A DNA stretch of 64,000 bases from Terriglobia bacterium. GTDB taxonomy: Bacteria; Acidobacteriota; Terriglobia; Bryobacterales; UBA6623. This document shows, one piece after another, positions 1 to 64,000 of the stretch. Positions within the stretch are counted from its first letter, which is position 1. The number at the start of each line of letters is the position of its first letter. The notes under the pieces are model-generated. The model had not been told where the DNA came from. It saw only the letters and a program-made list of their open reading frames with translations, and made no database searches. The stretch lies in contig VXRL01000065.1 of assembly GCA_009838515.1 (NCBI GenBank), positions 62,001 through 126,000 on the forward strand, in the 5' to 3' direction. Made by a program: the position numbers and the translations under genes.

Positions 1-1
1 C

Positions 2-622
2 GGTGCCCGAGGTGGCGGCGCCCGTGGCGGCGGCGGTCGCGGTTCCGGCGGTAGCGGCGGAGGTGGTCGCGGCGGGGGAGGCCAGTCGAGTGATATCGAA
101 TTCTTGGCTGCGCTCGATGCGAACGGTGACCGCGCGTTGACGGCCCACGAGGCCAGGGCTGCGATCGAGGCTGAAATCGAGGAAGCGATGGATACCCGCG
201 TGAGTCTGGACGTGAATCAAGATGGGAAGGTCTCGGCGCGAGAGTACGGTCTGTCCCAACCCTCGACGGGACGCGAGGTCGACGCGGACGGCCTAGACGG
301 GCACGCTCGCGGCCACTTTGAACGTGAAGACTACGACCGAGATGGAGTGATCACTCTGGACGAGATCGCCGAACGGGCGGCACGGGGTCCGATTCGGCGG
401 CTGCGGGCCATGCAGCTCAGCGTGCGCATCGCGCGCGCCGATGCCAACGGCGACAGCAAGCTTGGTTGGAGCGAACTCCAAGCGTCGAGCGGAAAGGCGG
501 ATTGGGCCGGGCTCGGCGTTTCCGAGCAGAGCCCTATGGAGCTGGTGCAGCTCTATCCGAGGATTTACGGCCTAGAACTTGAGCAGAGTGCGGAGCTGGA
601 TCGGGAGCTGCCGTCACGGTAG
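2..622 (+). CDS. EF-hand calcium-binding protein, C-terminal part
   Basis: The reading frame is open from the window edge, so the N-terminus is missing. The visible 206 residues begin with a Gly/Arg-rich linker of about 30 residues. Four EF-hand-like loops follow, starting with DANGDRALTAHE (from about residue 39), DVNQDGKVSAREY, DYDRDGVITLDEI and DANGDSKLGWSEL. All keep Asp at position 1 and Asp or Asn at positions 3 and 5, and the first three end with an acidic residue at position 12. The likely role is Ca2+ binding, probably in an exported protein because such Gly-rich EF-hand proteins usually are, but no signal peptide is in view. An in-frame TTG at 104 is not the true start, since the frame stays open upstream with continuous low-complexity coding sequence. 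It ends with TAG. Confidence 0.8.
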   Translation, partial: GARGGGARGGGGRGSGGSGGGGRGGGGQSSDIEFLAALDANGDRALTAHEARAAIEAEIEEAMDTRVSLDVNQDGKVSAREYGLSQPSTGREVDADGLDGHARGHFEREDYDRDGVITLDEIAERAARGPIRRLRAMQLSVRIARADANGDSKLGWSELQASSGKADWAGLGVSEQSPMELVQLYPRIYGLELEQSAELDRELPSR

Positions 623-773
623 GCGACGAGCGAAGCGCCGGACTCGACCAGCGGTCCAATCGCCTCGGGCCCGCAGCGCGGCGGGCGCGCCAAGGCCGTG
701 CACACGGTGCTAACTGCAGCCGGCGTTTCGGGGCGAGCGCCAGTCTCGACAGGCGCGCCTCACGCGACCATTT

Positions 774-858
774 TGGTGCGAACGGGGAGACTCGAACTCC
801 CACGGGTTGCCCCACTAGAACCTAAATCTAGCGCGTCTACCAATTCCGCCACGTTCGC
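774..858 (-). tRNA. tRNA-Leu (anticodon UAG)
   Basis: The minus strand folds as an 85-nt class II tRNA. The acceptor stem is GCGAACG/CGTTCGC with discriminator A and an encoded CCA at 774-776. The anticodon arm CTAGA-TTTAGGT-TCTAG presents UAG (822-824 on the plus strand), there is a long variable arm, and the T-arm contains TTCGAGT. The UAG anticodon together with the variable arm makes it leucine. Confidence 0.96.
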
Positions 859-1145
859 CAGTCGCGAGCAGCATGCCGCACACCCGTAGCATTGCGGCTA
901 GTCCCGGCGCGGTTCGGTGCCTGCACACTTATCGTAGCCGACACATGGTCGCGACGAAGACGCGCACACTTGCTAAGCCCGTTGCGGTGCTACAGCACGT
1001 CGAGAATCGGCAGGGTAGGCGAGTGTGGCAGCGCAATCGCGTGTCTGACCAAGTCTCGGTTGGTGTCGTGCCAGGCTGATCGGGTGGGCTCAGCGCCCGA
1101 CCCTCGCGGCTGGGACTCGCCCGGCCAATCCGCAGGAGGCTGCGC
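859..1145. other. intergenic stretch, nothing recognised
   Basis: About 290 bases between tRNA-Leu and the end of the first ATPase gene. I see no gene with convincing composition on either strand. There is a short GC hairpin around 1080-1103 (GGGC-TCA-GCGCCC core) without a T-run, which could weakly end transcription of the ATPase gene arriving on the minus strand. Confidence 0.5.
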
Positions 1146-2321
1146 TCAACGCGGCGGGCGCAGCTGCAGGTCGGGAACGCTGCCTAGGGGCAGGGCGGTG
1201 ATTTTCTCGCCCAGAGGGTACTCGAGGTTGCCAGGATAGACGACCCAGAGGTGCTCGAGGCCCAAGTCCGCAATGGCGATGTGCATCGACTTTGTCGTGC
1301 GCGGGGCATCGGTGCATTTGAACTCAAAGCCCCAACGGCGTCCCCGCCTGACTAGCATCAGATCCAGCTCAGCGCCGCGCTGAGTCCGGTAGAAGTAGGC
1401 CTCGCGCTGGCCGTGGGCGATGAGAGTCTGTTCCAGACAAAAGCCCTCCCAGCTTGCGCCGTAGCGCGGATGCATCGGGAGATCTTCCGATTCCTCCAAG
1501 CCCAGCAGGAAGTGCAACACGCCGCTGTCCCGCAAGAAGACCTTCGGCGACTTTACGAGGCGTTTGCCGAGGTTCTCAAACCAAGGCGGCAGCATCCGGA
1601 TCATGAACGCTCCAGACAGCAGGTCGCGATACTTGTTGACGGCGGTGACGCTGACGTCCATAGAGTGAACGAGCGCCGAAGCGTTCCAGATCTGCCCGTG
1701 AAAGTGGGCAAGCATGCGCCAGAAGCGGCCGACGGCCTCGGGCGACACCCGCGGGGACAGCATCGGGATGTCCCGCTCCAAGAAAGTGCGTGTGAATGAC
1801 TGCATCCAGCGAGTCCAGGCTGCCCCCGAATGGGCGAGAAAGGCGCGGGGAAAGCCGCCACGCATCCAGAGCGCGTCCTGATGGCTTGCCCCGACTTCGG
1901 ACAGAGCGAAACCAGCTACATCCAGCAATTGGACCCTGCCGGCGAGCGTTTCGGAGATATCCTTGACCAAATCCCAAGACGCGCTGCCTAGCAGGAGGAA
2001 CACCGCCTTGCGGTCAGGGTCGTCGCAAATCGGGCGCAGCACTTCGAACAAGTGGGGCAGTCGTTGCACCTCATCGAGGACCACGAGCCCCTCCTTGCGC
2101 CGCAATAACATGTCCGGTGTTGCGGACAGCGCTTCGCGCGCAGCGACATCCTCCAGATCAAAGGCCGTTGCGGGCTCCCCCCACTCCAAGGCGACGAGCC
2201 TCGCCAAGGTAGTCTTGCCGACTTGCCGGGCACCCAGCAAGGCCACGACCGGGGCTTCGGAGAGCCCCCTCATGGTCGATGCGAGCAAAGCTGGCCGTCG
2301 AATAGTTTGTTGTATATTCAC
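1146..2321 (-). CDS. AAA ATPase with DUF4143 domain (paralogue 1)
   Basis: Member of the COG1373/DUF4143 ATP-binding proteins. An N-terminal AAA domain has Walker A GARQVGKT, Walker B LVVLDEVQ and a sensor-like LLGSASWD. A middle winged-helix-like segment follows, and the DUF4143 C-terminus resembles a PD-(D/E)xK nuclease (AELDLMLVRRG...FEFK). The biological role of the family is not settled. The start is uncertain: the frame opens at a TTG at 2345 inside a perfect inverted repeat (2307-2345), a GTG lies at 2321 in its spacer, and family members usually begin close to the IRRPALL segment. I use the GTG, giving 391 aa. No Shine-Dalgarno is visible. It ends with TGA. Two paralogues lie at 5421 and 27705. 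Confidence 0.85.
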   Translation of the reverse strand: MNIQQTIRRPALLASTMRGLSEAPVVALLGARQVGKTTLARLVALEWGEPATAFDLEDVAAREALSATPDMLLRRKEGLVVLDEVQRLPHLFEVLRPICDDPDRKAVFLLLGSASWDLVKDISETLAGRVQLLDVAGFALSEVGASHQDALWMRGGFPRAFLAHSGAAWTRWMQSFTRTFLERDIPMLSPRVSPEAVGRFWRMLAHFHGQIWNASALVHSMDVSVTAVNKYRDLLSGAFMIRMLPPWFENLGKRLVKSPKVFLRDSGVLHFLLGLEESEDLPMHPRYGASWEGFCLEQTLIAHGQREAYFYRTQRGAELDLMLVRRGRRWGFEFKCTDAPRTTKSMHIAIADLGLEHLWVVYPGNLEYPLGEKITALPLGSVPDLQLRPPR

Positions 2322-2345
2322 TTTATAAAATCTAATATACAACAA
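2307..2345. promoter_or_regulatory. perfect 12-bp AT-rich inverted repeat at the start of ATPase 1
   Basis: Arms TTGTTGTATATT (2307-2318) and AATATACAACAA (2334-2345) are perfect complements around a 15-nt spacer. The repeat overlaps the 5' end of the ATPase reading frame. In a GC-rich genome this is a striking AT island. It fits a combined promoter and operator for self-regulation, which is inference. The other two DUF4143 ATPase genes here also have a dyad at the same place, but with a different sequence. Confidence 0.8.
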
Positions 2346-2474
2346 TAATCAGGACTGATGCTCGCTCCGTTATATCGTCTCTCGCCGGTCGCTTTCAGGA
2401 TCGGCCTGCTTTGACGCGCCAGCCGATTGAATAGCGAGCGAGGGCTGCCGGCAGGCCAGGCAGCATTCGGTATC

Positions 2475-3713
2475 ATGGCCAGCATGTCCGAAACCGTCGA
2501 TCTAGTCAGAAGTGCCCTGTCGAGTGGCCAGGGAGTGTTGAGGCTGGCCCCGGCTTGGGTGCCGCGGTCGTTCCTCATGCCGGGAGGGCGGCTCAAGCTC
2601 CACCCGGCCGACATTTATGCTCTCGGCGCACATCGCGGTGGCATTGACGAGCGCTGGTTCTCGTCAACCACCAATGCCGACAACGGTCCGGGCACCCCCG
2701 ATGACGAGGGGCTGAGCTACATCGTCGCGTCGGACGGTGCGGCAGCCCCGCACAAGGTGCTGTTGAAGACGGCCGTCGAGGAGATCGGCGACGAGATTCT
2801 CGGCAGCGATGTGATGAGCTCCCAGGGCGGCTGGAACGTGCTCTGCAAGTTCTTCGACAACCTCGGCCCGATCCCGCACCACATGCACCAAGACGAGGAA
2901 GCGGCCGCCCGCGTGGGTCGGCGCGGCAAGCCAGAGGCGTACTACTTCCCTCCCCAGTACAACTACAAGGAGAACAACTTCGCGTACACGTTTATGGGCT
3001 TGGAGCCGGGTACCACCAAGGACGATGTCTGGCGCTGCCTAGAGCGCTGGAACGAGGGCGACAACGGCATCCTCTACCATTCCAAGGCCTACAAGCTCAA
3101 GCCCGGCACCGGCTGGCAGATTCCCGCGGGCGTTCTGCACGCACCGGGCTCAGCGGTCACGTACGAGCCGCAGGTGAACTCAGATGTCTTCGGGATGTTT
3201 CAATCGATGGTCGAAGGCCGGTATGTGCCGTGGGACCTGCTGGTCAAGGACGTGCCGCCGGAGCATCACCAAGACCTCGAGTACATCATCGGCATGCTGG
3301 ACTGGGACGCGAATGTCGATCCGAACTTCATGGAGCACAGGTTCTTCGAGCCATGTCCGGTGCGCCCTGTCGACGAAATGGCAGAAGACGGCTACAGCGA
3401 GGCCTGGGTCACCTATTCGACCTCCGACTATTCGGCGAAGGAGCTGACGGTGCATCCCGGCCGCAGTGTCACGATCCGCGACGCGGCCGCCTACGGCACC
3501 ATCGTGACCCAGGGGCGCGGCCAGATCGGCGTGTGGGACGCGCATACTCCCGCCATGATCCGTTTCGGCGAACTCACCGCGGACGAGTACTTCGTGAGCG
3601 CGGCTGCCGCCGGGGAGGGCGTGCGGATCACGAACCTGAGCCCGGACGAGAACTTGGTCATGCTCAAGCACTTCGGTCCCGATAATCCTGACGCGCGAGC
3701 CTTGGTCCGATAG
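2475..3713 (+). CDS. cupin protein related to class I mannose-6-phosphate isomerase
   Basis: 412 residues from the ATG at 2475; a second ATG at 2484 is equally possible, and neither has a strong ribosome site. The centre carries a cupin metal site like that of type I phosphomannose isomerase: PHHMHQDEEAAARVGRRGKP with a following EAYYF, and later GWQIPAGVLHAPGS supplying another His. The C-terminal 130 residues look like a second, degenerate cupin (SVTIRDAAAYGTIVTQGRG). The likely role is a metal-dependent sugar-phosphate isomerase or an isomerase-like enzyme; the substrate cannot be told. No signal peptide, so cytosolic. It is transcribed toward glnA, 169 bases upstream of it, with a hairpin between. 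Confidence 0.75.
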   Translation: MASMSETVDLVRSALSSGQGVLRLAPAWVPRSFLMPGGRLKLHPADIYALGAHRGGIDERWFSSTTNADNGPGTPDDEGLSYIVASDGAAAPHKVLLKTAVEEIGDEILGSDVMSSQGGWNVLCKFFDNLGPIPHHMHQDEEAAARVGRRGKPEAYYFPPQYNYKENNFAYTFMGLEPGTTKDDVWRCLERWNEGDNGILYHSKAYKLKPGTGWQIPAGVLHAPGSAVTYEPQVNSDVFGMFQSMVEGRYVPWDLLVKDVPPEHHQDLEYIIGMLDWDANVDPNFMEHRFFEPCPVRPVDEMAEDGYSEAWVTYSTSDYSAKELTVHPGRSVTIRDAAAYGTIVTQGRGQIGVWDAHTPAMIRFGELTADEYFVSAAAAGEGVRITNLSPDENLVMLKHFGPDNPDARALVR

Positions 3714-3753
3714 TCGCGCAGAGGCGGCCCTATCAATAGTTCTTATCACTCCT

Positions 3754-3781
3754 AGTGCCGCTCGTGATGCCGTTCGGCACT
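3754..3781 (+). other. hairpin between the cupin gene and glnA
   Basis: AGTGCCG (3754-3760) pairs perfectly with CGGCACT (3775-3781) across a 14-nt loop. No T-run follows, so it is a poor intrinsic terminator. It could stabilise the cupin mRNA 3' end or act in the glnA leader, whose coding start is 100 bases downstream. Confidence 0.4.
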
Positions 3782-3882
3782 GTGATACGATGACGGTTTC
3801 ACAGTACTACCGAGCGGGCGGCGCCCGACCTGGGCGCGTGCCCTAGTGCTGATCCCCTCACAAGCCATATAGGAGGAAATCA

Positions 3883-5304
3883 ATGGCTGTAAAACGCACC
3901 CCTGCTGAGGTCATGGCGTACGCCAGGGAGAACGATTGCGAGATTCTGGACCTGCGCTTCGCGGACCTGCCCGGCATCTGGCAGCACGTGTCGTACCCGA
4001 TCGGCATGCTGGACGAGGAGAGCTTCGAGGACGGCTTCGGCTTCGACGGTTCGTCGATCCGCGGCTGGCAGGCAATCAGCGAATCCGACATGCTGATCGT
4101 CCCCGACCCGGACACGGCGTTCGTTGATCCGTTCAACCAAGTGCCCACGCTCTGCGTCGTCTGCAACATTCTCGATCCGATCACCAAGCAGCACTACGAG
4201 CGCGATCCCCGCTGGATCGCGCAGAAGGCCGAGAAGTACTTGCAATACACCGGCACTGGCGACACCGCGTACTTCGGTGCCGAGGCCGAATTCTTCCTCT
4301 TCGACAACGTCAGCTACGACTCGTCGTACAACTTCGGCTTCTACAAGATCGATTCCGAGGAAGGCCGCTGGAACTCCGGCCGCGCCGAGAACAACCTCGG
4401 CTACCGCCCGCGCTACAAGGAAGGCTATTTCCCGGTTCCGCCGACGGACCACATGCAGGACATCCGGACGGAGATGACCAAGGTCATGATGGACTGCGGC
4501 ATCGAAATCGAGTGCCACCACCACGAGGTCGCCACGGGCGGCCAGTGCGAGATCGACCAGCGCTTTGACACGCTCGTGCTGTCTGCTGACAACATGATGC
4601 TGTACAAGTACATCGTCCGCCAGGTCGCCTACCAGCACGGCAAATCGGCCACCTTCATGCCGAAGCCCTTGTGGAATGACAACGGCTCTGGCATGCACAC
4701 GCACCAATCGATCTGGAAGGGCGGCGAGCCGACGTTCGCGGGCGAGGGGTACGCCGGCCTCAGCGAGACGGCGCTGCACTATATCGGCGGCCTGCTGAAG
4801 CATTCCCCGGCTCTGGCGGCCATCGTGGCTCCGACCACCAACAGCTACAAGCGCTTGGTGCCGGGCTTCGAGGCTCCCGTCAGCCTGGCCTACTCGCGGC
4901 GCAACCGCTCGGCGGCCTGCCGCATCCCGATGTACTCGGCGAGCCCCAAGACCAAGCGCGTCGAGCTGCGCTACCCCGACCCGTCGTGCAACCCGTACCT
5001 GGCGTTCTCTGCCTGCCTGATGGCCGGACTGGACGGCATCCAGAACCGCATCGATCCGGGCGAGGCGCTGGACAAGGACATCTACGACCTGTCTCCGGAG
5101 GAGCTCAGCAACGTGCCGGCGCTGCCGGAGGATCTGGCCGGCTCGCTGCAGGCGCTGGAGCGCGACCACGAGTTCCTGATGCAGAACGACGTCTTCACCG
5201 AAGAGGTGATCGCCAGCTACATCGACTACAAGCGCTCCGCCGAGGTCGATGAGGTGCGCCAGCGGCCGCACCCGTACGAGTTCTCGCTGTACTACGACAT
5301 CTAG
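3883..5304 (+). CDS. glnA: glutamine synthetase type I
   Basis: Converts glutamate, ammonia and ATP to glutamine; cytosolic dodecamer. 473 residues, full length for GSI-beta. Visible landmarks are the N-terminal beta-grasp domain with DGSSIRGW, the metal site [20 protein letters not shown] with the catalytic His, and the ATP site region [20 protein letters not shown]. There is also a [12 protein letters not shown] segment, where the Tyr matches the adenylylated Tyr of the enterobacterial enzyme, so covalent control by GlnE is likely. The start is clear: a perfect AGGAGG (3871-3876) precedes the ATG by 6 nt. A strong hairpin terminator follows at 5334. It appears to be transcribed alone. Confidence 0.98.
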
Positions 5305-5333
5305 TCGCGGCAGCGCGAGTTCGCCATTCCCCG

Positions 5334-5370
5334 CGGCCGGGGGCTCTTGCAAGGAGCCTCCGGCCGTTTC
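5334..5370 (+). terminator. intrinsic terminator of glnA
   Basis: CGGCCGGGGGCTC (5334-5346) pairs with GAGCCTCCGGCCG (5354-5366) over a TTGCAAG loop, with one G-U pair, and is followed by TTTC. It begins 29 bases after the glnA stop. Confidence 0.85.
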
Positions 5371-5420
5371 CGTTCTCGGAGCTGTCGTCCTCCGCTCACT
5401 GGTTTCATTCGGAGACCGGG

Positions 5421-6584
5421 CTAGCCCGTCGTGTGGCTGCGGTCTCTGATGTACCGCACCAAGCCGTCTAGGTCGCAGATGGTGGAAGTCGGGCCCTCGA
5501 TGAAATCGCTCTCGCGACAGACCAGGAAGCGGCGGTGTGCACCGACCAGGTTGGCGTTCGCGTCGAGGCGCTTGAGGTCGCTTTGGCGCGGGTTGGTAGT
5601 GAGCTTGGACTCGATGGCCCAGAGTTCGGACTCCAGTCGGACGAGCAGGTCGATCTCGCGCTGGTCGCTAGTACGAAAGTGGTACGCCTCAAACAGGCGG
5701 TCCGCCTGCTGCAGGGCGGCCAGGACTTGCTCGATCACGTAGCCCTCCCAGCTGGCGCCGATCCACGGTTGGTGCAGCAACGAGTCTTCATCGGCCACGT
5801 TCATCAGTGCGTGCAGCAGCCCCGTGTCGCGCCAGTAGACCTTCGGCCGCTTGTCGAGCCGCTTGCGAACGTTCCCGTGATAGGGAGCTAGGCGCCGGAC
5901 TAGGAACGCTCCTTCCAAGTAGTCCATGTAGTGGTTGACCGTGTGGTAGGAGAGCGCCATGCTGCGGCCGATCCGGCTGGCGTTCCACTCCTGGCCGTGC
6001 GCGGCCGCAACCATCCTCAGTAGGCGGATGGTGGTCTGGGCTCTGGCAGGCAGGCCCCACAGCGGCAGGTCTCGCTGGGCTAGCAGTTCGAGGTAGTTTC
6101 TCTGCCAGCGGGGGTACGCTCCCTTCGTCAACACTCCGCCGTCCGGGTAGCCGCCACACAGCCAGTGATTGCCCGGCGCCGCCGCTGGTGTGATCTCGGA
6201 TGCGGTGATCGGGGTCATCTCGACGATCGCAAGCCTGCCTGCGAGTGACTCGCCCACTTCGGACATCAAGGCGGGAGAAACCGAGCCCAGCACCAGAAAG
6301 CGACCATTGCGCCTGCGGTCAGCATCGATCGCGCCGCGAAGTCGGACGAACAGGTCGGGCCAAGTTTGGGCCTCGTCAAAGATCACTAGCTCACGCCCCG
6401 CCGCCAGAGAATTCCACGCCAGATCGGCTTGTATCCGATCAGCTTCCTGCTCGATGTCGAAGTAGCGTCCGCCGAGTGATGCAGCGAGCGTAGTCTTGCC
6501 GCATTGGCGCGGCCCGAGCAGGGCCACTGCTGGATAGCTGGAGAGCCGGTTCCGCAATACCGACCTGATTGCGCGAGGCAACAT
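5421..6584 (-). CDS. AAA ATPase with DUF4143 domain (paralogue 2)
   Basis: 387 residues. N-terminal AAA domain with Walker A GPRQCGKT, Walker B ELVIFDEAQ and sensor LVLGSVSP. The middle HTH-like part (SYHTVNHYMDYLEGAFLVRR) and the C-terminal nuclease-like strand set (REIDLLVRLESELWAIESK) are typical of COG1373 proteins. The ATG at 6584 directly abuts a 34-bp palindrome (6585-6618), leaving no room for a usual ribosome site, so translation may be leaderless. It lies convergent to glnA and close to paralogue 1 (1146-2321), although sequence identity between the two is only moderate by eye. The role is unknown; toxin-like, plasmid-like or regulatory functions are all possible. Confidence 0.88.
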   Translation of the reverse strand: MLPRAIRSVLRNRLSSYPAVALLGPRQCGKTTLAASLGGRYFDIEQEADRIQADLAWNSLAAGRELVIFDEAQTWPDLFVRLRGAIDADRRRNGRFLVLGSVSPALMSEVGESLAGRLAIVEMTPITASEITPAAAPGNHWLCGGYPDGGVLTKGAYPRWQRNYLELLAQRDLPLWGLPARAQTTIRLLRMVAAAHGQEWNASRIGRSMALSYHTVNHYMDYLEGAFLVRRLAPYHGNVRKRLDKRPKVYWRDTGLLHALMNVADEDSLLHQPWIGASWEGYVIEQVLAALQQADRLFEAYHFRTSDQREIDLLVRLESELWAIESKLTTNPRQSDLKRLDANANLVGAHRRFLVCRESDFIEGPTSTICDLDGLVRYIRDRSHTTG

Positions 6585-6618
6585 CTTGCAAATTAGAATA
6601 TCATTTCTAATTTACAAG
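6585..6618. promoter_or_regulatory. 34-bp AT-rich palindrome at the start of ATPase 2
   Basis: Arms CTTGCAAATTAGAA (6585-6598) and TTCTAATTTACAAG (6605-6618) match at 13 of 14 positions around a 6-nt spacer. The palindrome ends at the base next to the ATG of the ATPase gene. It is a probable operator/promoter overlapping the transcription start. Confidence 0.85.
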
Positions 6619-6753
6619 AATCAAGGTTCGCCTTGCCAGCGCGGCACTTGTCGCCAGTTGCCGAAATATCAGCAATCGGTCCGGCGCTTTGTTCCAAGGA
6701 TCGTGCGCGCTGCGAGGCCCGACCGGAAGGGCCGGGGAGGGGCGGACTCGCCT

Positions 6754-9546
6754 CTATTGTTTCGTGACCCAGATCGGACTGGACCAGGCGACATTGCCGT
6801 CATGCTGTTCCACCCGCACGTAGTAGTAGTGTTCGCCAGCGGCCAGTTCCTGCTCGCGGAACTCGAACTCCATGCTCTCGCCATCCCCCGCCAGCGTGTG
6901 CACGTAGGTGTTGTCCCGCACCACCACGGCCTCCTTGATGGCGCCCGTGCCGCGGATCGAGACGGTTGCGGTTGGGATTTCCGTCGAAGAGAACTCGTCG
7001 CCTTGGATCCACTCGCCGCCGCTCGTCTTGAGGCGATAGTCGAGGATGATGTTGCTGGTCGCCGCATAGGTGTGGCGCAGGCGCATGGCGTTGACCAGCC
7101 CCCGGCGGGAATAGTCGTCGCTGAGAACCATCGCGTAAGAGCTGTGCGTGGAAACGTGGTCGGAACTCGCCTGCACTCCCAGCTTGTAGCCCTTCTCCCA
7201 AGCCAGCCAGACGAAGCCCTTGGGCCGATAGTTCCCGGCCCACAGGTCCGTCCGCGCAGCCGAGGATGCCAGCGGAGCGCCCTCGTGCTCGGCCGAAGTT
7301 CGCGCTCCTTGGAAGATCTCCACGATCGGCTCCAGTTCCGGGTCGTTGTCGCGCCAGTCCGTTCCCATCGTAGTGTGAGAGGTGTGCGAGGTCGCGATCC
7401 CTTTCTGATTCCTCAGGGCGTCGTAGAGGAAACGTCCGCTGCTCGTGTTGCGTTCCTCTTGCGTGATCGGAATCGGCCTGTTGCCGCGCTCGGCGTAAAT
7501 GATGTTGCGGTGCCCGTTCGGGTAGCTTAGGCTGCGCTCGTAGCCGAAGAGCGTGACGAAGCGCCCTGGAACATGGAACATGTCCTCGGCCTTCTCGGTG
7601 CGCCACCAGCTGTACTCGGTGTCGTTGGTGCCCTTGTGATCGGTGACCAGGTAGAAATCCATGGCGCCGCCGTCCATCATGTAGCGGAACGAGTCGTACA
7701 GCGAACCATCGCCCGAGCCGTCGAGCGAGATATCGGTGTGGCGATGCAGGTCGCCGCGGTAGATCTTGTAGCGCTTGCCGCCGGAGTCGATGGTGTAGTT
7801 GCGGACGGCCGCCACCTGCTCCGCTTCCCGCGGCTCTGCCGGCAGCATGGCCGGCGGCTCGACAGCTCTCGGGCCGAGCAGCGGCGGATCGATGCGCGTG
7901 TTGCCGAACTGCGCGGACAGCTCGGCGAAGAAGACCTGGTTTTCCTTCGGATAGTGTCCGAACGTTGGCCCGCCCCAGAGCTTCTGGTCGGTCGTCCAAG
8001 CCGCGTACACGTTTCCGTCAGCTCCCGCGACGACATCCAGCGGACCCTCGTTGCGGCCCACGCTGTCGGGCAGCGGGAAGGGATCCGCCCAGCGGTCCCC
8101 GGAGTAGTAGGTCGCCATCACCTCCCACTTGCCGCCGGCGGCCCATAGCGACTCGGGCTTCACGGACCGAACGCGCGGCCGCACTAGGAGCCAAATGCGA
8201 CCCTTGCTGTCGGGCGCTAGCTTGGGGGTCTGGATGTAGCGCTTCACACTGGGCCGGAAGCGGCGGTTTGCGTCATCGAGAGGGGCGAGCCACTCGCTGC
8301 CGTTCCAGACGACCACCCGATTGGTGCGCGACTGGTAGATCCCGGTGCCGCCCCGCAGCAGGAAGCCGGTGTCCTTGCCCCAGTTCTCCTCGGACTCGTC
8401 GTACGAGATCCAGACTCGGTTCTGGGCATCGACGGCGATGGTCGGCGTGCCGTGATAGCGCGGCGTATCGGTCACTTTGACCAAGTCCCCGGCGCGTCCG
8501 GCGCTGACAGAGCGCAGCCGAATGTTGTAGCTGCCGCCCTGGTAGCTGTCCCAGACCACCCACGCGGTGCCTGCGGTATCAGTCGCGATGTCGGGATACC
8601 ACTCGTTGGCGGCCGCTCCGGGATGACTCAGCGGCAGCTCGTCGGACCAATCGCTGCCGTCGAAGGCGCTGTAATAGATCCCGGAAAAGCCCCTGCGGGC
8701 CGACTGCCAGGCGAGGTGCAACCCGCCGTGACGGTCGCTCGCCATGACGGGGAACAGATTGTTGCCAGAGCCCTCGCCGACCGCGCTTGGCGCGCTCCAC
8801 GATCCGTTGCTACGCGTGGCGTGCAACAGGCTCCAAGTCCCGCCGTTGCGCATGGACCAGACCAAGTGCAATGTCCCGTCGCGGTCGTAGGCTGAGGCCA
8901 GTCCCTGCAGGTCGCCCGACGCTCCGCCGATGCTGGCGATCTCGCCCCACTCGCCATTCGCGCGGTCGCGCGCGAAGACTTGGTCGTTCTCGTCCTTGTA
9001 GCCGATCCAAGCCAGCGAGAGCGTCCCGTCGTCAGCCATCGCCATGGCGGGATAGTCGTCCTCGAACTCGTCGGTGGTCAACGCCTCGACGGGCGGCACG
9101 CGGCGCAATTCGACCTTGGTGGAGAGGATGTGCATCGCGTCCGACGGCGGCAGGTCGGCAGGCTTGAAGAAGAAATCGCCGTTGACGGTCTTGACAGAAA
9201 CTGTCGCGTCGTCCGGTGCCCGGTAGTACAGCGTGACTCCGACGTCCTGCACGCGTGTGACATGCGGGAAAGGGAGTTCGTGCGGGTGCATGCCGCCGGT
9301 CGGCCGCACCCACGGATCGGTCCGGGCGACCCACGAGTTGTTCTCGCCGATCGATTCGCCGTCCTTGAAGCGGTAGCCCCGTAGGTCGACGACCTCGCCC
9401 TTGTCAATGCTGAGCGAGCCGTCCCACGGGATGGGCTCATGGTCCTTGATGCCGAACTCGATGTTGAGCGCCTTGAGCGGGTGCTCTTGGGCCAGCCCTG
9501 CCGAACAGACGAGAAACAGTCCCAGGATCAGTGCGAGGCGTTTCAT
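6754..9546 (-). CDS. secreted DUF3604 protein with BNR/sialidase-like N-terminus (paralogue 1)
   Basis: 930 residues from the ATG at 9546; a GTG at 9555 is an alternative. Signal peptide MKRLALILGLFLVCSAGLAQ. Residues of about 150-560 form repeated beta-propeller-like blocks (WIGYKDEN, LVWSMRNGG, LAWQSARRG, VVWDSYQGG) of the BNR/exo-alpha-sialidase style. The C-terminal part is DUF3604, a PHP-like metal-binding fold with GDLHRHTDIS and LVTDHKG, then SSDHVSTHSSY, and a final beta-sandwich ending in AWSSPIWV. Substrate and activity are unknown; the PHP-like His/Asp cluster suggests a metal-dependent hydrolase outside the cytoplasm. A promoter with TATAAT sits 11 bases before the ATG, so the message may be nearly leaderless. 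A paralogue lies at 36797-39289. Confidence 0.85.
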   Translation of the reverse strand: MKRLALILGLFLVCSAGLAQEHPLKALNIEFGIKDHEPIPWDGSLSIDKGEVVDLRGYRFKDGESIGENNSWVARTDPWVRPTGGMHPHELPFPHVTRVQDVGVTLYYRAPDDATVSVKTVNGDFFFKPADLPPSDAMHILSTKVELRRVPPVEALTTDEFEDDYPAMAMADDGTLSLAWIGYKDENDQVFARDRANGEWGEIASIGGASGDLQGLASAYDRDGTLHLVWSMRNGGTWSLLHATRSNGSWSAPSAVGEGSGNNLFPVMASDRHGGLHLAWQSARRGFSGIYYSAFDGSDWSDELPLSHPGAAANEWYPDIATDTAGTAWVVWDSYQGGSYNIRLRSVSAGRAGDLVKVTDTPRYHGTPTIAVDAQNRVWISYDESEENWGKDTGFLLRGGTGIYQSRTNRVVVWNGSEWLAPLDDANRRFRPSVKRYIQTPKLAPDSKGRIWLLVRPRVRSVKPESLWAAGGKWEVMATYYSGDRWADPFPLPDSVGRNEGPLDVVAGADGNVYAAWTTDQKLWGGPTFGHYPKENQVFFAELSAQFGNTRIDPPLLGPRAVEPPAMLPAEPREAEQVAAVRNYTIDSGGKRYKIYRGDLHRHTDISLDGSGDGSLYDSFRYMMDGGAMDFYLVTDHKGTNDTEYSWWRTEKAEDMFHVPGRFVTLFGYERSLSYPNGHRNIIYAERGNRPIPITQEERNTSSGRFLYDALRNQKGIATSHTSHTTMGTDWRDNDPELEPIVEIFQGARTSAEHEGAPLASSAARTDLWAGNYRPKGFVWLAWEKGYKLGVQASSDHVSTHSSYAMVLSDDYSRRGLVNAMRLRHTYAATSNIILDYRLKTSGGEWIQGDEFSSTEIPTATVSIRGTGAIKEAVVVRDNTYVHTLAGDGESMEFEFREQELAAGEHYYYVRVEQHDGNVAWSSPIWVTKQ

Positions 9547-9557
9547 GAGTGCCACAC

Positions 9558-9584
9558 ATTATATGTGGGCAGGAGGGCTTTCAA
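9558..9584 (-). promoter_or_regulatory. promoter of the first DUF3604 gene
   Basis: On the minus strand, TTGAAA (9579-9584) and TATAAT (9558-9563) are separated by 15 bases, shorter than the optimal 17. The -10 box is only 11 bases from the ATG, predicting a very short or absent 5' leader. The -10 region also lies in a small dyad (CCACA...TGTGG). Confidence 0.5.
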
Positions 9585-9616
9585 TTGCCGGCGGCACATG
9601 GCGGCACATGGCTGGG

Positions 9617-9646
9617 TTGACCTGGCGCTATCGAAAGCCTTACTCT
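9617..9646 (+). promoter_or_regulatory. promoter of the cytochrome-PQQ dehydrogenase operon
   Basis: TTGACC (9617-9622), an 18-base spacer and TACTCT (9641-9646) precede the GTG at 9654 by 7 bases. If used, the mRNA would begin at or next to the start codon. It is divergent from the DUF3604 promoter 33 bases away. Confidence 0.4.
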
Positions 9647-9653
9647 GCCTAGC

Positions 9654-10433
9654 GTGCGCTGGCGGGTACTGACGCTGCTCGTGTCGTTGGCCGTGGGGGC
9701 CGCGGGCCAAGAACTGGAGCGCAGCCCGTTCCACGGGGACGAGACATCGATCGGAGTCGGCAAGGCCTCCTTCCGCCTGCGCTGCTCCGCCTGCCACGGC
9801 ATTCACGCCGAGGGCGGCAAGGGGCCGCCGCTGAATCGCGGGGAGTTCGCCGCGGGTAACAGGGACGTGGACATCTACCGCGTGATCGCGCGCGGCGTGC
9901 CGGGAACGGAGATGCCCGCCTACGGCACCCGCAATACCGAGGAGAACATCTGGCGGATCGTGGCCTTCTTGCGCACGTTCGAGGCTGTCGGGGATGAGCG
10001 AGTGGACGGAAACGCGGAGCGTGGCGAGGCCATCTTCTGGGGCACGGGCGGCTGTGGCGGCTGTCACAAGGTGGGTCGCCGCGGCGCCTCGTACGGGCCG
10101 GACCTGACCCGTATCGGGCGCTCTCGCAGCGTGCAGCACTTGCGCGAGGCGCTGCTGGACCCGGGCAAGGACCTGCCCGCCGGATACTTCGTGGTCAAGG
10201 TGGTCACCCGCGACGGCCGGACGGTGTCGGGAATCGGCTCGGGCATCGACGATTTCTCGGCGCAACTGCGAGACGCCTCGGGCAGGTTGCACTCCTTCTT
10301 GCGCGAAGACGTGGAATCCATCGAGCGCGAATTCACATCGTTAATGCCCTCTTACGGCGAGAGCCTATCTGACCAGCAGCAGCGAGACTTGCTCGTGTAC
10401 ATGCAGGCGCTGCGCGGCGAGGAGTCCCGATGA
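9654..10433 (+). CDS. exported dihaem cytochrome c (PQQ dehydrogenase partner)
   Basis: 259 residues starting with GTG. Signal peptide MRWRVLTLLVSLAVGAAG. Two haem c sites, CSACH (about residue 43) and CGGCH (about 134). The first lies in a class I cytochrome c fold (GGKGPPLNRGEF, axial-Met candidate GTEMPAYG). The second opens a Planctomycete/Verrucomicrobium-type haem-binding domain (SYGPDLTRIGRS, LLDPGKDLPAGYF, VTRDGRTVSGI). Its stop overlaps the start of the PQQ dehydrogenase by 4 bases (ATGA), so the two are translationally coupled, and this is the likely periplasmic electron acceptor of that enzyme. No Shine-Dalgarno is visible before the GTG. An ATG-initiated version is not available in frame nearby. 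Confidence 0.88.
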   Translation: MRWRVLTLLVSLAVGAAGQELERSPFHGDETSIGVGKASFRLRCSACHGIHAEGGKGPPLNRGEFAAGNRDVDIYRVIARGVPGTEMPAYGTRNTEENIWRIVAFLRTFEAVGDERVDGNAERGEAIFWGTGGCGGCHKVGRRGASYGPDLTRIGRSRSVQHLREALLDPGKDLPAGYFVVKVVTRDGRTVSGIGSGIDDFSAQLRDASGRLHSFLREDVESIEREFTSLMPSYGESLSDQQQRDLLVYMQALRGEESR

Positions 10434-12022
10434 ACAGACCAGTCTGGCTTGCATGCATCTTGCTGGCGTGCGCCGCAGCGGCGCTTGGCCAGGTTGACTC
10501 GGAGGCTCTTGCAAATTCGCAGCAAGACGATGAGTCTTGGCTGATGTACGGGCGCAACTACTCTGCCTGGCGCTACTCGCCGCTTGATCAGATCGACACC
10601 GGGAACGTCGGGCAAATCGCGCCGGCCTGGATCTTCCAGACGGCGGAGAGCGGGAAGTTCCAGACCACTCCGCTGGTCCGAGACGGAGTCATGTACGTGA
10701 CGGGCCCGTCGAATCATGCTTGGGCGTTGGACTTGAAGACGGGCCGCGAGCTGTGGCACTACTCCGAGCCTGTCCCGGACGACTTGACGCTGTGCTGCGG
10801 CAAGCCGAACCGCGGTTTCGCGATCCTCGGCAACCTGCTGTTCAAGGTCAACATGCAAGCGACCCTGGTCGCGCTGGACGCTACCACGGGCGATGTCGTG
10901 TGGGAGGTCGAATCGGCGGACTACCGGAAGGGCTATTCCAATACGGTAGCGCCGCTGGTGGTCAACGGCATGGTGGTGGTCGGGATCGCGGGTGCGGAGT
11001 TCGGCACGCGGGACTTCATCGATGCCTACGACGCCGAGACGGGAGAGCGGCGCTGGCGCTTCTGGACCGTGCCCGGGCCGGGCGAGCCCGGCAACGAAAC
11101 CTGGGGCGGGGATTCCTGGAAGCGCGGAGGGGCCTCGACTTGGATCACCGGGAGCTACGATCCGGAATTGAACCTGATCTACTGGGGCACGGGCAATCCG
11201 GGTCCCGATCTCGACGGGGCTCCGCGCCCGGGCGACAACCTGTACAGCGATTCCATGCTGGCGCTGGACGCCGATACCGGCGAGCTCCGCTGGCACTTCC
11301 AGTTCACCCCGCACGACGTGCACGACTGGGACTCCGTGGCCGACCCGGTGCTGATCGATGTCGAAATCGATGGCCAGCCGCGCAAGGCGCTGGTGCATGC
11401 TAACCGCAACGGCCACTTCTACGCCCTGGACCGCACCAGCGGCGAGTACCTCTTCGCCCGCGCCTACACCGAGGTCAACTGGGCCGACGGCATGACCTCG
11501 GCCGGTCGGCCGATCTTGATTCCCGGGCGCGAGCCCACCGACGAGGGCACGCTGACCTGTCCGGGCATGGGCGGCGGGCACAACTGGCACGCCACCTCCT
11601 ATAGCCCGCAGACCGGCCTGTACTACTTCAACTCCGGCGATGGCTGCCAGATCTACCACGGCGCGACACAAGATTTCGTCGAGGGAGAGTTCTATCTGGG
11701 CAGCGCCATGGAGAACGTGACCGGCGAGCCCCGCGAGGGCTCCATCCTGGCGGTGGATCCCGGCACCGGTGACAGGCGCTGGCGTTTCCCGCTGGTGAGC
11801 CCGCCGACCAGCGGGATGCTCTCCACCGGCGGCGGGCTGTTGTTCGCCGGCACCTTGGAGGGCTACTTTGTCGCGCTGGACGCGGCCGACGGCAGGCTGC
11901 TGTGGCGCTTGCAGACCGGCGGGCCCGTGCGAGCGCCGGCCATCACGTACCGCTTCGAGGGCCGCCAGTACGTGGCAACCGCGGCCGGTTCGGCGATCAT
12001 CGCCTTCGCCCTGCCGCGCTAG
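10430..12022 (+). CDS. PQQ-dependent alcohol dehydrogenase, soluble periplasmic, lanthanide-type residues
   Basis: 530 residues with signal peptide MNRPVWLACILLACAAAALG. An eight-bladed PQQ beta-propeller, shown by repeated tryptophan-docking motifs such as ALDLKTGRELWHY, ALDATTGDVVWEV, AYDAETGERRWRF, ALDADTGELRWHF and ALDAADGRLLWRL. The vicinal Cys pair of the cofactor site is in LTLCCGKPN. The catalytic-base region reads PHDVHDWDSVAD: D299 aligns with the catalytic Asp of methanol dehydrogenases, and D301 two residues later is the extra Asp that marks lanthanide-using XoxF/PedH/ExaF-type enzymes. There is no C-terminal haem domain; electrons would pass to the overlapping upstream dihaem cytochrome. 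Oxidises an unknown alcohol or aldehyde in the periplasm. Confidence 0.92.
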   Translation: MNRPVWLACILLACAAAALGQVDSEALANSQQDDESWLMYGRNYSAWRYSPLDQIDTGNVGQIAPAWIFQTAESGKFQTTPLVRDGVMYVTGPSNHAWALDLKTGRELWHYSEPVPDDLTLCCGKPNRGFAILGNLLFKVNMQATLVALDATTGDVVWEVESADYRKGYSNTVAPLVVNGMVVVGIAGAEFGTRDFIDAYDAETGERRWRFWTVPGPGEPGNETWGGDSWKRGGASTWITGSYDPELNLIYWGTGNPGPDLDGAPRPGDNLYSDSMLALDADTGELRWHFQFTPHDVHDWDSVADPVLIDVEIDGQPRKALVHANRNGHFYALDRTSGEYLFARAYTEVNWADGMTSAGRPILIPGREPTDEGTLTCPGMGGGHNWHATSYSPQTGLYYFNSGDGCQIYHGATQDFVEGEFYLGSAMENVTGEPREGSILAVDPGTGDRRWRFPLVSPPTSGMLSTGGGLLFAGTLEGYFVALDAADGRLLWRLQTGGPVRAPAITYRFEGRQYVATAAGSAIIAFALPR

Positions 12023-12150
12023 GTTGCGCGGAGACTTACGATTTCAAATGCGCCCTTCGACAGGGCGTACGCTGAAGCTACAGACTGTGAGGCAAGCAAG
12101 GCACGCACGTGGCGGGCTTGAAGCATCTGATAATCAACGAGAGGTGAACA

Positions 12151-12978
12151 ATGCAAAATGACATTCCTATCGACTCACTCCGCGACTCGTTACGGAGAAT
12201 TCTAGGCGGCGGGCTCAGTTCGCTTGTCCTCATCGTCGTCCTGCTGGTTCTGGTGTTCAACTGCTTCCAAGTTGTGGGAGCGGGCGAGCGCGGCGTCGTC
12301 TTCTCGAAGTTCGGCGGCATCCAGCAAGGCGTGCGCGGCGAGGGGCTGCAGTTCAAGATCCCCTTCATCCAGCAGATCATTCCGGTCGACGTCCGGATTC
12401 AGAAGGTCGAGACCGACTCGTCGGCGTCGTCGAAGGACCTTCAGACGGTGGACTCGCGCATCGCCCTGAACTACCACATCGCCCCGGAGCTGGCAGCGCA
12501 GATTTACCAAGAGGTCGGCGTCTTGTACAAGGAGCGGCTAATTGACCCGTCGGTGCAAGAGGCCGTTAAGGCGGTGACAGCGCAGTTTACCGCCGAAGAG
12601 CTGATCACCCGGCGCGCCGAGGTGTCGGTCAATATCAAGGAAATGCTCACTGAGCGCTTGGTCAGCCGGCACATCGTCGTGGACGAGTTCAATATCGTGG
12701 ACTTCAGCTTCTCGCCGGTGTTCAACGACGCGATCGAAGCGAAGCAGAAGGCGGAACAAGATGCGCTGAGGGCGCAGCGGGACTTGGACCGCATCAAGAT
12801 CGAGGCCGAGCAGAAGGTGACCGAGGCTCAGGCCGAGGCCGAATCGCAACGGCTCCAGAGGGAGACCATCACCGACACGATCCTGCAACTCCGCGCGATC
12901 GAAAAGTGGGACGGAGTGCTGCCCCAAGTGACCAGCGGGGCGGTTCCGTTCATCGACCTGAAATCCGTATCGCCATAG
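12151..12978 (+). CDS. prohibitin-family (SPFH/band 7) membrane protein
   Basis: 275 residues. One N-terminal membrane segment (about residues 22-42, LSSLVLIVVLLVLVFNCF) is followed by the SPFH domain (GERGVVFSKFGGIQQ, EGLQFKIPFIQQI, VDSRIALNYHI) and a charged coiled coil (about 195-245, AKQKAEQDALRAQRDLDRIK). This is the layout of prohibitins, which form large rings at the membrane and often modulate the FtsH protease; no ftsH is nearby. The start is supported by GAGGTG (12141-12146) five bases before the ATG. It stands alone, 128 bases after the PQQ dehydrogenase and convergent with the dipeptidase gene. Confidence 0.93.
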   Translation: MQNDIPIDSLRDSLRRILGGGLSSLVLIVVLLVLVFNCFQVVGAGERGVVFSKFGGIQQGVRGEGLQFKIPFIQQIIPVDVRIQKVETDSSASSKDLQTVDSRIALNYHIAPELAAQIYQEVGVLYKERLIDPSVQEAVKAVTAQFTAEELITRRAEVSVNIKEMLTERLVSRHIVVDEFNIVDFSFSPVFNDAIEAKQKAEQDALRAQRDLDRIKIEAEQKVTEAQAEAESQRLQRETITDTILQLRAIEKWDGVLPQVTSGAVPFIDLKSVSP

Positions 12979-12994
12979 GCCTGCGGCCGGATTC

Positions 12995-13021
12995 CAGCGC
13001 CCTCGCGCCGCGGGGGCGCTG
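12995..13021. terminator. hairpin between convergent prohibitin and dipeptidase genes
   Basis: CAGCGCCC (12995-13002) pairs with GGGCGCTG (13014-13021). It lies 16 bases past the prohibitin stop and 17 bases past the dipeptidase stop, so it can serve both strands. No T-run, so termination efficiency is uncertain. Confidence 0.55.
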
Positions 13022-13038
13022 CGTCTGGCAGGCGCCGT

Positions 13039-14241
13039 TCAAGCGGCTGCGGCCTCGGCTGCGCGCAGGGCGCGCAGCGCGTTGCCGCCCATGACCTTGG
13101 CCACGTCTTCCTCGGAGAACCCGCGCTCCTTCATGGCCTCGATCAGATTCGGCGTCTTGCCGATGTGCTCCAATCCTGCCGGGAGCTTCAAGCCCACGCT
13201 GTCGTAGTCCGATCCCAAGCCCACGTGGTCGATGCCAGCCACGGTAGCCGCGTGCTCGATATGGTCTACCAAGCGGCTGAGCGGCGGGGCGCCGATCAGC
13301 TCCACCTCGGCGAGATTGAGCTTCCACAACTCTTGGGAGAGTCGCTTGAGGTCGCCCGAGAACTGTTGCCCGACTTCCCGGCGCTTGCCGTTAATCTCGG
13401 CGAGTTCCTTGAACCGCGCCCGGTGCTCGTCGTCGAGCATGCCGGTGTAGTAGGCCACCCCGAGCACGCCGCCGTTATCCGCCAGCGCCTCGAGCATCTC
13501 GTCAGTGAGGTTACGCGGGTGCTGCGCGATAGCGAAGCATGCGGCGTGGGTGTTGAGAATCGGGGCGGACGAGGTCTCGACCGTGTCGAAGAACGCCTTC
13601 TGGGATGCGTGCGATAGGTCCGCCATCATGCCCATGCGGTTCATCGCGCGGACGATCTCCCGCCCATGGTCGGTCAGCCCCTCCGGGCCGTCGTCGTATT
13701 CGGCGGCGCCGACCCACGGCGTGTTGCCGCTGTGGGTCAGTCCCAGGTAGCGGGTGCCGAGACGGTACAGCTGGCGCAGCACCTCGATGCTCGAGTCGAT
13801 CATGTGGCCGCCCTCGACGCCGAGCATGACTCCGATCTTGTCCTCGCGCTGGGCCCGCACCACGTCGTCCGCGGTAGTGGCGAGGAACATGTCATCCGGG
13901 TGCCTGGCAATTTCTTCCACGATCACGTCGGTGATGGTGAGGGCATCCTTGACCGATTCGATCGGTTCCTTGCTGCGGGCCGGGCTGAACACCGCGAAGA
14001 AGCCGGCGTTGAGGCCGCCTTGGCGCATCTTGGGGATGTCGACTTGGCTGTACTCCGGGCTCTCGCCGAGGTCCAGGCCCTCCCGCACGAGTCGTCCCGG
14101 AGTGTCAATGTGGAGGTCGAAATAGAGCGGGCCGCTGGGAGCAGCGGATGGCTCGGCGTCGGACGGGGCCTCTCCGGCGGTGCCGCAGGCACCGAGAAGG
14201 GCGGCCGCCGATGCCACGCCGAAGTCTCTTCGATTAAGCAT
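13039..14241 (-). CDS. exported M19 (renal-dipeptidase-type) membrane dipeptidase
   Basis: 400 residues from the ATG at 14241. The N-terminus MLNRRDFGVASAAALLGACG has a twin-arginine motif and a lipobox (LGAC), so it is probably a Tat-exported lipoprotein. Peptidase M19 landmarks are the metal site HIDTPG, the bridging Glu in GVEGGHM, LTHSGNTPW, DLSHAS, LNTHAACFAIAQHPRNLTDEM and the late Asp in GLGSDYDS. The family hydrolyses dipeptides, including D-amino-acid dipeptides, with two zinc ions. It probably recycles peptides in the periplasm. It is monocistronic as far as can be seen. Confidence 0.93.
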   Translation of the reverse strand: MLNRRDFGVASAAALLGACGTAGEAPSDAEPSAAPSGPLYFDLHIDTPGRLVREGLDLGESPEYSQVDIPKMRQGGLNAGFFAVFSPARSKEPIESVKDALTITDVIVEEIARHPDDMFLATTADDVVRAQREDKIGVMLGVEGGHMIDSSIEVLRQLYRLGTRYLGLTHSGNTPWVGAAEYDDGPEGLTDHGREIVRAMNRMGMMADLSHASQKAFFDTVETSSAPILNTHAACFAIAQHPRNLTDEMLEALADNGGVLGVAYYTGMLDDEHRARFKELAEINGKRREVGQQFSGDLKRLSQELWKLNLAEVELIGAPPLSRLVDHIEHAATVAGIDHVGLGSDYDSVGLKLPAGLEHIGKTPNLIEAMKERGFSEEDVAKVMGGNALRALRAAEAAAA

Positions 14242-14494
14242 GACGCAGAAGATTGTACCCGATGGCACTCGCGCCAGAGGCGAATGCGACAGGCTGCCAG
14301 CCGCTGCCCGCTCCGGAAAATTCCGGTTCGGTGCAAGTATTCGCAGGCACGATGCGTTCGGAGTATCAGCCCTAGCCAAGAGGGCAGGTGCTGAGTTGGC
14401 GTGGTAGCCTGAGCGTGGCCTTGGACCGCTCAGCCGTCTACACTCTCGTGAGCGCCGAAAGGTTGGCCAGTGCTGGTCAGGCCTGGAGCGCGAG

Positions 14495-14540
14495 GTGCCA
14501 ATATACGTATGCTAGTCGGAATATATACGTATAATGGCAC
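14495..14540. promoter_or_regulatory. VapB operator: 16-bp inverted repeat
   Basis: Arms GTGCCAATATACGTAT (14495-14510) and ATACGTATAATGGCAC (14525-14540) match at 15 of 16 positions with a 14-nt spacer. Each arm contains the self-complementary core ATACGTAT. It ends 18 bases before the antitoxin ATG and includes a TATAAT-like sequence, so an RHH antitoxin binding as paired dimers would block the promoter. Confidence 0.8.
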
Positions 14541-14558
14541 TAGTTGGTGACAACGAGC

Positions 14559-14780
14559 ATGAAACGCAAATTGACAATTACGGTAGACAGCGAACTGCTG
14601 CCAAGGGCCAAGCGGCATGCCCGCTTGCGTGGCGTGTCATTGTCCTCTCTGGTCGAGGCATCGCTTCGGGCTGTCGCAGCGGAGGAAACACCTCCGTTCT
14701 CGGAGCGGTGGCGGGGGCGTTTCAAGGAAGCACGCCGGGATGACGCTCGCTATGAGGCGCTTGCGCGGAAGTACCTCTGA
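14559..14780 (+). CDS. vapB: ribbon-helix-helix antitoxin of VapBC module
   Basis: 73 residues. The N-terminal MKRKLTITVDSELLPRAKRH strand and helices, with VSLSSLVEASLRAV, form a CopG/DUF6364-type ribbon-helix-helix domain. The C-terminal tail (ERWRGRFKEA...YEALARKYL) would wrap the toxin. I use the ATG at 14559; a GTG 12 bases upstream is in frame. Its TGA overlaps the ATG of the toxin by one base (TGATG), the classic coupled arrangement. The palindromic operator upstream implies self-repression with the toxin as co-repressor. Confidence 0.88.
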   Translation: MKRKLTITVDSELLPRAKRHARLRGVSLSSLVEASLRAVAAEETPPFSERWRGRFKEARRDDARYEALARKYL

Positions 14781-15184
14781 TGCTTATCGACACGGATGTT
14801 CTCATTGACGTCGCCTTGGACCGGAAGCCACACTCGGAAGCAGCGTGCGAGCTGCTCGATCGACTTGAGCGGCGCCCAGGGAGTGCGTTCATTGCGTGGC
14901 ACACCGCTGCGAACTTCTACTACTTGGTAGCCTCGAAGCGCGGAAGCGCGGATACTCGCAGATTCCTGTCGGAGTTGTTGGGCTATGTCGGAGTCGCGCC
15001 AGTTGACACTGCCGTGCTGCGCTTTGCGACAACGCTCCCAATGAGCGACTTCGAGGATGCGATGCAAGTCGCAGCCGCCCGTGCATGCAAAGCGCACCAG
15101 ATCGTGACGCGAAACGTTCGCGACTATAGGCTTTCGCCAATTCCGGCAATAACCCCACGGGAAGCGGTCTCAGGCGTTCGTTGA
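14780..15184 (+). CDS. vapC: PIN-domain ribonuclease toxin VapC
   Basis: 134 residues, full length. PIN-domain acidic residues are visible: MLIDTDVLIDVALD (first Asp pair), HSEAACELLDRLE, MSDFEDAMQVAAA and TRNVRDY. VapC toxins cleave tRNA or rRNA with Mg2+ and are held inactive by VapB. It begins within the antitoxin stop codon. No disruption is visible, in contrast to the amber-interrupted vapBC pair at 51257-51962. Confidence 0.92.
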   Translation: MLIDTDVLIDVALDRKPHSEAACELLDRLERRPGSAFIAWHTAANFYYLVASKRGSADTRRFLSELLGYVGVAPVDTAVLRFATTLPMSDFEDAMQVAAARACKAHQIVTRNVRDYRLSPIPAITPREAVSGVR

Positions 15185-15331
15185 TGGCTGGCTCGGATGG
15201 GTCCTCCTCTTCGGCGAGGTCAGTCCCACCCGGGCGGGCCTCCGAAGGAAGTCTCTCGTCGTCCGTCACGTCGCGTGGTGACCAGCGAGAGCGGCCGCTT
15301 TATGCTGCTCTGCGAGCCCGGGTAAGCCCTG
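15185..15331. other. intergenic, convergent genes
   Basis: 147 bases between vapC and the stop of the phosphatase-superfamily gene. No gene is seen and there is no convincing terminator hairpin with a T-run. Confidence 0.5.
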
Positions 15332-17422
15332 CTAGCCAGCCTTGACGGCTAGGTCGCTGCCATCCATGTGCGTCGGAGGTTCGAAGCCGAACAGTCTCAG
15401 CGCGGTAGGTGCCATGTCTTCGATGCCGGGGTCGTCAGCCTCGAAGTCCCGGTTGCAGAACACCACTCCGGGAATCAGCGGCGGATCCACGCAGTGGTCG
15501 CCGCTCCAAGCCTTGAGGTTGTCCTCGAAGATCGGCCCGGCCACCTTGCCCAGCGCGACTCCCCACGAGCTGCGGTAGCCCGGGCTGTAGCCCACCACCA
15601 CGTCCGGTGCCGCTTCCACGTACGGTCCGCTGTAGATGGCGTTCTTGGGATAGGCGCGATGCACGGCGACGGCGTCGCGATCCTCGTCAAGTAGGCCCGT
15701 GAGCTTGTCCGCGATCTCGCGGCACAGTGCCCCCGCTTCGGCCCGCGGCACGATGCCGCTGCTCTCGCGGCCGTTGATGTTGAGATAGATCCCGGCCAGG
15801 CCGAAGCTGTACGCCTTGGTCCGCTCCCAGTCGATGCCGCGCAGGTAGCCGTCGTCGCGGCAGCCTTCCCGCTCGGTCAGATAGCCCTCTTGCTTGAGCC
15901 ACGCATTGAGGTTGACGCCCCGCTGGAATGACTTGAAGCCGTGGTCCGAGAGCACGAAGATGACTGTCTTGTCGTCGACGTGCCGCATGGTCTTGCCCAC
16001 GATTCCGTCCATGCGCTTGTACAGATCTTCGATCGTGCCCTTGTAGCGCTCGAACGAGTTTCCGTTAGCGGCATGGGCCGGATGCTCCGGTTCGAGGTAG
16101 CGATAGAACATGTGCTGGACGCGGTCGGGCGTGTCGAACACGCAGGCCACCACGCCCTTGCTGGTGCGTTCTAGGGCGGATTCGAACATCGCCTCGCGCT
16201 CGCCGCAGATCTGTTCGGCCTGCTCCAGGAATGCGTCCTCGTCCACCACGCGCTCGTTGAGCGCCCAAGTGTCCTCGGCAAGCCCGAGCGTCGAATAGTC
16301 GCCGAGCAATTTGGCCAGGTAGGGCGCGTAGAACGACGGATGGGAGATCGGCAGGGCCGGCTTTTCCGGATCGATCGCTATCGGCGAAAGGTACAGTCGC
16401 ACGTTGGGTTCGACCTGTGCCAGCCGGAACTGGGCGATGCCGCTGACCTTGATGCCCAGGCCCGCCCGAAAGGTGAGCCGCACCCACGGCGTGAAGCGCC
16501 CGGGGGCGAGTTCGTAGCGCTTGCCGCCGATCTCCAAGCGGCCGCCGCCATGTTTGTCCTCGATTAGCAAGCGAAACGGTACGCGCAGGTCCCCAGCACC
16601 TTCGCGCACAGTGTTCTCCGGTCCGCGCACTTCGCCGGTGTAGGCACCACCCTCCTTTCCCAGCGGATAGCAGGCGCCGCCCTCGTCGAACTCGGCGCCC
16701 GCCGGCCCGGTAGTGAAGACTTGGAAGCTTCCTTGGGTGCCGAGCAAGTCGGGGGCGCACATGGCCGAGAGCAGACGGCCTTGGAACGGCTCCGGCGGGA
16801 ATGTGATCGGCACCCGCAGCACCGTGGAGCCCACGAGGTGCTCGCCCAGCAAGGCCCAGAACGGCCTGCTCTTGCGGCGCATGTCCACCGCGGGCTTGCT
16901 CAGCGGAACTCGCCAGCGGCCGATCTTCCACACCCGGGACGGTTGGCGGACCCGTGAGGAGGACAGTTCTGGCAGGTACGTGCGCAGGTTGCGGTTGAGG
17001 AAGTCGAACAGGTTGTGCTTGCCGGGATTCGCTCCGGTGGCGAACGTGGACCACGCAACCGGCGAGAGGGCGGGGTAGGTCGTGCGCAGCCGGCTGTAGC
17101 GGCCCTGCTGGCGCAGCTTGGCTAGGTTGGGCAGCTTGCCCTCGGCCAGCAGGCGCTCGACCAGATCGGGCTCCAGCCCGTCTAGGCCCAAGAAGATGAG
17201 CTTGCGGATCTTGGCCTTGCGATAGCCCTGGCCGCCGCGCAATGCCCGCCATGCCATGCGGAAAGGCAGGATCAGGAAGGCAAGGGCCCCGGACACCAAG
17301 GCGGCGATCAGGCTGAACAGCGAGCCTACGAACGCAAAGCCGGCACCCGGGCCCACGTAAGCCTCGAGCGGGGACGCGAGCAAGAGGCCCGCGGCCAGCA
17401 GCGCGGGCGAGAGAACGCGCAT
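15332..17422 (-). CDS. membrane-anchored alkaline-phosphatase-superfamily phosphodiesterase
   Basis: 696 residues from the ATG at 17422. A signal or anchor (LLAAGLLLASPLEA) and a second hydrophobic span (about residues 30-55) precede the catalytic domain. Superfamily metal and nucleophile residues are FLGLDGLEPDLVERL (first Asp), the Thr region TYPALSPVAWSTFATG, VFDTPDRVQHMFYRY (Asp and His), LSDHGFKSF (Asp-His) and WSGDHCVDPPLI. This is the type I phosphodiesterase/nucleotide pyrophosphatase group, acting on phosphodiesters or sulphate esters outside the membrane. A beta-sandwich of about 120 residues (around 290-410) is inserted in the fold. It ends next to the start region of the 17449-18027 gene on the same strand (26 bases), so the two probably form an operon. 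Confidence 0.85.
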   Translation of the reverse strand: MRVLSPALLAAGLLLASPLEAYVGPGAGFAFVGSLFSLIAALVSGALAFLILPFRMAWRALRGGQGYRKAKIRKLIFLGLDGLEPDLVERLLAEGKLPNLAKLRQQGRYSRLRTTYPALSPVAWSTFATGANPGKHNLFDFLNRNLRTYLPELSSSRVRQPSRVWKIGRWRVPLSKPAVDMRRKSRPFWALLGEHLVGSTVLRVPITFPPEPFQGRLLSAMCAPDLLGTQGSFQVFTTGPAGAEFDEGGACYPLGKEGGAYTGEVRGPENTVREGAGDLRVPFRLLIEDKHGGGRLEIGGKRYELAPGRFTPWVRLTFRAGLGIKVSGIAQFRLAQVEPNVRLYLSPIAIDPEKPALPISHPSFYAPYLAKLLGDYSTLGLAEDTWALNERVVDEDAFLEQAEQICGEREAMFESALERTSKGVVACVFDTPDRVQHMFYRYLEPEHPAHAANGNSFERYKGTIEDLYKRMDGIVGKTMRHVDDKTVIFVLSDHGFKSFQRGVNLNAWLKQEGYLTEREGCRDDGYLRGIDWERTKAYSFGLAGIYLNINGRESSGIVPRAEAGALCREIADKLTGLLDEDRDAVAVHRAYPKNAIYSGPYVEAAPDVVVGYSPGYRSSWGVALGKVAGPIFEDNLKAWSGDHCVDPPLIPGVVFCNRDFEADDPGIEDMAPTALRLFGFEPPTHMDGSDLAVKAG

Positions 17423-17448
17423 AGGATCATGGTAGCCCGGTCGCGCGC

Positions 17449-18027
17449 TCAGGCAGAGCCCTCCTCCGACTCGTCGCTGCGCGTGGATCGCATGAGCTTG
17501 GCGAGATGCACTTTGGCCGCAAACGCGAGCAGTATGCACAGCCCGATAGGCAGGAATGCTACGTTCGCGACCTCACGCAGGAATTCGGGATTGCGCACGC
17601 CGCTGCGCGAAACGGCCAGGCGCGCCGCTTGGCGCCAGTGGGCGATGTCCAGCCAGAACTGGCCCTGCTCCTTGTCCACAACCAGGATCTTGGCCGGCAG
17701 CAGCAGTACCAATGCAATCTTCCACACGGCGAGCAGGGGGCTGTTGCTGCACAGGACTGTCGCCGCCGCGTGCCGCTGCCGCCGCAACTCCAGCAGCATT
17801 CGCCAGCGTTCGGCGTGGGTGGCGGCGTTGAACGAGCGCCAGCGCCGGGCGGACGCTCCCAGCCCGTCGGGGTCGTCGGGCAGGCAGGTGAACAGATCCA
17901 ACGGGGCCGCCCCGCACACCGATGCGCGCAGCTGGGGGATCAGGGCGAGCGCGTCGGAGCGCGGGCCGCTCTCGATCAGGAGCATCCGCTCGATCGGCGG
18001 CACTTTCTTGCGCAGGAACCAGCGCAC
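17449..18027 (-). CDS. unrecognised protein with C-terminal membrane segment, operon with phosphodiesterase
   Basis: 192 residues starting with GTG at 18027. I do not recognise a named family. The order of an IERMLLIESGPRSDAL strand-helix, a CLPDDPDG loop, a VLCSNSPLLAVWKIALVLLLPAKILVV segment and a C-terminal span (about 155-175, FLPIGLCILLAFAAKV) recalls the N-terminal Rossmann half of glycosyltransferases of the heptosyltransferase type followed by a membrane anchor. There is no second half, so if related it is truncated. It is the first gene of a two-gene unit with the phosphodiesterase and is divergent, by only 33 bases, from the selenoprotein gene. Confidence 0.6.
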   Translation of the reverse strand: MRWFLRKKVPPIERMLLIESGPRSDALALIPQLRASVCGAAPLDLFTCLPDDPDGLGASARRWRSFNAATHAERWRMLLELRRQRHAAATVLCSNSPLLAVWKIALVLLLPAKILVVDKEQGQFWLDIAHWRQAARLAVSRSGVRNPEFLREVANVAFLPIGLCILLAFAAKVHLAKLMRSTRSDESEEGSA

Positions 18028-18060
18028 GTTAGGTTAGGGTAGCGCGATACAATTGCCGAC

Positions 18061-18408
18061 ATGGCCCGCGTGCGCTTCTATCACAAGCCAAGTTGAACCA
18101 GCTGTCGCAAGGCTAGGAGTTTCCTGGCCGAGCGTGGCGCCGAGCTGGACTTGGTCAATCTCGGCAAGGGCCTGAGCGTTGCCGATCTAGATGCCGTGAT
18201 CGGGGATCGCGATCACCTTGGCTTCCTCAACACCCGCAACGTGCTGTACCGGGAGCTTGACATGAAGGCCAATCCGCCCGACCGCGAGCAAGCGCTTGAG
18301 CTGATGTCGAAGAACCCGAACCTGATCAAGCGGCCCCTCAGCGTGCTGGGCGGGACCGTGGTGGCCGGATTCGCGCGGGACGAGCTCGCCGCGCTGTGCG
18401 GCGGCTAG
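18061..18408 (+). CDS. predicted selenoprotein: ArsC/Spx-like thioredoxin-fold protein with in-frame UGA (Sec12)
   Basis: 115 residues if the UGA at 18094-18096 is read as selenocysteine. The protein begins MARVRFYHKPS-U-TSCRKARS, and the UGA stands exactly where ArsC/YffB/Spx-like proteins have the first Cys of their CxxC redox motif (the usual form is KPTCTTCRKA). Everything after the UGA continues the family: SFLAERGAEL, LGFLNTRN, NPNLIKRPL, VAGFARDEL, ending full length. The UGA is followed by a bacterial-type SECIS hairpin at 18106-18134. The likely role is a thiol/selenol oxidoreductase or arsenate-reductase-like enzyme; the substrate is unknown. TACAAT (18048-18053) lies 7 bases before the ATG. 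An annotation starting at 18151 would miss the active site. Confidence 0.88.
18106..18134 (+). promoter_or_regulatory. bacterial SECIS element
   Basis: Inner stem GGCTAGG (18111-18117) with CCTGGCC (18123-18129), 7 pairs including one G-U. Apical loop AGTTT (18118-18122). Below an AA/GA internal loop is an outer stem CGC (18106-18108) with GCG (18132-18134). The loop begins 21 nt after the UGA and has G in its second position, both within the published rules for bacterial SECIS elements (G among the first two loop bases, 16-37 nt spacing). It is the expected SelB docking site and also codes for protein. Confidence 0.82.
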
Positions 18409-18416
18409 TCGGAGAC

Positions 18417-18492
<76 letters not shown>

Positions 18493-18520
18493 CTGCTGGC
18501 ACTATCGGCCTCGCGAGCGT

Positions 18521-18595
18521 TGGAGCGGGAGACGGGGATCGAACCCGCAACCAACAGCTTGGAAGGCTGTGACTCTACCATTGAGTTACTCCCGC
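18521..18595 (-). tRNA. tRNA-Gly (anticodon UCC)
   Basis: 75 nt with encoded CCA. Acceptor GCGGGAG/CTCCCGC, anticodon arm ACAGC-CTTCCAA-GCTGT. Middle member of the cluster. Confidence 0.97.
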
Positions 18596-18615
18596 TACGC
18601 CCGCGACCGCACGAT

Positions 18616-18691
<76 letters not shown>

Positions 18692-18954
18692 TTAGCGGAC
18701 TGTTGACTCATCATATCACCGGCGGGAAGCCTGCAGGCGGGCCTGTGATCGCGCACAGCTGGCATTGATGGCTTGGCTGCTTGCTTGTCGGATCGTGGCG
18801 TTGCTGCCGCGACAACCCCGTCTCGCGATCCGGTTTGACCCACGCTGCCGAGCGCCGGTAAGGGCTCAGCCGTTGGACGCCGATCGACTCGTTTCCTCGG
18901 GGAGTATTCCCGCGATCTACTTCGACGCAGTGCCAACCATGCTGCTAGCGGCTT

Positions 18955-20274
18955 TCAGTTCGCGCGTCCCGGCGCAGCCGCGTCTCGACGCCCTCGTGAT
19001 CGAGCCCGGCGGAGACTCCGTGATGGTGCCGAGTGCCCTCGCCCCGACCGGGCAGCCGCGGGGCGCGTTGAGCCGCTGCCAGGGCGGCTGGCGCGGCCGG
19101 CCGGTCCCGCCTTTGGCCGTTCCGGGGGGCGGTTCGTGACGGCGCTGACCGGCGGCATGAAGCCCGCGACGTCCTCGCGTCGGATTGAATTCCCGACAAG
19201 CCGCTCGATCGCGGCTAATTGGCTGCGTTCCTCCGGCGCTACCAGAGAGATCGCGTCACCGTCCTGACCGGCTCGGGCGGTGCGCCCGATGCGGTGCACG
19301 TAGTCCTCCGGGACGTGGGGCAGGTCGAAGTTGACGACGTGGCTGATACTGTCGACGTCGAGCCCGCGGGCGGCGATGTCGGTCGCGATGAGGGTGTCGA
19401 TCTGGCCCGTGCGCAAGCCGGCGATCGCCCGGGCGCGGGCGTTCTGGCTCTTGTTGCCGTGGATCACACCGATTCGGCGTCCGGAATGCTCGAGTCGCTT
19501 GATCAACTGGTTAGCCCGCGCCTTGGTACGCGTGAAGACCAAGGTCGGCCCCATGTCCCCCCGCCCGAGCAGCGTCTTGAGCAACTCCTTCTTGTGAGTC
19601 TGCGCCACTGGATGGACCACCTGCCGGATGGCGCCGACCGGCGTTGCGCGGCGGGCCACTTCGATCACTACCGGCGCGTGGGCCGTCCGTCGGATCAGTC
19701 TCTCGATCTCCTCCGGCATGGTTGCGGAGAGGAACAGGTTCTGGCGCTCGGCCGGCAGGGCCGCAAGGATCCTGCGGACGTCGGGCAGAAAGCCCATGTC
19801 GAGCATGCGGTCGGCTTCGTCTAGTACGACCATCGTGACTGCTCCAAGATTCACTTGCGAGCGGCGGATGTGATCGAGGAGCCGCCCCGGCGTGGCAATC
19901 AGCAGATCGAGGCCGCGGGCCAGACGGCGCGTCTGCGGCTCCATGCGCACGCCCCCGAAGATGACCGTGCTGCGCAGATGCAGGTGTCTGCCGTACTGCG
20001 TCGCCATTTCCCCGATCTGTGCAGCTAGCTCGCGGGTCGGTGCGACGACGAGCGCGCGCGGGTGGCGCGACGCCTGACCTCCTGCAAGGTGCTGCAGGAT
20101 CGGTAGCAGGAAGGCTGCGGTCTTGCCCGTACCCGTCTGGGCGCAGGCGATGAGGTCGCGACCTTCGAGCGCGACTGGAATGCCACGCTTCTGGACTGAT
20201 GTAGGGGTGTTGTAGCCCGCGTCGGTCACGGCGCGAACGAGCTCTCGGCGCAGGCCGAGTTCTGCGAAGTTCAT
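18955..20274 (-). CDS. rhlE: DEAD-box ATP-dependent RNA helicase, RhlE type
   Basis: 439 residues from the ATG at 20274, preceded by a GGAG about 11 bases upstream. All helicase motifs are present in order: F and Q motif (MNFAELGL, TPTSVQKRGIPVAL), I AQTGTGKT, Ia PTRELA, TPGRLLD, II DEAD, III SAT, IV LVFTRTK, V ATDIAARGLDVD, VI HRIGRTARAG. The C-terminal 70 residues are a basic Arg/Ser/Gly/Pro tail typical of RhlE and likely bind RNA. The role is unwinding structured RNA in ribosome assembly or mRNA decay; cytosolic. It appears monocistronic. Confidence 0.95.
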   Translation of the reverse strand: MNFAELGLRRELVRAVTDAGYNTPTSVQKRGIPVALEGRDLIACAQTGTGKTAAFLLPILQHLAGGQASRHPRALVVAPTRELAAQIGEMATQYGRHLHLRSTVIFGGVRMEPQTRRLARGLDLLIATPGRLLDHIRRSQVNLGAVTMVVLDEADRMLDMGFLPDVRRILAALPAERQNLFLSATMPEEIERLIRRTAHAPVVIEVARRATPVGAIRQVVHPVAQTHKKELLKTLLGRGDMGPTLVFTRTKARANQLIKRLEHSGRRIGVIHGNKSQNARARAIAGLRTGQIDTLIATDIAARGLDVDSISHVVNFDLPHVPEDYVHRIGRTARAGQDGDAISLVAPEERSQLAAIERLVGNSIRREDVAGFMPPVSAVTNRPPERPKAGPAGRASRPGSGSTRPAAARSGRGHSAPSRSLRRARSRGRRDAAAPGRAN

Positions 20275-20486
20275 GCGTTCTCTCGCTCCTGTCCGCACTG
20301 TTCCAGAGCGGACCGTCTGCTGTTGCAACCCGCACGTGGGGCGGGCGTTCATGGGAAGAATCGTAGAGAAGGGAGGCCGGAGACGCGCCGGGCAACACCC
20401 GCCATATGAGCGGGACTTCTAGGTAGGAGAAAGTCTACTCGCGATTCTTAACTTCTACGACGATAGCACGGATCCGGCGCCGCGAG

Positions 20487-20538
20487 GGCATTCACCACGA
20501 CCTGCGAGGTCGCTTCGCTACGGCGTTGCGTGAATGCC
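20487..20538. repeat. inverted repeat with inner hairpin
   Basis: GGCATTCAC (20487-20495) and GTGAATGCC (20530-20538) are perfect 9-bp complements. Between them CGACCT-GCG-AGGTCG forms an inner hairpin. The element lies 26 bases beyond the stop of the TPR gene on its downstream side. It could be a 3'-end structure of that gene or a REP-like element; no second copy was noticed in the window. Confidence 0.5.
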
Positions 20539-20564
20539 GCTAGACGAGCCGGGGACAGGAACCG

Positions 20565-21413
20565 CTAACGCCCGGAGCGCTGGCGCGCTGCTAGGGGGAT
20601 CTGGCCCTTGGCGCTCAAGGCGGCGTACTCCTCGGCCAGTTCCGCCTCGCCGATCGCGCGGTAGATTCTAGCCAGCAAGTAATGCACCTGCATGTCTAGG
20701 ATCACACCTGCTCGGTCCGGGAGCGCCAGCGCCTTTTCCGCCTGCGAGCGCGCTCCAGCCAAGTCTCCCAGCTTCTCGGAGAGCTTGGCACGCTCGTAGT
20801 GGACCGCTCGCACCGCCGGGCTGAGCTTGACTGCCTCGTCGAGGTGCGCCTTGGCGTCGGCCAGCCTGCCGTGTTTGGCGAGGAAGCGCCCATAGTTGTA
20901 GTGCAGCATCGGATCGAACCGCGGGCCCGAGTTGCGCGCCAAGCCCATGCGGTAGGCCGATTCGGCCTGCGCGAACTGTCCCAGCGCTTCCAGGCTCAGG
21001 CCGAGGTAGTCGTAGGCTTGCGGGTCGGCGGGCGTGAGCGCCAAGACCTTGCGGAACTGCTCGGCTGCCTTGCCATGTTGCTGTCGGCCGTCATAGAACA
21101 CGCCGAGCTGGAAGATCGCTGCGGGCTGTCCCGGGGACAGCTCGATGGCTTCTAGAAAGAACTCCTCCGCTTCGCGTGCCTTGCCCAGCGCGGCGTGAAC
21201 TTGAGCTTGCAACAAGGGGATCGCCTCGCACTCTGGATGGCTCTTGGCCAGTGTCGCGAGCCGCGCCAAGGCCGTGTCTACGCGGCCTTGGCCTAGGTCC
21301 TGCTGTGCCGCGGCCAGGCCTCGTTCGGCCCCGCTGCAAGACGCTTCAGACGAACCCGCGCCACCTAGCATGAGCGCGAGTGCGACCAGCGGGATCAGAG
21401 GCCGGACTCGCAT
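20565..21413 (-). CDS. exported tetratricopeptide-repeat protein
   Basis: 282 residues. Signal peptide MRVRPLIPLVALALMLGGAG. About six TPR units follow, recognisable by repeats such as AIFQLGVFYDGRQQHGKAAE, AYDYLGLSLEALGQFAQAES, LHYNYGRFLAKHGRLADAKA and VHYERAKLSEKLGDLAGARS. A scaffold for protein contacts in the periplasm or envelope; no catalytic domain. It is divergent from the TonB receptor gene, with which it may share a function because TPR proteins often sit beside such receptors in these bacteria, but this is inference from position only. Confidence 0.85.
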   Translation of the reverse strand: MRVRPLIPLVALALMLGGAGSSEASCSGAERGLAAAQQDLGQGRVDTALARLATLAKSHPECEAIPLLQAQVHAALGKAREAEEFFLEAIELSPGQPAAIFQLGVFYDGRQQHGKAAEQFRKVLALTPADPQAYDYLGLSLEALGQFAQAESAYRMGLARNSGPRFDPMLHYNYGRFLAKHGRLADAKAHLDEAVKLSPAVRAVHYERAKLSEKLGDLAGARSQAEKALALPDRAGVILDMQVHYLLARIYRAIGEAELAEEYAALSAKGQIPLAARQRSGR

Positions 21414-21634
21414 AGCGGCTCCCCGGTCACAGCAATCAGTTTAGCGCCGGGCCTACGGCCCGTTCGCGTAGGCCAGTCCTGAGCGTCGAGCGGTGTGATA
21501 TTTTGAATGAAGTTCCAGTGTTTCTTGCCACCTAATCTGTGCGGCTGGAACGAATTCGTGACATCGGCGGTGGTGGGCGCCGACGAGAAGTTAGTTCACT
21601 TCGGGCTCTGCGCTCGAGATTCAGGAGGGCGAAC

Positions 21635-24600
21635 ATGACAATTCGCTTGCGCCACTGCTTGGCGCTTCTAACCGTACTGTGCCTCGTTGGCGGCACCGCA
21701 TACGGCCAGACGGCCTACGGTTCGATCAACGGCACGGTTGCCGATGCCAGCGAGTCAGTGATTCCGGGCGCGACCGTGACGCTGACAAACGTGGGAACCC
21801 AAGGGCAGACCGATGCGGAGACCAATGCCAACGGCTACTACGTGTTCATCAACGTGGTGCCGGGAACGTATTCCCTGAGCGTAACTGCCGAAGGGTTCAG
21901 CCGGGCCGTCGAGCCCGAGTTTACTCTCAACGTCAACCAGACGCGCACGCACGACTTCGCGCTCGAGGTCGGAGCGGTGACGGAGACGATCGAGGTCATC
22001 GCCGAAGCTGCGCTGCTGCAGCAGTCGACGTCGGAACTCGGCACCGCGATCACAGAGGAGGCCGTGAAGGACCTGCCGCTGAACGGCAGGAACTACTCGC
22101 AGTTGCTGACCCTCACGCCTGGTGCCACGCCCGTGAGCACCGCCCAGGGCAACGCCGGCGGCACCAGCTTCAATGCGCCAGTGGCCCTGCCCGGGTCGTC
22201 CTTCGCACTGCCCTCGATCAACGGCGCTTGGAACCGCAGCAACATGAACCTGCTGGACGGTGTGATTAATCACTGGTTCTTCGGCCAGAGCTGGGCCGTG
22301 CTGCCGATCGTCGACGCTGTGCAGGAGTTCAAGGTGCAGTCCCACAACGACAAGGCCGAATACGGCGGCGTCCTCGGGGGCGTGATCAACCTAGTCTCCA
22401 AGTCGGGCACCAACGACTTTCACGGCGCGCTTTGGGAGTTCCTGCGCAACGATGCGTTCGACTCGCGCAATCCCTTCCTGGATGCCGGAAGGGACGGTCC
22501 GACGCCATTCCGCCAGAACCAGTACGGTGCCGCTGTCGGCGGCCCCGTGATCCGCAACAAGACGTTCTTCCACTTTGCCTGGGAGGGCTGGAAGTATCGC
22601 CGCTCGCAGCAGCAGTCGTACTTCCATCCGACCAACGACGAGCTTGCCGGCAATTTCCAGAACGCGATTCTCGACCAGGTCATCTACGACCCGGGCACGA
22701 CTCGTGCGAACCCGGCGGCTGCTGGCTCGTTCGTGCGCGACCCCTTCCCGCAGAACACGGTCCCCAGCGGTCGCATCGACCCGATGATGCGGAACTACTT
22801 CGAGAACTACTTCGACCGGCCTGATCCCAACGTCTCTAGCCCGGCATTCAATGTGATCAATACGCGGCCGCAGCAGAGCGACAACAACACGATGCAGGTC
22901 AAGGTCGACCACCGCTTCGGCAACGCCGACAGCCTGTGGTTTCGCTATAGCCAGCTGAACAACCCGCAGACGCTGCCGGCGACCGTCAAGAACGGCCGCA
23001 TCTTCAGCAACCGCCCGCGCAACATAGCGGGTGGCTGGGTGCATCTGCTGGGCACCAATGTTGTGCTCGACACCAAGTTCGGGTGGGTGCGTGAGGCGCT
23101 CAACACGCAGGCCGATCTCGCCGCTGGCATGGACCCGCTGGCTGCCGACGGCTGGGCCGGGCTGGACGAATTCGGCCCGCCCGGCATCGGCCTGCAGGCG
23201 CCTTACGGCAGCCCGGGAATCAGCACGCCGCGACCGGAGACGGACTGGCAGTGGATGGTCAGCGAGGGCGTGAGCTGGATCAAGGGCAACCACAACATTA
23301 AGTTCGGCGGCATGTGGGTCGGCCAAGAGCGCGACGCGCTCACTACGCAGCACAGCGTTCCGTTCAACAACGCCCAGACGGCCGATCCCCTCAACCCCGG
23401 CACAACGGGCAACTCGGTTGCCTCCGCTCTGCTGGGCTTTCCCGCGCAGTACACGATCCGCAACCAGAACTACAACATCACGTGGCCGACGCTGGGCCTG
23501 TACGTCCAAGACGAGTGGAAGGCCAGCAGCGCGGTGACGGTCAACATCGGCTTGCGCTATGACACCTACTGGGTGGGCAAGATGAACCGTGGCCTGCAGG
23601 CCGGGTTCGACTGGGACACCGGAGACTGGCTGATCGGCGGCGGCGTCCTGCCGGGCCCCTGCTCCCAAGTCGGCATCGCGCCCTGCATACCGGGCAGCGG
23701 CAACTTGGCCGACCTGCCGAATGGCCAGCACATCAGGCTGGCCAATGATCCGAACTTGTACGAGCCCGCGCACGACGGCTTCCAGCCCCGCATCGGTGTT
23801 GCCTGGCGCCTGCGCGACACCACCGTGCTGCGGGCCGGCTACGGCGTGAACTACGACAGCTTCACGGGCGTGATGCAGGGGTTCCAGCAGTCGATCGGGA
23901 CGTGGCCGGACAAGCAGTTTGCGCAGCCCGCATACAACGCCGTCGGCGAGCCGCTCACGAGCGTCGGTCGGGCCAACCAGCTCGGTGGCGCTCCGCTGCC
24001 CGACCCCTCGCCGTTTGGCAGTGCCGGCTGGTATGCGAATCCGCGCACAAAGCCCGCCTATTCGCACCAGTGGAACGTGGAAATCCAAGAGCAGCTGAGG
24101 AACAACCTGACATTCTCGATCGCCTATGTCGGCAGCCGCACCAAGCGGCTCGAGCACAACGGCGCGGCGAACACCGCGCTGTCGGCGGGGCCGGGTTCGC
24201 CAGAAGAGGTTCGCCAGCGTCGCCCGTTCCCGTACCAGACGACGATGTTCTACGGCAACTTCATTGGCCAGGGCTGGTACGACTCGCTGCAGATGAAGCT
24301 CAACCGGCGCTTCACCAATGGCTTCCAGGCGCTGATCAGCTACACCTGGTCGAAGTCGCTCGACACACAGAGCGGCTGGTTCGGTGCCGAAAACGGCATT
24401 GGCGGGAGTTCGGCAGTGCAGGACTATTACGACCCGATGGCCAACAAGGGGCCGTCAGGCTACAACATCCCGCACTTCGTGTCGATCGCGGCGGTTTGGG
24501 AACTGCCCTTCGGACCCGGCAAGGGCCTGCTCAGCAGCGGGCCGTTGTCGCAGGTGCTGGGCGGCTGGCAGCTCAACACCATCGCGCAGTTCCGCTCAGG

Positions 24601-25015
24601 CCAGCCGGCCAACCTGTCGGTTACCGGCGACGTGGCCAACATCGGCAACGAAGTGGCGTGGTGGAACTACGCCCGCCCGAACCTCGTCGGCGACCCGTTC
24701 TCGGGCGCGCAGACCGAGGAGCGCTGGTTCAATACCGCTGCGTTTGACACGCCGTCGTTCTCTTACGGCGATGTCGGCAAGAACGTGCTCTATACGCCGG
24801 CGGTACAGAACATCGATATCTCACTGTTCAAGCGGGTTCAGATCGGCGACGGTTACAGTGTCGAACTCCGCATCGAGTCCTTCAACGCATTCAACATCCA
24901 GAACTTGGGTGCGCCGAACACCGTGCTGGGCAATCCTAACTTTGGCCGAATCGCCAGCTTGGCGGGCGGGACCAGGCCGAGGGTGTTCCAGTTCGGCTTG
25001 AAATTCATATTCTGA
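21635..25015 (+). CDS. TonB-dependent receptor with N-terminal carboxypeptidase-regulatory-like domain
   Basis: 1126 residues, start set by AGGAGG (21623-21628) before the ATG at 21635. Signal peptide MTIRLRHCLALLTVLCLVGGTAYG. An Ig-like carboxypeptidase-regulatory domain follows (about residues 28-110, GSINGTVADASESVIPGATV, GYYVFINVVPGTYSL). Next comes a plug domain (LPLNGRNYSQLLTLTPGA, DKAEYGGVLGGVINLVSKSG), then a long beta-barrel ending in FGLKFIF, whose terminal Phe is the BAM signal. This is the Acidobacteria-type Oar-like receptor. It takes up a large substrate across the outer membrane with TonB energy, or acts in adhesion; the substrate is unknown. It seems to be a single-gene unit. 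Confidence 0.92.
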   Translation: MTIRLRHCLALLTVLCLVGGTAYGQTAYGSINGTVADASESVIPGATVTLTNVGTQGQTDAETNANGYYVFINVVPGTYSLSVTAEGFSRAVEPEFTLNVNQTRTHDFALEVGAVTETIEVIAEAALLQQSTSELGTAITEEAVKDLPLNGRNYSQLLTLTPGATPVSTAQGNAGGTSFNAPVALPGSSFALPSINGAWNRSNMNLLDGVINHWFFGQSWAVLPIVDAVQEFKVQSHNDKAEYGGVLGGVINLVSKSGTNDFHGALWEFLRNDAFDSRNPFLDAGRDGPTPFRQNQYGAAVGGPVIRNKTFFHFAWEGWKYRRSQQQSYFHPTNDELAGNFQNAILDQVIYDPGTTRANPAAAGSFVRDPFPQNTVPSGRIDPMMRNYFENYFDRPDPNVSSPAFNVINTRPQQSDNNTMQVKVDHRFGNADSLWFRYSQLNNPQTLPATVKNGRIFSNRPRNIAGGWVHLLGTNVVLDTKFGWVREALNTQADLAAGMDPLAADGWAGLDEFGPPGIGLQAPYGSPGISTPRPETDWQWMVSEGVSWIKGNHNIKFGGMWVGQERDALTTQHSVPFNNAQTADPLNPGTTGNSVASALLGFPAQYTIRNQNYNITWPTLGLYVQDEWKASSAVTVNIGLRYDTYWVGKMNRGLQAGFDWDTGDWLIGGGVLPGPCSQVGIAPCIPGSGNLADLPNGQHIRLANDPNLYEPAHDGFQPRIGVAWRLRDTTVLRAGYGVNYDSFTGVMQGFQQSIGTWPDKQFAQPAYNAVGEPLTSVGRANQLGGAPLPDPSPFGSAGWYANPRTKPAYSHQWNVEIQEQLRNNLTFSIAYVGSRTKRLEHNGAANTALSAGPGSPEEVRQRRPFPYQTTMFYGNFIGQGWYDSLQMKLNRRFTNGFQALISYTWSKSLDTQSGWFGAENGIGGSSAVQDYYDPMANKGPSGYNIPHFVSIAAVWELPFGPGKGLLSSGPLSQVLGGWQLNTIAQFRSGQPANLSVTGDVANIGNEVAWWNYARPNLVGDPFSGAQTEERWFNTAAFDTPSFSYGDVGKNVLYTPAVQNIDISLFKRVQIGDGYSVELRIESFNAFNIQNLGAPNTVLGNPNFGRIASLAGGTRPRVFQFGLKFIF

Positions 25016-25133
25016 ACCGGGCGGCGCCCGGCAGTGCCGGGTGCCGCCGGAAAATGGCCGCGCCTTGCGCGAACTACTGCGGCTCGCCCTCGCGGCGGGC
25101 CGCACCCTCATGGGCGGCGACTTACAGCGTTGG

Positions 25134-27245
25134 CTAGTCGTCGCCGCCGGGCCAGCTTGCCAAGTGGCGCTGCGCCCAACTCGGGTCGCGATCCTGGTGG
25201 CAGAGCAGGCAGGCGTTGGGGCTCTTGTCCTGGCCGAATCGGATGGTCGCGTCCGCATCCGGGATGTCGTCGATACGGTGTGTCGACGCTTCGAACATGA
25301 GCGCGTGCATGATTCTCGGCATGTGGCACGACGCGCAGCGGCTGCCGGGCGATTCCGGCGCGTGCTTGGTATGCCCCGCACCCTTCGCTGCGTACCCGCG
25401 ATGGCATTGCAGGCACATCCGGTCCGGTTCGTCTAGGAACTTGAGCGATGTTGGATTCGCTTCCGGGTTGGCCGGATGCGGATCGTGGCAGCTGCCGCAG
25501 TGAGCGCCGCCGATGCGGAAGCAGGCCGAGCGCACGAAGGACTCGCCGATGAAGGTAGTCTCGCGGAACCGACCGTCGCGATGGAACGCCTTCTGTGAGA
25601 ACTCGTTGATCGGCCGCCCTTTGTACGGTGGGAAGAAGGCACCGGGGAGTCCCGTGAAGTTGACCTCTCCCCGAGGCCCCAGGTCGAACAAGTTGGACTG
25701 CATGTGGCATCGTCCGCAAAGAGCGACATGCTCTTCCGCCTCAAGGCTGGCAAAGCGCAAGGGCGTACCGTTCGCCCCCGGACTGAGAGGCTGGCCGGCC
25801 CTCGCCGCGGCAACGTGATCCGCCGACGGGCCGTGGCACATCTCGCAGTTGACGCCTGACTCGCGGTGGACGAAGTCCGTGGGCTGCCGGGACTTGGACG
25901 TCGAGAGCTGGCTGGTGTGGCAGCTGGCGCAGTTGAGCTGGTAGTTCGTGGCCCGGCCCATGCGGTGAAATTCGCCCAGCCGAGAGCGTTCGGTGCCCGG
26001 CGGATCGATCACGCGCCAGAAGTTAAGCCAGCGCCGCTGCAGCAGGTTGTACTGGACGGGAAAGACCTGGATGCGACCGTCAGGCAGACTCGTGGCGTAT
26101 GCCTGCTGCCACTTCGAGCCGATCGTGTAGTCCACCCAGTGGCGCTGCCACTGGCCTTGGTCGTCGCGGAACTCCATGTAAGGGCGGTCGCCGAGTGTCC
26201 CCACCCGTCCGACCGTGACACCGTCTTCGGTCCTGAACTCGGATCGCGACTCGAAGTTGCCGAGAATGTTGGCCGGCTCGAACTCGCGGAACATTCGCGC
26301 CATGCCGGTTTGCTTCCAAGAATCGAAGATTGCAGTGTGGCAGTCGCGGCAGGAGTCGGATCCGGCATAGCTCGGAGCTGGGCCGGACGGCTCGTCGCGC
26401 TCGGCGGGCTCGGCTTGGATCTGTGCGGAAGGGATCCTGTCCAGGAAATCCTCGAACGAACCGCGGGTGTCTGCCGGTCGCGCCCGATACGATTTCTCCA
26501 GCTCCTGCTGCGCCCGCGCTCGCAACGGCCCTCCCAGCCGGTATGCGTCAGCCAAGTTGCTTTGCGATTTGGCTCGCTGCAGTGCCAGCCCGTGGGCGAT
26601 CCCTAGCAAGTACGCGGCTTGGGGATTGTCGGGGTCGAGGGAGCGCGAACGGGTCAGTCGCTCGATGGCATTCACGACCTGGCGAGCTTGCGCCGAGCCT
26701 GTCTCTCGAAATGACCGTGTCAGAGCGGCCCGGCCAAGGATCAGATGGCAAGAGCCTCTGAGCTTGGGCTCCAGCGCTGCCCATGCAGGGGCGCTGAAAT
26801 TCGACGGCTTGTCGAAGCGGTCGAGCTGCCGAAGCGCATCCTGAGCTGTTGCCACGGCCTGGTCGAACTGCTGTCTTGCCGCACGCGCATCGGCCAAGGC
26901 GACTAGCAGCAGCGGATTCTCGGGCAGGATCCGAAGCGACGCCTCGGCATGAGCGATGCCTCGGTCAAGTTCGCCAAGGTCGATGGCAGCCTTGGCCGCA
27001 ATGTCGTGCACGGCCGCGAGCAAGGGCGAGGCAGGGAAGGCGCTCAGGAACTCTTCCGCGACGGAGTCCTTCGCGCGCAGGTCGGGCTCTTCGAGCAGTG
27101 CCCTGAGCGCCCGGCGCTCGGGCTCGCTTTCGGCTTGGTCCAGCACGGTAAATCGCGTGTCGTCTTCGCGGAAAAGGGCGGTGTCGACGATCTGAGCCTG
27201 GAGAGAAAAAGCGAACGCCGCAAGCGCCACCAGAGCCATCGGCAT
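25134..27245 (-). CDS. exported octahaem cytochrome c with N-terminal TPR region
   Basis: 703 residues from the ATG at 27245. Start uncertain: the frame is open to 27434, and upstream residues would add Arg residues before the hydrophobic stretch MPMALVALAAFAFSLQAQ. Residues 30-290 are helical TPR-like repeats. The second half holds eight CxxCH sites: CRDCH, CASCH, CEMCH, CGRCH, CGSCH, CLQCH, CASCH, CLLCH. Spacing and the ESGVNCEMCHGPSADH block are like cytochrome c554/NrfA-related multihaem proteins. Likely periplasmic electron transfer or a small-molecule reductase; no substrate can be assigned. It is convergent with the TonB receptor. Confidence 0.88.
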   Translation of the reverse strand: MPMALVALAAFAFSLQAQIVDTALFREDDTRFTVLDQAESEPERRALRALLEEPDLRAKDSVAEEFLSAFPASPLLAAVHDIAAKAAIDLGELDRGIAHAEASLRILPENPLLLVALADARAARQQFDQAVATAQDALRQLDRFDKPSNFSAPAWAALEPKLRGSCHLILGRAALTRSFRETGSAQARQVVNAIERLTRSRSLDPDNPQAAYLLGIAHGLALQRAKSQSNLADAYRLGGPLRARAQQELEKSYRARPADTRGSFEDFLDRIPSAQIQAEPAERDEPSGPAPSYAGSDSCRDCHTAIFDSWKQTGMARMFREFEPANILGNFESRSEFRTEDGVTVGRVGTLGDRPYMEFRDDQGQWQRHWVDYTIGSKWQQAYATSLPDGRIQVFPVQYNLLQRRWLNFWRVIDPPGTERSRLGEFHRMGRATNYQLNCASCHTSQLSTSKSRQPTDFVHRESGVNCEMCHGPSADHVAAARAGQPLSPGANGTPLRFASLEAEEHVALCGRCHMQSNLFDLGPRGEVNFTGLPGAFFPPYKGRPINEFSQKAFHRDGRFRETTFIGESFVRSACFRIGGAHCGSCHDPHPANPEANPTSLKFLDEPDRMCLQCHRGYAAKGAGHTKHAPESPGSRCASCHMPRIMHALMFEASTHRIDDIPDADATIRFGQDKSPNACLLCHQDRDPSWAQRHLASWPGGDD

Positions 27246-27434
27246 CGGTGCCAATATCGTGCCGACGAGCCGACGCGAGGGGGTCTGCCGGAGCCTCTCG
27301 GATCCAGTCCAGCGCCTGGCCAGGCCCCCTGGGCAGCCGAGGGATCTGATGCATGCCAGGGCGGTGGCTGGTGCCGGCTGCGGCAGACGAAAGAGACGTA
27401 CCCAAGGCCTAACTGGGAATCCTGTCTCCGGCAC

Positions 27435-27704
27435 CCTTCCAAGATAGATGGGATTCGGCTTGAGAGCTCGCCGGCCGAGTGAGCGGTCAGCTTCGAACGC
27501 ACGCCGAAGGGTTGCACAGATTGATACTACGGCGAGTTCAGCATGTCGAAAGAGCTTCTGAAATGCCCTGTCCAGCCAAGAAGCATCCCGCCCGGCGCAA
27601 GGGACGAGACCGGCCCCCTGGAAGAGTCCCCACGCCGGGTGCGGGCCACTCGCTCGCCGATCCTCCGCCTCGCGTCCGGTGGTTGAGTCGCGGATGCAGG
27701 CGCA
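27435..27704. other. intergenic, nothing recognised
   Basis: About 270 bases (460 if the short cytochrome start is used) between the octahaem cytochrome gene and the third ATPase stop. No gene, repeat or clear hairpin with a T-run was found. Confidence 0.4.
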
Positions 27705-28934
27705 TCACAAGGCCGCAAATGGTAGAGCGAGGATTCCGGCACCGAGAGGGATCCGCACATCGCCTGGATGCACAACATATCCAGGCATCGCCGTTTCGTG
27801 AAAATCCTGCTTCCAGCGCTTGATGGCCGAGGCCATACCCGGGTGCGGTGTGGCCGAGAGCTTGACCTCGATAGGCACTTGTTTCCCCTCGACTTCGACC
27901 AAAAGGTCCACTTCTGTTCCCGCGGCGGTCCGCCAGAAGTAGACTTGCGGCTCCAGCCCGCGGTGTGCGAGCGTCTTCACAACTTCGGACAGCACGGCAG
28001 TTTCCAGAATCGCGCCCGCCATGGGTCCTGACGAGGCGTGTTCGGGGTCCCTCAGCCCCACGAGATAGCAAAGAGTGCCCACGTCAGTGAAATACACCTT
28101 CGGTGTCTTGACGAGCCGTTTGCCAACGTTGGCGAAGTACGGACGAAGCACGATCACCTGGTAGGTCGCTTCGAGCACGGAGAGCCATGCTTTGACCGTG
28201 TTGAGCGCGACGCCGAGGTCTCGGGCAAGATCTGCCAGATTCAGGAGTTGGGCGCTTCTGGCTGCCAGCGCCCGTAGGAAGATCTGGAACTGGGACAGGT
28301 CTCCGATCTGTCTGAGCATCCGCAGGTCCCGTTCGAGATAGGTCTGGACGTAGCTGGCGTGCCACATCCGCTCGTCCCGACCGGGGTTCGCCACCAATTC
28401 GGGATAGCCGCCTCGCAAGAACCGCTTCCACAGTTCTCCAAACGAGTAGGAGATTCCCGGCAAGGAGGCCGGGCCGTGCTCCCAGGCCAATGGAAGCGCA
28501 GGTCTCCCTTCGGCTTCCCGCCTGGACAACGGAAACAGGCGAAGCGTCGCGGCACGGCCGACCAAGGATTCGGTCACTTTTTCGCTCAGCAGCAGATTCT
28601 GGGAGCCAGTCAGCAGGAACTGTCCGGCCTCGTGTCGATTGGCGTCGATCTGCTCCTTGATGAAGGGGAACAGGCCCGGGGCATACTGCACCTCATCGAA
28701 GATCACCGGGGGAGGATTAAGATCCAAGAACATTCGCGGGTCTTCTCGGGCAGAGAGTCGGACATCGGGCGGCTCTAGGGATACGTAGCGGTATCGCTCC
28801 CCAAACAGGCTCTGAAGGAGTGTAGTCTTGCCGGATTGTCGCGGTCCCGTCAGGACTACTGCCGGGAACTCCGTGGCGGCTCTTTGGAGGACGGGTTCGA
28901 GGGAGCGGGCGATATATGGGACGTCAGGTCTCAT
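27705..28934 (-). CDS. AAA ATPase with DUF4143 domain (paralogue 3)
   Basis: 409 residues, ATG at 28934. Walker A GPRQSGKT, Walker B PPVIFDEVQYAP, sensor LLTGSQNL, an HTH-like segment (DLGVALNTVKAWLSVLEATY) and the C-terminal nuclease-like signature GTEVDLLVEVEGKQVPIEVK, here with the full Asp...Glu-x-Lys set. Same family as the genes at 1146 and 5421 but a more distant branch (longer N-domain, EVK motif intact). Preceded by an AT-rich dyad (28954-28968). The role is unknown; three copies in 29 kb suggest spread by duplication or transfer. Confidence 0.88.
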   Translation of the reverse strand: MRPDVPYIARSLEPVLQRAATEFPAVVLTGPRQSGKTTLLQSLFGERYRYVSLEPPDVRLSAREDPRMFLDLNPPPVIFDEVQYAPGLFPFIKEQIDANRHEAGQFLLTGSQNLLLSEKVTESLVGRAATLRLFPLSRREAEGRPALPLAWEHGPASLPGISYSFGELWKRFLRGGYPELVANPGRDERMWHASYVQTYLERDLRMLRQIGDLSQFQIFLRALAARSAQLLNLADLARDLGVALNTVKAWLSVLEATYQVIVLRPYFANVGKRLVKTPKVYFTDVGTLCYLVGLRDPEHASSGPMAGAILETAVLSEVVKTLAHRGLEPQVYFWRTAAGTEVDLLVEVEGKQVPIEVKLSATPHPGMASAIKRWKQDFHETAMPGYVVHPGDVRIPLGAGILALPFAAL

Positions 28935-28953
28935 TGGTTAAAATTATGCATTC

Positions 28954-28968
28954 AGAATACATTATTCT
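28954..28968. promoter_or_regulatory. short AT-rich dyad upstream of ATPase 3
   Basis: AGAATA-CAT-TATTCT, a perfect 6-bp inverted repeat with a 3-base centre, 19 bases before the ATG in an AT-rich island. An overlapping weaker dyad (ATGTAT...ATGCAT) lies next to it. It occupies the same place as the longer palindromes of ATPases 1 and 2. Confidence 0.55.
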
Positions 28969-29201
28969 TGGAAAATCTGTGTCTGTCGGCATGCCACGCC
29001 GAAAAGGCCACCACCGTCTTCCTCGACCGAGTGGACGTCAGAAGTCCGCGATACAGGTCTAGGGCAATCAGAAGAGCTTGTGGGCTGGCGGGCAGCGACG
29101 GCTGCTCGACAACGGCCCTTTCTTGATGTGGCGAAGGTAGACTCGCAGACCCGGATTGCCTCCTACGGCGGAATCGATGAGCTTTGTAAGATAGGTGTGG
29201 A

Positions 29202-30404
29202 TTGATTCATCAACGCCGTATCCCGTGCGTCGCTCGTCGGCATTGGCTGGGCGGGTTGGCGGCTCTGCTCGCACTTGGGTCGGTGCTAGGCGCGGATGTT
29301 CCAGATCCGTTGCTTGCAGCCACAGAAGCGTTGGTCAAGGGCTCTCCCCAGAGCGCGGTGGAGACGCTCGCGCCCGTTGTAAGTGCCAACCCTGAGAATG
29401 CCGATGCGCAGCGGCTGCTGGGGGTGGCGCTGTCGCTGTTGGGCAGGCGCTCTGCGGCGCTTCAGGCCCTTGGTGCGGCTACACGGCTGCAGGCAGCCAA
29501 TCCGGCCAATCACTTGGCGCTGGCGCAGGCCCTGGCCCAGTTCGGAGAGAACCGCCGCGCCCAAGAATCGTTTCGAGCCGCCCTAGATCTGGATGATCGG
29601 CTGGGACCGGCTCACGAAGGGCTGGCGCTCTCCCTCGCACTCGACGGCAGCCTAACCGAGGCAATCGTGCACTTTGGGAAGGCGCTCGGGCACGCGCAAG
29701 ACGCGCCCACGAAGGCTCGCTTGCACTTCTTTCGGGGCCGGGCGCGTCAACAGTTTGACCGCATTGCGCTGGCGGGGGAAGACTTCAAGGCGGCGACTGA
29801 GCTGCAACCTGGCCATGGCCCGGCGTACTTAGAGTGGGGTCGAATCCTAGCCGAGGATCCTGATAACAGGAGTGCCGGACCGGTCCTCGAGAAGGCGGCA
29901 GAGCTGCTGCCGGACAACGCCGAGGCGCAGCTCGCCCATGGCCAGCAGCTCGTGCGCGACGGCGATCCGGAGGCCGCCGCTCGGGTCCTCCGGCGGGCCA
30001 CGGGCCTGAATCCGGGGGACCGCGCGGCCCAATACGCGCTCGGCCGGGCCCTGCGCGCGTCCGGTCAGGCCGATGAGGCACGCCGCGTGCTTGGTAGCAT
30101 CGCAGCGTCTGGATCCGACCGGGCACTGGAAGAAGCACGAATCAACGAAGCAGGCCAGCTCAACAACCAAGGACTGCAAGCCGAAGCCGAGGGAGAATTC
30201 GAATTAGCGTTGCAGCGATACGAGGCTGCTGCGGCGATCGCGCCGGACGAGGTTGGCTTCCATCGCAATGCGGCACTTGCACTGTGCCGGCTCGACCGCT
30301 GGGTCGAGGCCAAGGCGCGCCTGCGCGAGGTGCTGCGGATGGCGCCGGGCGATCCTGACGCCACGAAGGCGCTGTATATCGCGCTGGACCACGCGCCCGA
30401 CTAG
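29202..30404 (+). CDS. exported tetratricopeptide-repeat protein (CRTAC1 operon)
   Basis: 400 residues starting with TTG. A signal-like stretch (HWLGGLAALLALGSVLGA) follows a basic N-terminus. At least nine TPR units follow, e.g. ADAQRLLGVALSLLGRRSAA, PANHLALAQALAQFGENRRA, AAQYALGRALRASGQADEAR and VGFHRNAALALCRLDRWVEA. It ends 2 bases before the first CRTAC1 gene, so the two are co-transcribed and probably act together in the periplasm or on the cell surface. TPR plus ASPIC/UnbV pairs are common in Acidobacteria and Planctomycetes, but their job is not established. Confidence 0.87.
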   Translation: MIHQRRIPCVARRHWLGGLAALLALGSVLGADVPDPLLAATEALVKGSPQSAVETLAPVVSANPENADAQRLLGVALSLLGRRSAALQALGAATRLQAANPANHLALAQALAQFGENRRAQESFRAALDLDDRLGPAHEGLALSLALDGSLTEAIVHFGKALGHAQDAPTKARLHFFRGRARQQFDRIALAGEDFKAATELQPGHGPAYLEWGRILAEDPDNRSAGPVLEKAAELLPDNAEAQLAHGQQLVRDGDPEAAARVLRRATGLNPGDRAAQYALGRALRASGQADEARRVLGSIAASGSDRALEEARINEAGQLNNQGLQAEAEGEFELALQRYEAAAAIAPDEVGFHRNAALALCRLDRWVEAKARLREVLRMAPGDPDATKALYIALDHAPD

Positions 30405-30406
30405 GC

Positions 30407-32059
30407 ATGACCAGGGCTTGGCCACTCTTGGCGGCTTTCGCGGCCCTGCCGGTCGGGGCCCAAATCCATTTCTCGCATCAGGCGAGCACCTTCAGGCTGG
30501 AGAATTGCCAGTCGGAGCGCCGCTACGCGCCGGAGACCATGGCTGGCGGTGCCGCGTTGTTCGATTACGACGGCGACGGAGACCTAGACCTGTACTTCGC
30601 CAACGGTGCCGAACTGCCGGAGAATCGCAAGACCGCCGAGCGGTTCAGCAATCGCCTGTTCGAAAACGACGGGAAGGGTGGATTCTCCGACGTCACCAGC
30701 GCCGCCGGGCTGGCCGGGCAGCGATTCGACTTCGGTGCTGCGGTGGCGGACTACGACAACGACGGCGACCAAGACCTGTTTGTCGCCGGCCTGCACGGCA
30801 ACACGCTGTATCGCAACGATGGCGCTGGCGCCTTCGCTGACATCACAGAGCCAGCTGGCCTCAGTGCGGCAGATCCTGACTTCGGCGAGCTGTGGGCCGT
30901 CGCAGGCGCATGGTTCGACTACGACAGCGACGGCTTGTTGGACCTGTTCGTGGTCAACTACCTGAGCTGGAGTGTTGGGGCCGACCCGGTCTGCGACGCG
31001 GCGGGCCCACGTGACTACTGCCACCCCAAGCACTATACGGGGCTGCCGAACCGCCTCTACCGCAACCGCGGGGACGGCACCTTCGCGGACGTGTCGGCGT
31101 CTGCTGGGGTTCGCGTTCACGTGGGCAAGGGCATGGGTGCGGCCGTAGCAGACTTCGATGGCAACGGATTCCTCGATGTCTTCGTGACCAACGACAAGCT
31201 CCCCAACTTCCTGTTCAGCAACACAGGCCAGGGGAGATTCGAAGAGACCGCCTTTGAGGCCACGATCGCTCTGCCCGAGCACGGTCGAGACATATCCGGC
31301 ATGGGCCTGGATGCCCGCGACATCGATGGTGACGGCTTGGCCGAGGTAGTCTACGCAGCCCTGCCGGGCGAGACGTTCCCGCTGATGCGGAACACGCCTG
31401 AAGGGTACTTTGTCGACATCACCGGGGCGAGCGGCATCGCTCGGCAAACCCGCGACATGGCCGGGTACAGCGCAATCATCGCCGACTTCGACAACGACTC
31501 CCGCAAGGACATCTTCTTTTCTCGCGGCGACGTGCAAGTCCACCCGATCCACCAAGGCGTCCAGATCCGTCAGCACAACAGCGTCTTTCGCAACGCGGGC
31601 GAGGGTGGATACCTAGCTCTCACGGAACAGGCCGGATTCGACGCCGCCCCTCCGAGGCGACATCGCGGCGCGGTGGTTGGCGACCTCAATGGCGACGGCA
31701 GGCTGGACCTCGCCGTGACCGCCCTTGGTGATCCTGCGGAGATCTGGATCAACGACAGCGAGCCGACTGCCGGATGGCTCGCCGTGGATCTGGAGGGCAC
31801 GAGTTCTAATCGCGATGGAATCGGGGCGGTGGTGCGCGTCGAAACCCCGGACGGGACCCAGTTCAACCATGTCACCACGAGTGTCGGGTACGCCTCGTCT
31901 AGTGCTGGACCGGTCCACTTCGGACTCGGATCTGCTTCTGAAGTCGAGCTTGTCGCGGTTGAGTGGCCCTCGGGAGTGACTACGAAGATTCGAGGCGTCG
32001 GTGCCAATCAAGTCCTGCACGTCCGGGAAGAGCCGGGCGAAGCGCCTGACGGCGACTGA
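30407..32059 (+). CDS. secreted CRTAC1-family protein (FG-GAP/VCBS repeats plus ASPIC/UnbV)
   Basis: 550 residues with signal peptide MTRAWPLLAAFAALPVGAQ. Seven-bladed integrin-like propeller with Ca2+-binding DxDxDG loops: FDYDGDGDLDLYF, ADYDNDGDQDLFV, FDYDSDGLLDLFV, ADFDGNGFLDVFV, RDIDGDGLAEVVY, ADFDNDSRKDIFF and GDLNGDGRLDLAV. The C-terminal ASPIC/UnbV domain has SSNRDGIGAVVRVETPDG, SVGYASSSAGPVHFGLG and VEWPSG. Cell-surface or extracellular protein binding ligand or matrix; no catalytic site is recognised. Start 2 bases after the TPR gene stop. A membrane-anchored paralogue follows at 32262. Confidence 0.92.
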   Translation: MTRAWPLLAAFAALPVGAQIHFSHQASTFRLENCQSERRYAPETMAGGAALFDYDGDGDLDLYFANGAELPENRKTAERFSNRLFENDGKGGFSDVTSAAGLAGQRFDFGAAVADYDNDGDQDLFVAGLHGNTLYRNDGAGAFADITEPAGLSAADPDFGELWAVAGAWFDYDSDGLLDLFVVNYLSWSVGADPVCDAAGPRDYCHPKHYTGLPNRLYRNRGDGTFADVSASAGVRVHVGKGMGAAVADFDGNGFLDVFVTNDKLPNFLFSNTGQGRFEETAFEATIALPEHGRDISGMGLDARDIDGDGLAEVVYAALPGETFPLMRNTPEGYFVDITGASGIARQTRDMAGYSAIIADFDNDSRKDIFFSRGDVQVHPIHQGVQIRQHNSVFRNAGEGGYLALTEQAGFDAAPPRRHRGAVVGDLNGDGRLDLAVTALGDPAEIWINDSEPTAGWLAVDLEGTSSNRDGIGAVVRVETPDGTQFNHVTTSVGYASSSAGPVHFGLGSASEVELVAVEWPSGVTTKIRGVGANQVLHVREEPGEAPDGD

Positions 32060-32261
32060 GGTTCGCCTCGAGTGCCGTCCCGTCGCCAGCCGGACCAGAC
32101 CGGCGGTCTGGGGGCCCTCTTGGGCCAGGGTGGGTTCTGATAAACTGATCGCGATTGGAGCGCAACGCTCGCAGGCGATCCAAGCCTGCTATTCAGCGCG
32201 TCCCTGGCTGATTGGACGCCCTTCCGTAAGTGCACTGCGCGCTTCGGCGCGAACGTGACCC

Positions 32262-34043
32262 GTGAGCAAGAAAAAGCGCAGTCCAAAGGCCCGCAAGGTC
32301 CGGCGGGCGGCTCCGAGAGCGCCGGTAGTGCAGCCACGGACGTCCGCCAGACGGCGGCTCGCGCTTCTGAGCGGAGCCGTGTTGCTGCTCGGAGTTGGCG
32401 CTTGGGTCTGGTTGCGCGACCGTGAGCCCGGGCCGCCTAGGACCGCATCTGAGGAAGCGGTGCCGATCCGTTTTGAAGCGGCTGCTTCCGGCATCGACTT
32501 CGTGCTCAACAACGGCACAACCGACGACAAGCCGATGCCGGATTCGACGTTGGGAGGAGTCGCCCTTCTCGATTGCGACTCCGATGGCCTCCTGGACGTC
32601 TACTTCACGAACGGCGCGCGCTTCCCGGACTTGGCCAAGTCCGACCCATCGTTCCACAACCGTCTGTATCGCAACCTGGGCGGCCGCGCGTTTGACGATG
32701 TCACGCAGGGCGCCGGTGTCGTCGGCAGCGGGTACAGCATGGGTGCCGCGACCGCAGACTATGACAACGACGGCCAGACCGACTTGTATGTGACAGGCTT
32801 GAACCGAAACGTCTTGTACCGCAATCTCGGCTCCTGCCGCTTCGAGGACGTGACGGAAAGCGCTGGAGTCGGGACCGGTAGCCCGCCTGCCAAGCCATGG
32901 TCCGTGGCGGCCGCCTGGCTCGACTACGACAACGACGGCCACCTCGACTTGTTCGTGGTCAACTATCTGGACTGGACCTGGGACAACAATCGCGTTTGCG
33001 GCGACCCGGGACGCCGGCTTTCCTGTTCTCCAGCGCATTACGAAGGCCTGCCGAATGTCCTGTATCGGAACAACGGGGACGGCACCTTCGAGGACGTGAG
33101 CGCAGCGACCGGGATCGCGGCGCACATCGGCAAGGGAATGAGTGCCGCTGCAGCCGACTACGACGGCGATGGCTTCCAAGATGTCTTCGTGACCAATGAC
33201 TCGGTGCGAAACTTCCTGTTCCGCAACGTAGACGGGGAACGCTTCGAAGAGGTCGGGGTCCAAGCGGGAGTGGCGTTCACCGGGGATGGCATCCCGGTCT
33301 CCAGCATGGGCTTGGACTTCCGCGACCTGAGTGGCGACGGCTCGCCGGACGTCACGGTCACGGCCCTGACCAACGAGACGTTTCCACTGTTTCTCAACCG
33401 CGGCGGCGGTTTTGTGGATGCGACATATCCGAGCAAGATCGGGCTGGAATCCTTCACGATGTCCGGCTGGAGCGTCGGCGCGTTCGATTTCGACAACGAT
33501 GGCGACAAGGACATCTTCAGCGCCAATGCCCACGTCAGCGAGAACGTCGAACTGTACCGCAGCGTTTCGTATCGGCTGCCCAACGCAGTGTTTCAGAACC
33601 TCGGTGACGGCACCTATAGGGATGTCGGGCCGCTGGCGGGTCCAGCCATGCAGGAATCCGCAGCCCACAGGGGGGCAGCGTTTGGAGACATGGACAATGA
33701 CGGGCGCGTGGACGTAGCCATCTCGGCAATCGGCACGAATGCTCCTGTCCTATTCAACGAGTCCGGGGGAGGGCACTGGCTGGCTCTAGACTTGGTGGGA
33801 ACGGCCAGCAACCGCGACGGCATCGGAGCCCGGGTGCGGCTGGTCGAAGAGTCCGGACGAATGCAATACAACCAAGCGACCACGGCGGTCGGCTACGCGA
33901 GCTCGTCGGACAGCCGCGTGCACTTCGGACTCGGCACGAGTACAGGGGTGAGCGCGGTCGCGATCACTTGGCCGAGCGGCACCGTCCAGACGCTAGAAAA
34001 ACCCGAGATCGACGCCGTACTGACCGTCACGGAACCGCGCTGA
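32262..34043 (+). CDS. membrane-anchored CRTAC1-family protein
   Basis: 593 residues starting with GTG. Basic N-terminus (SKKKRSPKARKVRR) then one membrane span (about residues 31-48, LALLSGAVLLLGVGAWVWL) without a cleavage site, so it is anchored with the body outside. It has the same propeller as its neighbour (LDCDSDGLLDVYF, ADYDNDGQTDLYV, LDYDNDGHLDLFV, ADYDGDGFQDVFV, FDFDNDGDKDIFS, GDMDNDGRVDVAI) and the same ASPIC/UnbV end (SNRDGIGARVRLVEESG, TTAVGYASSSDSRVHFGLG). It is separated from the first copy by 202 bases, long enough for its own promoter. A tandem duplication followed by a change of anchoring is likely. Confidence 0.92.
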   Translation: MSKKKRSPKARKVRRAAPRAPVVQPRTSARRRLALLSGAVLLLGVGAWVWLRDREPGPPRTASEEAVPIRFEAAASGIDFVLNNGTTDDKPMPDSTLGGVALLDCDSDGLLDVYFTNGARFPDLAKSDPSFHNRLYRNLGGRAFDDVTQGAGVVGSGYSMGAATADYDNDGQTDLYVTGLNRNVLYRNLGSCRFEDVTESAGVGTGSPPAKPWSVAAAWLDYDNDGHLDLFVVNYLDWTWDNNRVCGDPGRRLSCSPAHYEGLPNVLYRNNGDGTFEDVSAATGIAAHIGKGMSAAAADYDGDGFQDVFVTNDSVRNFLFRNVDGERFEEVGVQAGVAFTGDGIPVSSMGLDFRDLSGDGSPDVTVTALTNETFPLFLNRGGGFVDATYPSKIGLESFTMSGWSVGAFDFDNDGDKDIFSANAHVSENVELYRSVSYRLPNAVFQNLGDGTYRDVGPLAGPAMQESAAHRGAAFGDMDNDGRVDVAISAIGTNAPVLFNESGGGHWLALDLVGTASNRDGIGARVRLVEESGRMQYNQATTAVGYASSSDSRVHFGLGTSTGVSAVAITWPSGTVQTLEKPEIDAVLTVTEPR

Positions 34044-34107
34044 GGCCATTCGCTGTCCTCGGCGTACTATTCAGGTGGGATAGGGTCTGTCCGTGGCTTC
34101 GAAGAGT

Positions 34108-34181
34108 TGGCTGGGAGGCAGGGATTCGAACCCCGATAAACAGATCCAGAGTCTGCCGTGTTACCGTTACACCACCTCCCA
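34108..34181 (-). tRNA. tRNA-Gln (anticodon CUG)
   Basis: 74 nt with encoded CCA. Acceptor TGGGAGG/CCTCCCA, discriminator G, anticodon arm GCAGA-CTCTGGA-TCTGT, T-arm with GGTTCGAATCC. The U1-A72 pair fits glutamine tRNA. Confidence 0.95.
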
Positions 34182-34474
34182 GCACGGAGGTGACTGTCCT
34201 TAAGTATACCCGCCACAATTGGTTGCGGTACTCGCGACTGGGAGCCCATGTCCCTTCCCCATGGATGGTATCGACGTGGAACACCGGCTATTCGGCGCGT
34301 GGGCGCGGGCGGCTCGCTCACTTGGCTCGCGATGGCCCGGGATCAGAGCCCGCAGCGTGCTGGTAGCTGATAGCATGCGATTAGACGGATCAACCAATGA
34401 CGACCCCGAAACGACGTGCAGAGTCGATCGAACGCCATGCACCAAGCTCAGCGAGCTCGTCGGAGGAGGGACAG
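34182..34474. other. intergenic, nothing recognised
   Basis: 293 bases between tRNA-Gln and the small antitoxin gene. An in-frame ATG at 34397 would extend the antitoxin by 26 residues, but the ribosome site before 34475 argues against it. No repeat or RNA gene seen. Confidence 0.4.
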
Positions 34475-34741
34475 ATGACACAAGGGCAGATGGCTGAGAT
34501 TCGGGCGGCGCTTCACGAGGAGATCGACCGCATGACCGAAGACGAACTTGTCGGGTTGAAAGAGTTTCTGGCCACGTATCCCGATCGCCTAGGGGCCGTT
34601 CTTCGCAACGCCCCGTGGGATGACGAGCCGGAAGCGGAAGAGGAGAGACTGGCTGTGGCGGAGGCAGAGGACTGGCTCAAGCAGAACGGCGGAAAAGGCA
34701 TTCCTCATGAACAGGTGATGCGGGAACTCGGCCTTGAATGA
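34475..34741 (+). CDS. antitoxin-like small acidic protein
   Basis: 88 residues. The start at 34475 is fixed by an excellent GGAGGAGGG (34462-34470) four bases upstream. Helical N-terminus (MTQGQMAEIRAALHEEIDRM), then an acidic middle (WDDEPEAEEERLAVAEAEDWLKQNGG) and a GIPHEQVMRELGLE tail. That tail is like antitoxins paired with ParE/RelE toxins, where (V/I)PHEEVM near the C-terminus is common. The TTG at 34734 overlapping its end begins a short toxin-like frame that stops early. It looks like an antitoxin whose toxin has been lost; the exact family is not certain. Confidence 0.6.
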   Translation: MTQGQMAEIRAALHEEIDRMTEDELVGLKEFLATYPDRLGAVLRNAPWDDEPEAEEERLAVAEAEDWLKQNGGKGIPHEQVMRELGLE

Positions 34742-34811
34742 TGTTGATTCCACGGTAGGGGTCGGGTGGACCTCGAAGGCGAAGTCCGACCTTGCGAAGG
34801 TCCAGAGCTGA
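34734..34811 (+). pseudogene. truncated ParE/RelE-like toxin remnant
   Basis: A frame overlapping the antitoxin end by 8 bases reads (TTG)NDVDSTVGVGWTSKAKSD then LAKVQS before TGA at 34809. The segment VGWTSKAKSDLAKV matches the usual start of ParE/RelE toxins (first strand, then a helix beginning with Lys/Ala-Asp-Leu). After the stop no frame continues the fold, so about 70 residues are missing. Inferred from a short match only. Confidence 0.4.
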
Positions 34812-34913
34812 CGTCCACTGTCCGGCCCAGATTGCCGCAGGCCGTTTCACATCGCGGAGACCTCCCACCCTTGGCGGCCGTGTCCGGCCTCCAGATTCTG
34901 GGATCATTGAGCC

Positions 34914-35879
34914 GTGAAGATCGTAATGGTTGGCGCTGGAGCCGTTGGGGGCTATTTCGGGGCTCGCATGGCATCGGCTGGCGTGGACGTGTCATTCCTG
35001 CTGCGGGAGGAGAGTGCCAGCATCGTCCGCGCCAAGGGATTGCGCGTACGGAGTCCTCAAGGCGACGTCCGCCTGCCACACCCGGATGTGATTGTGGCCG
35101 GAAGCGACGCCCCCTCGCCGGACGCGCTGTTTTTCGCGTGCAAGGTGGAACATGTGCGCACAGCCGCCGAGGCCGCGCGCCCGCTGCTGGGTCGCTCCAG
35201 CGTGGCCATACCGCTGCAAAACGGAGTTGACGCGCCCGCGATGCTCCGCAGCGTGCTGGGGGAGCGATCGGTCTTGGGCGGCCTGAGTCGAATCTTTGCC
35301 GAGCGCGTGGCGACTGGCGAGATCCAGCATTTCGGACTCCACCCGTCCATTGCCTGCGGCGAGTTGGAAGGGGGGCATTCGGAGCGAGTAGCCCGGGTCG
35401 TCAATGCGCTTGAGGGCGTGCCAGGGATGTCTTTCGATGCGTCGGACGACATCTGGACGGCGATGTGGATGAAGTTATTGATGGTTTGCTCGATGGGCTC
35501 GGTAGGTGCCGCAGCGCGCGCTCCGCTGGGCGTGGTGCTGGGCGTGCCGGAGACGCGCGGGCTCCTGTTGGCCGCGGGCGAGGAGATCGCTGCGGTCGGG
35601 AGGGCGCACGGTGCCCAGATCCCGGACGGATACGTCGCGGCTCAGATCGGTCGCTACGAGCGCCTGCGGCCAGAAACGACCGCGTCAATGCAGCGTGACC
35701 TTGAGCGTGGCGAAACGTCTGAGCTCAACGAACAGCTCGGCGCGGTCTGTCGCTACGGGCGAGAACTCGATGTCGAGACGCCGGTCGTGGATGCCCTCTA
35801 CGGAGCATTGCTGCCGGGCGAGTTGCGCGCCAGGGGGAGGCTTGCGTACGAGAGCGTCGGCCCGCGGTCCGGCAGCTGA
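34914..35879 (+). CDS. panE: 2-dehydropantoate 2-reductase family protein
   Basis: 321 residues starting with GTG. Rossmann motif GAGAVGGYFGARMASAG at the N-terminus, then FFACKVEHV, PLQNGVDAP, and the ketopantoate reductase C-terminal helical domain with WMKLLMVCSMGSVGAAARAP and RPETTASMQRDLERG...SELNEQLG. In the pantothenate pathway this enzyme makes pantoate with NADPH. The catalytic Lys and Glu regions are present (FACKVEH; SELNEQ), although many homologues act on other 2-oxo acids, so the pathway role is probable and not certain. Cytosolic. Convergent with the flavodoxin gene, 5 bases between the ends. Confidence 0.85.
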   Translation: MKIVMVGAGAVGGYFGARMASAGVDVSFLLREESASIVRAKGLRVRSPQGDVRLPHPDVIVAGSDAPSPDALFFACKVEHVRTAAEAARPLLGRSSVAIPLQNGVDAPAMLRSVLGERSVLGGLSRIFAERVATGEIQHFGLHPSIACGELEGGHSERVARVVNALEGVPGMSFDASDDIWTAMWMKLLMVCSMGSVGAAARAPLGVVLGVPETRGLLLAAGEEIAAVGRAHGAQIPDGYVAAQIGRYERLRPETTASMQRDLERGETSELNEQLGAVCRYGRELDVETPVVDALYGALLPGELRARGRLAYESVGPRSGS

Positions 35880-35884
35880 ACAAG

Positions 35885-36457
35885 TCAATCCTTGAGTCGG
35901 CGCGCGACCTCCGCCAGGCGAGCGCCGAGTTCGCGGGCTTCCTTAAGCTCGTGCTCTCCGACGCCCTTCTCATGCTCGGGGATGCCCGTGGTGGCCGAAG
36001 CGCCCAGCCCACCGTGGGGCGTTACGAGCACCATGCCGTACTGCAGCATCCCGAGGGCCATGCTGAGCATCGTGAATTCCTTGCCATTCGATGGTGCACC
36101 GCCCGTGGCGAAAACCGCGCAGGCCTTGTTGGCGAGCCCCTTGCTCCGCCAGAACCCGAAGCCGTAGGCCCAGTCCACCAAGGCCTCGCGGATCGGGACC
36201 GCGACGTCTCCCATGTGCACTGGCGACCCCAGCGCTACCCCGTCGGCCTGCTCCAAATCCGATTGCGTGACGTCCCCGATCTTCTTGACGACGGCCTCGG
36301 CGCCGTTGCTCGTGGCGCCCTCGGCCAGTGCCTTGGCCATCGTCTCGGTGTTGCCAGTCTGCGAATGATAGGCCACTAGCACGGCGACATCTTGGCCTGC
36401 GGCGCAAACCGCTGCACAGCCCAGCGCAAGTGTGCAGATCAGGGTATTGGATCTCAT
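35885..36457 (-). CDS. flavodoxin-like NAD(P)H:quinone oxidoreductase with a signal peptide
   Basis: 190 residues. The first 21 residues (MRSNTLICTLALGCAAVCAAG) form a clear signal peptide. The rest is a WrbA/flavodoxin fold: VAYHSQTGNTETMAKALAEG (FMN phosphate loop), GSPVHMGDVAVPIREALVD, FATGGAPSNGKEFTMLSMALG and VTPHGGLGASATTGIP. WrbA-type proteins reduce quinones with FMN and are normally cytosolic; export would put the flavin in the periplasm, possibly with quinone-linked electron transfer. The start at 36457 keeps the signal peptide; no later Met would keep the first strand intact. Confidence 0.85.
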   Translation of the reverse strand: MRSNTLICTLALGCAAVCAAGQDVAVLVAYHSQTGNTETMAKALAEGATSNGAEAVVKKIGDVTQSDLEQADGVALGSPVHMGDVAVPIREALVDWAYGFGFWRSKGLANKACAVFATGGAPSNGKEFTMLSMALGMLQYGMVLVTPHGGLGASATTGIPEHEKGVGEHELKEARELGARLAEVARRLKD

Positions 36458-36796
36458 GGTGTGTCAACCTTGGCTCGCTGAGAGCGGGCCGTCCCAGTCT
36501 ATCCCGTCAGGCAGTCAGTGCGCGGCTGCAGGACCCTCGTTAAGTCGAGCGGACACTTGCACGCTTGACCGAATTGCTTGCTGTTGGAGGGATCGGGTTG
36601 ACCGGTATTATTTCCACGAAAATACTCGCACTGAGTAGTATTTTTCATGATTGATGCCGACTTGGATTCCTAGCGAGCTTCGCTCGTGTGACTCTTCGAC
36701 CGTGCTCTCGCAGAGAAAGATAAGCCACAAGCAACAGTCGTCCAGCCACGGGATCTCGTGTTCGCGCTCGCCGAGGCCCGTCGCGACCATTGATCG
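36458..36796. other. intergenic region with an orphan AT-rich dyad
   Basis: 339 bases without a recognised gene. An AT-rich dyad lies at 36618-36646: GAAAATACT (36618-36626) and AGTATTTTTC (36637-36646), one base unequal. It resembles the palindromes in front of the DUF4143 ATPases, but no ATPase follows on either side. A minus-strand frame of 60 codons (36608-36790) matches nothing I know. A small GCGAGC-TTC-GCTCGT hairpin sits at 36673-36688. Confidence 0.45.
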
Positions 36797-39289
36797 TCAC
36801 TGAGGTCGGTATTCCACCCAGATCGGCGAGGCCCACGCCATCTGGCCGTCCTCCTGCTGCACCCTCACGTAGTAGTAGCTCTCGCCCGGAACTGCGTCCG
36901 CATCGCGAAAGCTGAACGCCGCTATCCTCTGGCCGGGATCGGCCGAGTACACGTAGGCGTTGTCCTTGATGATCTGGATGTTGTGGATCGGTCCTGTTCC
37001 GCGCACCGCCACCCTAACGACGGGCTTGTCTCGGGTCACGGTGGCATCGCCCATGATGGCCTCTCCGACCCTGACATCGAGCACGATGTTGTCTGTCGCC
37101 GCATAGGCGTGGCGTTGCTGCAAAGCGCGGAAGATCCCCTCGCGGGAGCGCTCTTCTGCGTAGACGGCCGCGTAGGAGATGTGCGTGGAGCGATGGTCGG
37201 ACGAGGCGATGAAGCCGATCTTGTAGCCCTTGCCCAGAGCGCTGCGGGCAAAGCCGTCCGCAAAGCGCTCGTTGGAGTTGACTCGCGGGGCCCCGGCGGC
37301 TTCGTAGCTCATCCGGCAGCCCTGGTAGATTTCGAGCAACGGTTCCAGCGCCGGGTCGTTGAAAGAGAAGTCGGTGCCGCCGCCCGCCGCGATGGTGTGC
37401 GGGATCGTGATCGCGTCCTGGCCGCGCAACTTCTCCCAAATGCGGATCTCGTCCGGCTGCCTCGGAGAGTCGGGGTTTTCAAGATCGCGCGGGACAGTCC
37501 GTCCGATCGCCGTGGTCCCACGGTGAAGGTTGATGATGTTGCGGTGGCCGTACGGCCATCGAATCGAGCGCTCGTACCCGAATAGCGGGGAGAATCTGCC
37601 GCGGACATGGAAGGCATCCGCCAGCTTCTGGGTCCGCCACCAGTCGTAGCCGCGCGCATCGTCTACCCCGAGCTCGCCGCCAGCGCCATAGAAGTGATCG
37701 GTGGAAGCGATGAAGTCGAGCTCGGTCGCATCTAGGGCGTAGCGGTACATGTCCCACAGCGTGCCGTCGAATCCGCCGTCCGCGCTGATCTCCGTGTGAC
37801 GGTGCAGGTCTCCCCAATACAGCGAGTAGCGTTTCTCCCCTGCTGCGATGGAATGGCGTCGATCCGTCCAGGCAGTGCTGGCGTACGGACGCCCGCGAGG
37901 GGAATCGGCCATTCGATCCAGTGCTGGAATCGAGGGCTCCTGCCGGTCGATCGGCATCACGCGGATCTTTCCCGAGGTTCTGCCCGCGTGTGAAGTGACG
38001 GGTCCGCCAGGGGACCAGCGGTCGTCGGAGGGGTATGCGACCCAAGTCCTGCCCTCAGCGCTCGTCACTACAGCCACGCGCTGGTCGTTGCTGCCGGAGC
38101 TATTTTCCAGCATCACCGGGGAGGACCACGTATCGCCGCTGTAGGTCATGGCGTGGACGTTCCAGGCGGCCGGCCGTTCCTTCATGCTCGACCCATTGTT
38201 GTACGGCACCCATCGGCGTAGGAACAGGCGGGGCGTGCCTGACGGGTCGATCGTGATCTGCGGAATCTCGTAGGAGAGCGCGAACTCGTCGCTCATCGCG
38301 TCTTCGACAGAGCCAGTCGGTGTCCAACGCTGCCCGCCCGCGAACACGGCGACTCCGATCTTCTGCGTGTAGCGCAGACTCACCAAGCGACCCACCGAGC
38401 CTTCCACGCTCCACGGAGCTGGCTCTCCCCAGTCGCCTCTCTCGCTTGCGCGATTCCAACTGGGCATGTCCAAGGCCCAGTTTGGTCCTTGGTCGTCCCA
38501 TGCGATCCACGCCCGGCCGTCGCCGTCGATCGCCACGCTGGCGCGCGCCTCGAAGTCAGCGGAATCCGCGATGGGGTACTCCGGCGATAGTTCGGAGCCT
38601 TCGAGCACGCGCAACATGACGTCGTAGTCGCCGTGGCGGTAGCTGTCGTAGACGACGTAGAGGCGGTCTTGCTCGTCCAGCGCAGTTGAAGGCTCCCAAT
38701 CGTTGGCCTCGTGCGTTGTGACGGCTATCGGGGCGGACCAGCGGCTGCCGTCAAGGGTCTTGACGTAGACGTTGGCGTCTCCTGTGCGGAACGACTGCCA
38801 CACCAGGTGGAGCTTGCCGTTCGAGGCCGCCTGCAGGCTGTGATGGAAGTCCGGCTGAGGATCGGACGTCAGCTGTGTCATCGGATCCCACCGGCCGTCG
38901 TGCCAGCTTCGCGCATATATGTCGAAATTGCCGTCGACCTGCGCTGACCAAGCGACCCAGACCCTCCCGTTTGGCTGGATCGCGATCGAAGCCTTGAGGA
39001 AGTCGCCCGCTCTCGGGCTCACCGTCACGACGTCCTGCCAGTCGCTGCCGGTGCGTCGCCGAGCCCTGACTTGGTCTGCGCCCTTGCCGTCGTAGGCAGT
39101 CCACGCGACCCACAGGTCGCCGTTGGGCGCGAACGCTGCCGCTGGCCAGTCCGCGTGTTCACCGGCCTGGGAGATTTCCACCGGCTGGCCGTGGACGGGC
39201 GCGAGCATGATTTGGCCGGCGACGAGCGCTATCGGGAGAAGGCATGAGCGGACAGCGCCCGCGGTGAGGATTCGCTTCGTTCGGGACAT
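36797..39289 (-). CDS. secreted DUF3604 protein with BNR-like N-terminus (paralogue 2)
   Basis: 830 residues from the ATG at 39289. Signal peptide after MSRTKRILTAG (CLLPIALVAGQIMLAPVHG). Residues of about 40-470 carry propeller-like units (WVAWTAYDG, WVAWSAQVDG, LVWQSFRTG, YVVYDSYRHG, WIAWDDQGP). The DUF3604 part has YWGDLHRHTEISADGGFDG, IASTDHFYG, ITIPHTIAAGGGTD and IASSDHRSTHISYAAVY, and ends AWASPIWVEY. Same domain order and the same closing motif as the gene at 6754-9546, but clearly diverged, so the two probably act on related targets with different specificity. No strong ribosome site. The gene upstream on the other strand is an SRPBCC protein. Confidence 0.85.
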   Translation of the reverse strand: MSRTKRILTAGAVRSCLLPIALVAGQIMLAPVHGQPVEISQAGEHADWPAAAFAPNGDLWVAWTAYDGKGADQVRARRRTGSDWQDVVTVSPRAGDFLKASIAIQPNGRVWVAWSAQVDGNFDIYARSWHDGRWDPMTQLTSDPQPDFHHSLQAASNGKLHLVWQSFRTGDANVYVKTLDGSRWSAPIAVTTHEANDWEPSTALDEQDRLYVVYDSYRHGDYDVMLRVLEGSELSPEYPIADSADFEARASVAIDGDGRAWIAWDDQGPNWALDMPSWNRASERGDWGEPAPWSVEGSVGRLVSLRYTQKIGVAVFAGGQRWTPTGSVEDAMSDEFALSYEIPQITIDPSGTPRLFLRRWVPYNNGSSMKERPAAWNVHAMTYSGDTWSSPVMLENSSGSNDQRVAVVTSAEGRTWVAYPSDDRWSPGGPVTSHAGRTSGKIRVMPIDRQEPSIPALDRMADSPRGRPYASTAWTDRRHSIAAGEKRYSLYWGDLHRHTEISADGGFDGTLWDMYRYALDATELDFIASTDHFYGAGGELGVDDARGYDWWRTQKLADAFHVRGRFSPLFGYERSIRWPYGHRNIINLHRGTTAIGRTVPRDLENPDSPRQPDEIRIWEKLRGQDAITIPHTIAAGGGTDFSFNDPALEPLLEIYQGCRMSYEAAGAPRVNSNERFADGFARSALGKGYKIGFIASSDHRSTHISYAAVYAEERSREGIFRALQQRHAYAATDNIVLDVRVGEAIMGDATVTRDKPVVRVAVRGTGPIHNIQIIKDNAYVYSADPGQRIAAFSFRDADAVPGESYYYVRVQQEDGQMAWASPIWVEYRPQ

Positions 39290-39478
39290 GGCGGGATCGC
39301 TTCTTCTCACAGCATCGTACTCTGACCGGGCTGCGGCCGGCGCAGCCGGAGGTAGTGGCCGCGGTGCGCTAAGCGGAAGCGCCAGCCGTGCGGCGCAGGC
39401 CCCGGCAGGGTGGTTGTAGGATGGCAGAGGGTGGCATCGGCCTAGGCCGGGCCTCGGCTCGTAAGTTCTCACGGCCCC

Positions 39479-39931
39479 ATGCGGACGTATCGGTTGCAGA
39501 GCAGCGTTATCCTACCTGTGGAGCTGGAGGACGTGTTTCCGTTCTTCGCCGAAGCTCGCAACTTGGAACTGCTCACGCCTGCTTGGCTGAAGTTCGAAGT
39601 CCTCACGCCGTCCCCGGTCCAGATGCTGCGCGGGGCCAAGATCGACTACCGTCTCAAGTTGCGCGGCGTACCGCTTCGCTGGCAGAGCGAAATCACCTGT
39701 TGGGAACCGCCATCGCGATTTGTGGACGAGCAACGGCGCGGCCCCTATCGCCTTTGGAGGCATGAACATCTCTTCACCGCCGACGGCCCCAACACAATCG
39801 CGGAGGACCGTGTTGAATATTCGGTGCCGGGCGGTTCTCTGGTCGATCGCTTCTTGGTGCGGCCCGACTTGGAGCGAGTATTCGCATACCGCAGGGCCAA
39901 GCTGGCCGAGATCTTCGGCGCGATAGCCTGA
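39479..39931 (+). CDS. SRPBCC-fold (START-like) ligand-binding protein
   Basis: 150 residues. The N-terminal strand and helix (YRLQSSVILPVELEDVFPFFAEARNL) and TPAWLKFEVLTPSP, then IDYRLKLRGVPLRWQSEI, EDRVEYSVPGG and a C-terminal helix (ERVFAYRRAKLAEIFG), are those of polyketide cyclase/dehydrase-type SRPBCC proteins, often annotated as cell-division-inhibitor-like beside SulA homologues. It binds a small hydrophobic ligand; the function is not known. No signal peptide. The ATG at 39479 has no good ribosome site. It stands alone between divergent and co-directional genes. Confidence 0.8.
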   Translation: MRTYRLQSSVILPVELEDVFPFFAEARNLELLTPAWLKFEVLTPSPVQMLRGAKIDYRLKLRGVPLRWQSEITCWEPPSRFVDEQRRGPYRLWRHEHLFTADGPNTIAEDRVEYSVPGGSLVDRFLVRPDLERVFAYRRAKLAEIFGAIA

Positions 39932-40198
39932 TTGCTGCCCGAATAGGCCGCTCGTTTCGCCTATCTGTTCAAGGATGCAAGTCCAGCGGTGCAGGTGTGC
40001 CCGACGCCACGCACTGGGCGCGCATTCGACCGCTTGCGTGTCGGCGCCCGCTTCAAAGCCCTTGACTTACCGAGCCCGCTCCGCCATCATGAATCTCTTC
40101 CGCCGGGCCCTTGGCCGTTTATTATTCGGTAGCCAGTTCGACGCCGCTGTTGCGTTCCTTGCTTGAACGAACTCTCGCTTGGCAGGTCATTCGTTGAA

Positions 40199-41242
40199 AT
40201 GGAACCGGTTCGTTTGGCCGTCGTCGGTGCCGGATTGGTCGGCAGCAAGCACGCACGACTGGTCAGTGCACTACCGGCTTCTTCACTCGTCGCGATCTGC
40301 GACCTCGATTCCCAGCGCAAGTCGGTGGCCGAGCGCTTCGATGTCCCGTTCTATCAGGATCTTGATGCTCTTCTGGCGGAGCGGAACCCCGAGGGAGTGA
40401 TCATCGCCACTCCCAACGGAACCCACTCTGCCGTTGCCGAGGCCTGCACTCGAACGGCCATCGACATGCTGATTGAGAAGCCGATCGCAAACACCGTTGC
40501 GGAGGCACAGAGGATCGTTCAGTCGGCGGAGGAGGCAGGGTGCCAGGTGCTTGTGGGCCAACACCGGCGCCACAACCCGTTGATTCAAGAGGCGCGCAGC
40601 ATCGTTCAGGGCGACACCCTCGGGCGTCTGATCGCGGTCTCGATCATGTGGGCCCTGCTAAAGCCGGCTGACTGGTACCAAGTCGATTGGCGGTGTCGCC
40701 GTCCGAGCGGCGGGCCGGTCATGATCAACCTCATTCACGACCTGGACGTCCTGCGCTTCATCTGCGGCGAGATCCGCCAAGTCTACGCGCAGTCAGGCTC
40801 GTCGGCGCGGGGACTTGAAGTCGAGGACTCCTTGAGCATCACGCTGTCCTTTGCCTCCGGAGCGCTGGGTTCGATAGTAGCCTCGGATGCTGCGCCCTCG
40901 CCTTGGTCGTATGAGCTGACCAGCGGGGAGAACTCGTACTACTTCCATACGAGTGCGAACAGCTACTACTTCCTCGGCACGCGGGCCTCACTGGCATTGC
41001 CCAAGATGGAACTGTGGCGCTATGCGGATCCGGCTCGAGTCGGCTGGCAGCACCCGTTGGAGCAGTCCCGGCGAAAGGTAGCCAGAGCAGATCCGCTCGT
41101 GCGGCAACTGGAGCATTTCTGCCGGGTGGTCAGGCGCAACGAACCGCCGCTTGTCGACGGCCGAGACGGAACCCGTTCGCTGGCGGTCGCGCTGGCTGTG
41201 CTGGAATCGATCGATCGAAAGACGCCGGTCGAGCTAGCTTGA
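40199..41242 (+). CDS. Gfo/Idh/MocA-family NAD(P)-dependent oxidoreductase
   Basis: 347 residues from the ATG at 40199; a TTG at 40163 is in frame but adds a non-conserved tail. N-terminal Rossmann fold with VVGAGLVGSKHARLV, a PNGTH turn, and the catalytic EKPIAN motif whose Lys is the proton donor. The C-terminal alpha/beta domain has VGQHRRHNPLIQEAR, GGPVMINLIHDLDVLRFI and DGRDGTRSLAVALAVLES. Oxidises or reduces a sugar, inositol or sugar-acid ring carbon. It lies next to the fucosidase operon (tail to tail), so use in sugar catabolism is plausible, but the substrate is open. Confidence 0.9.
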   Translation: MEPVRLAVVGAGLVGSKHARLVSALPASSLVAICDLDSQRKSVAERFDVPFYQDLDALLAERNPEGVIIATPNGTHSAVAEACTRTAIDMLIEKPIANTVAEAQRIVQSAEEAGCQVLVGQHRRHNPLIQEARSIVQGDTLGRLIAVSIMWALLKPADWYQVDWRCRRPSGGPVMINLIHDLDVLRFICGEIRQVYAQSGSSARGLEVEDSLSITLSFASGALGSIVASDAAPSPWSYELTSGENSYYFHTSANSYYFLGTRASLALPKMELWRYADPARVGWQHPLEQSRRKVARADPLVRQLEHFCRVVRRNEPPLVDGRDGTRSLAVALAVLESIDRKTPVELA

Positions 41243-41277
41243 CCTCGGAGGCTTGCAGTCGCGCTACGGCGCGTGCC

Positions 41278-42729
41278 CTACCCACGTTCGAGGCGCAGCG
41301 CGTGGGCGTGTCCCTCCGGTAGTGGCTCTGCCAGCGTTACCGTTAGCGTGCCATCGGCGATGGCCGCCGTCGGCGCTTGGGATTCTCCGAGTACCGTGAC
41401 ACTCACGTCCATGCTGTCTGTGCCCAGCTCGAGCGTGATGGTGTTCGACGTCGGCTGGCCGAGGACGATGGCGTAAACAGCGTCACCCTTGGACGTGAAG
41501 CGTACGGGGATTCCGTCGCCCGTCTCGCCGGTCGCCCTGTTCCAAGGTCGAGTCCCGTAGATGGCATCGCCGTTCTTGCGCAGCCAGCTGCCGAGCGTCC
41601 GCAAGCGGCTGGCTTGCAGCTCGGGGATGGTGCCGTCCGGCATCGGACCGGCGTTGAGCAGCAAGTTGCCGTTCTTGCTCACGATGTCGGCCAGCAGGTG
41701 GATCAGCTCGGCCTCTCCGATGGTGTGCTCGGCGGTCTCGACGCGGTTGTAGCCGAACGAGTAGCCGAGCCCGCGGCAGGTTTCCCACTTGTAGTCCGTG
41801 ATCTCGTCCATCTCGGCGTACTCGGGAGTGGTGAAATCGTGGTGCCGCTGGGGCGCTCCCTCCTTGCCGATCTCGAAGCGGTTGTTGATCAGGCCGTCGG
41901 GGTGGGTGTTGTAGAAGTCCGCCACGATCTGGGCGAGGTCAGCCTGTTCCGGGTACCCGATGTCGTTCCACAAGATGGTCGGATCGTACTTGGCGATCAG
42001 CTCGCGCCAGTGAGCGTCGGCGTAGTCGGCGAATTGCTGCGTGTGGATGATCGTGCCCCAGACCTTCTCGAGCGTGTCAATCGGTTCGGGGTTGAAGCTC
42101 CAATCCAGGCCTCCGGAGTAGTAAAAGCCCATGCGCATCTGCGCGGCCTTGATCGCGGCGGTCAGCTCGCCCACGACATCGCGGTCGGTAGACCTGCGTC
42201 CCTCGGGCAAGTTCGGATTCTCGATCTCGCTGGGCCAGAGGGTGAAGCCATCGTGATGCTTGGTCGTCAAGACGACATATCGCGCCCCGGCGTCCGCGAA
42301 GAGGCCGGCCATGGCACCGGGATCCCATGCTCTGAGCGCCTCGTTAAACTGCGGCGCGAAGTCCATGTAGTCGAAGTCTTCGCCGTAGGTCTTGCGGTGG
42401 TGCTCCTGGGTGGGCGAGCCATCGATCCGCAGCGAGTTGAGGTACCACTCCGCATAGGGGTTGTTGGCGAACCAGTGAGTGAAGTCAATCTCGCCGAGTT
42501 CGCCGGTCGGCGTGGCCCAAGCGGGGACCGAATACAGCCCCCAGTGCACGAAGATGCCGAGCTTGGCGTCGTCGTACCATTGCGGCACTTGGTGAGTCCG
42601 AATGGATTCCCAATTGGGTTCGAAGTGGCCGGAGGTCGCGGACCGCTGGTCCGAGCCGTTGCCGCATCCGTAGATCGCGCCGGCACCGGCGGCTGCCATG
42701 AAGGCGCGCCGCGAGAGTCTGGATTGCAT
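41278..42729 (-). CDS. GH29 alpha-L-fucosidase, Tat-exported lipoprotein
   Basis: 483 residues. Twin-arginine signal (LSRRAFMAAAGAGAIYGCG) with a Cys after the hydrophobic stretch. The GH29 TIM barrel shows YDDAKLGIFVHWGLYSVPAW, EWYLNS, ARYVVLTTKHHDGFTLWPS, GFYYSGGLDWSF and the nucleophile segment PTILWNDIGYPEQ (Asp). SKNGNLLLNAGPMPDGTI follows, then a C-terminal beta-sandwich with little conserved. Hydrolyses alpha-L-fucosyl residues from glycans with retention. It is the last gene of a three-gene operon behind the DUF1501 and DUF1549/DUF1553 genes (51 bases to the former), as in marine polysaccharide-degrading loci. Confidence 0.93.
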   Translation of the reverse strand: MQSRLSRRAFMAAAGAGAIYGCGNGSDQRSATSGHFEPNWESIRTHQVPQWYDDAKLGIFVHWGLYSVPAWATPTGELGEIDFTHWFANNPYAEWYLNSLRIDGSPTQEHHRKTYGEDFDYMDFAPQFNEALRAWDPGAMAGLFADAGARYVVLTTKHHDGFTLWPSEIENPNLPEGRRSTDRDVVGELTAAIKAAQMRMGFYYSGGLDWSFNPEPIDTLEKVWGTIIHTQQFADYADAHWRELIAKYDPTILWNDIGYPEQADLAQIVADFYNTHPDGLINNRFEIGKEGAPQRHHDFTTPEYAEMDEITDYKWETCRGLGYSFGYNRVETAEHTIGEAELIHLLADIVSKNGNLLLNAGPMPDGTIPELQASRLRTLGSWLRKNGDAIYGTRPWNRATGETGDGIPVRFTSKGDAVYAIVLGQPTSNTITLELGTDSMDVSVTVLGESQAPTAAIADGTLTVTLAEPLPEGHAHALRLERG

Positions 42730-42780
42730 TGCTGTAGTCTCCGAATCGAGGTGTGACGCGCACGCGGCGCTTGCTGGGAG

Positions 42781-44226
42781 CTACGCCAGCAGGGGTTCTA
42801 CGACCTCGCCGTGCACGTCGGTCAGGCGGAAGTGCCGACCTTGGTACTTGAACGTCAGCCGCTTGTGATCCACGCCGAGGCAGTGCAGGGCCGTCGCTTG
42901 CAGGTCGTACACATGCACCGGATCTTCGACGACGTTGTAGCAGTAGTCGTCGGTCTGTCCGTGCGTCGTGCCGGGCTTGATGCCGCCGCCCGCCATCCAC
43001 ATGGTGAAGCAGCGGGGGTGATGGTCGCGCCCGTAGTTGGTCTCGCTGAGCTTGCCCTGGCAATACACGGTGCGCCCGAACTCACCGCCCCAGATGACCA
43101 GCGTGTCCTGCAGCAGCCCGCGTTCCTTGAGATCCATGATCAGGGCCGCCGAGGCCTGGTCGGTGTCCCTTGCCTGAAGCCGGATGTCGCGAGGCAGGTC
43201 CGTGTGCTGGTCCCAGCCCCGGTGGAACAGCTGCACGAAACGCACGTCGCGCTCGGCCAGGCGGCGCGCCAGCAGGCAGTTGGCCGCATAAGTGCCCGGC
43301 TTGCGCGAGTCGGGGCCATAGCGTTCGAACACGTGCTCGGGCTCGCTGGAAAGATCCATCAACTCCGGCACCGAGGCCTGCATGCGGTAGGCCATCTCGT
43401 ACTGGGCGATCCTGGTCTCGATCTCCGGGTCGCCGAACTCCTGCGAGCGCAGCCGATTGATCTCCGAGACGGCATCCAGCATGCTGCGCCGAGTCGAGGA
43501 GTCAATGCCCTTCGGATTGGACAGGTAGAGCACGGGGTCGTCGCTTGAGCGGAACTTAACGCCCTGGTACCTTGACGGCAGGAATCCGGAGCCCCACAGC
43601 CGTGAGAAGAGGGGCTGGGACTGGTTGAGGTTGCTGCCCTGCGAGATCAGCACCACGAAACCGGGCAGGTCACGATTCGCGCTTCCGAGCCCGTAGCTCA
43701 CCCACGAGCCCATCGACGGGCGTCCCGGTTGCTGGAAGCCGCTCTGGATGAAGGTGATGGCCGGATCGTGGTTGATGGCATCGGTCTGCACCGTCTTCAC
43801 CAGGGAGATGTCGTCGACGACCTTGGCGGTGTGCGGCAGCAGCTCGCTCAGCTCTGTGCCCGACAGCCCGTGCGGCTGGAACTTGAACAGCGACGCGGCG
43901 ACCGGCAGGCGGTCTTGGCCCGAGGTCATGCCCGTGATGCGCTGTCCCTTGCGCACCGAGTCGGGCAGGTCCTGGCCGTGATACTTGCGCAGCAGGGGCT
44001 TGTGGTCGAACAGGTCGATCTGCGACGGCGCCCCCGACTGGAACATGTAGATGACGCGCTTGGCCCGCGGCGCAAAGTGGGGCAGGTCGGGACGGCCCCC
44101 GGCTGTCGCGCCGTAGCCCTCGCCCCGCAGCAGGAACGACAGCGCCATCGGGCCGATACCGGCCGCTGTGCGGCCGAAGAACTGGCGTCGCGTCGCGAGC
44201 AGGTCTCGCTCGAGCTGGGGGTTCAT
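42781..44226 (-). CDS. DUF1501 protein, Tat-exported
   Basis: 481 residues. Twin-arginine-like N-terminus ([22 protein letters not shown]). DUF1501 landmarks: [80 protein letters not shown] and [21 protein letters not shown]. This is an alkaline-phosphatase/sulfatase-like fold that is nearly always encoded next to a DUF1549/DUF1553 protein in Planctomycetes, Verrucomicrobia and Acidobacteria; the pair's biochemistry is not established. Its ATG is 7 bases after the stop of the upstream gene, so expression is coupled. Confidence 0.93.
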
Positions 44227-44233
44227 CGCCGCA

Positions 44234-47506
<3,273 letters not shown>

Positions 47507-48069
47507 CAGCGTGCCTTTGTGTCTAGTGTACGGTTTTGACCGTTCTTCGGGCCAGCAGTGGCTGCGGCAAGGACGCTCGTTCGAGCGAATGTGGGTCAGC
47601 CATGTCGTGACAGAGAACCCGGAGGTGTCTTTCCCCGGCCGCTCCCTGGATAGGGAGTTCGGTGGCCTGCGCATCCTGCCTCGCGATCACAACGAACGCC
47701 CGTAGGTGCATGGCTCGAATCCATGCTCATCGATGTGATCGAGCGATCTGCGGAGATTGTGCAGCGACGCCGGGGACGCGTGCTCTCTTGGAGACCGCAG
47801 CGAGACGGCCTGGGTCATCGCAGGTTCGCCGACGCTCGTCAAGCTCTCGTCCGCGCACCCGATCGGTCTGGCGGGGGACGCATGCAACCACACAATTGTT
47901 GTCATCGCCTTGGAGACGCCCGCGGTGATCGCGGTGGTCGAAACTGCGCTTTTTTCTGCCGCGCTACTTGCGCATGAGCCTATCGACGACTCCGGAGTAC
48001 CTTGCCGCACGGTACGACAAGACCTCTGGCGTGATCGACGCAGCCGTATTCGTGTTTTCATAGGTACTA
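47507..48069. other. 563-base divergent intergenic region with a nested inverted repeat
   Basis: Separates the DUF1553-DUF1501-fucosidase operon from the polysaccharide lyase. At 47684-47741 an outer repeat CGATCACAACGA / TCGATGTGATCG (11 of 12 matches) encloses GCATGG-CTCGAAT-CCATGC (47708-47726), which looks like a tRNA T-arm. No acceptor, D-arm or anticodon fits around it. Frames up to 175 codons exist on both strands here, but with overlapping shadow composition and no family match. Confidence 0.4.
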
Positions 48070-51042
48070 GTGATCGTGCCCGTTGAATTGGTATCGGGCG
48101 CTGTCGGCATCGGCAGCCTGTTCGGCCTGCCCGAGGCGTGCGGCCTGAACCAAGCGCTGGTGAGCTGGCTGCTCGTGTGGGGCGTGGGAGCCTGCTGCGG
48201 GTCTGAATCCCCACGAGCCGCTCTCGGGCCAGGGCTCCGGGCGGCTCTCGCCTGTCTGTGCGTGGTTCTGACCGGGCCGCTCCATGCTAGTACGGGGAAC
48301 ACGGACGAGTTGGTTCAGAAATACGAGAACCTGCTACTTGTTACGTCGGATGAATACGAAGACCTACCGGCCGCCAAGGCTGCTGTCGAGGGGCATATGC
48401 TGGGCCGGTTCAGACGCGCGGTGCGCCGGGTCGAGTCGTTTGCTTTCGCCCGCCGGGGCCAGCTGGCCTATTTCGCCAGAATGCCCGCGACCGAGACGGA
48501 CCAGCCGGCCGAGGAGCAACCGGCTGGGGAGAGCAATAGTGAATTCCATCGTCTATTCAACGACACTGCGCTATCGCTGGCGTACGCCTATCAAACGCCG
48601 GGAACGGTCGACCGCACGAACCCGTACTACCAGGACCCGGGGGTGCTGCAGCAGTACCTCTCGATACTTGACTATGCCTACAGCCGCGGCCTCACCGAAG
48701 ACGCATGGCTCCCCGATCACGCAGGAACCGCCAGCGCAAGGGCCATCGAACGGGGATTGGAGCGCACCTCCGGCGATTTTTCCCAGGTGTCGTTGCGCTT
48801 CGGCGGATTCATCCAGAGCATCTTCTTGATGCGCGGGGCCCTCGCCGAAGCGGGCCTGCTGGCGAAGTACAGGGCGGTCGTCCGCAATCTGGTCGTGAAC
48901 TGCGGCGTGTTGTACGGAGCGTTCTCTCGCATCGCGAGGGAAGATGCGGGGGTTACCTACCCGGACCCCCTGCCAATCGTCCAGCAATATCATCTCAATG
49001 CCGACGGGCTGCGTCTTTTCGTCGACTATTTCTGGCCGTACTATCTGCTTGTCGACGACCCCTCCGAACGCAGCATGATGGCCGCGATCCTGTACCAGGT
49101 CGTCGACACGAACATCGCGGTCAAGCCTGGAAGCTACGGCACCATCAAGCCGGACGGGGTAGGCTTTCACCATCACGGGGTCTATGCCAGCGCCTACGCG
49201 CCCCACGCCTTCGAAGTGGCCGCCCAGCTGCTCTACCTGCTGAAGGGCACGACCTTCTACCGCACGGAGAACGTTGAAGCGGTGAAGCTGGCGCTTGAGA
49301 CCTACCGCGTGATGGTGCAAAGGTACTCGTCCTCTTTCGCGCTTCGAGGGCGTTTCGTCGGAGGGGACGCCGAAGGCAGATCCCGCGCTATTGCCAAGGC
49401 CATGGCGTACCTCGCCCATCCAGACGGAGCTGACGACATGGATATGAAGGCCCGGTTCCTTGAATTCTTCGACCCGGAGTACTTCTTCTCCGAGGAGCGA
49501 AGACAACCGTTTTCCGATGGATCTCGGGGCCTTGCCATTCAGGGCATGGGCATTTACCGCCTGATTTCGGACCTCCAAGGTTCCGGCATCGAGCCGAGCG
49601 AGGCCCCCACCGGAGTCTGGATCAAGCCCTACGCTGCGGCTGGCTTCTTCCGTCGGGGCGACTGGCTGGTCACGGCGAAGGGCTTCAGCCAATACTTTTG
49701 GAACTACGAGAACGAGTTCGACAATCACGAGAACAGCTTCGGCCAGAACTGGGCGTACGGGTCCCTTATGGTCTTCAGCGCGGGCACTCCGATCAGCGAT
49801 CTGGCCTCTGGCCACGCTCTCTTCAGCGGCTGGGACTGGTACCACGTCCCGGGAACGACGGCGAGTCACTACGCCATCGAGGAACATTCCGACCAGGGCT
49901 TGAAGGCGTTGCGCAGGGAACTGGGAATCCCGCAGAGAGATACCCATCGCAACTACAACAGTCGGACGTACGTCGGCGGCGTGAGCCTGGGCGATCACGG
50001 CTTCTTCGTGCAGGATCTGGCAGCCGTGCCATTCACGGCGCCGACAGACCTGCGGGGCTGGAAGAGCTATTTCTTCGTGGGCGACCAAGTCCTGGCCCTA
50101 GGGAGCCACATCCGCGGCGGCACAGAGAACGACGAGACCCATACCACGATCTTCCAGACGTATCTGGAGGACCCCACCACGGCGACCCAAGTCAACGGGG
50201 AACAATTGACCGGCCTCGAGACGATGCAGGAGCACCCGGCGGGGACTGCCGTCAAGCTGACCGACAGCGTCGGAAACAGCTTCTACCTATCGGCCAGCAC
50301 GGCCGATCTGACGGTGACCCGAAGGCTCCAGCAGAGCATGTCGCTTTCCTACGAAGCGACTGAAGGGGCATTCGCCACGGCCTATCTGAATCACGGGATC
50401 AGGACGTATGGGGGCAGCTACGAGTACGTGGTCATCCCGGCCGACGCGGACGCCGCGAAGCTGGATCAGGTGGCAGCCGATCCTTCAGCCTACTACCAGG
50501 TGCTCGATTCGACACAAATGCACTTGGTTCGCTTCCCACAACAGGAAATCACGGCTTACGCATTCTACGAGGCGGTCGAGACGCCTGACGAGGAACTGGT
50601 GCGGGCTGTCAATCAACCCGCGGCAGTGATCATCCAGGAGCAGGAAGTGGAGGAAGAGCAGACGCAGGACGCAGAGACCGGGCAGATGCAGGAAGCGGAG
50701 GCAGGGCCGAATCCCGTCCGGCTGGCTGCCAGCGTCCCGGACATCGGATGGCAGGTCGACCCGAGAATCTTCCGAGAGGGTCTCAACTACGCGTCCCGGC
50801 ATTTTGCCTTCCAGCGCGCAAGGGAGCACACCCTGAGGCTGGTGCTGCGGGGGAACTGGTGCCCGGACGAGTCGACGGCGCCATTTGGATCCGAATGGAT
50901 TTCGCTGTCCGGAGAGACGCTGCTTCAGCTGCGGTGCAGCGACGGGCTCGCCACCGAGATCCTGCTGAGACCGTGCCCAACCGCCCCCGCAGAGCCCGAA
51001 GTGGGAATGGAGGAAATGCTGCTGCGCTGGCTCAACGATTAG
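48070..51042 (+). CDS. polysaccharide lyase family 8 (chondroitin/hyaluronan lyase-like), exported
   Basis: 990 residues as opened by the ATG at 48070; the true start may lie downstream, because a signal-like segment (LRAALACLCVVLTGPLHAS) ends at about residue 73. An alpha/alpha-toroid domain (about 80-450) carries the catalytic stretch KPDGVGFHHHGVYASAYAPH (His and Tyr as in chondroitinase ABC-type enzymes). It is followed by beta-sandwich domains with WIKPYAAAGFFRRGDWLV, NYENEFDNHENSFGQNWAYG, NYNSRTYVGGVSLGDHG and a TYGGSYEYVVIP block. Cleaves uronic-acid-containing glycans by beta-elimination. An unusual acidic Gln/Glu-rich linker (about 855-880) precedes the C-terminal domain. Together with the fucosidase it points to host or algal glycosaminoglycan-like substrates. 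Confidence 0.88.
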   Translation: MIVPVELVSGAVGIGSLFGLPEACGLNQALVSWLLVWGVGACCGSESPRAALGPGLRAALACLCVVLTGPLHASTGNTDELVQKYENLLLVTSDEYEDLPAAKAAVEGHMLGRFRRAVRRVESFAFARRGQLAYFARMPATETDQPAEEQPAGESNSEFHRLFNDTALSLAYAYQTPGTVDRTNPYYQDPGVLQQYLSILDYAYSRGLTEDAWLPDHAGTASARAIERGLERTSGDFSQVSLRFGGFIQSIFLMRGALAEAGLLAKYRAVVRNLVVNCGVLYGAFSRIAREDAGVTYPDPLPIVQQYHLNADGLRLFVDYFWPYYLLVDDPSERSMMAAILYQVVDTNIAVKPGSYGTIKPDGVGFHHHGVYASAYAPHAFEVAAQLLYLLKGTTFYRTENVEAVKLALETYRVMVQRYSSSFALRGRFVGGDAEGRSRAIAKAMAYLAHPDGADDMDMKARFLEFFDPEYFFSEERRQPFSDGSRGLAIQGMGIYRLISDLQGSGIEPSEAPTGVWIKPYAAAGFFRRGDWLVTAKGFSQYFWNYENEFDNHENSFGQNWAYGSLMVFSAGTPISDLASGHALFSGWDWYHVPGTTASHYAIEEHSDQGLKALRRELGIPQRDTHRNYNSRTYVGGVSLGDHGFFVQDLAAVPFTAPTDLRGWKSYFFVGDQVLALGSHIRGGTENDETHTTIFQTYLEDPTTATQVNGEQLTGLETMQEHPAGTAVKLTDSVGNSFYLSASTADLTVTRRLQQSMSLSYEATEGAFATAYLNHGIRTYGGSYEYVVIPADADAAKLDQVAADPSAYYQVLDSTQMHLVRFPQQEITAYAFYEAVETPDEELVRAVNQPAAVIIQEQEVEEEQTQDAETGQMQEAEAGPNPVRLAASVPDIGWQVDPRIFREGLNYASRHFAFQRAREHTLRLVLRGNWCPDESTAPFGSEWISLSGETLLQLRCSDGLATEILLRPCPTAPAEPEVGMEEMLLRWLND

Positions 51043-51256
51043 AGTCTACGGAAGGGTAGGTGCGCGATCGACCGTCAGGTGTTGTTGAGCGGGTGCATCC
51101 AGCGCAACCCTGAGCCGAGCCTGGTCGTGTGCATCTCGAATCAGCGAACACCCATCACCTTCATCGTGATGCAGAGCGGCTGGTCCCTGAGTGGTCACGG
51201 CATTCAGCGGAAAATCGCTCAGTTCCAAACGTGCAAATTAGCATTGCCGCCAACAG

Positions 51257-51709
51257 TTAGCGGTTGCCTCTGGGCTGCTGTACGGGATCGATAATCGTCA
51301 GAAACGGGAAATGACGGAAATCGCGGTCGCAGGTGCATTTTCGGCTCACGCCGTGCTCGCGCATCAGCACAGCCGTGTGAAGATCGTGCATCAGGTTTCC
51401 GCGAAGGTCGGGAAACTCGGACATAGTTTGCGCCAGAACTTCTGTGTGACGAGGAGTTGGAACCAGCAGGTCAAACCCGGGTGATTCCAGCAATCTGGCA
51501 AGATAGCGATGTCCGTCGTTCGGGCTCCACGGCAGTTGAAGCACACGAGGGTGTGTGGTCACTCTCAGGAACTCGAAGCACACGCTCCAAGTAAGGAGCG
51601 CCTGGGAAGGACCCTCGCGTGAATCTGCAAACCACTGGCTACACGGAAGATGAAACGATGAATCCGTGTTGGCGCCCTACACAAGGACGTTCGTGTCGAC
51701 CAGCAGCAC
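51257..51709 (-). pseudogene. vapC: vapC-like PIN toxin interrupted by one amber codon
   Basis: Reading from the GTG at 51709: VLLVDTNVLV, then TAG (51677-51679), then GANTDSSFHLPC and on to the natural end at TAA. The TAG replaces the residue that is normally Tyr in the LVDTNVLVYA motif. The rest is a full PIN domain (VCFEFLRVTTHPRVL, MHDLHTAVLMREHGV, CDRDFRHFPFLTIIDP), with no frameshift. It starts one base after the end of the equally amber-interrupted vapB. Either a young pseudogene or a product of amber readthrough. Confidence 0.8.
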
Positions 51710-51710
51710 C

Positions 51711-51962
51711 CTACTCCTCTTCCATCACCTTGTAAAGCAGGTCGCGGTTCGAGATGTCGACCAGTTCCTTGCCGCCGCTCTAGGTCGGTAGCGGCCGAAG
51801 CTCAGTTGGCGGCGGGTCGGAGGGCGCCGGCTCAGAGAGGACACGCTCCAAGCCGGTCTCCACGAGCCGGGACGTCTCGGTCCCTCGCTTAGCAGCCTCT
51901 TCCCGGAGTCGCTACATGACGGAGTCGGCGATGTTCAGCGTCGTCCTCACGTGGAAAACCAT
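51711..51962 (-). pseudogene. vapB: vapB-like RHH antitoxin interrupted by two amber codons
   Basis: From the ATG at 51962: MVFHVRTTLNIADSVM, TAG (51912-51914), RLREEAAKRGTETSRLVETG and LERVLSEPAPSDPPPTELRPLPT, TAG (51780-51782), SGGKELVDISNRDLLYKVME, EE, final TAG. The frame is intact over 84 codons, and both internal stops are amber. It is a typical antitoxin of the VapB type, with a ribbon-helix-helix N-terminus and an LVDISNRDLLY toxin-binding tail. One base separates it from the toxin. Confidence 0.8.
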
Positions 51963-52008
51963 ATCAAGCCTAAGCGCCGGTCGGTTCAGTGTCTTGTAAC
52001 TTCTGACA

Positions 52009-52161
52009 TTGCGGGCGAGCCATGTTTCACCAGTTCTTGGCGAGGCATCGGACGAGGTGATCAAGAACTGCGTTGTTCGTGTCACAGACGACGAGGAGCG
52101 CAAGATTTGCTACGCCACGGTGAAGAAGCTCAAGTTCGTCCACCTGAGAATCGTTCCGTGA
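52009..52161 (+). CDS. short unrecognised frame, possible gene fragment
   Basis: 50 codons from a TTG: LRASHVSPVLGEASDEVIKN followed by CVVRVTDDEERKICYATVKK and LKFVHLRIVP. The composition looks like a real protein (alternating charged and hydrophobic residues, a good beta-strand at the end), but no family is recognised and no ribosome site is seen. It lies between the broken vapBC pair and the TnpB element, in a stretch with signs of decay, and may be the 3' end of a lost gene. Confidence 0.25.
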   Translation: MRASHVSPVLGEASDEVIKNCVVRVTDDEERKICYATVKKLKFVHLRIVP

Positions 52162-52238
52162 CGAAGCACTAGCCTTCGATCCCGGCCCCCGGGGGGCGTG
52201 TTCCAGGATTTCTGCGGATTCCCCCTTGCAGTAGTCTT

Positions 52239-53520
52239 TGGGAATTATATACGAAAATAACACGCTCAAATTTATGTTATTACGGAAACAGGTGACCCAA
52301 TTTACCACCTGCTCCCTGCGGTGCTCCCTCTCGCCAGCGGGCTACCGGCACATGGACAACATCCTTGGCCGCTTGAACTGGCTCTACAACCAAGCTCTGG
52401 AGGAGCGCAAGACGGCCTACGCCGAGCGCAAGCAAACACTGCACCTGTACGAGCAGCACAAGTGGCTGACGGGGTTGCGCGCTCGCAATGAGCAGGGACT
52501 GGGCGAGATCGCGCTAGGTCCGGCGCGCGGGATGCTGAAGCGCTTGGACGAGGCCTTCCAGTCGTTCTTCCGGCGCGTCAAGGCCGGCCAAGCCCCGGGG
52601 TTTCCGCGCTTCCGGCCGCTCAGCCGTTGCGTCACGATCGACTTGACCAAGATTAGTGACGGCACGGTCAAGCCACGAGGCGGCCACTACGAGCTGGAGG
52701 TGAAGGGCTTTCCGCGCATCCGGCTACACGGTTCCCGAGAGTTGCCGGCTGGGGTCGCGAAGGCGGTCCGGCTGACGAAGCGCGGGCGGCGCTGGGAAGC
52801 CTCGCTGGTGTATGCGGTCGAACGGGCAGCCCTGCCCGCCAGTACCCAGGCGGTGGGGATCGATCTTGGCGTGCGCAAGCGCATGACGCTATCGAACGGC
52901 AAGCGCTACCAGCGGGCAACCCGTGACTGGAAGCGCAAGCGTAGGCTGCAGCGTGCGCTCGCGCGCTGCCGGAAGGGCAGCCAGAGACGGTGGAAACGAG
53001 TGCAGGCGCTGGCGCGCTGGCAGCGGCGGGAGTTCGTGCGGGAGCGGAACGCCTGCCATCGGGCTACAACCGAGATCATCCGCGACTACGGATTGGTCGC
53101 GGTGGAGCAGCTGCAGGTCGCGAAGATGACTCGCTCGGCGCGAGGAACGGAGGAACAACCGGGCAGGAACGTCGCGGCGAAGGCCGGGCTCAACCGGGAG
53201 ATACTGTCACAGAACTGGTCGCTTCTACGCAGACAACTCGAGCAAAAGGCAGAATGGGCTGGGCGAGAGTACGTGGAGGTTGATCCCAGGTACACTTCAC
53301 AGGATTGCAGCAGGTGCCACGCGCGGAACAAACCGCGAGCAGCGGAGACGTACCGTTGCCGCGCCTGCGGACTGGTGGAGGATCGCGACGTGAATGCCGC
53401 GATCAACATCTTGGCGGCCGGGGTTATTGCCGCCGGAGCGTCAACGTGGGCCGTTGGGCCGTGCGTCGCTCCAGAATCGTATGCGAGGGCAGCCTGACGG
53501 TACTCTCGTATATAATCCCC
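52239..53520 (+). mobile_element. TnpB-only insertion element with terminal inverted repeats and flanking 7-bp repeat
   Basis: Left end GGGAATTATATACGA (52240-52254) and right end TCGTATATAATCCCC (53506-53520) are inverted repeats matching at 14 of 15. TAGTCTT occurs directly outside both ends (52232-52238 and 53521-53527), as a target duplication would. Inside the left end AATAAC (52256-52261) pairs with GTTATT (52276-52281), a subterminal hairpin like those of IS200/IS605 elements. No transposase other than TnpB is encoded, so movement would need a partner in trans. IS200/IS605 elements normally have neither terminal repeats nor target duplications, which makes this one unusual. Confidence 0.7.
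52274..53497 (+). CDS. tnpB: TnpB, IS200/IS605-family RNA-guided endonuclease
   Basis: 407 residues from the ATG at 52274. N-terminal helical/wedge part (LNWLYNQALEERKTAYAERK), then a split RuvC domain with D197 (AVGIDLGVRKRM), E278 (LVAVEQLQ) and D372 (EDRDVNAAINI), all three catalytic acids present. The zinc finger CSRC...CRAC lies between the last two. The length and intact residues suggest an active nuclease guided by an omega RNA that would be made from the 3' end of the element. No TnpA is nearby. The ATG overlaps the left-end hairpin. Confidence 0.92.
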   Translation: MLLRKQVTQFTTCSLRCSLSPAGYRHMDNILGRLNWLYNQALEERKTAYAERKQTLHLYEQHKWLTGLRARNEQGLGEIALGPARGMLKRLDEAFQSFFRRVKAGQAPGFPRFRPLSRCVTIDLTKISDGTVKPRGGHYELEVKGFPRIRLHGSRELPAGVAKAVRLTKRGRRWEASLVYAVERAALPASTQAVGIDLGVRKRMTLSNGKRYQRATRDWKRKRRLQRALARCRKGSQRRWKRVQALARWQRREFVRERNACHRATTEIIRDYGLVAVEQLQVAKMTRSARGTEEQPGRNVAAKAGLNREILSQNWSLLRRQLEQKAEWAGREYVEVDPRYTSQDCSRCHARNKPRAAETYRCRACGLVEDRDVNAAINILAAGVIAAGASTWAVGPCVAPESYARAA

Positions 53521-53533
53521 TAGTCTTGTGCTG

Positions 53534-55426
53534 ATGTCACATATTGATGTGTTGGACGCCGGAGCGGGCGTTCTGGAACGATACGCTGACGTATTCACGC
53601 CAAAGGCTCTCGACGTGATCGCAGGATTGGCCGCGCTCGATCGCGAACGCAAGGACTTGATGCAGGCCAGATTGGAGCGTCGGCGCCGGCGCGCTCAGAA
53701 TGCGGAGAGGATTCAGTTCTTGGATCCGGAATCCACGATCCCACGCACTCAGATCAAGGTTGGCGACGCAAGGGCGGGGCGCTTTACCGGGTCGGCGATC
53801 CCGGAGGACCTGCAGTGCCAGTGGATACAGGGTACCGGTCCTGGCGCGAAACCTCGATCCTCGATCGAAAAGAGCATCCGGAACGTGGCTTACGCACTTC
53901 TTTCGGGCGCGGACGGGTGGATGTTCGATGGCGAGGATGCCTTGGGGCAGATCGAGACCATGTCACTCGACAACCAGCGAAACCTGCGCTTGGCGTTCGC
54001 TAGGGATCCGATCTTCCTCAAGGCCGCGGAGACAGTCGCAGGGGAGATGAACAAATGGGCGGAAGATTTCTTCGGCCACAAGATTATCGAAGACTGGCAA
54101 AGACAGCTTGACTTCACCACCAAGATCTTCCGGGCGCGCGGTCTTCATTTGGAGGACCGTCACATTCGCAACACCGACGGCAGCGGCTTTTCCGCGTCGA
54201 TCGTCGATGCCGCCCTGTACGCTACCGGGAATCATCAGACCTTGGCGAACGAGGGCTCGAGCTTGGCTCTATACCTTCCGAAGATCCAGACGGCCGAAGA
54301 AGCTGCGCTATGGCACGAGATTCTCGGCGGCGTAGAGTCGTCGTTGGGCCTTCAGAGCGGGGCGATCAAGACCTATGTCTTGGTCGAGCAGATCGAGGCC
54401 GCGTTCCAGTTGATGGAGATCCGGGCGGCACTCGGGAACCGGTTCGTAGGATTCAATACCGGTCGCTGGGACTACATCAACAGCGTGGCCGACGCGATGG
54501 CCTGGCATCCTGACTTCGTCCACCCGAACATCGATGCCGTGGTGATGACCTACGGCTACATGCGGAACTATGAGGACCGTGTGCGGCGAGCCACCAACAC
54601 TCCCGATGAGAAGGGCCAGTGCGCACTTTGGCAGGGTGGCATGGAACCCAACATTCCAGTTGGCTCTTCGGAGGGTGTGTCCGCGAGCATGCAGAAGGCG
54701 ACACTCGGTGCCGAGCGCGAACAAAGAGAGGGAGCCAGTGGCAAGTGGGTCGCCCACTGGAAGATGGTGCATATCATTCGGCCGGTCTGGGAGAGGGCCG
54801 GTCAGGCGAACCAAGCCGGCCGCTCATTCCCGTCCCTGACGTACACCGATGCTGACGCCGACGGTTTGGTGCTTCTCGAGCCCGCGCCCCGAACAATCCG
54901 TGGAGCCCGAGACCTAATCAGCGTGGCCGTCCAATACGGCAACGCCTTTGAACAGGGGTTCCAGGCGGCAGCCCTGAAGCCCGCAGACTTCTTCGGCAAC
55001 GAAGACGTGCTCTACCTGATGGAGGACATGGCGACAGGGGAGATCCGGCTCAGCATCCTTTGGGAATGGCTGCACAAGACCGCGACCCTCACTGCCGCGG
55101 ACGAGGAAACCGGTGCTGAGGCGGGCGATCTGTTTACCGAGGAGATGTTCTCGCGGCTGCTCACCGAGGAGTTCGCGAAGCTGCGCCAAGCGAGAGACGT
55201 CGACGTTCACGACGACTCGAAAGGCACGACTCTGCCGGTCTCGCGTGTCATTGTCGATGAGTACGTGAGATGCGGCCAAAAAGCCCCGTGGATGGTTGAC
55301 CTGCTCAACGTCAACCTGACGGTCGAGCAGGAGGAAGCGGCGAGGCTACGGACGCAAGACTTCCTGGACCTGTTCTCTAAGCAGGGTGTTCGCATCACCA
55401 AGAACCTCGATTTCGAAGCTGGGTAG
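53534..55426 (+). CDS. malate synthase (A-like)
   Basis: 630 residues from the ATG at 53534; a GTG two codons upstream is in frame. The malate synthase signature is present as GFNTGRWDYINSVADAM, with the TIM-barrel strands before it (VLVEQIEAAFQLMEIRAALG) and the C-terminal domain with EDMATGEIRLSILWEWLHK, as in malate synthase A. Condenses glyoxylate and acetyl-CoA to malate. It is about 100 residues longer than classic A-type enzymes. No isocitrate lyase is nearby, so glyoxylate could come from another route. The start codon is only 13 bases from the right end of the TnpB element, so its native promoter was probably displaced; TATAAT within the element end may drive it now. Confidence 0.85.
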   Translation: MSHIDVLDAGAGVLERYADVFTPKALDVIAGLAALDRERKDLMQARLERRRRRAQNAERIQFLDPESTIPRTQIKVGDARAGRFTGSAIPEDLQCQWIQGTGPGAKPRSSIEKSIRNVAYALLSGADGWMFDGEDALGQIETMSLDNQRNLRLAFARDPIFLKAAETVAGEMNKWAEDFFGHKIIEDWQRQLDFTTKIFRARGLHLEDRHIRNTDGSGFSASIVDAALYATGNHQTLANEGSSLALYLPKIQTAEEAALWHEILGGVESSLGLQSGAIKTYVLVEQIEAAFQLMEIRAALGNRFVGFNTGRWDYINSVADAMAWHPDFVHPNIDAVVMTYGYMRNYEDRVRRATNTPDEKGQCALWQGGMEPNIPVGSSEGVSASMQKATLGAEREQREGASGKWVAHWKMVHIIRPVWERAGQANQAGRSFPSLTYTDADADGLVLLEPAPRTIRGARDLISVAVQYGNAFEQGFQAAALKPADFFGNEDVLYLMEDMATGEIRLSILWEWLHKTATLTAADEETGAEAGDLFTEEMFSRLLTEEFAKLRQARDVDVHDDSKGTTLPVSRVIVDEYVRCGQKAPWMVDLLNVNLTVEQEEAARLRTQDFLDLFSKQGVRITKNLDFEAG

Positions 55427-55476
55427 CGTCTTCCACGGCTTCTGCATGTCTTGTCTGGTGAGCGAGCGGGAGGGCA

Positions 55477-57993
55477 TCAACGACGAACGGGAGGTTCTGT
55501 GTGAATCCCCCGTGCCGCAGCAAAATCAAGGTAGGGTGCAAATGCAGCGTTGACCTGGCCCGCTGTGAGGCCGAAGTCCTTCAGCAGGTAGCTGTGCCGT
55601 TTCTCACGGCGTCGCAGATCTTCCTGCCACGAAAGCCAGTCCTCCATTTCGTCCACGGCCGTCTGCTCCAGCGGCCAGCCAAATCGGCTATAGATATCAC
55701 GCACGACCTTCATGGGGTCACGGATCAGATCGACATAGGCAACGTCGACCCAACGGTGCTCGAGTTCCGGGTGGGCTGATCGGAATCGCGTCGCTCCGTT
55801 CAGCATTTCGCTCATGAAAGCAAGCTGCTCCGCTCCGGTGTCGCGCCCGGAGACCGGTTCCATGGCGACCGAGCGCGCCCGTTCCACCAAGCTGTTCCAG
55901 GACCCCATGACCTCGGCGGGCGTGCGGTGGGTCTGGATGAACAGAGCGTCGGGATAGGTTTCGATCAGGGTCTCTAGCTCCATGAGATGGAAGGGCATCT
56001 TGAACAACCACTGACCTCTGTGCCCGGGACCGGCCTGCAGACGTTGCCATGTGTAGTGCTGTGCCGCGCGATAGTGAAAGGCATAGGCATCTCCCAAACC
56101 GTTCGCAGCCAGCCAACGTTTGTAGGCGGGCACATGGAACTGGGCAGCGAAGGTCCACGACGAAAACGCCGTCTTGAATATTGGGAAATCCTCTTCCGGT
56201 TCGTCGATGCCGAAGGGGTGCACGCCTTCTAGGGCCTTGAAAATATCGAAGGCGCGGTACGCTTCCTCGGTTCGCACCCGACGGGGATCCATGGCCGTGC
56301 CCGCGACAGCGACGTAGTCACCGGTCGACAGGATCGGCTGGACGAGCTCGTACATCCGGAGCGCCCAAAACCGCTTGTCGCGCACCATCAACCGGTGCAT
56401 CAGGGTCGTTCCGCTGCGGTTGATCCCAACGATGAAAACCGGCCTGGCTATCCGCTCTTTTCCGATCTCGGGGTGACGCTGCGCTTCCTTGGCAAACAGG
56501 GCGTTGTGGCGCAGGAACCGGCTCAGTTCGAAGACGACGTTTCCGAGCTTGTCCTCCTCGAGCCGAGCCTCCGGCGCCTCCAATGCCCCGACCAGCTGTC
56601 GCAGGGCTTGGCGCTTCCATTCCGGATAAGCCGCATCGAAGGAGACGCCCAACTCGGCGGCGTAGCGCTTGGCCCGAGCCATTAGGTTGTCGAAGTCCAG
56701 GCGGCTCTGTGGAACGGCATACGGCCATTCGCGACGATGGCGCTCAACCCATCGATGGGAACGCCTGAGCTTGGTCAACGTCCCCGTCCATTCAATCGGG
56801 AGGGGACAGTCCTCGCGGATGGCACGATCGCAAATCGGCAACCGGTCCTGCGGCTTCTTCCTGCTGAACCAATATCTTGCGAAATGGTCGAGCACAGTCC
56901 AGTAGCCGTGGAGCGGCGAGCTCTCGCCACGCGCCTGGCAGGCCCGCTTGAAGGAGTCGTAGGGTACTTGGGGCCAATAGAACCCGAAATCGCCTGGCTC
57001 AAGATCGTACTCGTCCAATTGCGGGTTGCAGCAATGGTAGATCGTGAAACGGCGGTTAGCGTTCAGGGATATGGCGGCACAGATCCGGCTCAGCGTATCG
57101 ACGGCCTCGTTGCTGGATCGAAACGTAAATCCCTCTGGCAGGGTTTCGCATTCGGCCGCTGCCGCAAACATCCGGACCGCAAGGTCGTTGACCGGGCTGT
57201 AACCAGTGCTGGACAGGTTGGTTTGCGGCAACCGGAAAATCGCTAGTGGCATGCCGGTCTGCTGCGCGAACCGAAGCGCCTGCTCCGATGTCAGTTTGCT
57301 CCATGGATAGCCGAGCAGGCCGATTGGAAACGTCTCCTTCATCCGTGCCAGATCCGGCTGCATCTGGTGGTCGATGCGTGCATCCTCGAATTCGTTCGCG
57401 AAGCCGCAAAAGTATTGCGGGAACACGCCCATGGTGGACGCGTAGAACAAGTGCTTGAAGCGCTTGCGCAAACATAACTCGAGCACGTTGCGGACGCCGA
57501 ACGTGTTTATCCTACGTATCCCCAGATACGAAGATAGGAGATTTATGTCGGCCGCCAGATGATAGACCGCGTCAATCTGCCCGCACAGGCCGTCAAAGTG
57601 GCCGGTGGTAAGGCCGAACCGGGTGTGGCCGATGTCCCCGATCACCACTTCGATACGAGGCCCGAAGGAATCGTCCCAGACTTCCGCCTGTTGCAGCGCA
57701 GCGCGGATACGCTCGTGCCCATGTGCGACACTGTTGGCCCGAACGATGCAGTGGACCCTTAATTCGGCTCGCTGCCGCAAGAGCTCGCTCAGAAAGAAGC
57801 GGCCGATGAACCCGGTGGCTCCGGTCAGCAAGACGTCTCGAAACTTGTCCGCCGAAATCGCGGCAGCCGGCGGGTCCGCACTGACAGCCTGGTGAACGAA
57901 TCGACGCAGCGTTTGGACGTCGCTCTGGCACTGCGCGGGCAGCCTTCCCGCCAGCGGCGCTATGGTTTCGTTAGCGGCAGCCTGTAGAGACAT
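55477..57993 (-). CDS. thioester reductase-sulfotransferase fusion
   Basis: 838 residues from the ATG at 57993. N-terminal part (about 55-420): NAD(P)-binding thioester-reductase domain of the Male-sterility/NAD_binding_4 type, with LLTGATGFIGRFFLSELL, VHCIVRA, VVIGDIGHTRFGL, VYHLAADINLL, and the YPWSK catalytic Tyr/Lys. C-terminal part (about 515-800): PAPS-dependent sulfotransferase with the 5'-phosphosulphate loop FIVGINRSGTTLMHRL and the 3'-phosphate region FIQTHRTPAEVMGSWNSLV. Predicted to reduce a carrier-bound or CoA acyl chain to aldehyde or alcohol and sulphate it. Last gene of the PKS operon, 38 bases after the radical SAM gene. I know no standard annotation for this fusion. Confidence 0.85.
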   Translation of the reverse strand: MSLQAAANETIAPLAGRLPAQCQSDVQTLRRFVHQAVSADPPAAAISADKFRDVLLTGATGFIGRFFLSELLRQRAELRVHCIVRANSVAHGHERIRAALQQAEVWDDSFGPRIEVVIGDIGHTRFGLTTGHFDGLCGQIDAVYHLAADINLLSSYLGIRRINTFGVRNVLELCLRKRFKHLFYASTMGVFPQYFCGFANEFEDARIDHQMQPDLARMKETFPIGLLGYPWSKLTSEQALRFAQQTGMPLAIFRLPQTNLSSTGYSPVNDLAVRMFAAAAECETLPEGFTFRSSNEAVDTLSRICAAISLNANRRFTIYHCCNPQLDEYDLEPGDFGFYWPQVPYDSFKRACQARGESSPLHGYWTVLDHFARYWFSRKKPQDRLPICDRAIREDCPLPIEWTGTLTKLRRSHRWVERHRREWPYAVPQSRLDFDNLMARAKRYAAELGVSFDAAYPEWKRQALRQLVGALEAPEARLEEDKLGNVVFELSRFLRHNALFAKEAQRHPEIGKERIARPVFIVGINRSGTTLMHRLMVRDKRFWALRMYELVQPILSTGDYVAVAGTAMDPRRVRTEEAYRAFDIFKALEGVHPFGIDEPEEDFPIFKTAFSSWTFAAQFHVPAYKRWLAANGLGDAYAFHYRAAQHYTWQRLQAGPGHRGQWLFKMPFHLMELETLIETYPDALFIQTHRTPAEVMGSWNSLVERARSVAMEPVSGRDTGAEQLAFMSEMLNGATRFRSAHPELEHRWVDVAYVDLIRDPMKVVRDIYSRFGWPLEQTAVDEMEDWLSWQEDLRRREKRHSYLLKDFGLTAGQVNAAFAPYLDFAAARGIHTEPPVRR

Positions 57994-58031
57994 GATCAGG
58001 TTTTTCGTGTACCGGCGGTCGAGAGAATGTC

Positions 58032-59774
58032 TTAGGCGGTTCCCGCCTGAATGCACCGCTCCGCTTGAGAGTCGACCGTGGCCCGAAACGACTTCAGGGC
58101 CGGTTCGATTCCATCCTCGCTGTAGCGAAGATCGCTCGGGATCGACCGATACCGCGTCTCGACGCGCGCGAACAATGCCCGACGGCGGTCAAGGATCGCA
58201 TCCGGGTGTTTCGCACGCTGCGAAACCGCTTCCCGGAACACGTCCAGCTCTGCCTCGAGGAACAGCTTGAAGTCATAGATCATGATCTGCTGACGGGTGA
58301 CCCTTTCGAGGTGGTAGCCCAAGGCGGCCAGCCTTAGCGCGAGGGCAAGCATTCGGGGATGCTTGCGCGAGACTTGCGCGATGAATCTCGAAAAGGCGGG
58401 AATCTGGTTCTTCGACAGTTGCCGGCGCACGCGCATCGCCCCGACAACGGCGGCATTCCCGCCCAGCGGCTTCCTCAAATGGGGCACCGCCTTGAGGTGC
58501 TCGAACAGGGCCAGGCAGCGCTGGAAGTAGTTCTCGAGAGTTGGATCATAGAGGGTGGCGGTTACCCGCTGATATCCATCGATTAACGTCTCCGGGTCCA
58601 ATTCCGGCCTGAAGTTGAGCGTCATCGCATTGGTGCCGATTTCCTTCTCCAGCAGGCGGTTCTCGGCATGCAGGCGCTGGTACATGTCTGTCCCTCGTAG
58701 GGCCGTCAAGAGGTAGATCGGCGCGACCGGAATTCCCGCCTGTTGGATGAACTCGATTTGCGCGTCGAACACTCCTTCGTCGTCGCTATCGAGTCCTAGG
58801 ATGAACCCGCCTTGGACCTGCATGCCCTTGTGCTGGATCTTGCGGACTGCGTGGAACAGGAAGTTCTCTTCTTTCCTGCTGGTGTTCTGCGGTTTCTTGG
58901 TCTTGATTAGCGCCTTGGGATTGGGAGTTTCGATACCGAGGAACACGGTATCGAAACCGGCCTCCACCATCGCGTCCATCAACCCGTCCATGTGGGCCAG
59001 ATTGACGCTCGCTTCGGTAGAGAGCGAAAACGGGTAGCCGTGAGCCTTCTGCCACTCGGCGATGACCGGGAGAAGGTTCATCGCCTCCCGCTTGTTGCCG
59101 ATGAAGTTGTCGTCGACCAAGAACAGGGGGCCCTTCCAGCCCAACTGGCGCAGCAAATCGAACTCGGCCACCATCTGGGCCGGCGACTTGGTTCGGGGGA
59201 CGCGACCGTAGAGCTTGGTAATGTCGCAGAACTCACAATCGAACGGGCATCCCCGGGAGAACTGAAGCCCCATCGAATAGTAGTTGTCCAGTTCGACGAG
59301 ATCGAAGCGCGGCAAGGGTGTCAGGGTGACGTCCGGCTTCCGTGGCTCCCTGTAGATCGTCTTCGCAATTCCGCTCTCCAGATCCCGCAGAAACCCAGGG
59401 AAGATTTCCTCAGCCTCGTCCAACACGAAGTGGTCGACCCCCGGGATCTCGTCGTGGAACGTGGTGGGGTGAGGGCCTCCGGCGATTACGGGCACGCCTG
59501 CGCGGTTGCAACGCTCGATGACGGTCTTGAGGGACACCCGCTGCACGATCATGGTGGAAGTGAAGACCATGTCTGCCCATTCCAGATCGGAGTCCTCGAG
59601 GGGCGCCACATTCATGTCTACGACGCGCAGGTCGTACTCGGGCGGAAACATCGCAGCGATGGTGAGCAAGCCCAAGGGTGGGAAGGCTGCCTTGATGCCC
59701 ACCATCTCCAAGGCGTAGTTGCCTCCCCAATAGGTCGGAGGGTGTTCGGGATAGACCAGAAGCGCGTTAGGCAT
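58032..59774 (-). CDS. B12-binding radical SAM enzyme
   Basis: 580 residues. N-terminal cobalamin-binding-like domain (about 1-150: MPNALLVYPEHPP, DLRVVDMNVAPL, VIAGGPHPTTFHDEIPG). Then the radical SAM TIM barrel with the 4Fe-4S motif RGCPFDCEFCDITKLYG (CxxxCxxC, about residues 176-183), FLVDDNFIGNKREAM, STEASVNLAHM and FLGIETPNPKAL. The C-terminal part resembles DUF4070 (GFILGLDSDDEGVFDAQIEF) plus a helical tail. Such enzymes often C-methylate unactivated carbons or do other radical chemistry on lipids. The gene is 26 bases after the PKS and 38 before the reductase-sulfotransferase, so it most likely acts on the polyketide or its lipid product. Confidence 0.9.
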   Translation of the reverse strand: MPNALLVYPEHPPTYWGGNYALEMVGIKAAFPPLGLLTIAAMFPPEYDLRVVDMNVAPLEDSDLEWADMVFTSTMIVQRVSLKTVIERCNRAGVPVIAGGPHPTTFHDEIPGVDHFVLDEAEEIFPGFLRDLESGIAKTIYREPRKPDVTLTPLPRFDLVELDNYYSMGLQFSRGCPFDCEFCDITKLYGRVPRTKSPAQMVAEFDLLRQLGWKGPLFLVDDNFIGNKREAMNLLPVIAEWQKAHGYPFSLSTEASVNLAHMDGLMDAMVEAGFDTVFLGIETPNPKALIKTKKPQNTSRKEENFLFHAVRKIQHKGMQVQGGFILGLDSDDEGVFDAQIEFIQQAGIPVAPIYLLTALRGTDMYQRLHAENRLLEKEIGTNAMTLNFRPELDPETLIDGYQRVTATLYDPTLENYFQRCLALFEHLKAVPHLRKPLGGNAAVVGAMRVRRQLSKNQIPAFSRFIAQVSRKHPRMLALALRLAALGYHLERVTRQQIMIYDFKLFLEAELDVFREAVSQRAKHPDAILDRRRALFARVETRYRSIPSDLRYSEDGIEPALKSFRATVDSQAERCIQAGTA

Positions 59775-59799
59775 GAGTTGCCGTCCTCGGTTCCCTCAT

Positions 59800-62700
59800 T
59801 CAAGGTTGGTGGGCCGCGGACTCCGTCGTGCCGGCATCGTCGAAGTTCGGGAAATGGCTCTCCGGCGGGCTTGCGAAGATCGACGGCGTACGCCGTGCGC
59901 ATGATGGGGCAGCAGCGGACACCTCCCCGACGGGCTCCACGCTCGTGTCGTCGGGATCCTCGGCGACTTCATCCTCGCCATGGACAATGCCCTGCGCCAG
60001 CGACAGGGCGGAAGCGGTGGTCATCAGTTCGAGCGCGCTCACTCGATAGTTGAATTCCGTCTGGATGAATGTTCCAAGCTCGGCGACTGAGAGCGACGTC
60101 AGTCCGAAACTGGACAACGGTTCTTCGGCTCCGCTCTCGTCGTGACCGCAAAGCTCGGCCACCTTTGCCGCAATCTGCGCCACTACGGTTTCAACCGTCC
60201 ACTCGCCGGCCGGCCCGGCCTCGAACGCGTCTCGGTTGCGCATCAGGCGCCCGATGCGCATGTAGTCGGCAAAGTCCACCGTCCACAACGGACGTTCGAA
60301 CAGGGCGCAGATCAGATGATCCTGGTCCGACAGCGCCCGCAAGGCGTAGTCCAGATTAGCGGTGGCGAAATCGCTGCTCACCGGGGGCAGGCCTGCCGCT
60401 CTCATCATGCGCAAGACCGGAAGACTGCGGGCGGCCATGCCTGCGTCGGCCACGGCGGCCATATTGTAGGCCAGGCATGGCAGGCCTTGTCTCCGGCGGC
60501 TGGCAGCAAGACCGTCGAGGTAGCCGTTGGCGGCGCTGTAGTTGATCTGTCCGGGGTTGCCCAGCGCAGAGGAGGTTGACGAGAATAGCACGAAGTAGTC
60601 GAGTGAATGGTCTCGCGTGGCCCGGTGGAGATGAAGGGCGCCGAGGGCCTTGGGAGCGAAGACCCGTGCCACGGATTCCGCTGACAGATCGTCGAGCAAG
60701 TGATCGTCCAAGACGCCGGCGAGGTGGAAAACGCCCTTGAGCGGCCGTTGGACTTGCGCAACGCAGCGCCGCACGTCGTCTTCCACCGCAACGTCCCCCG
60801 CCACGATGTCGAACTCGACCTGCTCGTCCATATAGGCTAGAGCGCTCGTCCGGCGAATCCAGTCCGCGTCCCGGTTGCGCTCGGGGTGGCGGTCCATCAG
60901 GGTGAGATGACGCGCCCCTGAGGCCACCAAGTAGGGCAGCAATCTCAGGCCGAATCCGCCCAGAGCGCCAGTGACCAGATAAGTCGCATCAGGATCGAAC
61001 AGCGGCCGCACGTCGGCGATCGGGAATCCGGGATTGTCAGAATCCGGGGGGGCCATCAGAACCAGCTTGCCCTGGTGCTGGCCGGCTGCCATCTGCCGAA
61101 TAGCCTTCGCGTAATCCGCATAGCGAAACGCAGTGACGGGTAACGGCGACAGGGATCCCTTTGCGATCAGGTCGAGGCAAGCTTGGGAAAGTTCGCGCGC
61201 CAGGAGGGGATTGTCGAGCAACAGACGGTCGATGTCGATCGCCGCGAAACGCAGGTTCTTCCGAAACACTCGGAGGCCGAGCTCGTTGTCCGCATAGATG
61301 TCGACCTTGCCGATCTCGCAATGGCAGCCGCCCGGCCGCAGGGCCTGAAGACAGAGTTCGATATGGCGTCCTGCAAGAGAATTCAGGACAACGTCAACAC
61401 CTTCGCCCGCCGTAGCCGCCATAAGGCCGTCATGCCAGTCGAAGCTGTGGGAATCGAATGCGGCGCGTACGCCTAGCGCCAGCAGGCGCTCGCGCTTGCT
61501 CTCGCTGCCGGCGGTCGCGTAGATCTCGGCCCCTACATGCTTGGCCAGGGCGATGGCGGCCTGCCCGACACCGCCCATCGCAGAGTGGATCAGCACTCGC
61601 TGCCCCTTCATCAGGCGTGCCGTATGGATGAGTGAATAATATGCGGTGACGTAGACCGACAGCGTGGAGGCGGCCTCTTCCATGCTGAGGCCGTCGGGTT
61701 TGGCGAAGACGAGGGACTGGTCGACCGTCACGCGATTGGCAATGCAGCCGCCTGCGACAAAGGCCACCTCATCCCCGACACGGCAATGCCGCACGTTGGA
61801 TCCGACCCGACGAACGATCCCGCTGGCCTCCATGCCGATCTGCTGTCCAAGTGCCGAGCGTTCGTAGGCTAGTGCCGGCAAGAGACCAAGCGTCACCATG
61901 ACGTCGCGGAAATTCAGGGCCGCCGCCGTCACGTCGACCTGCACATCCTCTGGCCCTGGCGCGGCCGGTTCGTAGGTCTTCATCTGTAGACCGGCGACTT
62001 GTCCTGCATTGTCCGGAACGAGCCGGTATGCGCACTCGCCCGCGGTGGGAACCGGCAAGTATCGCTCTTTGAGACTGACCATCCGGGGTGCCCACAGACG
62101 CTTCTTGCGCACCGCCAACTCGCGTTCGCGCAGATCGCACCGCGCGAGCCACGCCAGAGTTTCCAGGTCGCTCGGATCTCCCAGATCGACCAGTCGGAAA
62201 TCGATCTTGGCGTCATCCCCGACTTCCAGCGCCATGCTGCGGACCGCACCCCAAAGCACGCTGCCGCGCGCATCTTCCACAGTGTGGGCGGCTCTCCGCG
62301 TCACCACCGTCAATCGGCAGCGGCGCTTAGCCTGTTCGATTCGATGCGAAGTCAGCGCCTGGACGAAAGCGATGAAACCTGCGGCCAGATCCTTGCCCGT
62401 CGGATCTCCGGGATCGGTGCCGCAGAAAAAGTCGACGGCCCGCAGGTCGGTCGCGTCCGGCCACTCGTGGAGCGCTTGCAGCGAAGCGCCTGTCGAATCT
62501 TGATGGGGGATCAGGTGCACTGAGCCCGGCTGGTCGAGCAAGGACGCCCATTCGGAAGCCCAGCTCCCCCGCTCTCCCAGCACCCATCTCGGGCCCGGAA
62601 GCTCCATGGCGTCGGCCGTGTCGGCGAAGTCGTGCGGCGCTTGCAGCAAGGTCGCACGCCGCCCCGCTCGCATGGTTCTCCAGCCCGTACCTGGTTCAAT

Positions 62701-64000
62701 CACAGATTCTTCGTCGTGAAGGGCCAGGGCGAGGCCGCCGGCCACCGCCAGCCGACGGGCCAATTCCCATCTTTCCGGGCCGAGAGACGCGTCGCCGTGC
62801 AGCAGGACGATCTCGGCGGCTGCCCGACGCAGCAAACCGTCCTCTGGGTCCAGAGGCGCGGATGGATCGACGCTCGTGAACCGCAGAGCGGCATCGTGTT
62901 GATGAAATGCGTCGTAGCAGTGCCGAGCGGCGTCCTCGCTGTCCGTAACCAGCCAGTATTCGCCGCTGCTGTTGACCTTGGATAAATCGTCAACGCAGCT
63001 CTTCAGGGCGGTGCGGTCTGGCTCCCGCCCGCCCGCCAGCTCGACCACGTGACAGGACTGAAACTCGCCCTCTCGCGACCCCTGGAGAGCGGCGATCAGG
63101 GCGGCGGGCGCGATCTCCTCGTCTGGCAGGCGGTCGATCAGTGCCGGGCCGCCGGGAATGAACTTCGGCTGCCATACGATCCGGTGCTTGCTGTTCGGCA
63201 GATCGTTCCAGCGCGGATTGGAGGTGAAATAGGTGTATTCGCCGATATGGGCAACGAGATCACCGGTCTCGGTGTCGTAGAAGCTGATGCTGCCGCCTGA
63301 CCTCTCGCCGCGACGCACGGAGTATTGTCCCCGTTCGTTCGCATTCATCCAATCGTCGCGGGGCCTGGTGACATGGCACGTGATCCGCGGTCCGGTCGGC
63401 CGGCGAAGGAAGGTCATGCCTTCGGCGCGCTGCGGAATGGCGAACAGATCGGCGGCGGTCAGCAGATGATAAAGGAATATCTGGAGTCCCCCGTCAAGCA
63501 ACGGGGGGCACGAGACGTAGCCCTCGTCGCGACCCGTCGTCCACAAGCCTTCGTCCATCTCTACATCGAAAAGGTAGGCCCTTGAAATCGTGTCCACTTG
63601 GACGCGCCGAATGGTTCGGAAAAACGGACCGTATTGGAAGGTCTCGCTCAGAACCGCTTCAAGGCGCTCATAAAAGTTCTGGTCGTCTGCGAGGGATGAG
63701 GATTCGAAGTGGGCCTTGTCGATGTCCGCCAGTCGTCCCGCCACGCCAACCGCGTGGTCGTCACCCACAAGGCGCACCTTTCCGCGGCAATGCAGCTCGC
63801 TGCTTGCGTCGACATCGTAGGCCCGGGAGGAAACCGTGAAGGTGAATTCGTCCGGTACTGAGGCGGCCCTGTACAAGGCTGTTTGCAGCCGCACCGCCAA
63901 TTTCGGGACGGGACAGGGCTGCAGGAACTCGAGTACTTCGAAGTACGCCGGAGCACCTCCGAGTGCCTCCAGGATCAGCTCGATGTAACCGGCTGCCGGC
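59800..64000 (-). CDS. highly reducing type I polyketide synthase (DH-...-ER-KR-ACP), 3' part
   Basis: The frame is open to the window edge; 1399 residues are visible and KS-AT must lie upstream. Domains: DH hot-dog fold (1-250, AAGYIELILEALGGAPAYFE, SCPPLLDGGLQIFLYHLL); a linker without a clear catalytic site, probably a dead methyltransferase plus structural KR half (250-660); ER (670-985, LNFRDVMVTLGL, SAMGGVGQAAIALAKHVGAE); KR (1005-1225, VTGALGGFGLRLLPYLVASG, LAGVLDDHLL, active Ser/Tyr/Asn in LFSSTSSAL, INYSAANGYLD); ACP (1270-1340) with Ser in SSFGLTSLSV, where the usual Asp of DSL is Thr. A 60-residue tail follows. DH, ER and KR all look active, predicting a saturated chain. First gene of a three-gene operon. 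Confidence 0.9.
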   Translation of the reverse strand, partial: PAAGYIELILEALGGAPAYFEVLEFLQPCPVPKLAVRLQTALYRAASVPDEFTFTVSSRAYDVDASSELHCRGKVRLVGDDHAVGVAGRLADIDKAHFESSSLADDQNFYERLEAVLSETFQYGPFFRTIRRVQVDTISRAYLFDVEMDEGLWTTGRDEGYVSCPPLLDGGLQIFLYHLLTAADLFAIPQRAEGMTFLRRPTGPRITCHVTRPRDDWMNANERGQYSVRRGERSGGSISFYDTETGDLVAHIGEYTYFTSNPRWNDLPNSKHRIVWQPKFIPGGPALIDRLPDEEIAPAALIAALQGSREGEFQSCHVVELAGGREPDRTALKSCVDDLSKVNSSGEYWLVTDSEDAARHCYDAFHQHDAALRFTSVDPSAPLDPEDGLLRRAAAEIVLLHGDASLGPERWELARRLAVAGGLALALHDEESVIEPGTGWRTMRAGRRATLLQAPHDFADTADAMELPGPRWVLGERGSWASEWASLLDQPGSVHLIPHQDSTGASLQALHEWPDATDLRAVDFFCGTDPGDPTGKDLAAGFIAFVQALTSHRIEQAKRRCRLTVVTRRAAHTVEDARGSVLWGAVRSMALEVGDDAKIDFRLVDLGDPSDLETLAWLARCDLRERELAVRKKRLWAPRMVSLKERYLPVPTAGECAYRLVPDNAGQVAGLQMKTYEPAAPGPEDVQVDVTAAALNFRDVMVTLGLLPALAYERSALGQQIGMEASGIVRRVGSNVRHCRVGDEVAFVAGGCIANRVTVDQSLVFAKPDGLSMEEAASTLSVYVTAYYSLIHTARLMKGQRVLIHSAMGGVGQAAIALAKHVGAEIYATAGSESKRERLLALGVRAAFDSHSFDWHDGLMAATAGEGVDVVLNSLAGRHIELCLQALRPGGCHCEIGKVDIYADNELGLRVFRKNLRFAAIDIDRLLLDNPLLARELSQACLDLIAKGSLSPLPVTAFRYADYAKAIRQMAAGQHQGKLVLMAPPDSDNPGFPIADVRPLFDPDATYLVTGALGGFGLRLLPYLVASGARHLTLMDRHPERNRDADWIRRTSALAYMDEQVEFDIVAGDVAVEDDVRRCVAQVQRPLKGVFHLAGVLDDHLLDDLSAESVARVFAPKALGALHLHRATRDHSLDYFVLFSSTSSALGNPGQINYSAANGYLDGLAASRRRQGLPCLAYNMAAVADAGMAARSLPVLRMMRAAGLPPVSSDFATANLDYALRALSDQDHLICALFERPLWTVDFADYMRIGRLMRNRDAFEAGPAGEWTVETVVAQIAAKVAELCGHDESGAEEPLSSFGLTSLSVAELGTFIQTEFNYRVSALELMTTASALSLAQGIVHGEDEVAEDPDDTSVEPVGEVSAAAPSCARRTPSIFASPPESHFPNFDDAGTTESAAHQP

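Follow-up and report, generated by a model that had tools for sequence, protein, structure and literature searches.

Gene, in-frame TGA and surroundings

Within the window, that is, the whole 64,000-nucleotide stretch of DNA analysed here, positions 18061 to 18408 of the forward strand hold a gene for a predicted ArsC/Spx-like selenoprotein of 115 residues, with the TAG stop included in these coordinates. The assignment draws on the reading frame, Pfam, homologues and an AF2 model (pLDDT 92). As the initial annotation had described, the frame opens with ATG, contains a single in-frame TGA at codon 12 (18094 to 18096, forward strand; within HKPS-U-TSCRKA) and runs on to a natural end; with TGA read as U, it translates as MARVRFYHKPSUTSCRKARSFLAERGAELDLVNLGKGLSVADLDAVIGDRDHLGFLNTRNVLYRELDMKANPPDREQALELMSKNPNLIKRPLSVLGGTVVAGFARDELAALCGG before the TAG. 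The TGA would encode Sec12, the first residue of a UTSC redox motif, and the codon at 18103 to 18105 (forward strand) encodes Cys15, the resolving cysteine of the UxxC, which is near-invariant across the family. The active site is exactly what a standard gene caller had been expected to lose by starting internally, and the mechanical ORF list bears this out: its only entry at the locus is a TTG-started ORF of 85 amino acids (18151 to 18408) that begins past the Sec codon.

The surroundings of the gene are not informative as a clue to its function. Upstream lie a divergent gene without a Pfam hit and then a phosphodiesterase-domain gene, and downstream three tRNA genes (Thr-GGT, Gly-TCC and Thr-TGT; 18417 to 18691, reverse strand) stand end-on to the selenoprotein gene only a few nucleotides past its stop. 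Nothing beyond tRNA reached the cut-off in an Rfam scan of the locus. A candidate -10 box, TACAAT (18048 to 18053, forward strand), is located 7 nt before the ATG and appears as TACAAT or TAGAAT across the genus (L021 to L029); a sigma-70 scan of the locus returned no full two-box promoter, and no Shine-Dalgarno sequence was evident in 18048 to 18060. The mRNA may be leaderless, which would put the Sec codon just some 35 nt downstream of the 5' end.

To place the TGA in context, 399 genomes of the same class were searched, yielding a match in 147, and the DNA of the homologues was read at the codon aligned to the UGA. In the main family of 130 homologues (at least 39% identity), this codon was TGA in 86 and a Cys codon, TGC or TGT, in the remaining 44, and no third kind occurred, so that the active-site Cys of the Cys homologues falls precisely on the UGA. 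TGA-bearing homologues also occur outside the class, elsewhere in the phylum Acidobacteriota. The TGA is identical in L009 to L013, five genus members with almost the same sequence, which, together with its presence at this site in 86 homologues, excludes a sequencing error.

One alternative would be that the TGA is a true stop, leaving a truncated gene or pseudogene from which, at most, translation starting at the internal TTG (18151) yields a short protein. An ordinary ORF does start there, but we consider this reading highly improbable, since 86 homologues share the TGA at this codon and conserve the N-terminal active-site strand, the frame and the C-terminus, the hairpin that follows it is selected at synonymous sites, and an internal start would, according to the AF2 model, delete the first strand of the fold together with its active site. 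A pseudogene, a truncation and a sequencing error were all rejected on the conservation in 130 homologues and in the five near-identical genus members. We take the apparent stop codon in this gene to specify, almost certainly, a selenocysteine in the active site of a redox protein with a thioredoxin fold.

SECIS hairpin and selenocysteine machinery

Immediately downstream of the TGA, folding and comparison with homologues place a predicted bacterial SECIS hairpin at 18101 to 18138 (forward strand). Its upper stem of 7 bp is formed by GGCUAGG and CCUGGCC (18111 to 18117 paired with 18123 to 18129, forward strand), its loop is AGUUU (18118 to 18122, forward strand) with the critical G18119 and U18120, and a lower stem lies beneath. 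Refolding recovered the hairpin as it was first noted, with the loop starting 21 nt past the UGA and a G at loop position 2. Published rules for bacterial SECIS elements specify a loop of 3 to 9 nt, an upper stem of 4 to 16 bp, a G in loop positions 1 or 2, a distance of 16 to 37 nt from the UGA and a minimum free energy of -7.5 kcal/mol or lower (PMC13188914). The window hairpin falls within all of them (5-nt loop, 7 bp, G at position 2, 21 nt, -22.6 kcal/mol), in agreement with the spacing and loop G that had been claimed for it. Judged on this one sequence, however, the hairpin is only moderately significant, as 6 of 200 dinucleotide shuffles folded equally well (z-score -2.2).

A z-score of this size is too weak to decide by itself whether the hairpin arose by chance, and we therefore used a null in which synonymous codons were redrawn while the protein was kept unchanged. 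The loop was enclosed by a stem of 6 or more bp in 94% of the 86 TGA genes, compared with 3.8% of their synonymous-codon shuffles, whereas this was so in 4.5% of the 44 Cys genes, compared with 2.6% in the Cys genes' own null. The loop GU kept its two positions in 82 of the 86 TGA genes and was found there in 6 of the 44 Cys genes. The TGA homologues retain the upper stem and its standard pairs in several registers of differing sequence, and changes within a register preserve the pairing. This comparison rules out a chance hairpin and argues that the SECIS is conserved solely in the UGA genes and is under selection at synonymous sites.

The machinery needed to read such an element had been proposed as a genome-wide check, and all four components were found. 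The genome containing the window (5.84 Mb, 99% complete) carries a tRNA-Sec of 71.2 bits, which ARAGORN calls as tRNA-SeC with anticodon tca, along with selA (517 bits), selB (374 bits) and selD (304 bits), all four above the curated cut-offs. When selA was searched in the same 399 genomes, it was present in all 85 genomes read that carry the TGA form and missing from 12 of 42 with the Cys form (Fisher p = 5e-7; one Cys genome that has selA, G118, was left out of this tally), although the association is confounded by relatedness, with only four well-supported independent pairs, each of which showed the expected direction or a tie and none the opposite. Genus g5, from the same order, illustrates the pattern: its TGA genomes (G093, G117 and G320) have selA, and its Cys genomes (G013, G165, G258 and G363) do not.

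It might instead be supposed that the UGA is read in some other way, through Trp read-through or through a code in which UGA means Cys or Trp. Nothing specific speaks for this, and it seems scarcely credible. Of the window's 28 long mechanical ORFs, 17 end in UGA, which is therefore a normal stop here; the SECIS, the tRNA-Sec and selA, selB and selD are all present; and in 85 genomes the UGA form never occurs without selA. Any other meaning of the codon was rejected on its use as a normal stop and on the completeness of the Sec machinery.

We consider it very likely, on computational evidence, that selenocysteine is inserted at 18094 to 18096 by SelB and the SECIS, forming a UxxC redox centre. 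SelB and Sec-tRNA-Sec, the latter made by SelA and SelD, would bind the hairpin at 18101 to 18138, and the ribosome would then insert selenocysteine at the UGA, giving a 115-residue protein of ArsC/Spx fold with a U-T-S-C redox centre. In this protein, the Sec12 selenolate would attack an oxidised sulfur substrate such as a disulfide or persulfide, and the resulting selenylsulfide would be resolved by Cys15. The core interpretation of the initial annotation, that Sec provides a UxxC redox centre, is thus supported by the UGA at the position of the active-site Cys, the SECIS and the Sec machinery.

Fold, family and possible function

The window protein scores 63.4 bits against the Pfam ArsC family PF03960 (gathering threshold 24). 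Its AF2 model, built on a 70-sequence alignment, matches Spx (3gfk, TM 0.80), 3gkx (an ArsC-related protein of Bacteroides; 0.83) and YffB (1rw1, 0.82), and E. coli ArsC more weakly. The modelled fold is that of ArsC/Spx/YffB proteins, which bears out the ArsC/Spx-like identity first proposed for it. Positions that do not vary across the 70 aligned sequences include Sec/Cys12, F55, R64, P73, R91 and G103. Membership of this superfamily leaves several activities to be weighed, among them arsenate reduction and transcriptional regulation.

The first is that of a selenium-dependent arsenate reductase in which Sec replaces the catalytic Cys. The three catalytic arginines of E. coli ArsC have established roles. 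The positions corresponding to Arg60, Arg94 and Arg107 are N57, R91 and F104 in the window protein, so that only the middle arginine is kept, whereas Arg occupies the positions matching N57 and F104 in the class's own ArsC-type proteins. Against the arsenate reductase model TIGR00014, the window protein reaches 37.4, well below the cut-off of 106.05, and on this score and the two missing catalytic arginines arsenate reductase was rejected as a family assignment. Although the Pfam match is to the ArsC family and ArsC selenoproteins have been predicted earlier (PMC1088965), we regard an arsenate reductase function as decidedly unlikely.

Somewhat less remote, but still unlikely, is a redox switch of the Spx type, which would bind the alpha-CTD of RNA polymerase and use a U-S bond as its sensor. 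Spx is the top structural and a near-top sequence match, the PSCTSCRKAR stretch is common to both apart from the Sec, which is Cys in Spx, and of eight relatives scored, three exceed the cut-off of the Spx/MgsR model TIGR01617 (relatives 61.7 to 80.1). The window protein itself scores 61.8 against that cut-off of 75.05. Gly52 of Spx has a role in the alpha-CTD contact; the corresponding contact loop of the window protein is two residues shorter and lacks this glycine, and the Spx C-terminal tail is absent. Thus, despite the shared fold, the window protein is probably not a Spx regulator. YffB-type reductases are likewise single small domains with this fold, but the window protein scores 36.5 against the cut-off of 121 for NF008107, the model for YffB-type ArsC-family reductases, and differs in its UxxC motif and in the rhodanese linkage seen among its relatives.

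This linkage offers a clue to function. A rhodanese gene stands directly upstream on the same strand at 67 of the 130 loci (47 TGA and 20 Cys), mostly within 140 nt (for example, L031 1158 to 1493), and at none of the 130 is one found downstream. A rhodanese neighbour in about half of the relatives favours a persulfide or thiol-disulfide reductase over an arsenate reductase or a Spx regulator, and we tentatively assign such a function, at slightly short of an even chance. No rhodanese adjoins the gene in the window or in its genus, and the proposed substrate is therefore weak for the window organism, in whose genome a rhodanese match (E 2e-22) lies elsewhere than at the locus.

A second in-frame-TGA gene was also observed in the window genome, on contig C27 (L164 1465 to 1911, reverse strand). 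In this rhodanese-domain, lipoprotein-like ORF, the TGA stands where the rhodanese has its catalytic Cys (IVAYURRGG), which agrees with the UxxG type of rhodanese selenoprotein already known.

Selenocysteine/cysteine exchange and known relatives

On a protein tree built with the active-site column masked, the Sec/Cys label has to change at least 12 times, or 10 without three long branches. Well-supported branches force 4 of these changes, and the analysis rejects a single clade for the TGA genes. Sequence comparison thus indicates that Sec and Cys have been exchanged repeatedly in the family. Four Cys genes of genus g91 (L088, L089, L093 and L122) still bear SECIS-like remnants; in L088, a 7-bp stem and a GGUC loop are retained after the Cys codon. 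A further Cys homologue, L047, also has a remnant of the SECIS hairpin. In these five genes, the remnant likely reflects a recent change from Sec to Cys, a kind of event described already in 2006 (PMC1794560).

The opposite direction may be represented by L106, L108 and L134, whose TGA codons fall within a Cys clade (support 100/99 with 19 rows and 99/81 with 18 rows). Such a placement is a possible outcome of several parallel losses of Sec in the surrounding lineages. However, the hairpin of these three genes has a different sequence and lies in a fourth register, which favours Sec having been regained with a new SECIS over several parallel losses.

Taken together, these observations could describe a phylum-wide, unmodelled selenoprotein family of the Acidobacteriota whose members, working with a rhodanese, reduce persulfides or disulfides in a selenium-dependent manner, and in which Sec was lost to Cys several times and regained at least once (L106, L108 and L134) with a SECIS in a new register. 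We offer this composite picture as a possibility that, as a whole, is more doubtful than likely. If true, the order of the Sec/Cys steps would be legible from living genomes. Many Sec/Cys pairs fall within one genus or family, and with the SECIS remnants and the candidate reversal among them, they make it testable why and in what order bacteria swap selenium for sulfur at one active site. The rhodanese linkage supplies a concrete substrate hypothesis for a poorly understood set of ArsC-like proteins.

The description of the gene as a new selenoprotein holds in part. The phylum-wide branch looks new and unmodelled: no curated NCBIfam selenoprotein model recognises it, and a literature search on Spx, Acidobacteria or rhodanese with selenoproteins found nothing on the present family. 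It is possible that the branch overlaps part of a group defined in 2008 by cd03032, the Spx subfamily. The kind of protein, however, is not new. An ArsC selenoprotein with a UxxS motif was predicted in 2005 from the Sargasso Sea (PMC1088965), an ArsC-like UxxC protein, 'Arsenate reductase 2', was predicted in 2008 from Global Ocean Sampling, where it was defined by cd03032 (PMC2398784), and a 2026 catalogue of 119 selenoprotein families includes both ArsC types, with the UxxC form as NF041106 (PMC13188914). The window protein resembles 'Arsenate reductase 2' in its ArsC-family fold, in having Sec for the first Cys of CxxC and in its bacterial SECIS, but scores only 23.9 against the NF041106 (ArsC_rel_Se_1) cut-off of 85, with relatives in the family at 24 to 41. 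With the UxxS arsenate reductase selenoprotein (TIGR00014), it shares the ArsC superfamily and Sec at the catalytic Cys position, but it differs in its UxxC motif and its low score on that model. The window gene is therefore a separate, unmodelled branch of already predicted ArsC-like selenoproteins and introduces no new principle. Standard gene calling loses the active site of the window protein, and since the branch lies outside every curated selenoprotein model, this loss probably recurs in the many Acidobacteriota that carry the branch.

Three other TGA-bearing ArsC-like types were encountered in the class alongside this family. L014, L150, L159 and L161 form a separate type with the motif PGUKTC (117.9 bits on NF041106 for the L014-like form), and L149 is of the UxxS type, with the motif PQUGKS and 118.9 bits on TIGR00014. 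L154 and L158 carry the motif PTUSTC and score 95.8 on TIGR00014 (cut-off 106); this USTC type may be another unlisted variant.

Follow-up and report, generated by a model that had tools for sequence, protein, structure and literature searches.

Three co-directional minus-strand genes, encoding a polyketide synthase (PKS), a B12 radical SAM enzyme and a fusion of a thioester reductase with a sulfotransferase, lie at 55477-64000 of the window, the whole 64,000-nucleotide stretch that was analysed. We call them swfA, swfC and swfB, after the cluster to which we assign them below. The first, swfA, occupies 59800..64000 in the window and continues to an ATG at 66900 in window-frame numbering. On the same contig it is a complete single open reading frame of 2366 aa with its stop at 59800, and Pfam assigns it one module, KS-AT-DH-ER-KR-ACP. 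The earlier note had held that its reading would fail if no KS-AT lay upstream; both domains are present in swfA, just beyond the window edge. The second gene, swfC (58032..59774, 580 aa), carries B12-binding, radical SAM (CPFDCEFC) and DUF4070 domains. The third, swfB (55477..57993, 838 aa from the ATG at 57993), joins a thioester reductase (NAD_binding_4, GYPWSK) to a PAPS-type sulfotransferase (Sulfotransfer_3).

The coordinates and the Pfam domains together bear out the earlier description of three tightly spaced genes, and the DH, ER, KR, cobalamin-type radical SAM, reductase and sulfotransferase domains predicted there were all found by Pfam. The spacing had been given as 26 and 38 bases. 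The swfA/swfC gap measures 25 bases (59775..59799), while the swfC/swfB gap is indeed 38 bases (57994..58031). An alternative swfB start, a GTG at 58056, would overlap swfC, but in four relatives of the same genus the gene begins at the ATG corresponding to 57993, which supports the 38-base gap. The operon and its domains are kept in relatives at 44-97% identity, and this excludes a chance pattern of open reading frames. An Rfam scan of the window returned five tRNAs and no match in the operon itself. The host genome comprises 5.84 Mb in 99 contigs.

Several other genes surround the operon. At 53528-55426 (+), convergent with swfB, a gene encodes a divergent 632-aa protein resembling malate synthase, which scores 225 of 594 bits and so falls far under the NCBIfam cut-off; it is also a swf neighbour in one other locus (L048). 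Next to it, at 52238-53497 (+), is an OrfB_IS605/TnpB-type gene with a Cas12f1-like TNB domain. Further away, at 41278-51042, are genes for an alpha-L-fucosidase, a polysaccharide lyase of family 8 and PSD1/PSCyt and DUF1501 proteins, a glycan-degradation set that would fit a life on host glycans. On the other side, divergent from swfA, Pfam identifies an HlyD/RND pair at window-frame 67576-71892. Beyond it, at window-frame 72084-79894, come a sulfatase, an ASPIC/UnbV protein and a second HlyD/RND pair, whose RND is 77% identical to the one beside the swf locus.

The swf cluster ('sponge symbiont widespread FAS') was described in 2013 by Della Sala et al. as swfA (KS-AT-DH-ER-KR-ACP, about 2350 aa), swfB (R+ST) and swfC (radical SAM), with identities to the reference clusters given as 58-73% (PMC3908369). 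Its printed hallmarks are a KS in which HATGT replaces HGTGT and the second Q of DPQQR is changed to I or V, an AT with IAFH, GHSSGE and QCALVEL, and, except in PSA11D7, a SwfC with B12-binding and radical SAM domains and CX3CX2C (PMC3908369). The present SwfA has the expected length and complete domain set. Its KS reads HATGT and DPQMR, the M being a small departure from the printed I or V, and its three AT motifs are exact. Among 39 aligned SwfA rows, HATGT occurs in all 33 that are ungapped there (6 gapped), and the variable residue of DPQxR is V, I, M or L in all 32 that are ungapped (7 gapped). The reductase-sulfotransferase fusion lies within the swfA operon, and the CPFDCEFC of SwfC fits CX3CX2C. 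In a KS tree, a starred branch separates 32 SwfA rows from 14 other KSs, taken from this and other genomes; the SwfA KSs are 66-98% identical to the present KS, compared with 27-37% for the other 14.

The operon is thus almost certainly a swf cluster, judged by the printed hallmarks and with the reference clusters compared by description. The earlier note had named the Sup and SWF groups as the closest described types. Sup was set aside, as the swf-only hallmarks are all present, and for SWF the case is stronger than had been claimed, since every hallmark tested was found. The Aplysina aerophoba metagenome cluster POR_0547-POR_0550 has, by its description, the same three proteins in the same order, A-C-B, although its swfA is split into two ORFs, perhaps by sequencing error (PMC3908369), where ours is one; its host was first given as Poribacteria, an assignment later withdrawn. 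The Plakortis simplex fosmids PS11G3 and PSA11D7 (JX946307/8) likewise carry swfA with KS-AT-DH-ER-KR-ACP and swfB with R+ST, and PS11G3 also swfC, but the order in PS11G3 is A-B-C and PSA11D7 has no swfC. No neighbours common to the clusters are reported (PMC3908369), whereas here an RND/HlyD pair flanks swfA. The locus is a further copy of a published cluster, for which the idea of an alkyl sulfate product has also already been published.

A full swfB match was found in 7 of 200 genomes of the order, this genome included, and all seven belong to the same genus. Scanning one genome per species gave 80 loci, 48 of which (L048-L095) are swf at 44-97% identity; the other 32 are partial matches or distant ST or R relatives and were left out of the swf count. 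The stretches from the same genus duplicate L048-L051, L082 and L090 and were counted once. The nearest named relatives are Bryobacterales/Terriglobia MAGs, whose RHO and SB06 labels we take to denote sponge samples. The SwfB tree has 46 of 48 rows, after removal of L026 and L027 as copies of L050 and L082: 18 from Pseudomonadota, 11 from Acidobacteriota, 8 from Gemmatimonadota, 4 from Nitrospirota, 3 from Latescibacterota and 2 without a phylum, one of them the window. Rows had to cover at least 640 reference residues, a rule that left out L055, L094 and L095 and admitted only the longer piece of L052 and of L068.

Starred branches of this tree force at least four changes for Acidobacteriota and at least three for Nitrospirota. 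This suggests that swf has been transferred between phyla, with mis-binned contigs as a caution. Some swf contigs are long: 2.54 Mb in Latescibacterota (L057), 1.05 Mb in Bryobacterales (L050), 448 kb in Gemmatimonadetes (L081), 334 kb in Rhodobacteraceae (L092) and 329 kb in Nitrospira (L056). The source organism of swf was called unresolved in 2014, in the available part of PMC4245539, and the available part of PMC9426513 reports swf-like clusters in MAGs of Nitrospirota, Latescibacterota and Acidobacteriota. Relative to that part, Gemmatimonadota and Pseudomonadota seem to be additions to the swf hosts.

The SwfA of this locus keeps the KS Cys, AT Ser, DH His/Asp, ER, KR and ACP Ser, and the active-site motifs, with the full DH-ER-KR set, are preserved in nearly all aligned rows. 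The DH motif usually has the form HxxxG; most SwfA rows instead have HxxxH, and some replace the second H by Y, R, G or Q. The AT motif IAFH has been read as pointing to malonyl units, and the swf ACP is loaded by Svp but not by the E. coli PPTase (PMC3908369). The host genome has one match to the ACPS family, in a 281-aa frame, which by its size could be of the Sfp type. A plasmid search with the SwfA KS gave distant relatives only, at no more than 41% identity among the matches listed. Another genome of the genus has a single 17,911-aa open frame (G002:C21; loci L196, L199-L202) with many KS-AT modules and at least eight SwfA matches inside it. To our knowledge it is among the largest PKS frames, the comparison being mycolactone MLSA1.

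SwfB was predicted with good confidence (pLDDT 89.7). The best fold match of its reductase half is the terminal R domain of myxalamid MxaA, which is also its top match by sequence, and that of the other half is the mycobacterial sulfotransferases STF1/STF9. These are its best solved relatives, but SwfB differs from them in holding both halves in one protein that is separate from the PKS. The reductase Tyr is kept in 45 of the 46 SwfB rows and the sulfotransferase P-loop NR[ST]GTT in all 46. The exception (L090, L023:2783-5299) has Cys for the conserved Tyr (GCPWSK), and its reductase may be impaired. A further copy in the same genus (L026:2214-4586, genome G007) is shortened at the start of the reductase and has no adjoining swfA or swfC; it is perhaps decaying. 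Viral contigs searched for swfB gave three pattern matches, with no relative among them.

The R domain of MxaA is a four-electron, alcohol-forming reductase, and an R domain of this kind would give the sulfotransferase its hydroxyl. The reductase of SwfB might instead halt at the aldehyde and the sulfotransferase use a different hydroxyl, carried either by the chain or by a separate acceptor; the product would then be a sulfated hydroxy-aldehyde or a conjugate. Release of an aldehyde by an R domain has precedent (PMC3908369), and the fold matches of SwfB also include R domains of carboxylic acid reductases. Hydroxyls may remain where an iterative PKS skips reductions. Nevertheless, the best match by both sequence and fold is the alcohol-forming MxaA domain, and R and ST are on one chain in the full-length relatives aligned. 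We therefore think release as an aldehyde unlikely and release as an alcohol the better reading.

A sulfotransferase also takes part in PKS chain termination in CurM ST-TE of curacin and in olefin synthase. CurM, however, has a thioesterase where swf has a reductase. In curacin biosynthesis ST domains make leaving groups (PMC3908369). By analogy, the sulfotransferase here would sulfate a beta-hydroxyacyl-ACP, and release and elimination would give an alkene, the final product having no sulfate. Pfam finds a thioesterase domain in none of the three proteins, and curacin-type termination by sulfation and decarboxylation was rejected on that ground. With the sulfotransferase fused to a reductase rather than to a thioesterase, and with a DH-ER-KR set, kept in nearly all SwfA rows, under which beta-hydroxyls need not persist, sulfation as a leaving group is very improbable. 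The reading we prefer remains sulfation of a released alcohol.

The B12-binding, radical SAM and DUF4070 domains of SwfC are the three that define HpnP-like proteins in the available part of PMC10697835, and HpnP and HpnP-like proteins have them in one protein, as SwfC does. In the 2013 tree SwfC is grouped with methylases, nearest to HpnP (PMC3908369). SwfC was not classed as HpnP, the methylase of hopanoid C-2: it lies in a PKS operon, forms its own family and shows no hopanoid link. It could be another B12-type radical SAM enzyme, catalysing dehydration, ring formation or chain coupling, so that the product would not be simply methyl-branched. SwfC reached no NCBIfam model at its cut-off, thus no equivalog, and a weak fold search was led by AprD4, a radical SAM dehydratase. 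The predicted structure behind that search is too poor (pLDDT 64) and was dropped as a guide to mechanism. The exact match to the HpnP and HpnP-like domain set and the 2013 tree both argue against such a role, which we regard as possible, though rather doubtful, and for methylation. We infer methylation from this kinship, and some swf clusters have no SwfC.

A plasmid search with SwfC gave distant relatives only, the nearest 37-45% identical among the matches listed. One locus has two different swfC genes in tandem between swfA and swfB (L061:6613-8433 and 8476-10008), where double methylation is possible. In another genome, which also has a normal swf operon, a frame of 904 aa (L043:9454-12168, G027 C49) contains a relative of SwfC at about 60% identity.

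The position of swfC varies. It lies between swfA and swfB, or just before swfB where swfA is cut off, in 21 of the 48 loci, after swfB on the same strand in five, after swfB on the other strand in four and before swfA in one. In the remaining 17 it is absent from the fetched stretch. Whole-genome searches for 16 of these 17 loci found SwfC elsewhere in five and no match at 1e-100 in 11; in two of the five, L063 and L070, swfC is within about 11 kb of swfA. Because swfC is variable in location or missing among the 48 loci, swfA-swfB is, on this gene-order evidence, the core of the cluster, and SwfC a putative tailoring enzyme that is optional and movable.

The flanks of the 48 loci provide evidence on sulfate supply. 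Neighbour families were found by clustering flank ORFs and then annotating the recurrent ones. Of the families shared across many phyla, the majority proved to be ORFs read out of frame or antisense within the swf genes, and these were dropped. A fusion of CysN with APS kinase, cysNC, adjoins swf in eight of 48 loci (L053-L056, L076, L078, L089, L092), from Nitrospirota, Gemmatimonadota and Alphaproteobacteria, and cysD is beside swf in four; in L092, swfA, cysD and cysNC are head to tail. Over the 443 kb of flank, chance would place a single-copy gene about 0.1 times, an expectation to be read with the eight loci amounting to about four lineages and cysNC having been chosen after the clustering. 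This linkage supports genuine PAPS-dependent sulfation by the predicted enzyme. It is absent at the present locus, as the host genome's only APS kinase is on another contig.

Exporters also recur near swf. Of 35 swf genomes, 18 have a best match to the RND of this locus at 42-95% identity, background pumps being at 33-37%, and in the other 17 the family was not found at the 42-95% level. In 10 of the 18 the RND is within about 8 kb of swf. Counted by locus, 12 of 48 have the pump family no more than about 8 kb away, including L049 and L091 with HlyD alone at the edge. RND matches at 1e-200 occur in two of 296 other Acidobacteriota genomes, with identities of 71% and 39%. Among 240 Alphaproteobacteria, three have the family (61-63%) and a further two have matches at 37-38%; swfB occurs in two, both among the three pump carriers, one of them being the genome on which the sample was centred. 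In these background searches the best two or three candidates per genome were scored. The pump is also found apart from swf: of seven control genomes, G002 and G009 carry it at 76-78% without swfB or a close SwfA, and G404 and G817 have the family without a close SwfA. For the sulfatase and the ASPIC protein beside this locus, no close relatives were found in the 48 swf loci. An MFS exporter is present in five of the 48, and in the Rhodobacteraceae loci L089 and L092 pump and cys genes lie between swfB and swfA. Exporters, as annotated, thus recur near swf but differ in kind, and the RND/HlyD linkage in relatives supports export of the predicted swf product. Linkage of cysNC and RND to swf is unreported in the mostly open-access texts covered, among them the main text of PMC3908369 and the available parts of PMC9864124, PMC4245539 and PMC9426513.

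An alkyl sulfate, perhaps methylated by SwfC, was proposed as the swf product when the cluster was described; no new compound appeared when the whole cluster was expressed in E. coli BAP1, and a standard work-up is noted to overlook alkyl sulfates (PMC3908369). Our literature search found no paper on an alkyl sulfate made by a marine sponge symbiont via a sulfotransferase. We suggest that SwfA, working iteratively, would extend an acyl chain carried by its own ACP with malonyl units and leave it largely saturated. Release by the SwfB reductase would most likely give a primary alcohol, to which the sulfotransferase half would transfer sulfate from PAPS, yielding a long-chain alkyl sulfate. SwfC, where present, would methylate an unactivated carbon, creating a branch. 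Export of this anionic, surfactant-like molecule would follow, here through the divergent HlyD/RND pair at 67576-71892. The domains, active-site motifs, operon and family, and the PAPS and pump linkage in relatives, are observed. We infer from them every chemical step, the methylation, the chain length and the export, and we give the whole scheme a probability of about 60%. PAPS and exporter genes beside swf in several lineages make the alkyl sulfate hypothesis likelier and easier to test. The earlier note had arrived at the same long-chain alkyl sulphate, possibly branched; the cysD/cysNC and efflux genes beside swf in relatives strengthen it, while the branching still depends on the kinship of SwfC.

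A wider picture can be offered more tentatively. The swfA-swfB pair may be a portable core that has passed between phyla in the sponge holobiont and whose product is a secreted alkyl sulfate, each lineage adding its own cysD/cysNC genes, its RND/HlyD or MFS exporter and between zero and two SwfC enzymes that tune branching. What is new here is the wider spread of the cluster, the optional nature of SwfC and the PAPS and exporter genes adjoining swf in several lineages. The swf genes are common in sponges, and complete operons from five named phyla go further towards the source organism than the three phyla printed in the available part of PMC9426513. Limits on PAPS, B12 or export may help to explain the failed expression in E. 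coli, and the linked PAPS and pump genes give testable grounds on which to seek an exported alkyl sulfate. If the picture is true, the sponge microbiome would share one class of exported, surfactant-like sulfolipid, with at least five phyla producing it in parallel.
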